Assembly: GCF_004210375.1 (NCBI RefSeq)
Contig: NC_134835.1
Location: 71,888,447 to 71,952,446 of the forward strand
Length of the DNA stretch: 64,000 nucleotides
Reading direction: 5' to 3'
Source of the DNA: Tachypleus tridentatus
Lineage: Eukaryota > Arthropoda > Merostomata > Xiphosura > Limulidae
Shown: piece after piece, positions 1 to 64,000 of the stretch
Position numbering within the stretch: position 1 is the stretch's first letter
How the letters are laid out: each line of letters opens with the position of its first letter
Program-made: the position numbers and the translations under genes
Notes under the pieces: model-generated
What the model saw: only the letters and a program-made list of their open reading frames with translations
What the model was told of the DNA's origin: nothing
The model's database searches: none

Positions 1-240
1 GGGGATTATTTCCATTAATCGTCCTTAATTTAGCAATGTAAGACTAGAGAAGGCGGTTAGTCATTACCACCCACCTCCAACTCTTGAGTTACTCTTTTAC
101 CAACGAATAGTGGGATTCGACCATCACATTATAACACCCCCACGGCTGAAATGGCAAGCATGTTTGGTGTGATGGGGATTCGAACCCGTGACCCTCAGAT
201 TACGAGTCGAACGCCTTAACCCACCTGGCCATGCCGGAGC
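1..240 (-). mobile_element. SINE, tRNA-Thr-like head (family A), truncated by the window edge
   Basis: Read on the minus strand, 240..~165 is a degenerate tRNA-like head. It has an A-box-like segment, an anticodon-loop-like CTCGTAA (CGT, Thr) and a B-box GGTTCGAATCC. The body (CACCCACC, ACGAATAGTGGGATT, TAATTTAGCA on the plus strand) is shared with the copies at 4614-4889 and 17959-18245. The 3' tail would lie left of the window. The anticodon stem has mismatches, so this is a SINE and not a working tRNA gene. Confidence 0.85.
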
Positions 241-1210
241 AGCACTTGTGGTTTGTTCTGTTTTTGTGTACAAGATTTTTTCACAAATTGGAAATCAGAT
301 CCCATTTGAAGACTTGATAAAAAACAGTAGAATTTCTATGTACATGTAGTTAACTGCACAGTAACAAAGTCTGATGGACATGTCCATTACATTTTAGTTT
401 ATCTACTGTGAAAAACTTAAAACTGATAAAGTTTAACACAGAAAAATACTTCACCCAGCAAGAAAAGAAAGGTTAAAATGTCAAAGGTCATTTTTCCTTA
501 ATTGAAATGCTTTCTTTATGTTGCAAGGCAATTAAATGGTTTTAAAACGTTTTAACTCCTATGTTGAAGTGACCACATTTATAAAGCAATGTCTGAAATG
601 AATTTGAGAAATGTATTGAAGATCACAATTATTCAGAGTTGTGTTTATAAATATTAATGTACAAATTATATTTTCCATATTGTTATTTAATCTTCAAATG
701 TTCCTTCATAGATAATTTATTCTTTTTCTTATTAATGAGAAAATATTTAAAATAACCATCTCACCTCATTTAGTCTTAAGCCTCAAGTAGTTTTTGCATC
801 TGTACATGTACACTTAAACAGAATTCACTATTGTGTTATTAAATTGTACATTACACCATGTAACAAAACTTTTACTTTTTCTTGTTCCCGGGCAGAAAGT
901 GTTATTTCCCAATTGCTTATGCCTAAAGTAAATGGAAAAGTCCTATTTTTCTCTTCACACTTTGCTTTTGTGACCTGGGTAATGAGATTTTCAAATTTAC
1001 CCATTTTCCAGAACATTGCAGGTAAATTCAGTGCTGAATAGCCGACAGAGAATTTTCTCAAACTTATAAGAATTTTCTAGAATGTTGTAAAACTTGCAAA
1101 CATTTTCTAGAACATTCCATTGTCATATATATACATACATACAGGGGCTCATCACTCACCACTCCAGTTTAGTTCTAGCTGCCTAAGTGAACACATAGAC
1201 CTCCTGATTT
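241..1210. other. AT-rich sequence without recognised gene
   Basis: No exon-like block, repeat family or RNA gene was recognised. The short open frames around 830-1060 overlap on both strands and resemble nothing known. Confidence 0.5.
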
Positions 1211-1218
1211 TATCAGAG

Positions 1219-3100
1219 ATGGCATCAAGAAGCTGAAACATTCTCTAGATGCATTTGGCTATGTATGTGGGCAATTTATCAAGACAAGAGCGAAAAGTAC
1301 TCTGTGACAGCATCTGTTAAAATGTGTGAAGCCTGCAAGGCATATTTCAGCATGCCTGTCAGGAATCAATACAAACCCTCTGCACTTCATTTTATTTGCG
1401 AGCACTGCAAAAAAACTCTAGAAGTTAACACGGACAATTTTTGCTTGCTTGAATAGTAAGATTTTATATTATGCAAATTTTAGATCTTTTAAAATTTAAA
1501 TATCTTTAAATTAATTGTTTTATAATTTCTAATAGTATAGAAAAATTATCACAAAATATTTTGCATGATCCTCTTACACATTAGTTGTGGATGAAATAAA
1601 TTTATTCTTCATAATAATTTTATTTTGCTCTTTTGCAGGATGGTACAAGGGGAAAAAATATCCATGAAGTATCGTTATTTGAAGAATTTGGTATGAACCC
1701 ACTGATCATTCAAACAATTGCTACTTCTGCAAGGTGGACCCTTCCAAACGTTAGGCTAGCAAGAATGTATCTGCTATCAAGTATCTGGACCTTCCAACAT
1801 CCATCTCCCAAGTGCCACACTACCCTGAACTCCCTGTGCCCATTCTGCCGTCCTCAGAAGAGAGTAGCAAATCAGAAGAGGAGGTAGACATTGAAGATCC
1901 AGATTACAATTTCAGAGGTGCAGCTGTTGACAGAAACCCATATTACCCCAACCAAAGAGACATCAATAACTTGATCAGAGATCTTGGTCTAACAAAGTAG
2001 AATGCTAAGGTTTTGACATCTAGGCTCAAGGAGTGGGATTTGTTAGATGAAAGTGTGCAAGTCACAAGTCAGAGGAAGCATCACCAACATTTTGAAGCCT
2101 CTTCACCCATCAAGATGGACTCTGCTTCTGCCACAATGTATCCAGTCTGTGCAAAGCAACTGGAATTACCTGTAACCTAAACAAGTGGCACCTCTTCATC
2201 CAGAAGTCTCAAAGCTGTGCTGCTCCATAACGGGAATAAGTATCCGTCTCTTTCTCCTGGCTCATTCGGTGCACCTTAAAGAGGAATACAACAGCGTCAA
2301 GACCTTGCTAGAAGCCTTGAAGTATGATGAATATGGCTGGGAGATTATCAAAGACATCAAAATGGTGGCATTCCTGATGGGTCTCCAAGGAGGCTTTACC
2401 AAGTTTCACTGTTATCTTTGCCTTTGGGACAGCAGAGACACTGCAGTGCACTACAACAGGAAGCACTAGCCACAATGGACCAAGTTCTCTAGGGGGAGGC
2501 ACAATATCAAGTGTGAGTCACTAGTGGACTTACAAAAGGTGTTGTTCCCACCATTGTACATAAAATTGGGTCTTATGAAATAATTTGTCACAGCTCTTGA
2601 TAAGGAGTCTACAGCCTTCAAATACCTTCGAGACTTCTTCCCTAAGCTGTATGAGGCAAAGGTCAAAGATGGTGTCTTCGTTGGACCACAAATAAAGAAG
2701 ATCCTCGAGTACACAGAATTCCTCAAGAAGCTCAATAGGAAGGAAAAAAACTTGAGGATAGCTTTGTCACAGTGGTTCAGAGCTTCTTGGGCAATCACAA
2801 GGCCAAATATTATTATGTGGTATTGATTGAGGCTGTGGTGAAGAACTATAGCAGAATGGACTGCAGAATTTCCCTGGAAGTCCATATCCTTGACACTCAT
2901 CTTGATAAATTCAAGGAAAACATGGGAACATACTCAGAGGAGCAATGCAAGCACTTCCACCAAGATATATTGGACTTTGAACACCGCTACCAAGAAGTGT
3001 AAAATGAAAACACGATGGGAGACTATATTCGGGAACTGATACGTGAAAGTGATTTACATTATACTCGCAAATCTCAAAAAAATACTCACTTCTAAACATT
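1219..3100 (+). pseudogene. Broken copy of a multi-copy arthropod repeat gene, unplaced family
   Basis: The coding signal runs from ATG 1219 to about 3095 with stops and frameshifts. An N-terminal segment carries a Cys/His pattern (CEACKAYF ... FICEHCKKTLE, 1324-1422). A gap from about 1424 to 1638 ends in TTTTGCAG and looks like a retained intron. The signal resumes with GWYKGKK (1639), an acidic stretch (SSEESSKSEEEVDIEDPDY, ~1855-1910), LIRDLGLTK, then LKEEYNSVKTLLEALKYDEY (2278-2335), CYLCLWDSRD with two Cys, FVGPQIKKILE, FLGNHKA and HILDTHLDKFKENMGTYSEE (~2884-2943). From memory, very similar proteins occur in many copies in arthropod genomes as uncharacterised predictions. A mobile-element origin is likely but I cannot name the superfamily. 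The intron-like gap argues against a processed retrocopy. Confidence 0.6.
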
Positions 3101-4602
3101 TTTGTTAATTTTTGTATAGTGTTAGTATAAATACATGTAAATCTTGATTCATATGTTGTTTTATTCAGACCTTATGTAAATGAAAATGTGCAAATTTGCC
3201 CATTTTTACAGAGAAAATAAGTTAATTTCTAAATTTCATTATCCAGATCACAAAAGCAAAGTTTGAAGGGAATAATGGCCGTTTTCTGTACTTTTACAAT
3301 ATAAGCAATTAAGAAATAACACATACTATACAGGAACAAAATTTGTGTTACATAGTGTTATCATTCTTTGTTTTTAATGACTTAAGGTATCAATCCAGAA
3401 AATTTTTTCATAGACAGTGGTATCCAGTAGCATTATAATTAGATGAAACATTTTTGTTATGATATAAAACATGGTATGTATTTAAGTCCAGTGTTTAAGA
3501 TTTTAGTATATACTTAAAAGTTTTATAAATTTTCCAGTATGTACATTTTTTATAGTTGTATAACTGAAGAACAACCTAATTTTCTGCATCAACATTTTTG
3601 TTTACTCTTCCTGGAGACAAATGTAGCAAATTAACTACAAGAAATGTAATTGGTTCCTCATTCTCTCAATACTGGTCTATAACTGTATCCTCGGTGAATC
3701 TTGTATTTATGTCTCTGTCAAAGTAGTCAACTGCACACTGTATGTTAGTCATAGACTTAATACTTTCCTCAGTGAAGTTGTTTGCATATATACATCTTTG
3801 AGTAAGATACCATGATTTGAAACAAATCATAAAAGGAACACAGATTAAAAACACATTTTACTACTATAAAAAATTCTAAAAAGTCATTCAAATTAAAAAT
3901 TAACACAAAATTCATTGCTGTTACACACTGATAAAACACAGGGTCACTCAAGCCTAATTTGACAGACTTATATTAAAAATGCATTAGCTGTTAGTAAACA
4001 AAACAGCAAAAAGTCAAAATTAAGTCTTCCTAAACACTTCACATTTTCCTTAACAACTTCATCATGTAATGGAAAATACGATGGTAAAATTTTGGAAACC
4101 AAATACTCCAATTTTCTTTCAAGCAAATGAATGAGTCATTCTGTTACACTCCAGGCACAGGCTTGCATCAAGTTCTGAAGATCACCATGGTCACAAGTCC
4201 TGTAGAAATATGATAACAAGCTTTCAATCGTTTTGTTTGAAATGATGATTAAAATAATCAGAAACAGAAAACAAATGTTTTTGAAAATGAAAAGTAAACT
4301 CTGCACATAATGTTTAACAACATAATTTTGAAAACTATTTAAAACCAGCATGTATTTATATTATTGTATACTTGCATGGTCAGTTTTGTTAATTTCACTC
4401 AATACTCTTAGCATTTTAACAACAGTCTGAAGAAACATTTCACAAAACCATTTTCCATTACATAGCATTAACTTACAAGTTCCCATGAATTCTATTTAAC
4501 ATCTTTGTTACTACAGTTCCTCGCAAAAAATATTATATATATGTATTAAACATATAAATATATATATTTATTTATTTATTTATTTATTAGTGGTGTGTAA
4601 AT
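3101..4602. other. Non-coding AT-rich stretch beyond the MOSPD1-like stop
   Basis: No exon or repeat family was identified. About 70 bp near 4470-4550 resembles 6670-6745 in the MOSPD1-like intron 3; both carry CCCATGAATTCTA and CAAAAAATATTA. Confidence 0.4.
4565..4589. repeat. (ATTT)n microsatellite
   Basis: About six ATTT units directly follow a TA-rich run, just left of a SINE insertion. Confidence 0.9.
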
Positions 4603-4613
4603 AAATCTTCACT

Positions 4614-4889
4614 TTTGTTTGTTTGTTTTGGAATTTCGCACAAAGCTACTCGAGGGCTATCTGTGCTAACCGTCCCTAATTTAGCAGTGTAAGACTAGAG
4701 GGAAGGCAGCTAGTCATCACCACCCACTGCCAACTCTTGGGCTACTCTTTTACCAACGAATAGTGGGATTGACTGTCACATTATACACCCCCACGGCTGG
4801 GAGGGCGAGCATGTTTAGCGTGACGCGGGCGCGAACCGCGACCCTCAGATTATAAGTCGCACGCCTTACTCGCTCGGCCATGCCAGGCC
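4614..4889 (-). mobile_element. SINE family A (Thr-like head), full length with target duplication
   Basis: Full-length copy of the family-A SINE. On the minus strand it has a tRNA-like head (4889..~4812), a body shared with 1-240 and 17959-18245, and a tail with AGATAGCCCTCGAGTAGC, GCTTTGTGCG and AAACAAACAAA. It is flanked by the 11-bp direct repeat AAATCTTCACT at 4603-4613 and 4890-4900, the expected target-site duplication. It lies about 370 bp beyond the stop codon of the MOSPD1-like gene and so may be within or near its 3' UTR. Confidence 0.93.
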
Positions 4890-5262
4890 AAATCTTCACT
4901 ACTTTACTATGAAATGTAAGTATTGTCACTACTGTTTTTATGTATCTACACCTTTTAAATTTATACAATTCAATACCTCCTATTAGGAACTCTGAGTAAA
5001 TTTTAAAATATACTGTATCCCAGTCAAAAACATTAATATCAGTCATGTAAAATACCAAGAGAAAGTATCATACTGTATATACTGAGGCAATGCTTTACGT
5101 TTGATGTTCCACTCAACTGACATTTACATATTTTACAAAAAATACTGCAGTAATTTTTAATACATATTTATACTGAACACTTGATATTTATGTGTAATGC
5201 ACATATTTGTTGTGACATAAAATTTTTGAAGGTACTAATTCAAAAGGAATAATACATGTATA

Positions 5263-16910
<11,648 letters not shown>

Positions 16911-17037
16911 TGTTTGTTGGTTTTTGGAATTAAGCACAAAGTTACACAATGGGCTACCTGTGCTCTGCCCACCACAGGTATCGAAACTTGGTTTCTAGCG
17001 ATGTGAGTCAATAGACGTACCGCTGTGCCACGGGAAG
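16911..17037 (-). mobile_element. SINE family B (Val-like head)
   Basis: The minus-strand head begins with GTGGCACAGCGGTACGTC-like sequence and has a degenerate TTTCGATACC B-box. The tail reads GGGCAGAGCACAGGTAGCCC, then TTGTGTAACTTTGTGC and TTAATTCC. Same family as 18851-18966 and 22802-22921. Confidence 0.85.
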
Positions 17038-17739
17038 GAGTGCTCTTACAAGTCTTGTAGAAGAAACTATACACTACAATTAATAGGGTCTACCCACAAG
17101 TTCACCTTCAGTTTGTGCTCATACCATCATTGATAGTTCAGAATTTATTCAGGCTTATAAACTGTATTCAATTTTCTTAATAGCAACGAGTTATTTTTAA
17201 ACTTGTGGGGAAGCTTACTGTTATAAGATTGGAGATCATTTAAAATAACAATTTAATTTTAGTTTCAGGGACAGTTCAAGGATTCTTCAGCATGCAATAA
17301 ATGAATGATATGTTTCCAAACCCCAGTATATTCAAAGTAATTGATGAAGCCGAAAACGCAACTATATTAAAAGTGAGGGAAAGTTTTTTTATTTCCTCAA
17401 ATGAAACCGAGGTTAAAAAATTAGAAAACTCTACTGAAATTTTACTCGCAATTTAGGTAGCTAAACTTTATTTATATTTTCATGCTCAACTGCGTAAGTT
17501 TCATAAAACTCTCACTGTGCAACGCACTGGTACATTTGTTTAAAAATGACAAACCATAGCGTAAAATAATGAACCAGATTTTTATTATACAAAGGAGTAT
17601 TGGGTCTTTAATGTAATAACAGTCGAAGTTTGAACTCTGTTGCAACTTCTCTGCCACTTGAGCAAGAAGAAAGGCAGCGATACTGCTCTTCTTGAACGTA
17701 ATTACCAAAATTTCAAATCATAAAAGTACTAATGTAGTA

Positions 17740-17896
17740 TCTCCCATTCTTAGATTACTCGCATCAGTGACCATTCCTATTTAATACATTCAAAATGATA
17801 TCATCTCTCATCTCCCATTCTTAGATTACTCAAAAGTATAACCAGACAATCAGTGACCATTCCTATTTAATACATTCAAAATGATATCATCTCTCA
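17740..17896. repeat. Tandem duplication, two units of ~70-88 bp
   Basis: TCTCCCATTCTTAGATTACTC and CAGTGACCATTCCTATTTAA plus ATGATATCATCTCTC occur twice in a row. The second unit carries a ~19-bp insertion (AAAAGTATAACCAGACAAT). The units are otherwise nearly identical, so the duplication is recent. Confidence 0.9.
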
Positions 17897-17958
17897 GTTT
17901 GGGCTCAGTTGTGTTAACCAATTTAACATCTCTCAAGTTGGATATAATTCAAGGTGAA

Positions 17959-18245
17959 TTTTTGTTTGTTTGTTTGTTTGTTTGGGAATTTCGCACAAAG
18001 CTACTCGAGGGCTATCTGTGCTAGCCGTCCCTAATTTAGCAGTGTAAGACTAGAGGGAAGGCAGCTTGTCATCACCACCCACCGCCAACTCTTGGGCTAC
18101 TCTTTTACCAACGAATAGTGTGATTGACCGTCACGTTATACACCCCCACGGCTAGGAGGGCGAGCATGTTTAGCGCGACGCGGGCGCGAACCCGTGACCC
18201 TCAAATTACGAGTCGCACGCCTTACGCGCTAGGCCATGCCGGGCC
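17959..18245 (-). mobile_element. SINE family A (Thr-like head), full length
   Basis: Full copy with tail (TTTG)n, then GGGAATTTCGCACAAAGC, AGGGCTATCTGTGCTAGCC, the body and the tRNA-like head ending GGCCATGCCGGGCC on the plus strand. The head retains GGGTTCGCGCC on the complement. It is very similar to 4614-4889. No clear target duplication was seen. Confidence 0.92.
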
Positions 18246-18830
18246 TAATACTGTCATAATATCTATTTTTAATTTTGTAATTCGTTTGTTAGTTAGAAGG
18301 ATCCGTAGGTCTTAGTTACTATGTTAAGGTACACCTAGAAAATCGTGATTTGACATCAGAGCTTATCCAATACATTGTAAGTTAAATTATAAATAGGGAA
18401 TAACAGAAGATAGTTAAAATAAGTAGAACTGTTTCAAAACAAAGAATTGAATCAGTTAGTGTGTTTCTTGAATAATGTGGATCTTCGTTAGCTATCGAAC
18501 TTGTTGAGATACTCTGTACAATCTAGTTGAGTTCATATAAATTCCAGTATTCTTTGAAAGTTTGAACGTCATTTTTAACGTAGGCCTACAATGATTTACA
18601 ATAGTGTACAAGAGTTCAAGTTTATTGAGAAATTAAGGAAGAAAACAAATAAATGTATTACGGTTTACGTGGATTGGGCGTTTAATTATCTTCATCAAAT
18701 AAATTTATAAATGCATCACCTTCTTATACACTACATTTAAAAAAACCAAATAATTTAAGCAAGGATAAATAAAGATTTTTTTTAAAAGGTGGGTGCTCCA
18801 ACAGCCAATCACTCAAACAAAAATGAAATA
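18246..18830. other. Intergenic AT-rich stretch
   Basis: No exon-like or repeat signal recognised. Confidence 0.4.
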
Positions 18831-18850
18831 AAATTCAATATATTTGTGCT

Positions 18851-18966
18851 TGTTTGGAATTAAGCACAAAGCTACATAGAGAATTATCTGTGCTCTGCCT
18901 ATTACGGGTATCTAAACCCGGATTTTAGTGTTGTAAGTTCACAAACGTACCGCTGTGCCACTGGGA
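18851..18966 (-). mobile_element. SINE family B (Val-like head)
   Basis: Full-length family-B copy. On the plus strand it reads GGAATTAAGCACAAAGC, ATTATCTGTGCTCTGCC, ACGGGTATCTAAACCCGG and ACCGCTGTGCCACTGGGA. It is flanked by an imperfect 12-bp repeat, AAATTCAATATA (18831-18842) and AAATTTAATATA (18969-18980). Confidence 0.88.
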
Positions 18967-19000
18967 GTAAATTTAATATAACCTGAAAAATATACATAAC

Positions 19001-19119
19001 GTGTGTGTGTTTTCGTATAGCAAAGCCACAAAGTGCTATCTGCTCAGCCCACCAAGGGGAATCGAACCCCTGATTTTAGCATTGTAAATCCGGAGACATA
19101 CCGCTGTATTAGCGGGGGG
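19001..19119 (-). mobile_element. SINE family C (Val-like head) with perfect 18-bp target duplication
   Basis: Plus strand: (GT)n, TATAGCAAAGCCACA, CTATCTGCTCAGCCCACC, GGGGAATCGAACCCCTGA, ATTGTAAATCCGGAGACATA, CCGCTGTATTAGCGGGG. The repeat CTGAAAAATATACATAAC is present exactly at 18983-19000 and 19120-19137. The perfect flank marks a young insertion. Confidence 0.95.
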
Positions 19120-19137
19120 CTGAAAAATATACATAAC

Positions 19138-19709
19138 TAAATAAAACTAGCAAATAAACATAGTGTAAAATAAAATATAAAATTAATTAATCCAGACAAA
19201 TATCTCAGAGAGAATAATAGAAATTAATTTTCTAATTAAAACTGATAATAAGAGAAGAAGTATTAAAAAATAACCACAGTGAACGAGAAAGAATTAAAAA
19301 CAAAACTATATATTAAAATTCAGGGCAACACTACAAGCATACAATAAAAATTTGCACGGAGTCGAATGGAACAAATCTAGATGCAAAAATAAATATTATT
19401 CAAAACTAATATTAAAACTATCTGAACTGCTCAATATTTAATGCAGTTCCAAGTGGAATACGGAATAAAAACAAATGACGCAAAATTAAATGAAATGAAT
19501 CGCTGAGCATAAGTTAAAACACAGAATATATGAACATGATACTAAATTAAATACAGCATTTAACTTACAGATCAAGTATGTAGCTCAATTCCGTGGCGAA
19601 ATGAAATTATTCCCCCAATCTTGCGATGGTGATAAGGTTTATATCATCTGGTTTCAGAGCAAAAAGCAGATCAACCAATAAATAATCAAGAAATTTATAA
19701 AGACATATA
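19138..19709. other. Intergenic AT-rich stretch
   Basis: Purine-rich on the plus strand; no coding or repeat family recognised. Confidence 0.4.
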
Positions 19710-20760
19710 CAGTGGTGGAATAATGCATTGCATCGTTTAATTTCCTAAACTATACTACAGAATCTTCGTTTATTTTCATACCCTAAGACATGTAGATTCA
19801 AATATGTTTCTTGGATGATTCTATACTGTCTAATTATTAAATTAACGGCTTTAGAGGCTGTCTGAGTATTGCATGAGCCGTTGTTTGTCAATAAGTAGAG
19901 GTTGTTACTGACAGTCTGTTTAGAAGTCTATCTACTGCAACATGCATGTGAGGCTATCATGGCCAAAGGTTGCAATTTAACTCGATGAAAACATACATTC
20001 ATTGTTTTTTGAACAACTATAGACTTTTGATGAGGCAAATTGCTAGAAGAATTCAATCTAACCAAGCTGCTCTCAAACACTTGGTGTAGAGATATAGAAA
20101 GAATGACTGTAAAGAGAAGAGGAAAGATAAAAAGAAAGCTTCCACATTTGCCTGCGATCGTGTTCTGGATGCATGAGTTTACAGAATCATCGACTGTCAC
20201 CACAATGTATCAAAGTCAAGAGCACTACAGGAACCTTCAGAGATTGCTGTCGCCTTGCACATCATCCATTCTCGCCTTTATTCAGCTAATATTTAACTAA
20301 AATAGACAAGAAATAAACCCCTCATCACCAACAAAATAAGGCCCAACTGGGCCAAAGAGTATGTTGATTGAATTGAAGCGATGTGGAACAAGAGATCTTC
20401 TAAAATGCATCAAAGCTCAACCTGTCCAAGTGCGATGGAAAACACATTGTACAACATTGATGTGGAGAAGAGTTTCATCTAGCTTTCTTAATGCAACTGT
20501 GTTACCTACAGAGCCATGTGATATGGGGATGTATCTCGAGCAAGAGTGTAGGTCGAGTATATTCTGTTAAAATGTTGTCAATGCCGACAAGTATATTCAA
20601 ATCCTCGAGACCTGGTTAAAGCCATGAATTCAGTATGATTTTGGTGCATATGAATAATGCGTATTTCAGAATAGCTCTGATCCATACCACAAGGCTAAAA
20701 AAGGTCAATAATATTCAGCAATCCATGCAGTATTCGTGAAATAATGAAATTTCTCTGAAT
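19710..20760 (+). pseudogene. Old Tc1-like transposon relic
   Basis: A candidate 5' terminus is CAGTGGTGGAATAATGC at 19710, next to TA. The transposase remnant is scattered over frames: LLMRQIARRIQSNQAALKHL (helix-turn-helix, ~20020-20080), YRKNDCKEKRK, then NKIRPNWAKEYVD (20332-20370, the linker before the catalytic core), NADKYIQILETWLKP (20583-20627) and YHKAKK (~20686). These pieces are in the order found in Tc1 transposases. Stops and frameshifts occur throughout and the catalytic residues cannot be followed. No matching 3' terminus was found. Confidence 0.65.
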
Positions 20761-20959
20761 ATGTATTGAAAAGGCATCTTAGATTTTATTTCATTACTTA
20801 AGGTGAAAGACTAATTGTGATGGGAAAGGACTAACACATTATTCTGGCCAGACACTAGCTCAACTCTCAACCAAGAGACAATCTGATGCTTTTTGGTACA
20901 AGGTTTAAAGTCCTTCCATCTGTTGGCAGCATAGTGCTAACAGTGACTGTCCAATTTCT

Positions 20960-21865
20960 CGATCATTTTTATCACCATATACTCAGAAATGATACTTGGA
21001 ACAATCATAGAAAGTTTGATGTTCTGGCTTTTTGCATGAAGCTATGAACTAAAGCTTACTGAAATTGCCAAATATTATTCTATTATTATGTGTGAATAAA
21101 CTTTAAGTTCATTTTCTGGATATGAGGGACTATGAGCCCCCTTTATCAGAGAAAAATAGTAATATCCATTTCTTCCAGAGCTGCAATGAAATATATTTTG
21201 ACCACACACACGTACTCATTCTAGTTATAAAACTATGGAAGATACCACTAAAAATGAAAGCCTGAGAAATAGTGGTCAGGGCTTGACCAGATCATGGTTG
21301 CAGAGACAGTGACTGTGATATTTATGCTGCGATGATTGGCACTCTCCACTTTTGGCAATGTTGTAGAGTTAGAAGGATCTTTTATCTGCATCATCTTCTC
21401 TTGTAAAATCAAGGAGCACACAGTGACTGATAGGCTAAGTATGTAATTCAAATCTGTGGTCAAATGGAAATATTCCTCTTTTTTGTATAAGTAATCAGAT
21501 TTTTACTAGTTGGTTTCAGAGACAGCAGCTAGTAGTCAAAAACTGGTCGTTTTATTAAAACTTGAAACCTTCAAATCAATTTAGTCTCTGATAGTTCAGA
21601 TATTCAGTTAACAGTAAAAGGCTGTGCTTCATAATTTGCACACTAATAGTGGTTGGAGCAATCACAGGAAGTTGAGTAATTTCATTCTTTACATGAAGCT
21701 GCAAATATAAGCTTGCTGAAATTGCCAAATATAGCTCTAGTGTTAAGTGTCAATAAACTTTGAAAAGCTTTCTAGAAATTGGAAACCATGGTGCTCCTTT
21801 TTTCATACGAAAAAGAAAATATTCATTTTTTTCATAGCTGTGATGATATATCTGGTTGCGACCAC
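20960..21865 (+). repeat. Diverged direct duplication, spacing ~657 bp
   Basis: About 200 bp at ~20990-21205 recurs at ~21650-21865. Shared blocks are GGAACAATCA/GGAGCAATCA, GCATGAAGCT/ACATGAAGCT, AAGCTTACTGAAATTGCC/AAGCTTGCTGAAATTGCC and AATAAACTTT. The relation to the Tc1 relic just upstream is unknown. Confidence 0.6.
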
Positions 21866-21869
21866 AAAA

Positions 21870-22801
21870 TGTCCAAGAAAACATTTACCGTATTGATCCT
21901 GTTATAAGGCGATGTTTCTAGCCATCTACCCATCTCTCAGTTTTTAGGACATATCAAGAACATAGACATAGCTGTTATCATGGCTGTCCAAAACTTTTTA
22001 TCTAAGAGAGTACTTCTCCTAGTCCTTGTCAAGAGCATACGAGGTATGAGACCGCACACGAACCCACTCTTTGCTAGACTTATATTAATAATTATTTCTA
22101 AACTCCTTATCAAAAACATACGTTTAAACTGGTCAGAAGTAATTGTGGTTCCGATAATTCAATAATAAATCGTTGCAAACTTTTACCAACAAACTGTCAG
22201 TCAAAACATATGTGATCAAATCAAAGCTAAATATTGTTTAGATGTAGGCGAAATTCAGCGTGAAAGTTCACATGATAGGTCAGTGTCGATTAATATAAAA
22301 AATCAATTTATTTGGAGTATTCTCTTTTTTTGCAGCTGCTTTTTATGTATAGCAAAAGGTTTAATGATAAGGTATTATATACAATCAAAATTACTTTCGA
22401 AAAAATAGAAGAAAAATTCACGTAAGCCTGCCAGTCAGTTTTAAGTACCTGAGTAAAGTACAATACATCCTACCACATTGTTTCAAATAGTTTGATTGAC
22501 TGTATTTTGTTCAGTAAAATATTTGCCTTTTAGCAAAAAGTCTGCGGTGAACAGTTGAAAGTTTATTTTCGTTTTCCAGTTGTGAAAATTCAAGTTATTT
22601 AAAACTTGAAAGTCAGAAAATAGTTAGATAGTTCCTAAAACGAGAAAGAAAATGCCAAAAAGGTATATAGTAAATGACCTAAAGATGGGCCAACAAAATG
22701 TGAAAAAACTGCTAATAGTGGGTAACTGCCAATCTTTTCGCACGAAATAACAGCAAAAACTAAGCCATTTCTAAAATCAATTTGGAAATTTAACGTATTA
22801 G
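21870..22801. other. Intergenic AT-rich stretch
   Basis: Nothing recognised; the open frames near 21937-22165 overlap on both strands. Confidence 0.4.
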
Positions 22802-22921
22802 CTTGTATGAAATTAAGCACAAAGCTACACAATGAGATATCTGTGCTCTATCCACCACGAGTATCGAAACTTGGTTTCAAGCAGTAAGAGACCGCAAACA
22901 TTTCACTGTGACTCAGAGGAA
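22802..22921 (-). mobile_element. SINE family B (Val-like head), diverged
   Basis: Plus strand: GAAATTAAGCACAAAGCTAC, GATATCTGTGCTCTATCCACC, GAGTATCGAAACTTGGTTTC. The head is more mutated than in the other two family-B copies. Confidence 0.82.
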
Positions 22922-23798
22922 TAAAGTATTAGTAACAGTAAATACAAAGTACTGAATCATAGTATTGTAAAGTAAACCCTGTACCTTGTTAGTCACCTTC
23001 ATGTGATTTGTACGATGCATCTACTTGACCTAAAGTTTCTACCAACGAACTTAGAGTAAGAATTATGAAACACAAACCAATACAGCTTAAAGAAACCAAC
23101 GCTTAATTTCCAAAACTTCTGATTGCCGCAAAGTAGAATCCACAAATATTAACAAACCTTGTTTAGTTTACCCTATACTGGCAGATGCTGTATTTTACTT
23201 TTGCTGTAAGCGATTTGGTGAAGATCGGAGAGTATTTAATCAAAGGTTTTCCAAATAAAAAAGGTTATCTCGAACACTATCTGAACACTAAGCTTACCAA
23301 TTACACAAAGATAAACTTCTAGAAATCACTTTACAAAACGAAATTAAAATAGAAAAACACATTTTCAAAAACAAAACTAAAGAAGGCAAAACAACGATGG
23401 CATGGACTGTATCTTGTATTTAAAGTCACAGAATTTAGTCTTTCATGATTCATATAACAATGGAAATGTTTTTACAGCTGCTGGAGCTATCACTCAGACA
23501 TGATCCTTCATGGCTGATCATTTGCAATCCGTTCGGCAAATCGCTAGAACTGAATAAAAGCTCAATAATCGGAGCGCTTTCGAAAGGTCCACCTTTCCAA
23601 GGATTTCAGGTTATAGAATTTTGTTCATTTCTATCAAGACGTTTTGAACCTACATATTTTTCTAACATTATGAATTCAGAAAGTTGCTAACGTTCGTTAT
23701 TTAGCAAGGATAACCAACATAAATTTGAGAAGCTGTTAGCTAAGACTGTGACTGGAAGGATTCGAGACAAAATTTCTTTTGTTTTAATAACACAACTA
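22922..23798. other. Intergenic stretch
   Basis: No feature recognised. The 81-codon open frame at 23445-23690 has no recognisable domain and no supported splice context. Confidence 0.35.
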
Positions 23799-23916
23799 TG
23801 TGTGTGTTTTCTTATAGCAAAGCCACATAGGCCTATCTGCTGAGCCCACCGCAGAGCATCAAATCCTTGATCTTAGCGTTGGAAATTCCTAAATTTACCG
23901 CTATACTACTGGGAGC
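23799..23916 (-). mobile_element. SINE family C (Val-like head), diverged
   Basis: Plus strand: GTGTGTGTTTTCTTATAGC, AAAGCCACATAGGCCTATC, TGCTGAGCCCACC, a degraded GAGCATCAAATCCTTGATC B-box side, and ACCGCTATACTACTGGGAGC. It is about 250 bp upstream of the ZRSR2-like start codon. Confidence 0.85.
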
Positions 23917-24169
23917 TACGATCCTTGCACTGAAATAAGAAGGTCGCGAATGGCAATGCAGAATAGTTCGTAAATTTTCAGTTGTATTGAGTAACATAGG
24001 AACAATATTAATGTTTTTATAATGATCTTAAAAATAACAAAATTTAGCTATATTTAATTCAAGTTTAATAAGAAACATGTTCCAGAAAAAAATAAAATAA
24101 CATCAAAGTATTTTAAAAATATTACCATTTCATTCAAATTTGGCCACAAGATGTCACAATATAAGTAAA
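23917..24169 (+). promoter_or_regulatory. Probable 5' UTR/promoter side of the ZRSR2-like gene
   Basis: 253 bp between a SINE and the proposed start codon. No TATA box at a convincing distance and no GC-rich island. Placement is inferred only from the start codon downstream. Confidence 0.3.
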
Positions 24170-24300
24170 ATGGCAGTTGTTTGTAGTGCGACTGATACTA
24201 CAACTAGTGATTGTTTTTTAAAATTATCACATTTAACAGGATTAAAAACTATCGTTTTTCAAGAAGTTTTAAAAAAATCAAAAACGACTATAAAACTGAG
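24170..24300 (+). CDS. ZRSR2: ZRSR2-like exon 1 (start exon)
   Basis: ATG in a good context (AAAATGG), 43 codons plus AG, then donor GTAAGA. It encodes [15 protein letters not shown] then a Lys-rich end ([11 protein letters not shown]). The two leftover bases join the first T of exon 2 to give AGT (Ser), producing SHKK as in ZRSR2. The phase fit and donor quality support it, but there is no homology in the first ~40 residues. Confidence 0.65.
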
Positions 24301-27300
24301 GTAAGATTATCTTATTTATACTGTTATCTACTCACAATGATTTCAATTTAATAACTTAATAATTTAGTAACCCTAAAACTTAAGGATAACGTCAGATTTA
24401 AGAATGGAACTAAAAAGTACAAGTAGGTGAACGTGATAACTACAGTTTCTGGCGTAAATAAGTTGTGTATTTATTTTTAAATAATAGTAGTAGTGTTTTT
24501 TTTAAAGAAAGTAGAGCCTTGATGTAACCTGATTTTGAATTTCCACTGAAACTTGGAAATGTATAGGTGTTTAAACTTAAAAAGACTTTAATTTAAAAAA
24601 GTTTAGTATGTTATTAAGGAGCTTGAAATTTAATTAACTGCATTAACTTCTTTACTAGTGATTGTGTGCTGGTAGATTGATTGTTTCTAAGATTTTGTTG
24701 GATAATTGTTTAGATATAAATGGGTATATTAAGTAATATAAATTCAGCAGTTTTGTATGACTTTGATTAGATTTAGGATGGCCATCTGAATTACTGAGAG
24801 TGCCATTTGTTATTTCTTTGGCTAACCTCAGAGATGATCAATTCATAAGAAAACCCAAACTACCTTCATTTTAAGGAATTGAAATTATGCTGGACTATAA
24901 ACTAAAGTATCAAGTTTCATAGGTTTCGCCTTCTTTTCTTAATGACAAAAAATTTTCTACCTATACATTTGACTTAACTATTTGATGTTTCTTTAGATTT
25001 CTGTTACTTACATAAGTATGTAATTTCAGTATGAAATTTATAGCATTCTAAGTTTTTAAATATGGAAAACATATTCTTTGCATTATCTAAATCAAACTAA
25101 GGGTACCTGTTAAGAAAGCAAAAATTGTGTAAAGAACAATTTGGATAATGTTCTCTTTTATTTTGGAAATTCTTAATTGCATACTGTAATTTGTAGAAGG
25201 TAATAATTGACTTGTTTAACTGATTAACTACTTGTGTCTCTGAATTCAAAAGTACATATAAAAAGTGGAAATGTGCCAAATTTGAGGGTATTTTATTTTT
25301 ATATTTCTTTTGAGCAAACATCTTAAAATAGCCTATTTTCATGTTCAGGCAGTTTCCAGTTATACAAAAAATTATAATGATTAAACCAGGCAATTCTGGA
25401 TGATGTAAGACAAAAGTATATACAAAATGTTTTTTCTTTCACCGTCTTTTTTTTTTTTTTCATCCTTCTTGGGCAGATATCCTATAACAAAACAGTTCAT
25501 AAACATTGATGGACAATAATAATAAATATATTTATTAAGCCAGCCAACTCTAGATGTTGAAATCCCCATTTATATTAGAAAAAAAATTAAATATGTGCCC
25601 TATTTCACAGATTTTCTTTAATTACTCTCCTTGGTAATTGAGGCAACCAACTCTACATTATTAAAGCCAAATGCCTATAAAAATTTGAAAATGTACCCTA
25701 CTTCAGGATTTTTTTCACTTTTTTAGTGAAAGTCTTGAATAAAGTAGCTAACATAAGCTGTCAGATTATTTCCAAATATCTGAAGAAAAATTAGAGTAAA
25801 GACAAGATTTTTAAAAATATTTTACCTTTTCATTTTTAAAGAACAATAACAGATGTAAACTTGTTGAATCAAAATGGTTGTAGGTAAATGTAAAATCTAC
25901 TTTTAAATTTAAAAGCAAGAAAAGGTATGTGAAAAAAATGTATAAATATTAGAGCAAGGGATTTAAAAGCTACTTAACTAACATTAATAACTACAAATAA
26001 AATTGCCACGAAATACCCAAGAATACTTTAGAAAAGAGCCTTGAAATAATTTTCATTAAATTTATCAAAGCATAGTAGTAATTAGCAAATAAGCAAATAC
26101 ATGTATGATCTAATGCAAAAAAAAACAAAGCAAGAACTTTATTCAACAGACAACAGAAAGATCTTAAAAGGTTATAATTAGACTTAGAAAAAAGTTTAAA
26201 ATGGCAACTTAAATTTATATTTAATACAATTTCATTGGGATTTTTAGTGCCATTCAGTGACAATTCCAGAGTATTCTTAAGTGACCATGACTTATTCTTT
26301 ACACTTTCTTTTTTACATTCCTATTAAAGTTTGTTTTTATTAATACAAGTGTTAATTCAAAATTTGCAATTATTAGGGACATCTCAAAAATAACCATTTG
26401 TATCATGGTAGGTTGTGATAATATATGCTGTTGACTTTTTGTTTTGTTTTATTAAAAATCAAAGTACTTAAAGAAAATATGGTAAACTTTTCTAAAGTAT
26501 TATAATAAAAATATAAGTGTCTTGGTAGGCTTTAAGTGGCAGGAAGTCTAAGCCTAAACATTCAGAAGAATCCATTAGTTTTATTTTCTATACTTCTCCA
26601 AAAAAGGCAGCTACACTAAATCTTGAAACTATGAAATGAAGGAGCACATTGTAGGTTATCCAATTATCTATTTGCTACATTGTATAATAACAAGCTGTCA
26701 TTGTGTTCATATTGGTCTCAATTTCTAGACCGATTTACTTTTTTTTTAGGATGGATATCCTAGTCAGTATTTGTCCAACCAGTTTCTACATCCAGTTATG
26801 AATACCTTTATTTTTAACTTTTTATTAAGGGTACTTTCATAAGCCATAGGGGTCTCTGCCCTGTGTGTTTAGCCTATTTTTTGCATAACATGCCATTTAA
26901 GATGAAAATTCCAGTTGCTTTTTTCCTGAAACTTGTAATACTTATTCTGTATGTATCTTTTATGCTCTGTCTTTCACACTGTAACATTTTACTCTTTTTT
27001 TTTTCACATTGTTATTACACATTCATTTTATCATTTGCCTTCTGCTAGAAATTTTGACATTTTACATTTAAATACTTATCTTTTGTTGTTTTTGATTTTT
27101 AGACATCACCAATAAGCCTTTCATTCTGTTGATTCTTCTTTAATATTATTGTTTTTTCCCTACATCATTCATTTAGTCCTAAGACTGGCAGTTTGAGAAG
27201 GATATTTGCTTCTAATTTCTACCTTATACTTTCAGTGAGACGTGCTTATTTTATACTAGATAGATTGTTTTTGCTGATCAAGGAGTATTGTAATTTTTCC

Positions 27301-30300
27301 TGTGCTAAACAATTCCCTTGAATATACCCTTGCTTCTTCATCCATTTGAATCTCAAATGCATGCATATCTGTTTCTTGCAACTTTTGCTGTCAGTTGTTA
27401 AATTTTTTTATTCAAACTGCTGTTAGTGCTTTCATTAGTTTCCAACTCTGATCTACAATACATAGATTGCTAGACCTAAAATATATTTCAAAGTTTATAA
27501 AGTTGATGAGTACCATTGCAACTTCTTTTTCTTAATGATCATTATTTGAGGAAATAATAGTCTTTCTTTTTTTATTACAACTTCAAAGTATTCAAAATCC
27601 ACTGTCCTTCATTTGAAGTATTGAACACAATACTTTTATTTACACTGCAATAACAAGTGCTGTAAATATTTCAAACTCTCCTTTGAAACTAGTGTATGTG
27701 TGTGTAATTTTGGTCTTTCAACTCAAGGAATATTATGGATTTTCAAATGATGATTTCTAAAATGATAACTTATTGGACAGTGTTTAATGTTCGATACGGT
27801 ACAATACCTCTGCTCACATAAATAGTTTCCATCTGTATGCAAGTTTTTCGATTCTATTTTTATGCATGCCATAAGCCTTTTATCATCCCTTATTTGGAAT
27901 TGGCTGATTCCAGAGCATCTCTCATGCAAATTATGACAACCCTCAACCAATAAGCGTGCAACAAATTCTCTTGAGTCATGTGACTCCCTCTATTCAATTC
28001 TACCAAACCATCACATTTCATTTCACAGTAATCATATTCTAACATTTATTATGTGCTCTGCAACAGTATTTTAATACTTTTCTGCATTTTTTCAACCAAG
28101 AGTCAACCAAGTACCAGTGTTGGAAGTTCTCAACAGGTGTTGTGGACATTGTGTCTGATGCTCGTGTTTGGGTATAGTATTCACGAAACCCTGGCATTGC
28201 TGCAGTGTCCTTATTTGGCATTGTAGGACTCCATGGTGGGTAGAGTCAGTGGGCACTGAAATTTTCTTTTTTTCCTATGGATCCTCCTAATAAAATTTTA
28301 AATAGAATAGTGAAAAAACAGTCAATAGGTAAACAATCACATCTTGAAGACTCAGATCAGCAATCTTCAATGTCTGAACCACCAGTTGTACTTCATTTTC
28401 TCATCCTACATTCTCTTTTGGAAAAACCTTTAGGGCAAATGTCCCCATTTTTTATTCAGAACGGACTGGAGGGACTTGCTTGCTCTCCAGAGTCAGTAAA
28501 GAAGCTTTGATCTGGAGACATATTGGTTGAAACATCCACATCCAAACACAGTGAACTCCTCTTGAATTCAAAGGCAATTGGGGATGTACCTATTGAGGTT
28601 ACCCCTCATGCTACCTTGAATTCTTCATGAGGAGTTATTGTTGAGAGGGATTTGAAGAACGTCTCTGAGTCAGAGATTCTTGCTGGTTTCTCCACTCAAG
28701 GAGTTGATGCAATGAGGAGCATCTCCACTCACAGAGATGGAATAACACTGCCAACAAAGATCCTCGTCTTGACATTTACATCACCACGTGCACTTGCAAC
28801 CATCAAGGCAGGCTATCTAAATTGCAGGGTACAGCCGTACATTCCAAACCCTCTCCGATGTTTCCAGTGTCAGAGATTTGGCCACTCAAAGGACCATGAT
28901 GCCTATGAGTGTGAAGAGGACCCACATTGTGTCAGTTGCAATGGCTCTCACTTGTCCTACTTTTGTTCTTGCACTAAATGGTTGGAGGAAAAAGAGGTGC
29001 AATGTTTAAAAACGACTCATAACGTTACTTATCTTGAGGCTCGGAAATTGCTGTCCAACACTTTGTCTAGGACATATGCTGCTGCACTTCATTTCATAAC
29101 TACAGTGGGAGTGCAGACAGATCTCTCTGTGCCTCCAAAACAATCATTCTCAAAACAAGTGAAAAGCCTTTTGACCTCCATGGTTAAAAAAGTTGATGAA
29201 TCAACTTCTACACCCATCTCTGTTCTTCCCATACATTCCAACAAACCCCATGATCCACATCCTTTGGTTTCAGGTACAGGCATTTTTTCAGATACATCTT
29301 TTTCTCCCACCCCAAGATGCAAAACAATCATTCATTCGCATCTTCAGTCACTGGAATCCCCTTGCAACAACAAAGACCTGTCCAGTCGACCCAGGGCAGA
29401 ATCCATGGAGGTCAATACACCTTCCCCGAATAAGGACAGTAATGAAAAGAGACGTGGTCATAAACAGAAGAAGGGTTTTCCATCCGCTTTGCCTACGCTC
29501 ATTAAAAATGGCCACCTTGATACAATGGAACTGTCCAGGTTTACGTTCTAATCTGGATGACATTGAAACACTGATTGCTTCCTACCATCCTGTATGTCTT
29601 TCCTTACAAGAAACATTTATGAAACCTGCTGGTACAGTCACCTTTTGGCAGTGTTCTCTGGACGAGTACATGGAGAGGTGGCACTGTTGGTTGATCAGCA
29701 TGTGTCCACCCTGTCTTTGTCACTTAACACACTCTTGGAGGCCAAAGCCATCTGTGTTTCCTTGGGTCATACCATCACTGTTTGTTCTCTCTTCTTGTCA
29801 CCTGGAGAGACATACGATCAATCAGATCTTAATGCTCTTGTTGAACAGTTGCCGTCTCCCTTTCTAATCCTGAGGGACTTCAAAGGACATCATCCCCTAT
29901 GGAGAAGTTCCGTTATTGACAGGAGGGGTTGCACTGTAGAGCATATTTTCTCTGATCACAACCTTACTCTTTTCAATACTGATTCTTTCACTTATATTCA
30001 TGCACCTAGTCAGTCGTTTACTGCTACTGATCTCTCGGTTTGCTCCCCTTCATTATTCTCCCATTTTTCATGGAGGGTTGACAATAATCCACGAGGCAGT
30101 GATCATTTTCCTATACTTTTGAGACAGACTGGCCATGGTCAATGCCAACCTACCTGCGTGCCCTGGTAGAAGCTGGATCAAGCAGGCTGATCCACTTTCA
30201 CTGCTCTCGCAGAACTTGATCCTGCCATCACCTGTCAGCCATCAATAGATGACTGTGTGGCAGTGGTAACTGACTCTATTATACAAGCAGCTGCTTAATG

Positions 30301-33300
30301 TATTCCTAAAACCTCGACACATTTTCCACTATATCCTCATCCGTGGTGGAATCCTGTCTGCCACATGGCATGGAAGGCTCAAAAACGGGCCTTGGATACT
30401 TTCCATAGATATCCCATACTTTCAAACTGCATCACTTTCCAGCGAGCCCGTGCACATGCTAGGTGGGTAGGACATCAAAGCCAGAAGGAATCTTGGATTA
30501 AGTTCACAACTAGCATATCTTCAACCACCAGTTCCCAGGTCATTTAGGACAGGGTTCGGAAGGTCAGTGGGCACTACAATTCTGTCCCCATCTCGATCTT
30601 ACTCTCTAATGGCCAAGAGGTAGCTGATGTCCGGAGCATCGCCAATACTCTTGGTGAAAGCTTTTGCTGGGTATCTAGCACTCCTGCTTGTTCCTCCACC
30701 TTCTTGGCCATAAAGACTCGGGCAGAGCATTTACCTCTTTCCTTTTGAACTGACAGTCTCTTTGACTATAATCGTCCCTTTACACTGGTGGAACTGAAAA
30801 TGGCCCTTCTTCGGTTTGGCAGTACACCTGTTGGACCAGATGATGTACACTATGATATGCTGCACCATCTATCTCCTGCTTCTCTTGATATTCTTCTAAT
30901 TGTTTTTAACTGGATCTGGTAGGAGAATGTTTTTCCTTATGCCTGGCACCAGACTATTATCTTGCCTTTCTCTAAGCCTTACCTTTCTCAAGATTCCTTC
31001 AAACTACCTTCCAATTGCTTTGACAAGCTGTCTCTGTAAGACCTTAGAGAGAATGGTTAATGCTTGTCTTGTTTGGTTCATCGAATCAAACAACCTCCTC
31101 TCACCCACCCACTGTGGGTTCTGACGACAGTGCTCCAACATGGACCACCTAATTCAACTTGAAACGTCAATCTGAGAAGCCTTTCTCAAATGACAACATC
31201 TTGTATCAATATTATTTGACATTGATATGGCTTATGACACAACATGGAGGTATGGCATTTTGTGAGACCTCCATATATATGGGTTACGTGGCCATTTACC
31301 CACGTTTATTAAAATTTTTTTAATGGACAGGAGATTCCAAGTTCGTGTGGGTTCGACACTTTCCCATTCTTTTCTACAGGAACTTGGGGTCCTTCAGGGC
31401 TGTGTTTTTAGTGTCACACTTTTCAGTATAAAGACTAATGCCATCACTGAACAACTCCCTCTCACTGTTGCAAACAGGCTCTATGTCGACGACTTTCACA
31501 TCTCGAGTCAGTCATCGAGCATGAGATATACTGAGCATCAACTACAAACTGCCCTCAATCATGTACTGAAGTGGACCACGGTGAACAGTTTTAATTTCTT
31601 TCTCTCTAAAACTGTTTGCATGCACTTTTGTTGCCAATGAGGTATTCATCCTGATTCTGAACTCCGTATTGGTGAAGTTTCACTGCCTGTGGTCCCTGAG
31701 ACCAAGTTCTTGGGGCTTATCTTTGACTATAAGCTTACCTTTATACCACACTTAAAGCAGCTATGGGTCAAATGCATAAGAGCTCTGAACATACTCCATG
31801 TCTTCTCTACCACCTGTTGGGGAGTGGATCAATGTTCTATGTTGAAGATATATTGTGCTCTTATTTGATCGAAACTCGACTATGGATCAATGGTCTGTGG
31901 CTCTGTCAGACCCTCGGCCTTAAAGATGCTGGACCCCATTCATCACCAAGGACTTTGATTCTGCACTGGGTCTTTCTGCACCTCTCCAGTCCAGAGATTA
32001 TACATAGAATCTCATGAACCTTCTTTGCACCTTTGCAGTTTGCAACTGTCTTTACTATATTCTTCTAAACTTTGTTCCTTACCAAAGCATTCCACCTGAG
32101 GTTGTGTTTTTCTTCTTTGGTGGGCCATACTTTTTCAGAATAGATGATCTGCCATTGTTCCTTTTGGCCTTTGCATCCAGGAGAAATTGGATGAATTGGG
32201 TCTGTACTTGGATAACGTTGCAAAATATACTGGTTAGCCCATCCCACCATGGCTTATTACAGTCCCCAATTGTGACCTATCTTTATGTCATCTGAGAAAA
32301 ATAGATACTCCCAATTGGAAGTACTGTCATTTATTTACTGAACATTTTTCGAACAATCTTTCCATTCCAATTTATACAGATGGATCCAAATCAGGTGTCT
32401 CTGTGGGTTCTGCCATGGTTTGTTGCGGTTCGGTAGTTGCACGCAGAATTCCCCCTACAGCTTCTGTGTTCACTGCTGAATTGTACACCATTTCTCTTGA
32501 CCTGGATCATATTGAAGCTAAGCAGTACTCCAACTGCATTATTTATGCTGACTTGCTTAGTTCTATACTGGCCCTGGAATCGCTTCACGCTGGTTCACAC
32601 CCTGTTCTTGCTGATATTCAAAACCGACTGGCCCATTTCTCTTTAACATCTACTTCTATCCAGTTTTTCTGGATACCAAGCCACTTTGGTATTCGCGGGA
32701 ACGAGCTTACAGACATGGCCGCTAAATCTATCTGCTCTGGCACTATCACCACTGTGCCTATTCCATACATGGACTATAGTCCTGTATTCAGGGCTCGGCT
32801 CCATGCCAGCTGGCAGTTGACTTTGAGTTAGCAACGCAAAAACAAACTTTTCTAATTAAAACCCTATATTGGACTTTGGCTGTCTTGCTTCCATAAGGAT
32901 CAGAAGGAGGAAGTTGTTCTAACTAGACTACGCACTAGTCACAGTTTTTTAACTCATCATTTTCTTATATCTGGAACTGATGCACCAATGTGTAGTTTGT
33001 GTAACACTCAGATCACTATAAGCCACCTTTAACTTTCTTGCCATCGTTACGACTCTCAATGACAGCACTATTTTAACCATGTTATGGGTGACGGTGACAC
33101 TGTCTACCTTGATAAAGTTTTTAGTTTTTTAATGGCCATTAAACCTTTTTTATTGTGGTTCCCTTTTAACAGTCACAATCTCTCTAGTTCGATTTGAAAT
33201 TAGAAAGTGGCTGTAACATAAAATAACTCAACACCAGGACTGGAAAGGCCAACTTCAGATGACTATCGCTGCTGTTTGACATATCCATTTGAACCACCCA

Positions 33301-36300
33301 TTAGTCGTCCTGGCGAGTAATTATTACAATTTTGCTCATGTCTTTTAACACTTTTATTACTTTACTTTTTGATAATGACTGTAATGACACATAACCTGGA
33401 ACCAGGACTGGAAAGGCCAACTTCAGGTTACTGACAGTGATTCTTGTACTTGCCTGTTAGTCTTCCTGGTGGGTTATGATAATTACCATTATGCTACAGA
33501 AAGTCCTTTATAACTTCACTTTCTGTAGTTTCTCTCTTAACATTGTAGAATGGATGTCAACAATGGTTTTATGCCATTTATGTTTTTAATTGCTGTTTTG
33601 TTTTACCTTCATTTCCTTTTATATATTTTACTACATTTACTTTACTTTTACCTTTTTACCAGATGCTTGGCAAGTTATTACAATTTTGCGACATGTCTTT
33701 TAAGACCTTTATTACTTTACCTTTTGATAATGGCTGTAATGACACATAACCCAGAACCAGGAATGGAAAGGCCAACTTAAGGTGACTGATGGTGGTTCTT
33801 GTACTTACCTGTTAGTCTTCCTGGTGGGTTATGATAATTACCATTATGTTACAGAAAGTCTTTTACGACTTCTTTTACTTTGGTTTCTCTCTTAACATTG
33901 TAGACTAGATGTCAACATTGGTTTTATGCTGTTTGTGGTTTTCAATGCTGTTTTGGTTTACCTTCATTTCCGTTCATGAATTTTACTACATTTACTTTAT
34001 TTTTACCTTTTTACTGGACATTTGGTGCAGATAGCCTAGCTGCTTTGTGCCATAAAACACAAAATCAACCAACCAACCCTACTTAATATCTGGGTGTGTG
34101 TATGCTGCATACCATATGTTCCCTACATCAGCAAAAATATAACCAACATTGAGAAAAACTTAACAAAACCCAACATTCTAGTAAACACCAAATTTATTCA
34201 AAAACCAGGTACAAAACTGAAGTCCATACTATGTAAAAACTACACTGACAAACACAACACCAACATACTTTATAAAATACAATGCAACAACTGCCACAAC
34301 TTCTATGTTGGACAAAGAAGCAGAGAAATGGAAACTAGATTCAAAGAACACAAAAAAGTAACTTAGAAGGTTCTCAGAGAAGTTAGTAGAAACCCTTGTT
34401 TGATGAGTAATGACATACAAAAACTGGTAAGGGAAACTGGGGTTGAAGTAAGCACCTCTACAGTTATGAACATGTTACACTCTTTTGGGTTCAAAGCATG
34501 CCGTCCTCATAGATCTCCATATTTAAAGCCTGTTCATTTAGAAGCACAATTGAGGTATACAAGAAAGCATGTACATAAACTCTTTACCTGTTGGAAGAGT
34601 ATTCCTTGGTCAGATGAGACTAAAATCCAGCTTTTCGGCCACAATGATGTTCGCAATATTTTCTGTAAGAAGGGGGAATGAAATCTTCCAAAGAACACCA
34701 TCCCTATAGTTAAACACAGAGGTGGCTCGATCATGCTATGGGCTTCCTTCAGCTCTTCTGATGTAGACAGCCTTCACCGCATCAACGGAATCATGTAAAA
34801 AGAAGAGTACATTGATATATTAGGCACTTATATCAAAAATGATGCTTGGAACTTGTGGCTTGGGCATTGTTGGATCTTCCAGCACGACAATGACCCTAAG
34901 CACACATCGAAATATGTGCAATCCTGGTTGCGGAGGAACCATATAAGCATTCTAGAGTGGCCATTGCAATCACCTGATCTCAACCCAATTGAAAATGTTT
35001 GGCATGAGTTGAAGACCAGGGTTCATCAGCATCATCCGAAAAACTTGCAAGAGTTGGAGGCTTTCTGTAAAGAAGAATGGAAGAAAATACCAATTGAGTA
35101 CCATCAAACGATCATGGAAGGCTATGAGAAGAGATTGCATCAAGTAATTCACCTGAAAGGCTACACAACTGACCATTAAAGTAGACAAACAAATACTTTC
35201 TGCCCCTCCTATGTTTGTTTGTTCATAAACAGTTTGTCATTCAATTAACATAAAAATGTATGTAGATGTGTGTTAGTATATTATTTATAATAACACTTTT
35301 TAAATAACATTTTGAGTTATGAGGAAAAAACTACTCATGACGCAGGGGTACGAACACTTTGTCGTAACTGTATTAAGTAGGGAAACAAATATAAACAAAT
35401 GTAAAATCATAGAAGCCCTACTTATACAGCAACTAAAACCGAAATTAAACCAATGTAAAGGAACACCTTTATACCTAAACTAATTACTAATCTAACATCC
35501 ACCTGGAACGCCCCCTACAATCCCGTACCTGTTCATACTCTCATCTCTAAGACGTGTCCATCAACAGTTACATTCAAATTCTCTCTTTCTTAATTTGAAG
35601 ATGACAGGAAGGTTGAAACGTTATCTTCTTATTAATAAAAGTGTTAATATATGTACCAGCCGTTCTGAGATACATAAGTATATTACTTTATATTATTAAC
35701 ATGTATCCTGTTCATGAGCCAGGGAGATTTGAAATTCTCCCTGGTCTCTTTAACTTGAGGTGAATGCGGTATAATTCTTTTTCCTGCCCCTGCCTGATTG
35801 CTGGGATTTAGATTGTAGTTGATTTGGCATCATTGTGAACCTCTTTGCCACACCCCATGTGGATGTTGGTTCCTGGTGGCCTGACTTTTGGATTGTAATA
35901 GACTTGGTGGTATGATCCTTTTTCCTATTCCTACTTGAACACAGTTCCCAGCAGCATGGGTTTTGGATGTAGTTGATTTGCCACATATGATATATCATGC
36001 CCTTGCCCCTCTACACCCAGGGGACCATCCATTTCTTTTACTCACTTTTATACATTTTGGGAGTGAGTTTCATGGATCCTACATTATTCAGGTCACTGTC
36101 CAGCCATAGTTCTCTCCCACTTGAATGTGCTGCTCTGTTTTTTCACCCATACATGCTACATCTTTCCACAATGGGCATAGAGTATGCCTGTGTCAGAAGT
36201 GGTGTGGTCTCCCACATCAGATCTTTGAATCTCACTGTCTCATCTTCGGGAGTGCCCTTTGGATACTTTTGAAGGATACTTCTTTCCATTGCACTAGTTT

Positions 36301-39300
36301 CTCCACCTATTCATTGCGAGATTCTAGCCATTTATGTGAGAGAAGAGAATGTACAGTGTCAGAAGATATAATTTTCCTATATGTGAAATACATTTCTGAT
36401 AAATACTTACCTCTACTCATACTCCCCACCTTTCCTTCCTACTTAAAACCAGTGCTTCCATTTTCTTCCAAAACCTAAGTGATAGTTTGGTTGAATTGAA
36501 TACAGGAAGTCACATGTGTCAAGAAAGTATGTCATTCTCTTATTGCTGGATGGTCGTCATGATGGTTTGCATGAGAAATGCATTGAAATAAGTCATTTCT
36601 AATTAAGGGGGGATAAAAGGCTTGTGGCTTGTGCAAAAATTTTTCATATAAAGAGCAACACTGAAAAGGAATGGCTGTGTGAAGTAAATGCCTATCAGAA
36701 GTACATTTTCATTTAAGGAAAATTATAATTTTATTTTGGAATGAAGTAATATTGTTGCTAAAGGTTAAGTTTCAACCTAATGGATAGAATGTTATCAGAA
36801 ATAAGTTTAGATCTTTAGTTAAAAACTTATATACATGTAGAATGAATGAATGACAAGTTTTGTATTTACATAATATTACAGTCACAAAAAATTGAGAGCT
36901 CTCTTCAAAAAACACAGACGGAAGCTTAAGAGGCAGGCCCTAGCTAACGAAAGGGAACAGCAGGAGAAGAAAGGTTAGTTATTTTTTATGTTTTAACAAT
37001 GCAATTAATCAATATCATTTTACCAGAGTATTCTTAGTGCAGACTAAAGGCATTAAAGGAATAGTTAATTTGCATAATATATTACAGTGTGTCCAACAGA
37101 ATGGATAATCTAATTTGAAATGCTGTTCAGTTTATTATAATAAACCAAATGTGTAATTTTCTCCTTTCAGTATATTTCTCTATTTACTTACACCTGAGTG
37201 TATATGTACATGTACATATCTGTAAGAACTGAATGGCAATCTTTGTTTGGACATTTAGAAGAACAGGGAAAGTCCATGAAACTTAATCCAATTGGCTTAG
37301 GCATGTTTAAAAGTTAATTACTGTGTAAACATTTTTCTTTTGCTGTAGTGGTGTTTTAATGTTAAATTGTTGAAAATGTTTATTCTTGTTTCAAGCAGAT
37401 TTCATACAGTGTAGTAGTAGAGATTTCACATGGGACTGTTTTGTATTTTGTACTGAGGTTTTAATTTGCTTGAACTCCTCTTAGAAATAGAGAAGAGCAG
37501 TCCAATAAAGCCAGATCTATAATACTTCATTCCTTAACCCAAGAATGCCACCATAGGTTCATTATGACTACTTGCAAGTTAAACCTGTATACAAAACTAA
37601 TCACTCTAGCATTTGAGGATTTAGTACAATATTATGGATTTTAAAGCAAAAATATGTGAATGTTATTATATTTTAAATATTAAAATTGTATGTGCAAGTG
37701 TTTTGTAAATTTATTTTGTGTTAATAATATATGAACATGAAATTCATTCATTGAATGGAAATATGGAAGAAAAAAAATACTACAAAATAAAGTTAGTAAT
37801 TACAGAGGTAAGCTTATTTAGTCTTTGAGAAATGGCTAAAATGTTACCTTAGTGAATTGAAGGATTTGAAATGAAAATTATATGGAAGATTAAGCCAAAA
37901 AGAAGCAGACTGTGTGTAAATTTGGTTATAAAGAACCACTATTATGTACTTGGAATAATTAACTTTTCTGTATTATTTAATATGTCACAAATGAAAAACA
38001 TAATATAGGGTTTCAATAATGGTTAAAAAGTTAAAACTGAATAATAAAGCTGAAAGGTATTTTTCATAGTAATTTTGAATACAGATGAATAGATTGGTTA
38101 GAAAATATTACGAAGAAAGGATCTGTCAGAAAGATGTAAAGTTTTGAATGAAGAAACGGAGAACATTTATAATACTAAAGTTGGTTCTCTGCATTACTCT
38201 TCCATTAGTTTCTGCTACTGAGAAATTAAGAATATTTGTGTTTTTGAAATCTAAATGAATACTTAGGTAATTTAGGTAATCACATTTTGTGTAGACTCAC
38301 AGATGCCACAAAAATATTTTAAAAAAATCAATATTTTGAGTCCCAAACTTTTCTTCCTCTTATACAAACCTGAATTGTATATTATACATACAGAGTTTGA
38401 TCTTCAATGTACCATGCTTTTCAGTACTCTTAAGTTTATATTTAACTGCCTCAAGAAACTGTTGCTGAAACAAAAGTATAAGAGAAGAAAATTTTAAATT
38501 TATGTATCTGAAGAAACAATTTGTTTCTTGGACAGAGGAACAGTGCAAATTTCTTTATGTTGTTTTGTATTTTAGTCTTTCAATTCATAATGGTTATCTT
38601 TTTATACATTGAAGATAACCAAAGCCATGAACTTAAACATAAATCTTTACACTATTTAAGACGTTTTTATAAAATAATTTGAAGTGTGTCCATACAATGT
38701 ATGGTAAAAGTTTTTTGAAAAAGAACAAATCATTTATTGATTATTTTAAGAGAAGGGTCATTGTTTTTCATTTGATTTATGGCTACATAGTCACTGGGGT
38801 TTGTAGATATGTGTGTAGAAACATGTTAAGATTGATATGTACTCTATTACTAGTATTTTGTTTGTCCATGATAATCAAAAGAAATTAATCTATAAAAAAA
38901 CAAAAGTTATGTAATCCTCAGTACATGCTCATAACAAGTTGTATAATAACACGTTCAGTATAAAATGTGGAAGTAAATATTTCAATAAAAAAGCGAATAG
39001 AGCAGAGTAACAAAAAAATCTGTGCATGTCTGTGATAAGCACATTTTACTGGAAGATTGCTATATTATCAAACATACTTGTCCACCTAGTTAATTAAGAA
39101 TTTTAAATTCCTTAACAAAAACAAAGTTTTGAGTAGAATACTCATCATATCAAGAATATTTCTGGGTCTTATTTTGGGGGGTGAGGTCAATTATTTGATG
39201 AGCAGATAAGTATTGAAAAACAAACTAACATAAGGTAATATTTGTGCTTAATGAAAATGTGCTATTGTCATTAACAGTAACTTCAGAAAAAATAGAAAAT

Positions 39301-42300
39301 TTTCTGTTACTACTGGATTCTGTATTGCAATGAACAATACATTTTATTAAAATAAAGTTCTAGGGTTAATCTTGATTTCCTACTTGTTATTGTCTTATTT
39401 TTCTACTTGTGCACCTTGTTTATTGTATTATGACAAGATTTGAAATGTATTCATTTTTGCAGTTATAAACAGTGATGTATGACAACATATTAGTCAGTTG
39501 CATGATAATATACACTAGGCTTAGCTTCGTATTCATTACAAAGTGTAATTATTTAATTTATTTAGTTCAAGGTTCTTAAAATTTGCATTTTTTTATGTTT
39601 AACATCAAAATCCACCAAAGGTAAGAGAGAACATTGCTGAATGGCTTGAGTCTGTGAAAAATTCAAATATCCTTACAAATAAACATAATTTTATCGAATT
39701 ATTTATTTATTATTATTATTAATTAATTACCATTTTTTACTGTGTACAGTAAAGAATTGGTGAAAGTAATGCTTACTAGATGATGGTATGTTGATATTAT
39801 GCAATATGCCTTCTAAAAAACCATTGAAACAAAAGCTTCATAGAGTGGTTTACATAATTTCTTTTTATTGTGGTACCAAAATAACAATATACAATAAGAA
39901 GATACAGATAATGAGATGAAAGCAAGTGTTATTGTAGATGTATCACAGACAGGAGAATCTGAGACAAGATCAGACCATCCCAGTCACGCCAGTAACAATA
40001 AAAAAAATCATGACACTGATAGTGACAAGTCTAAATCCAAATCTAATGCTGATACATCCTTACAACACAAAAATTATGAAGACAAAAAGAGGAAAAAGCT
40101 TGGAAAAATTAATGTGAATGTGTAATGTATAATAATGAGGAAGATTTCGTGTTCTATTTGTATTGTTGAAAAGATTACTGGTACCAAAAAACAGTTAAAG
40201 AAATTGATGAAAGCAAGCAAGGATTTTTAAAAAGATATTAAAATTCCATCAGAAATGTAGAGCATGTGTAAAATGTAGTGCAGCAATCCAAGAAATAGTT
40301 GCACCCAAATTGACTCCCATGGCCAAAATACAGAAGCACATAAATGCAGACAATAAGGCAATAAGTAATGTGTGACTTAAAAACATCTTACTTAATATAA
40401 AATGTGTCCATCTTGAAAGTGTGTAGAAACTGCATGTGAGAATAACATTTTCAAATCATTTATGATATTTGAAAATCAAATGAATATAAATAATGCTTAT
40501 GTTTTTGTCCTAAGTATGACAGTAATGATTGAAAGTACACAGACTGTAGGTATACCCCATGTAATGAAAGAGGAAAGTGAAATTTTCCTATTAATACCTC
40601 TAGCAACCACCCCTACAGCCACAACTGGAGCTATCAAATTAATGCATGTAAATGAAAAATAACTTCTTGACATGATCAGAATTGTTCTTAGTTGATTAGA
40701 CCATATTTGACAGGTCCAGATGCAAAAGTCTAGGAGTGGGTAGAGAACAAATAAACAAACCACTCAAATTATAGTAGGATAAAACACAGTAAATAAGCAG
40801 GTCTATTATAAAAATGTATAATTCCAACAAGGCATATATGTAGATGTGGGCTTCCAAAATTTATACTTGCCTTATTATATCTACATGTAATATCCAAACT
40901 CACATTACTAATCATATGACCACTTAAACTTCATTTGTTAAGTTTATTGAAACTTCTTATCAACTCTGAGTCTTAACCAGAATATTTAAATTACTTTGCT
41001 TTCAAATATACACATAAAATTTCAAACAAATCTTTAAAGATGAAATTTTATAAACCAGATATACCAATTATTCTAGTAACTTGTCTCTACACTTTTCCAA
41101 AATTTTGTTATTTTTATTGTAATAGTTGGTTGGTTGATTTAGTGTTTTATGGCACAAAGCAGCTTAGGCTATCTGTGCCATATTATAATAGAAGGACTAG
41201 AGCTGTATATTAGTTTAAATTTAAGGGATCCCTATAGATTATTTGAAGTTACAATAACCTTTTTACTATTAAATTAAAAATTCTCTAAACAAATTCCATG
41301 ACTTTTTTTTTACATCATTTTCACTGCATCTAAATGATCAGTAGAAATTTTCAAAATTCTGATATGATACATACCTCTCTCACACAAAACCTTTTACTAG
41401 TCTTTATCTTCCCTCTAATGCATTAAGAAATTTTATGTTCACTTGGCTCATTAGCCTTTTTACCCCCTCAATTAAAGCTGCTCATTTGGCATGTATAGTG
41501 CATGTGACAACCCTCCACCAGTGCAGTAGGATACATTCTCTTGGAGCAGCTAACTCCCTCTGTATTATATTTCTGGAATTTCACTTTCTCAATTGGCATG
41601 CTGAGAGTCAGACAGGTTTCTTGCTTACTTTTGATATGCTTGTTTTGTGAATATTTCATATTTTATTGCCTACCCACATATGTGCTATTTTTCAAGTTAG
41701 TCTAATGTCTAATTTGTTTTTCTAATATTAGATTGTATTTCACATTTGTTGCAAATTATAAATTCACATGTCAATTTTCATTCTCCCATTGATTTTTTGG
41801 GGGGAAACTTGGGTCCCTTTGTGGTCAATACTGCCATGTCTTTTTCTCTACTCTTTCCTTGTTGAGAAGGGGTATGCCTCTTGCAGAAAACATTTGCTCC
41901 CATCTTCCCTCAAGGCCACATCATTTTAAGTGATATTGTGTTTATTCAGAGTTCTGGGTTTATGTGACTGGGTTGTATAATACTGTATCTTTTCTGGCAA
42001 GTTAGTTATCTCAACCTTCTTCCTCTTCTAGTGATCCTATTGTTGTGTCACATGCTCCTAAGTTCACACCTCATCCTTTTCCCATACCTGTCATAAACAT
42101 CAGGAACAGTATCAGAACTATCCTCTGAAATCAAGTTCTATAGTGGTCAGGATCCACTGCTTCATGGACATTTGGAAGGCATCCTCTATGTATCAGTGGA
42201 TCCTATGGGTTTTAATAGAGGGTCTATCTCTTCAATTCTGTTCTCCCCCACTCCCTTCCTTTTCCTCCACCCTTTTTCTTCATACAAAAAGATCTGGTTT

Positions 42301-45300
42301 CATGCCTTCATATGTCTTTTCAATGAAGCTGAAGAGCCAGTGATTCATGTTTATCCAAATTTTTATTCTTGAATTTTTGTCATCCCAAAGAAAACCAGAG
42401 ATTATATATCAGGTATTGACATTCTGGACCCCATGTTTTAAAATGGAATATCTTCTGTCTCTTCATTGCATTTTCACTCCAGGTCTATGCAAGATCATAT
42501 TTGATACATATCTTTGTGCATTCCTATCCCAAAATTTTCTTCAGGATATTCATGAGGTATGCATATTCCAGTTTCAGGTTTACCACAGCTCCTTAGATGT
42601 TTTGTTATATTGTTCAGGCCTCCCATCAGCATCTCTGTTATTTGTGTCTTGGGACTCATCATTTAATGGGTGACTGGCTTCTGGCTCTTTCCTGTTTGGC
42701 ATTAGTAGTGCAAACTCATTTCCTGTTTAAAGAGACACCAAGGGTAGGTTACATGATTAAGGTGAAATCAATCATTTCTCTTGGTCAAAATCTCACCCAT
42801 TTGGAAATGTTTTTCAATTCTTATTGCAGTCAGGCACATCTTTCTCCTATTCATATTCAGGATATTCAGCTGTTGGTATTCAAAGCTCTATCCTCTCCTT
42901 TTCTGCAGACTCAAGAGATAATATCTCTGAGGGATGTGGTCTTCTTTGAGAGAATTCATTCCACTCAGCCATGCTCACATGCATTCTCTTCAAAAGAAAC
43001 TACAAGATCAGTGAAAATTGTCTCCTGGATACATTGGATTTTCCAGCTGTCCTTCCTGCTTTTTATCTGAGGAGATTTGGCTTGATAGTTTGACAGAATC
43101 AATACTGTGATTGGAATTCCTCATACACCTCTTCATCTGGATCAACTTCATTTCATGGATGATTTTCTTGTGTGGAATAAGGTGCTTTTCTTGATGCACA
43201 GGACATTTCTGAGACTTGGTCTTCCTGTCATTCTTCTGGAACTATTGGCAATTTTTCAGTCCATGTCTCACTTCTATCTTCTGTGAGGGTGATAGTTATG
43301 GTGCATTCAAACAATTTCTTAGTGATCTCCTACATCAAGTAAGAGGGTACCCTTTGTTTTTACATGCTGTAACTTCTTTTATGGGCACACTAGTGCCAGA
43401 TTCAGCTATTAACATGCCATTTCTCTGGTGCTATAAGTCTTTTAGCAGATTAATTGCAGCATTCACACAAAGTCCTTCCAATGGAGTGGTCTTTGGATCC
43501 TTCATTGCCAAACTCCCTCAAGGTGGATTCCTGTGCATGGTGATAAATAATCTCAGAGAAGGTTCTGTACTTTCAGTTTACCTTCTCTGGGATCTAAACA
43601 TCTACCCACATGTTTGCCATGTGTGGTGACCCATGAAGGGTAGGAGAGAATCCTGGGGGTTGAGGGGTCCAAACCACTTTGACCTTGAATTTGTATAGAT
43701 GGGTGCCTCCCCCTCCCAGTGTAAGTCAGCTAGTCCACTTGATTTAGGATCAACCACATATACAAGTGTTGGACATTTTCAGCAAGTGTTGTGGACATTC
43801 TGTGTGATATTAGTGTTTGAGTATGATGTTCACGAAACCCTGGCATTGCTGCAGTTCCTTGTTTAGCATTGTAGTGCATCCCCTCATAGGACTCAATGGT
43901 GTGTGGGCACGTAAATGTATTTTGCCTTTATTGTAAATACCTTATTTATGAAAAAAATAAAATAAAAATGAAAAAATTGACAAAAACAGGTTATCATGAA
44001 ATGGCCAAACATGAATTACTATGTTGCACAGTCACCATTACAGTTATATTCTATACCTTGATTTCTAATTATGCATATTTTGTTTGAGAAATCCTTAGGG
44101 CAGATGCCTCCCTTTTTTATTTAAAAGTTGATTAGAGAAGCTTGCTGGCTCCCCTAAGTCAGTAAAGAAGTTGCACTCTGGAGACATTTTGGTGGAAACA
44201 TCTTCACCACAACATTCCAAAATCCTCTTCAAATCAAAGGTCATTGGGGATGCACCCATCCATGTTACTCCCCATTCTATTTTGAACTCTTCCAGAGGAG
44301 TTATAGTTCAGAGGGATTTAAAAAACATTCCTGAGTTGAAGATCTTTGCTGGTTTCTTCAGCCAGGTTGTTTCTGCAGTGTGCCAAATCTCCACTTGCAA
44401 AGACAGAGTTATGATGCCTACTAATACTCTGATATTGATGTTTACATCACCACATCCTTCTGCCACAGTCAAATCAGGTTATTTGAATTGTAAGGTATGG
44501 CCATACATTTCCAACCCTCTCAGATGTTTCCAGTGTCAGTGGTACGGTCACTCAAAAACATTTTGTCATGGTTTTTTAACATGCTTGTTATGGTGGCATA
44601 GGCTACAGTGCTTATGAGTGTGAAATAGAACCACACTATATTAACTGTAGTGGTCCACACCCTTCTTGCTCTATTTCTTACCCTAAGTGGGTGGAGGAGA
44701 AAGAGGTGCAATGCTTGAAGAATATAAATAATATTTCCTACCCAGAGGCTCCATTCCAGACCTATGCTGCTGCATTCCATTTCATTCCCACAGTGGGAGT
44801 GCAGACAGATCTCTCTGTTCCTCCAACAGAGTAACTTGTGAAACATCTAAAGAGTCTTTTGTCCTCCATGATCACAAGAGTTGGCAAAACAACATCTATT
44901 TTTATCACTGCCCCCATCACTCATTGCTTTCTTTTATCTGGGACTGATGCACCAATGTGTGGTCTGTGTGACACTAAAATCACAGTCACCCCCATTTCAC
45001 TGTTATGCCATCGTTACAACTGTGGGCGATGGCACCATTTTAAACATATTTTTACCATGGTGATACCATCCATCTCAATTGTGTTTATAAATTTTTAAGG
45101 GCCATTAGCCTTTTTAACTCTATTTAGTTTTTTTAATTTGAAAATTGGACTTTGTTTTGTATTACACTGATACCTTTTTGTGTTTTTATAATTTTACTTT
45201 TATTTTTTACCAGTTGTTTGGCACAAACAACTAACCAACCAATCAGTATCAAACTGGCATCATTCCTGTTTCTCAGACTTTGGGAGTTGATGTCTTTGTG

Positions 45301-48300
45301 CTTATACATTTCATCCTCAATATTCTTTCCTTAATCCAAGCCATTCTGTGTTTGATACTTTTGGTGACTCTATTGACCAGCTCAATTTTTTTTCCTAATT
45401 CTTGAACCTCTTGAGATGACTATCTTTATCTCTGTCACTCCTTTGTCAACCTGACCTGGAAGTCTTTCATCCTGCTATTCCCTTCCTCTAGCTTCATGCT
45501 TTGTTTTTGTCATATCACTTGCGAGATGCGTTGGTTTCATATAGCATGCTGCTTCTTTCCTTTGCTCAAGCCACTCCTCTACTTTGCCAACTTATCAATG
45601 CCATGGTCTATCTGGCAGGGTATCCATCCTGCTGTCCCTCACTTTTCCCAGTTTTTCACATGGCTCTTTGATCAAGATCTTTCATTTTCAGCTGTTTCTG
45701 ACTATTATGCTTCTTTGTCAAATACATTACATTTTACTAAGTTCTGTCAGATTTTTTCATCATCTCTCCTTTCCCTCTTGTTCCAATATTTTTATCTTAT
45801 TCATCCTCTGTTGTCCCAGTCCTTTGAACTGCACCATGTATCTTCTTTCCCTTAATGTATGTTTCTTTCTCCTGCTTGCCTCTGGTTGATGTCAGTCTGA
45901 CATTTTTGCCATTGTTGTTTCTTGTACCCTTCACCACAGTACCTTCATTGTCTTACTTTCTGACAATTCATTTCTTTCCAAAACCTCTTTTGTCCAGAAA
46001 AGGGAATCTGCCTACATCCTGTCTCTATACCTTCCATTTCCCATGTTTATTCCCAATCGAATCCTGATCACTTTCATGCTGCATATGCATCGAGGTGCTA
46101 TGTTATGGTTCCTGTTCACATTTGTTTCTCCCCTGGAATCCTTCTGTATCTTATCATGTTTTCCCATCTCCCTTGAAGGTTGAGTTAATCAGCTTATTCA
46201 TTTGGTTTACTTTTTCCTATCCTTCAAAGAGTGCCTTCTTTATTGTCTTTTCTCATAAAATTTGAAATATCACTGTCTCTGGTGGCTTGTTTTTGTTGTT
46301 TTCTGGAGGGGATTGTCCATGCTGAAATGTGGTTCACTATTCATAGTTTTGTATCTTATTACTTGTAACATTTGGCTGTAACCTTCTCTGATGGATATCA
46401 TCTCCATCCAGTGATAATTCTCTGTGCTACGGTTCATCTGTAACTTGGATGACTGTATTTTTTATATTCTGTTTTTTTTTGGTTTTTTTTACAGGAGCCT
46501 TGCCTTATGTTTTTGTTACACATTTGAATCCCACTCAGTGGAATATAAACTGATATCTCTGTCTCATTCTATTCAATACTTAATGGTCTGTTACTCGTGG
46601 ACTGTCATGAGTAAAGCAGAAGGGGATTTCTACTCCATCAGTTGAATAAATCAGGAATGCTTTGCTTTCCAAAATAGTGTTTTGTGGTCACACATTACAC
46701 TTTTTCTGGTGTTGTTCCTTTGGACTTACCACCACTTTTTACCCTCCTTTCTTCAAATGGAGTTTGAAAGTCTTACTTTTCAATTCCTAACCACAGGGGT
46801 GATGGATCACGGAGGCTTCTTCAATAGTGTAGCGTGTATGCAGTCACATTATTTCTCTTCTACTTTCTTGAGAAGAGGACTAATGGGGGATACCCTCCTT
46901 TTGCTCCATTCTAGGTTATTGTTTCAGGGGGTCTAATGTGGGAGGGAACTTGACCGTCAAATGCTGGATTCTCCTTGTAATACCAAGTTCAGGTTTATGA
47001 CACCTTTTACCTGCAGTTGGACTATTAGATGTCCCTCTCTTGGTAATTCCAATTGCAGGATGACTATTCCCTCTTCCTAGAGTTGGGTTCAGGGGACTTA
47101 TCCATATTTTCAAGGGGCATGTGATAATTTTATTCCTTGCCCTTATTGTTGAGTGGATCTTGTTCTTTTTGTACTCTTAATACTGGCTACAGGATATATC
47201 CTGTTCATGTGGTTGAAATGAGATTTACACACTGCCCCATAATTTTGGGCTCAGTTTGCCATACTTTTGCCTCCAATGGTTGATGTGAAAATTCGTCTGG
47301 TAATTGCCATTTGCTTACTTTGTCATTGTAATTTCAAATGCTTACAGTATAGAACTCTGTTTACTTGCAGTTTAGGTTTGTTTATGAATATTGTTCATGA
47401 CCTGCTTGTCCTGGCTATGTTAAAATGTGTATATTCAAATGATTCTTTGCCACTACTCGTGATATGGAACTGAGGTTTTGCAGCAGTAGTTGGGTTGGCC
47501 CTCAATGCCATCCATTTCACAACACTTCATTTTTTAAGGGAATATCTGTTCCAGAAGTGATGCACTCCCTCTCATGTAATCTTTTCTTCAATTCCTGTGC
47601 AAAGCTGTTTGATTCCCTGTAAGTGCTTTCCATAGAGAATTCCTTACTTCAATGTCACGCTGATCCCTCTATCTCCTCGATGTGAGATTCTAGCTTTGTG
47701 TGAGATCTTTGTGTATTGTATCTGAAGTTATTATTTTTTTATACTGATAATAATATCCTATAAATACTTAACCTCCACTGACATACTTCCCATTTTTAGT
47801 ACATGAAATGTAATACAGAGAGAGCCAGCTGCTTCAGGAGTTTGTTTTGCTCCTTTTGGTGGAAGGTAATTGCATGCTTTATACATAATAAATGAGAAGC
47901 TTGAACTGAGGGGGTATAAAAGCTAGTGACTCAAATAAGAATAGAATTATTTAATACATTAGAGGGCAGATAAAGATTGAGAAAAGGAAGTAAACATCTA
48001 TCAGAAATATATTTAAGTACAGAAAAATTATAACTTTTTCATTTGATACTCTTTTTTTTTTTTCAATATGATTAAGTTATACTATGAACAGCTATGCAGA
48101 GGTTAAATTTTGGTTGATAATTTTTGAACCCAACTATTCAGCTTCTTTAAACCTTTCGAAATTCATCTTAAGTTCCAGAGCTTTACTTTTCATAAGTTTC
48201 GAAGTGTTTTATAGCAAGTAATAGAATTTTAAACAGTTCTTCCTCAGTTTTTTTACTGCATTTGAAATTGGTAATGTTTTACAAGTTAGAGACAAAACTA

Positions 48301-51300
48301 ATTATCTAAGGACTTTAATGTAACACCCCATATTGTGTATATACAAAAAATGCTACAAGTTCTTAATGTACAAATGTGTTGTACACTAAAAAATCAGATG
48401 TGGTACAAACATATTTGTACTCTCTATGTGTCCACGAATTTTCATTGTCAATTAAACTCAGATGCTGACAAGTCTGTGTGTAAGGTAATGCTCATGTAAA
48501 AAATTAAAATACATTTGTTCATCATACAGTGTGCATGTTGCATTAATCTTTAAAACCTCCATAATGCACATCTACAGTTCTTTTTTAAAGTAACCTTATA
48601 TCTTGTCTGATATTTATTCTCTTTTGGTATGAACTGTGACTAAGTTAGCAATGTAAGGTGAAATGAATTATTTATAACTCTGACATCAAATACATAATAT
48701 CATTTTGAATGAAACTAAATGGTTGTGCTATGTGATCTCAGCACCCCACCTATGCACAGTTATTTTAAGAGTAGTTTGATAAGTTTGAAAAGAAAAATCT
48801 TGTAGCCTTAAAATGTAAATCTTGTATGATGCATCATTATCTGCAAACCCTAATCTTGCTTTCATATATTAGATCTATTATAGTAAGTGGTGGTTGGTGA
48901 CTACAAAATAATTATACTGGAAGATTTCTCTATGATGGAAATACTTGGAACTCACATTGTCTAATCATATGAAAAGATTATCTCTAGTTAATAATGCTAT
49001 GTTAATACATTTATAAGAATTGAGCAAATTAAAAGTGGGACAAAAATCCTCCAATTCAATCTGTGAGTCAGAGTATATGTTAAGTGGATAAATGTTGTGT
49101 GTTAAACAGAGGAAGAAGCAAGAGGAGAATCTTCAAAATATCACACAGTAGAAGAAAAAGAAAGAGAAGAACTCATACTAGAAGAATATGAAAACCGAGA
49201 AAGGTATTTTGTACTCTTTATCATAGTGTAAGAATTTATAAATGTTTATAAGTTTTTATCAGCTTGTTGATGTTCATTAACTTAAAATCAGGTGTTGTTT
49301 AACAAATGACTAAATGTTTGTCACAACCCAGCTTCTTCAAATACTTATACATTATATAATTTGTTGGGGACATGATTATAGGACAATATTTTACTAAATA
49401 TCATTTACTCCACTGGCTTGCATCACCTTTCCAAACTTCTGCTTATGTTTGAGTATTTTGTAGTCCACTGTGCATTAGATGTGTTTTTCTATTGTTCCAA
49501 AGGTTGACCTCCTGGTTAGCATTAAATCTTTGCTATAGATATGTTATTTCCATAATCATAGAAGTTGTTTCTCTACAGACTGTTCCATCCATTCTTTAAT
49601 GATTGTGTTGTGTATAGTCATGATTTGTGTGACCTTGTGTTAATGCTTTTGTTTATCATCATCCATAGATAGTCAGTTTTATATATAGTGTATATTTCGT
49701 CTCTAAGTCGGTAATCATCTGTTTTGGTTTTTTGATAACTTACTCAAGAGATTGGATATTCTATATCATGGACATTTAATTCATTTTTTGTTGAACAATA
49801 TTTGTTGATCTTCATTTAAGAGATGTTCAACTTGATCTTTCACTTTTTTTTTTTTTTCTGTACTGTGAAGTGTTTCCACTCTCCCCACCAGGCTAGGAGT
49901 CTGAATGTTCTCCATTTTTTTCTGAAAATTGTGTACTCATTAACCTTCCTGCTTTAAGCAGGTAAAAGTGTGCACCACATGGCTTCTCAGAGTCACATTC
50001 AAAATTTAATTATGCTACTGTATTATGAGTGTGTATGAATGAATAAAGTAAGTAAATAAATCAAATTTTAATATCATATAAGATATAAGTCCATAATTTT
50101 ATAAGGAAGTGTTTCACATAATCCTTCATCTCAGCTAGTATGAGAATAACATCATTTATTCTGTGGGTCTTTTTCTACCATTCTCTAAAATATGGAATTA
50201 AACAGAAATTACTCATTCTTTTATAAATATTACTAAGTCAAAATCTAATTTTATAGCCTTCAATCACTTTTTGTTTACAAAATTATAAATTAGAAAATCA
50301 AACTTTCTTGCCACACTGTGTAGCTCAAGATGCCTATTATGGGTATTAAAGCTTTTATTAAAATAAAGTAGAGAACAACATTTCAACATTCTTAGGTCAT
50401 CTTCAGGTTAATTAAGAGAGTTTGTAACTAACCATTGTCAGACACATGTTAGGGACAAGAATGTAAATGGGTACAGGATTGTAAAGGGCATTACAGTATA
50501 TGTTAGGTTATTAATTAGTACGTGAAAGAGGTGTTCCTTTATATTGGTTTAATTTTGTTTTGAATTGTTGTATAAGTTGGGCTTCTTTGATTTTGTGTTT
50601 GTTTGTTTCCCTATTTAGTATCTGGGTGTTTTCTATGGTTGTGTTTGATTTACAGTGTTCAGAATTGTGGAGGTGTTTTGTGTGTGTGTGTGTTCTTTAA
50701 ATCTGGTTTCCATTTTTCTGCTTGTTTCCCCAATATAGAAGTCGTGGCAATTGTTTCATTGTATGTTGTAAATAATGTCAGTGTTGTGTTTGTTAGTGCA
50801 GTTTTTACATAGTATGGACTTTAGTTTTGTACCTGGCTTTTGAATAAATTTGATGTTCAATGTTGTGTTATAAGTTTTTTCAAATTGTTGGCTATTTTTT
50901 TGCTGTTTTGCAATCTTTCTTGTGTGTCTAAGTGCTTTGGATGCCACTAATCTTAAGGCAACTCCCACATAGTTTCCCTAATTTTAATGTGAACTGCACT
51001 GGTACATCATAATGTCATCATACAACAAAAGTTCTCCATCAGTACAAAGGAGAAATAGCCTCCATGTGCAGTCACTCCTCCCATGCACTTATATCCATAA
51101 TAATTTCATTCTTCTCCTCAACAGTCAATGTATTGAACAGACTACTTAAATTTCTTGTCTGGTTAATTTGTTGAGGTTTGTACTTTTATTGAAACTTTTA
51201 GTCTTTCTTTAGCCTATTTTATCCAAAAGCTTTAAACTTTTATGAATTCTGAAGAGATGGTGACTATAACTCATCCTGTATGAATGATCTTCACACACAC

Positions 51301-54300
51301 ACACACACAAGCCATTTTCTTCTGTATTTAATAGATTTAATAGAGAAACTTTAAATAAAATATTAAAATATTCTGTGATAAATATAAAAATGTATTACAT
51401 CAGTACAAAGAAATAAAAAGTAAGGACATTTTACTGAAAGATTCTGATAAGTATTTTTAGTTGATAATAAAGTCATTTAAACAAATTAGGACTTCTCTTA
51501 TCTGGAAGAACACCTTATCTTGTATAATGCTTTTTTAGTCTGAAAATTGGTGATTGGGAGTCATACTAGTTAATTTAGATAACTGGTTGAGACTATATAT
51601 ACTAGTATAATTTGTCTACTGTCACTAATTAGTGTCTTACCATCGTAATGATTTGTGCAGAATTTTTTACTTAAGTTTAGGCTTCTTTATGCGTATTGGA
51701 AAATATTAGTCAGTGGTTCAGATTTGCTATTTATAACACAGTCCTTTTAATTTTGTTATATTTTACTTGACTGTTAGAGCATTAATATTCTACATATAAA
51801 TTTGTTTTTTAAAGAAAATTGATACTGATAGAGTGAAGTAAATTAAATTAAAACAAAATCACAAGAAACAACAAATCCAAATCTTTGAATAATTATATTA
51901 CTTTGTTATAACCAAAAAGAAGCCAAAACAAAAATAAGAAGTCTGTACTAGTTTAAAGAATCCCAGGGTACAAGCTTCATTTCTGGTCTCAAAGTTCAAC
52001 ATTTTCCTCACTTGGGAACTGTGATGTATCTGATCACCAGGCTTTGTACTTTTCATTCTCTTCCTGTATGTAAAGTTATTTACTCTAAAGGATAGTGGCT
52101 TCCCTGTAACCTTTCATTCCTATGAGGCATGTGCACATGTGCCTCCCACAGTGGACTTTGCAATTTCCAGGGTTATCTATGAGTCCTATTGTAATCACTT
52201 GTGGTGTTCTCCTCAAGGAATTGTTATGATGATTGGTTTCTGCTCATACTGCTTTAGGTATCCTTTTATCACCTTTCAAGTTGGATCTTTCTTTTCACTG
52301 ATGCTTCCCTCTCTTATTAAGACACATCTCTTGTCAAGGATGGAATTTCTGACACTGATGTAGAATGAATGTGATCAACCTTCTCACTGTTCTTTGGGTA
52401 TTGGGTATGTTCCCTTTTCCTGACTCTAGTGGTTGACCGCTTGGCCATGTTTCATTCAGTCAATTCCATTGTCATTTCTTGCATCAACCTATCTCTTTTG
52501 GGTTGCTTTTTGCCTTAGAAGCTTGGATTATCATTATATCAGGTTATCTCTTAAGTATTGTCTGATTTTAGGTTCAGAAAAAATGGAAAGGATTTCAAAT
52601 GCTTTTAATGTTATTTAATCAATAATGTATGTTCCATTATCATTATTGTTAATTACTTCCTGCCAACAATCCACTTCTAAATACCACTTTTATATAATTC
52701 TTGGGGTTTGGAGGAAAAGAATGTAGAGAGGGTATTTTTGACATCTTCATGTGTTCCAAGCTCTTTTTCATCAAGATAGTTCTGCAAATGTTAGAATAGA
52801 TGATAATCAGATGTGGTAAGGCCTGGAGAATAAGGAGGATGTGGAAGTTTTTCCCAGTCTAGCTTTTCAATCTTTGCAGATATGATCCTTGCTGTATGGA
52901 GCTGTGAATTATCCTGGTGTAACACAACACCTTTACGATTGATCAAAGCAGGCCTCTTTTCTTTCAGTGCAACATTCAAGCCTTCTAACTGTTGACAATT
53001 GAAGTGTGATGTACTCATTACAGTGAGTGGCAGCAACTCAAAATGAATCATACCAATATCCCACCAGATGCTTAACAAGACTTTCCTGGGGTGTAGGTCC
53101 ATTTTGGGCTGTGCTTTAACCAGTTTACCTGCACTGAGCCATTGTTTGCAGCATTTAACATTTTTTATAAAATATCCATTTTTCATCTTCAGTCACTAAT
53201 CTATCCAAATACAGTTCTTCAACTGTTGCAGCACAATCTTCATTAAGTGCAGCCAGCAGCATGTCATCATTAAACTCAACAGGAAGACCTGAATAGGGTG
53301 CATAACTTAAGCTGTAGTCACCTGATGTGAACTTCTGAAACCACCTTCGACACTTTCTCTCATTGAAAGACTCCACACCATATATACCTTGTATGTTTCA
53401 TGTAGTTTCTGCTGTACTGTTGCCTTTTATAAACTCATGAAGCATTATATGCATAATGTGCTCCTCAGACACATCCATCTTCTTACGTTTCTTTTATTTG
53501 CCTGAACATTTTTATATATGTCTTACTACATATTTTAGTCATTAAAAACTTCTACAATGGCAGAAATGATAATGCACTTTTTGTATTACATTTTCAGACA
53601 TAACTTATGGGATGACCTGATACATTTCTCATCACATAAGCAGTATCATTTTTTTCTATGCCTTTACCTCATATTGATATTATTTGTGTTTGAATTTTAT
53701 TATTAGTATTAACTTAGCACTAATAATGTGTTTATAGATTTAATGTATACTGTAATTCAGATAAGATAAGGAGAATTGTAGTTATTTAATTCAACTATTC
53801 CTGTTACTCATTTGAGTATATTGTTTCTTTTATTAAATCCTGTTTCATCTTGGTATATATCATTACTGTAATGTCTTTTAACTGCCTGAGTTATTGCTCT
53901 TGATTGTCATTATTGTTCATTGTTTTATTGTCTATACTTTCAGCCTGATCAGAGTAACATTATCTCTTACCTTCTGAATGTTCACACAAATACCAACCTC
54001 TTTGTTCATTATCATCTAGTGTTACTCTAATGTTTTTAGGAATATTTGAAGTTTACTTTAATTTGTCTTATTTTCTCTCTTCTCTTAACCAGTATTTGAA
54101 ATAAATCAAATGCAGATTAACCATTTAATTGAAATTGAGAAAGGTCATACTTTTGATACAGTAATGATTGTTATGATAATTTATGCTGGTCGTGCATATA
54201 AACCTTCATATTGGGTGTAATGATAAATGTTTTAAATACCTAGCCAGGTGTATAGAACAAAGAAGCTCTAACAGTTATTTCTTTTTTCTTCAACTGAATA

Positions 54301-57300
54301 GAGACCAAGAAACGTTACTCATTTAGCTGTTGTTTAATGGTTTTATGTAGGTCTCAGTGTCACAGCTGTCTGGAATTATTGTCTCCCTGTTTGTTTGCAT
54401 TTAATTAGGATACTAGGATTTTGTTTTTATAATAAATTATATTTTTAATAACTTCTCAGGACCCTTTTCTCCTCCCATTCAATTTAATTTAGATGCCAAC
54501 ATAAGTAATATTTAATTTATAAATTATATTATGAATAACCATCACTAACTTGCAGGATAGCCACAATAAAAGGTAGTGTCCTTACACTTAAAATGAGTCA
54601 CTAAAAAGTACCAGAGTTAGAAGTATGCCATTGCAAGTATGTATATGTATATTGTAGAAAACTTATAATCAGCCAAAATTTTAACTGGTATACATTAAAA
54701 TTGAAAAACATGATTTTAGTAAAGGTGATCTAACCATTGATAAGCAATTTAAAATGTATGCTTTTATTTGTGTGTGAGATGGTGAGATTTTGGAGAGGTA
54801 ATGTCAAAGAAAAGATCCATGATGATTTATTTTTTAGCTTGTTAATTTGAAAAGTGTATATGAGAGTTTTTGGTCCTGATTATATTAAATCATTCTGTAC
54901 AATCAATTAAACTACATGAGTGTTACAAGTATTAATGTATGATGTACAATTAAGAGTTTTAAAAGTCAGCCAAATGATGAATGTTTTTAAATCCTCTTTT
55001 AAACTTTCCCATAACCGTTGAATATTTATAGGTCATAATTTAGCTGTGGAGAATAAAATATAAAGCAATAAATACATAAAGATTTTTTAAATATTTCAGT
55101 GAAAAATAATTTCAAAAATTTGATTTGTCTGTTGTATGTTATATATCAAATTTGTTGTATCATATTGAAGTAACTTTCTTTCAGAGAGCGTCGGCATAAA
55201 TTGTGGTTACAGAGGGATGAAGAAGCTCATCTTGAGTTTTGCAGAAAACAGGAGCTTGCAGAAAAAGCAAAGAAAGAACGAGATGAACTAGCAGTAAGAA
55301 CTGTTTATAAATTGTAGTTTTGATTCTGTTTTAACCTGTTGACTGCGAAGTATTTCAGCTGCTACAATACAACTCTAATGCTTCTTCATTTTGTAACTTT
55401 TTTCATGACGCCATTTTGGATCGAAAGTAAAATAATTCATAAGTAGGTCAAATGCATGTATGGTGCTGACATCTAGCGTTGAAGTTAGGTATTATTGAGA
55501 ACGAAATAACTCGTCCGTGGCACTGTGTTACCGATCACCTTGGACAAGTTATCTCGTCTACGACACTGAACAGGTTAAAGCATACATTTTTAAACTATGC
55601 ATGATTGTTTTAATAATTTTTAGAATGCACACTTTCATAAGTAATCAAATAGAAACCAATATAATGTAATTATTCATGAATATTTAATTACTATAAAAAC
55701 TCTTTCAAAAATCAAAAAGCAGTGTCAGTAAAGCAAACATAGTTTGATATATTTATTTAAGCACAAACTCTTGTTGATAAAAAATAATAACCTACCAATA
55801 TAAACTATACTTTATCTAAGAATGTTTAATTACATAAAATTTAAATAAACTGTTGTAACATTTTGTAACATTGTTATGAAACAGACGTGACTGTTAATTG
55901 TTAATTTTGTAATGGTATTTGTGAACTTCACTAATTTTCCAAAATTAAATACAGTGGAAACTTGTTATAATATGGCAGTCATAATTCATATCATGGGACC
56001 TCATTATAGTTGTGGCATGTTGTAACAATGCCTTGTCAAATCACTGTGTAAAGTATATCCAAAACACATTCAATCACATGGATACCTGGGTAGTCTTTAT
56101 CTCATCTGTAATGATGAGTTTTTCTGTGATCGTGTATGATTTTTTGTTCTTGGAATTGAGGTTTGTAGTAGACATAATGATAGCATTGTTGAAATCATTA
56201 TTTAATGCACTACTACCATTATTATAAAATATATAAGATTAAGTCTCATTGACAATTGACAGCATTGAAAAAGGAAGATTGGGCAAGTAACTTTTTTTTG
56301 TTTTTCATGTTTATTCTTTATTTGCTGTTATAAAAGAAACTAAAATGTAAAAACAGAAATCTCTTTAGGTTAGTTAAAATAAACAAAAGTAATGTCATAA
56401 AAATATTTCATATGTATGTAAGTAAGCAGCTTTAAATAGCTCTTGGGTAATGTAATTCAATAGCATAGCATGAGCTGAGTGTTCCCCAAGTGATTTACAA
56501 CTTATAAGTGCACAAATATATATATAGTACTTAGACAAGTTTCAAAGGGCAATCAAAAGAGCAATAAAACAATGTGATATAATTACAAATAGATGTATAT
56601 GGTTATGAGGTTAAAGCTACTTAAGATAAACAAATGCAGTTTCATGCTACATCTGAAGTCATTTTAGAAAGAAAAGGAAAGTAATTTAGATATATTGCAA
56701 TCTTTTTCTGGTCAAATTGACCAACCTTGTGTAGAGTTATGGTGGTTTTTCTGTGGAGAGTACATTCTCATTTCTATAATACCATTAGGATTTCTATGAG
56801 TTCAATATATTCTGGCTTTAATATAGTTGCACTTCAAGTTTGGGAAAGGCAGTTTTCAAATTATTGTGGTAAAAGGTATAAGAAATTATAAATTTTTCAT
56901 CTGCTTTCATTTTTCCACCTCTCTTACGTTACAGGAATGATATGTCACTTGGCACACCTCTCTCTTTTCTCTCCACCCTGCATGAGCTTTGCCTTTGATA
57001 TTCAGTCACTTTTGTCTGACCTTTGGCTCTTCCTGATTAAGGTATAATTAACAGTAAGACTAACAAACAGGAATACTTTGAAAGCAGCTACAGACACAAT
57101 ATTGTACTTAGCTTGAAGCAAAATGCCTAGGAAGATGGTTCTAAATAGCTCCTGTATACCCCTGCATATCATTTGGAGACTTCTGTGTTTTGTGCTTGGC
57201 TATTAAGCCCATGATGTGCTGATGGATTTCAGTCAGCATACCATTTCAAATCACTTTTTGCAGTCCCAGTGCTAAAAGGGCATAAGAAATGTCTTCTTTC

Positions 57301-60300
57301 TAACCAATAAAAATGTCCAAAAAATTTCAGTCCAATTTAAGAAAACTTGATTGGGTAGATTTTGTTTCTTTTTTTCAACAGAATTGTCACTCACTAGCTC
57401 ATGAGAGGCTTATTAAAAATGTTGTCATTTGATACCCAGTTGCCTTCCCTTTAGTCAGCTGTTTAAAAATAAAATAAAAAGCTAGTAGTGGGTTCTGTCA
57501 GTCAGTTGCCTTCCTGCTTGTTATAATTTCAAAATGAGTGAGAATGGTAGCTTGGCTATAAGAACGACAGGTAAAGCATGTTTGATGAAAATATGAATCA
57601 AGACCATATTCTTGAATTACAAGTGTCCCTCCCAAATCACCATAGCTAAACAAACTTGAAGCTACAAAAATACTTTAAGACTAAAATTGGGCACAGCACA
57701 GAAAGCACATTATATAACTTGAGTAGTTGGAATAATAAAAGTAATAATGGGAAACCTTTATCTTTATTAGTTAAGTATTCTCATAGTTTATTATTTTATT
57801 GTTTTCATGTCAATTGATATAAATATAGGTTTGATTAATTGATTATCTTGCATGATACTAGTCACTGTAATAACTATTCATAGACAGCTAATTAAATCAA
57901 TTAAGCCATTCAGTTCTAATATCATATGACTGAGATCATCAACCATACACTTATTTAATCTGTAATAAGAAAACTGCTTCACTATACAAATGTATGAGAT
58001 ACGTTTTGCAAAACACAATATGAATTGTAGTAACAGTTGTTGTTTTTTCATATAGCAAAGTCAATACAAGGGAATTCATAGATATAAATATATCCACATT
58101 ATATTTCAGAAGAAGATGAAAGAAGAACTTGCGATGAGGGAACAGGAAGAACAGGAACAGAAGGATAATGAAGAGAAAAAGAAGAAGGAGAAGGAGGTGA
58201 TCTTTAGGAGACTTAAACTATATCCCTTTAAAGTCTCTTTTGTTTTTAGTTTCCAATATCATATAGTTAGACCTTACTTGAACAATAGAAGCAGAAAAAG
58301 TATCTGTATCAAGATAGTTTTCTGTTAAGAGATGACTTTAAACTATAAGTATTTGTCATATCCTATTAGTTAAGTTGTGTTTTCATGACATTTCATATTT
58401 GGGGTTAAATGTTCCAGTCTTGTTCATGTTTGCAGTTTTGAATTATCTTTTTTTCTATAGTCTTAAACACGTTATTAAGATATAGTTCAAATTACAAATA
58501 CTATTAACATAATCTAGCTGTAATTATTAGAATAAGAAATTACTTCTCCAAATATATATTGTTTTAAATGAGAATCCTAGGATGATTTTGCTATGTTTTC
58601 AGCTAAAATGTATTCCTTAACCCTCAGTGAACTATTCTGACTCATGGGGTAGTACATACAACAGTCCTCTCAAATATGTATCTTTTTGGGTATGTTGTGT
58701 TACTTTAACCTATTCATAAATGTTTTAATTAGTGTTAAATACCTTCTCATGTTATTAATTAGAATTATATATATTTCAACTTAAGTACCCTAAGAGGATA
58801 AATTTTAAAATGCTCACCAAAATCTTTTTTTAATTTGATTTTAGTACTAGTACAATGTATAAAGAAAATTCTTCCCAGTAAAGTTTTGATACCTGAATTG
58901 ATAAAAATCTATACACTGTGTTTTAGATGCATATAAAAAGTTTTCAGTAAGGATCTTAACAAGAACAGTTACATAACACACAAATTCCGCATACAATGTT
59001 ATATTGTGTTTGATCCTGCTGGAATTAATTAGTTGAAGAGATGTTTATGAGTGAACTTCTCTTATTTTTCAAAACACAGAGAACATAACTAAGACATTAA
59101 TTTGCTCATGCTTGGGTTACAATTGTCAGAAATGCATAATGAAGTATCCCTCCTTTATTCATTTTCATCTACATGTCTGTTAGTTAACTTTTAGTGTTTT
59201 TTGTCATTTACACCAACAAACAATTCATGTTCTTTTAAATATGGTATTTTCAGTAATAAGTACTAAAAGCTGTTTAATTTCTTTGAGGTTATGTAAATGT
59301 GGGTTAAAATTGTGTTCAATGCCATATGCATTGTTGTAATACAACATTTTAAAAATGTTTGAGGCTTATAATGCTAAAAACTTGTTTTTGATACCTGTGG
59401 TTGGCATGGAATAGCCCATTGTTCTTAATGACAAACAAACTTAAGAGTATTATTGAAAATGGCAATTTGATTTTAATTTTAGCTTTTCTTAGATGAGATG
59501 AGAAAATAACTTGATAATATATTGAAACTTTTTGTTTTAAAAAAGATGTTTTATGGCAGTAATCATAGAGGACATTGCTATGTATAAGATGTTTTCCAGT
59601 GATAGCACAATCAGGCAGGTAGTGTATGATAGTAATTAAACCATGCTTTTAAATAACAGTTTGAAGCATAAAAACTGCCTTTAGTTTCTGAAACACAGGT
59701 TATGAAAACAAAAGTATTTATTTTTTATCACTGTGATTATGGTTATATTTTGTTTTTTTTCCCTTTTGCCCATATCATATATGTTATGAATATACATTAT
59801 GGCTTCTAACAGTGGTCAGTTTTCTAACATTAGAGTATTTTCTGTTTCATTTTACTCTTGACTTGTATTGATCATCTGCTATTAAAACTTAACTATAGAC
59901 ATTTTCAGTGTGGCATTCCATACCCTGAAGTTAGAAATTTTCTTAGTTTAGCTGGCTAAGATCTCTGTTTGATAAGAACAATTTTGGGATTAAGTTCTGT
60001 CAATTTCTTCAGAAAAACTATCACATTAACTGACAGACTATATTTCTTTATCACTTGGTTTAGCTGCTGAATTGAGTTAAAAGCCTTCATAAGCTACTCA
60101 GCAAAATACAAGAAATCTGTACTATAATTAAAATTGTATCATATATTTCTTATAATTTGTATATTATACAAAATACATATAAAAATTGTCCTTGACTGAT
60201 AGAAATATGTGAGTGTCTTGCCAAGAAGCTATTTCATTGGGGATCTCATGGCGATATTCTAAGAAAACGTTGTAAAACATATCGTACATGTAGTTGAAAA

Positions 60301-61292
60301 AAACTATTTCACATAAAATGTTACATCATTTAGTTACACTTGACTTAAGAAAAAAGAGAATTACTCGACATAAGAAACAAATATAACCATTTTTTTATGT
60401 ATAATATAAACATGAATTTGTAACACATAAGCCATGGCAATAGAATTGTCAAAAGAGTATTGTTGGAACAGGTAGGTGCAAAAAGAAGAAAACGTTTCAT
60501 TTAACATTTGCAAAATTAAATAATAAAAGAAATATAACATTAATATTAAAGACTAAAATCAAATCATAATGTGTTCTCATATATTAACATTTTTTTAGGT
60601 ACACATTGATACATAGGTGTGTTGTGAAATGTTACAGCTGAAAGCAAATAACAGCTTTTTGGATAATGCTTGATACATGAAACCTTACAGGATGAATACA
60701 TTGTTAAAAAATTCTCTGTCTTGTTCAAAATGCTGAAATTTTTTGGAGAGAGATAGGATTGTAGACTGAGTACTAATTTCAGTGATTCTTGAATATGACA
60801 AGATTATTTTATTAGATATTTGTCTAGGTTATAAGTTTTAAGGTGAAAATGCAGTGTTTTACAGTCTTGGTGCACAGTACACTAAACTATTGTACTTATC
60901 TGCATACAGGATATGATTTTAGGTTCATTTAATTGCCTTGTGACCTTGAATTCCTATATATTGCCAAGATTTTTGCTTGGTTCTCAGATATTATTTTTTC
61001 TAATGTAGTAGAAAAAAGTTAATGCAGAGAAGTTTAACATAATACAGCTTTAAGAGTGATTGTTATCTACTTAAATATAGTAAGTGAGTTATCAATAATT
61101 TTGGGTTTTTTTGCAAGGTTATGAAAATGAAGATCCTTTTTTACAAGTAAATAAATTTAAGTACATAATTTTTCTGGCTACTCTTTCTCTTACCATGTTG
61201 TCAGCTATTTCTCAGATATGTTAGTTTACCTTCTATGCTGAATTCCCTCTGCCTAGGATACCCTGAAGGAAGCAATAGCCAACCTTCCAGAG
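24170..61292 (+). CDS. ZRSR2: ZRSR2-like (U2AF35-related, Urp) splicing factor, N-terminal part, continues past window
   Basis: Six exons: 24170-24300, 36882-36973, 49110-49203, 55185-55293, 58110-58196 and 61257-61292. They total 549 nt (183 codons), phases 2,1,2,0,0,0, all GT-AG. The diagnostic part is [20 protein letters not shown], which lines up with the basic N-terminal block of ZRSR2. A long charged coiled-coil region follows with [37 protein letters not shown] and [20 protein letters not shown]. This matches the family order up to the point where CCCH fingers and the RRM/UHM should start; those lie right of the window. Known role: ZRSR2 recognises the 3' splice site AG, mainly of U12-type introns, in the nucleus. 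The first 43 residues are not like the vertebrate N terminus, so exon 1 is the least certain piece. Introns are very long (12.6, 12.1, 6.0, 2.8 and 3.1 kb) and filled with mobile elements. Confidence 0.85.
24301..28082. other. Left part of ZRSR2-like intron 1
   Basis: AT-rich, T-runs, no recognised repeat family or exon. The open frames at 25097-27048 are compositional and on both strands. Confidence 0.5.
28277..29551 (+). pseudogene. LINE ORF1, gag-like protein with zinc knuckles
   Basis: The frame starts at ATG 28277 ([14 protein letters not shown]). It is broken by TGA at 28508 (an Arg codon in a related copy would be one base away) and TGA near 28628, then open to 29551. An RNA-binding-like middle precedes zinc knuckles [13 protein letters not shown] and [19 protein letters not shown] (28850-28972), followed by [14 protein letters not shown]. 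Near the second knuckle the sequence is shorter than in the 44.5-kb copy, which keeps an extra GHSKTFCHG-like stretch. The C-terminal half is Ser/Pro-rich. ORF1 overlaps ORF2 by 44 nt. Confidence 0.82.
29508..33197 (+). pseudogene. LINE ORF2: endonuclease, reverse transcriptase, RNase H (broken)
   Basis: Begins with ATG 29508 ([15 protein letters not shown]), a typical AP-endonuclease start. Later domain blocks: [20 protein letters not shown] (a Gly-Asp-Phe-Asn motif degraded to RDFK), GSDHFPI; reverse transcriptase with [16 protein letters not shown] (~31216), [15 protein letters not shown], and an intact YVDD (~31483); RNase H with [15 protein letters not shown] (32374-) and [20 protein letters not shown] (32671-); then [15 protein letters not shown] near the C terminus, a Cys-rich end. 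At least ten frame breaks are visible. Full length would be ~1,230 codons. Confidence 0.85.
33211..34075 (+). repeat. Tandem repeat in LINE 3' UTR, unit ~355 bp
   Basis: Units start at CTGTAA... at 33211, 33379 and 33734. The first is short (168 bp); the others are 355 and ~342 bp. Each carries CCAGGACTGGAAAGGCCAAC or a one-base variant. The two long units also share CTTCCTGGTGGGTTATGATA, ATTACCATTATG and CTTAACATTGTAGA. The last unit runs into the LINE tail. Confidence 0.9.
34077..34100 (-). repeat. Short inverted Penelope fragment at the LINE/Penelope boundary
   Basis: CCCTACTTAATATCTGGGTG here is the complement of the sequence found downstream in the Penelope body: CCCAGATACTAAATAGGG on the minus strand at ~50612-50632, and TTAAGTAGGG at 35373 after the Tc1 element. 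Confidence 0.6.
34102..35690 (+). mobile_element. Penelope-like element 3' part, interrupted by a half Tc1 element
   Basis: Coding 34102-34365 reads [35 protein letters not shown], then [20 protein letters not shown] and ETRFKEHKK. This is the region joining reverse transcriptase to the GIY-YIG endonuclease of Penelope-like elements. The body stops at 34365, where Tc1 sequence begins, and resumes at 35373 (GGGAAACAAATATAAACAAA ... [20 protein letters not shown]). The terminal block 35593-35680 has the GAAGATGAC..GGTTGAAACG motif and TAATAAAAGTGTTAATA, shared with 8397-8566 and with 50350-50410. Confidence 0.82.
34366..35370 (+). pseudogene. Tc1-like transposase (DD34E), 5' half of the element deleted
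   Basis: Starts in mid-element ([20 protein letters not shown], a helix-turn-helix region) and runs to HLKGYTTDH, stop at 35177-35179. All three catalytic residues are visible: [16 protein letters not shown] and LNPIENVW. Exactly 34 residues separate the second Asp from the Glu. One stop at 34679 (TGA after KKGE) and one at 34798 (TAA, in NGIM*KEEYID) break it. The 3' inverted terminus is CAGTTACGACAAAGTGTTCG on the complement, ending at 35370 beside TA 35371-35372. The 5' terminus is missing. Confidence 0.9.
35692..36480 (+). mobile_element. DIRS-like element 3' terminal fragment (copy 1)
   Basis: Shares with 47190-47800 the block TCCTGTTCATG, CAGAAGTG(G/A)TG, GCGAGATTCTAGC / TGTGAGATTCTAGC, and (A)TAAATACTTA(A)CCTC with ACTCATACTCCCCACC at the end. 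Since 47190-47800 directly follows a DIRS tyrosine recombinase, this is the same terminal region without its coding part. Confidence 0.55.
36882..36973 (+). CDS. ZRSR2: ZRSR2-like exon 2 (basic block)
   Basis: 92 nt between ATATTACAG and GTTAGT. It encodes [20 protein letters not shown] then [10 protein letters not shown], 15 Lys/Arg in 30 residues. This is the most diagnostic piece of the gene. Confidence 0.88.
36974..39900. other. Left part of ZRSR2-like intron 2
   Basis: AT-rich, with no repeat family or exon recognised. The open frames at 38303-38888 lack domains. Confidence 0.45.
39905..40665 (+). other. Degenerate coding-like relic, unknown
   Basis: A Ser/Asp/Lys-rich open stretch (39916-40125) is followed by [10 protein letters not shown], then after a stop by [20 protein letters not shown] and DIKIPSEM in another frame. 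A later frame has [13 protein letters not shown]. Base composition and the continuity of several frames look like an old gene or transposon copy. I do not recognise the family. Confidence 0.3.
41126..41180 (-). mobile_element. 55-bp LINE 3' end, extremely 5'-truncated, with target duplication
   Basis: On the complement it reads GGCACAGATAGCCTAAGCTG, CTTTGTGCCATAAAACAC, TAAATCAACCAACCAAC, which matches the 3' end of the LINE at 34020-34075. Flanks TATTGTAATAG (41115-41125) and TATTATAATAG (41181-41191) differ by one base, as expected for a target-site duplication. Confidence 0.85.
41192..41990. other. T-rich stretch left of the DIRS-like element
   Basis: May include a degraded left part of the DIRS element; no domain could be read. 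Confidence 0.3.
42130..43600 (+). pseudogene. DIRS reverse transcriptase / RNase H remnant
   Basis: Visible in pieces: [20 protein letters not shown] (pre-RT block), [18 protein letters not shown] (fingers), the palm Asp-Asp motif changed to HLMGDWLL at ~42665, [35 protein letters not shown] (~43228-43272, RNase H) and [13 protein letters not shown]. These follow the gene order of DIRS-type polyproteins. LMGDW where the family has YLDDW removes one catalytic Asp. Confidence 0.75.
43600..45242 (+). mobile_element. Internally deleted copy of the same LINE, nested in DIRS
   Basis: The 5' UTR (~43600-44050) shares GTTCACGAAACCCTGGCATT and TGTTGTGGACATT with 28120-28200. ORF1 follows (44054-~44835, with zinc knuckles), then around 44905-44930 the sequence jumps to the last part of ORF2 ([18 protein letters not shown], 44937-) and the 3' tail TTTGGCACAAACAACTAACC ending 45242. 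About 3.7 kb of LINE (the rest of ORF1 and nearly all ORF2) is absent. Confidence 0.85.
44054..45098 (+). pseudogene. LINE ORF1 joined to the ORF2 C terminus
   Basis: ORF1 part: [62 protein letters not shown], then in other frames [14 protein letters not shown] and [15 protein letters not shown]2 part: [17 protein letters not shown], then [18 protein letters not shown]. The joined product would pair zinc knuckles with the Cys/His-rich ORF2 end, but stops make translation unlikely. Confidence 0.8.
45250..46430 (+). pseudogene. DIRS tyrosine recombinase remnant
   Basis: Pieces in order: [38 protein letters not shown] and [37 protein letters not shown] then NTLHFTKF (core-binding domain, 45660-45740), CFFLLLASG (45864-), and the C-terminal IHSFVSYYL followed by HLAVTFSDG (46345-46400). 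FVSYYLRDLA-type ends are characteristic of DIRS recombinases. Catalytic Arg/His/Tyr positions are partly lost to frameshifts. Confidence 0.72.
46430..47870 (+). other. DIRS 3' non-coding/terminal region
   Basis: T-rich, without readable domains. Its right part (47190-47800) is homologous to 35692-36480. Open frames here are compositional. Confidence 0.5.
47871..49109. other. Right part of ZRSR2-like intron 2
   Basis: AT-rich with no recognised feature up to the exon-3 acceptor. Confidence 0.5.
49110..49203 (+). CDS. ZRSR2: ZRSR2-like exon 3
   Basis: 94 nt between GTTAAACAG and donor GTATTT (weaker than consensus). It encodes [20 protein letters not shown] then [11 protein letters not shown], an acidic coiled-coil-type segment. 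Enters in phase 1, leaves in phase 2. Confidence 0.82.
49204..50349. other. Left part of ZRSR2-like intron 3
   Basis: No recognised feature; a T14 run at about 49845-49858. Confidence 0.45.
50350..50990 (-). mobile_element. Penelope-like element 3' end (second copy)
   Basis: Minus-strand coding 50968..50511: [40 protein letters not shown], a TGA at ~50755 after IIYNIQ, then [20 protein letters not shown] (GIY-YIG domain), a His-Thr repeat coded by an (AC)n run, and [20 protein letters not shown], stop at 50513-50511. The downstream block (50410..50355) carries CTGAAGATGACC, GTTGAAATGTTGTTC and TTAATAAAAGCTTTAATA. It is collinear with 34102-35690 minus the Tc1 insertion. Confidence 0.85.
50991..51955. 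other. Intron 3 spacer
   Basis: AT-rich, with an (AC)9 microsatellite at 51292-51309. Nothing else recognised. Confidence 0.5.
51292..51309. repeat. (AC)9 microsatellite
   Basis: Pure AC dinucleotide run. Confidence 0.95.
51960..52536 (+). pseudogene. DIRS-type RNase H fragment (third DIRS copy)
   Basis: Readable pieces in several frames: a [11 protein letters not shown]-type block, LFTDASLSY (52287-52313, the first RNase H Asp motif) and [20 protein letters not shown] (~52430-52490), which parallels [13 protein letters not shown] of the 43.3-kb copy. It ends where the mariner element begins. No continuation was recognised after the mariner. Confidence 0.5.
52539..53620 (-). mobile_element. 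Mariner element (DD34D) with both terminal repeats, internally deleted
   Basis: The termini read TCAGGTTATCTCTTAAGT (52539 on plus) and TCAGGTCATCCCATAAGT (53620 on minus), both continuing to TGTCTGA. TA is at both flanks (52537-52538 and 53621-53622). The total of 1,082 bp is shorter than the usual ~1.3 kb, because transposase sequence between the DNA-binding and catalytic parts is missing. Confidence 0.93.
52640..53478 (-). pseudogene. Mariner transposase, deleted and frameshifted
   Basis: ATG at 53478 ([16 protein letters not shown]), a TGA at about 53400, then [20 protein letters not shown] and [14 protein letters not shown]. The frame jumps from CAATVEELY straight to [14 protein letters not shown], omitting roughly 70 residues of the second helix-turn-helix and linker. 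The catalytic part has all three Asp: [18 protein letters not shown] and TTSDYHLF. Exactly 34 residues lie between the second and third. The remaining C terminus ([18 protein letters not shown]) is readable to about 52640. Confidence 0.9.
53623..55184. other. Right part of ZRSR2-like intron 3
   Basis: No recognised feature up to the exon-4 acceptor. Confidence 0.45.
55185..55293 (+). CDS. ZRSR2: ZRSR2-like exon 4
   Basis: 109 nt between acceptor CTTTCTTTCAG and donor GTAAGA. It encodes [18 protein letters not shown] then [18 protein letters not shown]. This corresponds to the Trp-containing HEEWLLRE-type region of ZRSR2. Confidence 0.88.
55335..55574. mobile_element. 240-bp TTAA-flanked MITE, piggyBac type
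   Basis: Ends CCTGTTGACTGCGAAG (55335) and CACTGAACAGG (ending 55574) are imperfect inverted repeats (CCTGTT plus scattered matches). TTAA lies directly outside on both sides (55331-55334 and 55575-55578). It is more GC-rich than its surroundings and has no coding content. It begins 41 bp after exon 4 of the ZRSR2-like gene. Confidence 0.75.
55579..58109. other. Rest of ZRSR2-like intron 4
   Basis: No exon recognised. 55951-56030 has CAGTGGAAACTTGTTATAAT, reminiscent of pogo/Tigger ends, but no partner end was found. Confidence 0.4.
58110..58196 (+). CDS. ZRSR2: ZRSR2-like exon 5
   Basis: 87 nt (29 codons, phase 0 on both sides) between TTATATTTCAG and GTGATC. It encodes [20 protein letters not shown] then EEKKKKEKE. 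The open frame that continues past the donor is intron read-through. Confidence 0.85.
58197..61256. other. ZRSR2-like intron 5
   Basis: AT-rich, with no recognised feature. Confidence 0.5.
61257..61292 (+). CDS. ZRSR2: ZRSR2-like exon 6 (36-nt microexon)
   Basis: 12 codons ([12 protein letters not shown]), phase 0 to phase 0, after a pyrimidine tract CCCTCTGCCTAG and before the perfect donor GTAAGT. It sits where the family has a short amphipathic segment before the first zinc finger. It is supported by splice-site quality and frame, less by sequence similarity. Confidence 0.6.
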
Positions 61293-62774
61293 GTAAGTGG
61301 GAGTAGTATTACTTTATTTTTGTGTCTAAACATAGTTTATAAGTATATATTTTATGTATATTGGATGTATATACTTTCTGCCTTTGACATTTTGTTTAGT
61401 GATAAAAATGTTTTCAGTAGCATATTTACCTTGTTTATCTATTTATAATCCTTCTGTATTAAAGTAATTGGTGTACTTATTTAATACAAATATCAGCAAC
61501 CATCATGTTTGTACATGATAATAATTTTTACTATTTTGAAAAGTAACTTTAAAGAAATCTGTTGCTCAAGCAGAGTTATTTTTATAGGGAAAGGACAGAA
61601 AGAGTACATTAAGTTTAATATCAATGAATTATTAATAATCAACCTAACAAATTTTGACTTCTGCCATTAGGTGCAAAGTACTTAAAACAATCATGGAAAC
61701 TGATTAAAAAAATGTATACTAGGCAAATGTTTCAGGAATATCACCAATTTATCATCTAAAAATGAACATTACCAATGTATAGTCATGTATTGATAGTGTA
61801 TGCTGTGATGGGTTATTAATCAATCAGTCAAAACGTAGCACAAAAGTGAAAAAACTTAAAAGTACAGACAGCAAGCTGCAGTAAAAATTGTATGCAATAA
61901 TATTTGTGAAAGTGGCACAGATGACAGAAAGTGGTCAAGGTATAAAACTGAAATTCTCCAAAAGTGATGTTAAGTATCTTAGAGATGATTACAAAATTGA
62001 TGAGAGTTGAGAACATGTTATGCCAATGACCTTGCTTGTAAGTTCAGGCATAAATGTTATCTTAAAAACAGTAGAATATACATTAGTACAAGATAGTCTG
62101 AATGGGCATTTGGGTTTTTGAAAATCATTGTTGAGAAAGGAGATCAAAGCAATAAGACAAAATGAGTATTGTACCACAAACAATAGACTGACCAAAACTT
62201 AAATCTAAGTTTGTTCACATTATTGTGCATCAACTGAAAAATAGTTTTTTAATGGCAGAAAGGAGAACAGTATTATGTTCATTACACAACATTTACAGTG
62301 AAGAATGATGAGGGAACCACTACAAGTTTGAGGCTACATCTGAGCTAACAGAGTGAGTTTTCTACACAAATTAATGGCAGCTTGCAGATTCTAATCCATC
62401 ATTCCATTTCCTCAGGAACATGAACTTAGTCAAGATCTCATCTTCTGATTTCAAAGATACAGCACATTGGTGGAAATATCTTTATTTTTAAAAAGCTAAC
62501 AAAACACAAACAAGGCTTGGCTATACAAAGTTCTGGTGTGAACAATCTCAAAGCTATGTGGTGTATTTAAAAGTAACAGCTAAATGACAGTCAGACACTT
62601 GTAAAGTTGTGGGAAGTAATACAAGACATTTAAAACAATTTCACAATCATATGCTGATAAACTGTGTGATGTAATAACAAGTGTAGTGCAGTGTGTAAAT
62701 CTAGATACTAATGCATTGTACAACTTGTTCAAATTCATTTTGTAGTTTGTGATATTTGATACAATTAATATATT
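61293..62774. other. Left part of the next ZRSR2-like intron
   Basis: No exon resembling the CCCH-finger start was found, so the next coding exon is probably beyond 64000. Confidence 0.45.
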
Positions 62775-63041
62775 CACCACCTAGCTCCCATTACTTATTA
62801 TGTGTAGTTCCTGTATGTGTATTGCTTGTGTGTCCATAATTTATTCCATTAGTTTCATACTATTAATATATTCACCATCTAGTTCCTACTACTTGTTATG
62901 TGTGTACTACTTGTGTGTCTGTAATTTATTCCATTAGTTTGATACCTGTAATATAATTACCATCAAGCTCCCATTACTTATTGTATGTGGTTCCTGTGTG
63001 TGTATTACTTGTATGTGTCCATAATTTCTTCTATTACTGTA
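62775..63041. repeat. Minisatellite, three diverged units of 85-98 bp
   Basis: Units start at 62775, 62873 and 62958 and share CACCAC/TCTAG, CCCATTACTTATT, TGTGTGTATT, CTTGTGTGTCC and ATAATTTATTCCATTAG. Confidence 0.85.
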
Positions 63042-63540
63042 CATGTGTGTGTAATTGAAAGTAACTTACTATATCTTTTTCCTAAAGTGTACAGGCAAAA
63101 CTACAACACTACATAACGGTAACTGATCAGTGTATAAAACATAACCAAATGTATGAGGAAAAATAATCATGCCAAAAACAGGCATAAAACAATTTAAAAA
63201 ATCATATCACTTGTGAGGAAATTTAAAAAAAAAATAGTATAATTTAACAGTGAAAATGTCTACGGTAGTAGCTCCCAAAAGTGTTGAGGGTATCTCATCT
63301 GTTACATAAAGTGCAAATAAAGTAACACATGTGGAAAAACAATTTACCTAGTAAGAAATTCATAAAGGGTCAAAGGTTTGGAGTGCTAAAAAATGGAATG
63401 TCAAACTTCCCCAAATTCACGTTTTTCTGAGTTATTTTTCGTGATTGGTGTAAATTTTGTCTACATGGTCTTCTCAGTACTCTCACATTTCTTCAATAAT
63501 TGGCTGATTTTACAACTTTCTCCTTCAGCTCATTTATTAA

Positions 63541-63860
63541 CTGTAAACTATTTTCATTCTTTTGATTCTTTTGCCCTGAAGCAAGTGAATACTTCCATTG
63601 TTATCTTCCTACAACTTGGTCTCATTTACCAGTAACCTAAGCTGCTTGTTTTATGACTCTTGTTATTATCTGTGAGCTATTCTCACTCTTCTTATTCTGT
63701 TTCTCAGGAACAAGTGAAAGCATGTGATGGTTCTCTTTCTGTAGCATTAACTTTGTTTCATTTATCATATGATTTGCTTGTTCTTGTGAGGTATTAACTC
63801 ATAGAGCTATTTTACTCCTAATAATTTTTATGTCTGCCTTTGTGCATTAATTTATGTCAT
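63541..63860. repeat. Degenerate tandem repeat, unit ~130 bp, two to three copies
   Basis: CTGTAAACTATTTTCATTCT at 63541 and CTGTGAGCTATTCTCACTCT at 63671 begin two collinear units with CAAGTGAA and CATTTA(C/T)CA further in. A weaker third start (GAGCTATTTTACTC) is at about 63800. Confidence 0.65.
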
Positions 63861-64000
63861 TTTTCTACCTCTCTGCTGTCCAATTAGTAACAGTTATTCT
63901 ACATTACCTGCTACTTCCATCTTAAGTTCTCAGCTTTTTGCTTCATCTTTTTTGCAGAATCAAATGAGATTGTTGTTTTTGAATCAAACATTGGATTTTT

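Follow-up and report, generated by a model that had tools for sequence, protein, structure and literature searches.

Mobile elements of the window

The window, i.e. the whole stretch of 64,000 nucleotides analysed here, lies on contig 11 of the genome of Tachypleus tridentatus (2.17 Gb, 205 contigs). It contains a degraded LINE, a tail-only LINE insertion and copies of three SINE families, named A, B and C. These features are given with window coordinates, strand, description and, in brackets, the evidence:

28100..33860, plus: LINE body, degraded, 5' limit approximate (Pfam domains, genome relatives with open frames)
28631-29551, plus: gag-like ORF without Pfam match (ORF)
29567-30169, plus: endonuclease (Pfam Exo_endo_phos_2, 6.2e-14)
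31266-31640, plus: reverse transcriptase piece (Pfam RVT_1, 1.4e-8)
32238-32831, plus: RNase H (Pfam RNase_H, 1.3e-6)
33860..34077, plus: LINE 3' end with 3'UTR, hairpin tail 34025-34050 and (AACC)n (similarity matches, exact tail motif, LINE tail alignment)
41125..41181, minus: tail-only LINE insertion, little beyond hairpin and (AACC)n; 11-bp duplication with one mismatch (exact motif, flanks)
1..240, minus: SINE A, old subfamily, at the window edge; no recognisable tail (repeat similarity)
4614..4893, minus: SINE A, young subfamily; tail 4638-4663, (AAAC)n; 11-bp target-site duplication AGTGAAGATTT (exact motif)
17960..18250, minus: SINE A, young subfamily; tail 17993-18018, (AAAC)n; duplication not found (exact motif)
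16910..17037, minus: SINE B; tail 16931-16966; 11-bp target-site duplication ACAAGACTTGT (covariance model)
18843..18967, minus: SINE B; tail 18861-18896; duplication not found (covariance model)
22796..22920, minus: SINE B; tail 22814-22849; 7-bp flank in common, CTAATAC, which may be chance (covariance model)
9511..9626, minus: SINE C, head alone, tail decayed (repeat similarity)
19000..19120, minus: SINE C; tail 19015-19048, (CA)n; 18-bp target-site duplication GTTATGTATATTTTTCAG (covariance model)
23799..23913, minus: SINE C; tail 23812-23845; duplication not found (covariance model)

The window LINE encodes endonuclease, reverse transcriptase and RNase H in this order, in frames broken by stops and frameshifts, and we take this domain set to be that of the I-like group of LINEs. 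Searches of PDB and NCBIfam gave no informative match. The lineage is present elsewhere in the genome: the reverse transcriptase piece had 19,265 first-look candidates, of which 150 were scored, and open frames among these reach 1020 aa. With 40 of at least 2,243 candidates scored, the LINE 3' end (33860..34077) matched itself and 39 others at 91-94%. Four LINE copies chosen among the 150 listed all carried the hairpin described below, which in one of them has a substitution in GCTTTG. Behind the hairpin come CATAAAACMCTAAATC and an (AATC)n repeat or, in one copy, a short AAATC repeat. A second degraded copy of the same lineage lies at 43761-45050 (ORF 44132-44617).

The 3'UTR of the LINE further contains up to three units of ~110 nt of apparently structured RNA (window ~33211-33339, 33379-33507 and 33734-33862), also seen in loci L111-L114, L033, L034 and L041. 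The core of these units, ACCAGGACTGGAAAGGCCAACTTCAGGTGACT, hardly varies, and a three-way junction is predicted for them. RNAalifold on 13 of 19 units predicted 28 pairs, five of them with two-sided changes, and Rfam on one copy (L113) gave just two weak matches with E up to 5 (E 2.3 and 4.3). Apart from the LINE and the SINEs, the window holds remnants of DNA transposons, namely a 169-nt inverted repeat (34184-34352 with 50689-50857) and two transposase fragments (34799-35179 and 52791-53192; DDE_3 5.9e-11, Transposase_1 6.2e-18). The region 935-3286, bounded by 74-nt inverted repeats with 80% complementarity, is perhaps a DNA transposon as well.

Consensi of the SINEs draw on two kinds of copies, those retrieved by similarity and incidental ones that lay in sequence flanking other loci. 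Among the incidental copies B and C are intermixed, since their heads are alike; the C consensus was made from 20 retrieved copies out of 40 listed. SINE A measures ~262 nt plus (AAAC)n and comprises an old and a young subfamily; SINEs B and C have ~111-113 nt, with a tRNA-sized head joined straight to the tail. Median divergence from the consensus, determined on incidental copies with duplicates still included, was 13.7% for old A (53 copies), 2.7% for young A (5), 17.4% for B (23) and 19.0% for C (16). Seven incidental C copies (L007, L021, L028, L065, L078, L086 and L089) form a C-like subfamily with tails near CAGCAGATAGCCCGATGTGGCTTTGCTRTAA. As expected for SINEs, the elements are short, dispersed in many copies, flanked by target-site duplications and terminated by a 3' repeat; first-look candidates in the genome, which are lower bounds and not whole copy numbers, amounted to at least 3,609 for A, 3,954 for B and 3,599 for C, compared to at least 2,243 for the LINE. 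In SINE A the tRNA-like head and the tail are separated by a long middle part, a layout in which it may resemble the MetaSINE superfamily. A search of papers for sequence strings found none, no title or abstract on these families came up in a literature search, and exact matches to a 44-base pattern of SINE A and to a 27-base pattern were absent from viral_contigs and genome_contigs, respectively. SINEs are described, in a passage of the report on a horseshoe crab genome, as a small part of the repeats (PMC7815833).

A hairpin tail common to the LINE and three SINE families

SINEs A, B and C and the LINE have in common a tail of the form CAGATAGCC-N(5-9)-GCTTTG, flanked by stem-forming arms and located in each family at the 3' end, just before the terminal repeat. 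Such sharing had been claimed in the preliminary description and, indeed, the window has four exact occurrences of CAGATAGCC-N(0-30)-GCTTTGTGC, compared to none in 100 dinucleotide shuffles. The sites belong to SINE A (4638-4663 and 17993-18018, minus strand), to the LINE 3' end (34028-34050, plus strand) and to the tail-only LINE insertion (41152-41175, minus strand), which had been missing from the preliminary list. The tails of B and C are present in the window in altered form and were found by a covariance model of SINE tails, B at 16931, 18861 and 22814 and C at 19015 and 23812 (E 5.9e-13 to 1.9e-6); two of the 24 training rows of this model were window copies themselves (B at 16931 and A at 17990, locus L001). 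No tail was found by the model in the SINE C copy at ~9511-9626, and the edge copy of SINE A (1-240) has none that is recognisable. The genome as a whole has 4,242 tails of A/B type (counted with A or T at position -4) and 3,268 of LINE type, with 0 matches to the reversed control pattern in both cases.

The description of these ends as one tail holds for the hairpin of ~25-30 nt, but not for what follows it. The terminal repeats are (AAAC)n in A, (AAC)n or (AAAC)n in B, (CA)n in C and (AACC)n or (AATC)n in the LINE, and the bases directly 3' of the hairpin differ as well: AATTC is common to A and B tails and was seen in no LINE copy. Since the 3'-most bases and the repeat units differ, the tails do not establish recruitment of one same LINE subfamily, and the differing repeats together with AATTC leave room for another, better-matching LINE. 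The exact partner subfamily was not found among the LINE 3' ends sampled, which represent part of the lineages of the genome.

A model built from 35 LINE tails only (one of them, L031, the window copy again) was run on the window and 40 of 114 loci (161 kb). It returned 43 rows: 39 lay in tails of A or B, at 35 distinct places (the other four rows being window places met again through L001 and L061), two in LINE tails and two elsewhere, of which one is the antisense of a LINE tail. The model recovered the own tail of the SINE in 10 of 10 A loci, in 16 of 20 B loci and in none of the 10 C loci searched; no C tail was among the 43 rows. The SINE rows were weak singly (E 0.02 to 6.1), and their weight lies in the near absence of anything else that ranked alongside them. 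In the opposite direction, a model of 24 SINE tails was applied to the window together with 24 LINE loci. Its 35 rows comprised 23 LINE tails, 11 SINE tails and one place elsewhere; the LINE tail was found in 21 of the 24 LINE loci (E 0.0013 to 4.1), plus two in the window.

Alignments of the consensus tails to two LINE consensi were equalled by none of 1000 shuffles for A, by 47 and 17 for B and by 35 and 28 for C, so that, in these pairwise alignments alone, the likeness to the LINE expected from the preliminary description exceeds chance for A but is marginal for B and C. A and B tails agree in 32 or 33 of 38 columns (old or young A), AATTC included, and are closer to each other than to the LINE. 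Upstream of the hairpin the similarity falls off, again as predicted: in 10-nt bins from -11 to -50, LINE and SINE consensi were identical at 2-5 of 10 positions, which is near chance, and in the bin adjoining the hairpin, which holds a stem arm, at 5-7 of 10 for A, 2-3 for B and 3-4 for C. With one of the two LINE consensi the best alignment of A continues, gapped, past the hairpin for another ~45 nt on its upstream side; towards A the boundary is therefore less sharp than towards B, and A may resemble the LINE further upstream.

Pairing of the tail arms

The stem of the hairpin is 6 to 9 bp long. In it, a CAGA/UUUG block that is nearly invariant is followed by a bulged UA and a GC/GC step; the loop is variable. 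For the LINE consensi the hairpin is the fold of minimum energy. For SINE tails taken with short flanks, folds of lower energy than the single hairpin exist, with -9.3 vs -14.0 kcal/mol for old A, -7.8 vs -9.7 for young A, -10.2 vs -13.6 for B and -9.0 vs -12.4 for C (hairpin vs minimum).

Pairing was analysed in an alignment of 56 tails (48 distinct), picked from 131 listed and comprising 13 LINE, 20 A, 12 B and 11 C tails, with nine column pairs. The fraction of paired stem cells was 85.0% vs 74.6% in shuffles, 53 cells had changed on both sides yet were paired (shuffles 16.6 +/- 6.5), and the covariation score was 0.300 vs 0.138; none of 500 shuffles was as high in any of these three measures. 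Slid registers reached at most 54.2% paired and at most 25 two-sided cells, and results with the inner GC pairs were similar. Two further measures, according to the notes of the tool those least misled by relatedness, did not stand out: five pairs with two-sided change were counted vs 4.2 in shuffles (151/500 as high; a slide of the register by -1 gives six), and 16 further pair types vs 14.9 (173/500). With the inner pairs these counts rose to six vs 4.3 (24/500) and 19 vs 17.1 (74/500). Since three of the five measures of compensatory change lay above all 500 shuffles and the two relatedness-robust ones did not, pairing of the arms is demonstrated for each family, but independent compensatory events are few.

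For counts per family, tails with more than three core substitutions were excluded and those with three were dropped (A from 83 to 77, B from 37 to 28, C from 29 to 28, LINE 35 throughout); the final numbers also leave out L001, L031 and L061 because of their overlap with the window, as well as the duplicates L050 and L056. The innermost variable pair forms in 66 of 73 A, 25 of 27 B, 26 of 28 C and 31 of 32 LINE tails, and it is mostly A-U in young A and in B, G-C in old A and in C, and G-U or A-U in the LINE. In 100 listed genome-wide A/B-type tails it was G-C in 43, A-U in 33, G-U in 18 and mismatched in six, i.e. 94 pair; within A, its two sides were associated with p = 9e-6, by a statistic that ignores descent. 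Decay of CG dinucleotides could be the source of part of the change from G-C to A-U. The CAGA/UUUG block and the GC/GC step hardly varied at all. Pair -4 was formed in just two of 73 A tails, and pairs -3 to -5 in three, five and three of 28 C tails.

Probable recruitment of the hairpin by unrelated SINE heads

The heads of B and C were identical in 62 of 74 columns (shuffled maximum 48) and represent one lineage. The A head agreed with B in 46 of 84 and with C in 45 of 85 columns, with shuffled maxima of 49 and 50, and thus has no likeness to either beyond that of shuffled sequence. Since the B and C heads are of one lineage and A is unlike both, the count of independent recruitments is corrected from three to at least two: the repeated recruitment proposed earlier stands for A and for B/C, but not for a third head. 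The heads had further been typed as one Thr and two Val tRNAs, which was not confirmed. With ARAGORN, neither the window nor the consensus heads yielded a tRNA; Rfam gave sub-threshold tRNA-Sec matches in six of six C loci tried and no tRNA match in the one B and the one A locus tried. A box-B-like GGTTCGANNCC is present in old A and C and, in relaxed form, in B; young A has none.

Full-length SINE copies (duplicates removed) had a flanking word of at least 9 bp in common in 65 of 132 cases, compared to 1.19% in the control. The commonest duplication length was 11 bp in A (16 of 33) and C (7 of 15), and 11 and 12 bp in B (5 and 5 of 17). For the LINE, six copies with a visible 5' break were inspected, the others extending beyond the sampled sequence: L034 has a duplication of 12 bp with one mismatch, L042 one of 12 bp exactly (14 with one mismatch), the tail-only copy of the window one of 11 bp with one mismatch, and L044, L050 and L056, which stem from one event, have none. 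In a blind upstream search, duplications of 9, 10 and 11 bp were found in 10, 4 and 2 of 35 LINE cases vs 10.8, 2.8 and 1.2 in the control, and of 12 bp in two vs 0.03, one of the two being a SINE match. The similar lengths in SINEs and LINE fit one type of endonuclease, without being proof of it. A joint mobilisation of LINE and SINE as a composite, considered for L044, L050 and L056 in which a LINE tail directly precedes a SINE A tail, as if a LINE were using the tail of the SINE, was rejected: the three are 93-95% identical to each other over 2.6-3.2 kb including the downstream flank and are therefore duplicates of one nested insertion.

Taken at the level of sequence, the common tail is most likely the means by which the SINEs hitch-hike on the copying enzyme of a LINE, a strategy already known. 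We consider it probable that the tail is the 3' recognition hairpin of the LINE, carried by SINEs of two unrelated origins (A and B/C) and driving their insertion. Transcripts of family A and of the B/C lineage, for which the head may act as Pol III promoter, would bear the hairpin at their 3' ends, where it would be bound by the LINE reverse transcriptase; the LINE endonuclease would nick the target, reverse transcription would begin at the short terminal repeat and the SINE would be inserted with a duplication of ~11 bp. Stem bases outside the CAGA/UUUG block would be free to change while most of the pairing stays.

Recognition of a LINE 3' hairpin that is exploited by SINEs is established for other LINEs, and the present case probably works like these. 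In the stringent-type pairs of the L2 clade (eel UnaL2, zebrafish ZfL2-1/ZfL2-2), as presented in PMC4176376, the SINEs also have the 3' stem-loop of the LINE in common, stem pairing matters, part of the sequence is fixed and the stem contains a bulge; the same paper reports that an L2-clade LINE protein, in binding its 3' stem-loop, recognises the stem generally and the loop specifically, and that a bulged nucleotide matters in UnaL2. The comparison is one of described features. Unlike these pairs, the present LINE has RNase H, only ~25-30 nt are common and the terminal repeats of the partners differ. A 3' sequence common up to the terminal repeat, as in the stringent type, is found here for the hairpin alone and is weak for C. 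SINE/LINE pairs are widely known, with the CR1 and RTE clades predominating, according to PMC3747384, and Table 1 there lists Gecko of Aedes aegypti as a tRNA SINE with the tail of an I-type LINE (I-74_AAe, MosquI). Gecko is listed as a SINE with an I-type LINE tail in a protostome, as the elements described here may be if the present LINE is of I type; it differs in species, and here two unrelated SINE heads carry the same tail.

The driver was presumably the LINE lineage of the window itself. There is a substantial chance, somewhat short of even, that it was another, unsampled LINE family with the hairpin by descent, the window LINE being a cousin of the true partner. Such a partner would account for the terminal repeats and 3'-most bases that differ between the LINE and A, B and C, and an RVT_1 search revealed at least 150 reverse transcriptase places whose 3' ends lie outside the comparison. 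Against it, a search for a better-matching LINE in ~357 kb of sampled sequence, a small part of the 2.17-Gb genome, gave 23 fuzzy tail matches outside the four families vs 31 in the reversed control, and the few intact-looking ones look like decayed B or C copies. A second reading, which we regard as rather doubtful, is that the tail was passed from SINE to SINE by template switching or recombination, A and B tails thus going back to one capture and not to repeated recruitment from the LINE. The closeness of A and B tails to each other, with AATTC followed by an AAAC or AAC repeat, speaks for this, but an unsampled LINE subfamily with an AATTC end could just as well have been the source of both, and passage between SINEs would leave the relation to the LINE in place. 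That a short motif arose separately in four families by chance or convergence is very improbable: although the fixed core has just 15 bases and the pairwise alignments of B and C to the LINE are marginal by themselves, the pairing maintained across families and the LINE-only model that ranks SINE tails first together disfavour it, as do the shuffled and reversed controls, with thousands of tails genome-wide, and the position of the tail before the terminal repeat in each family.

Starting from the preferred reading, in which SINEs carry the recognition hairpin of the LINE, we tentatively suggest, as a possibility only, that unrelated SINEs took up the hairpin of one LINE lineage, in which the UA bulge and the CAGA/UUUG block are fixed, on at least two occasions, and that LINE subfamilies and their SINEs then underwent parallel changes of the stem (G-C, A-U and G-U at one and the same pair) as the terminal repeats diverged. 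If true, a single genome would document, in this parallel change, how LINE and SINE tails followed each other over time. Since two unrelated SINE heads and several LINE copies bear the hairpin, the recognition rule may be read from sequence, and the tails would constitute an experiment of nature on the features of its RNA that a LINE enzyme reads, with bases that are fixed set apart from bases that are free as long as pairing holds.
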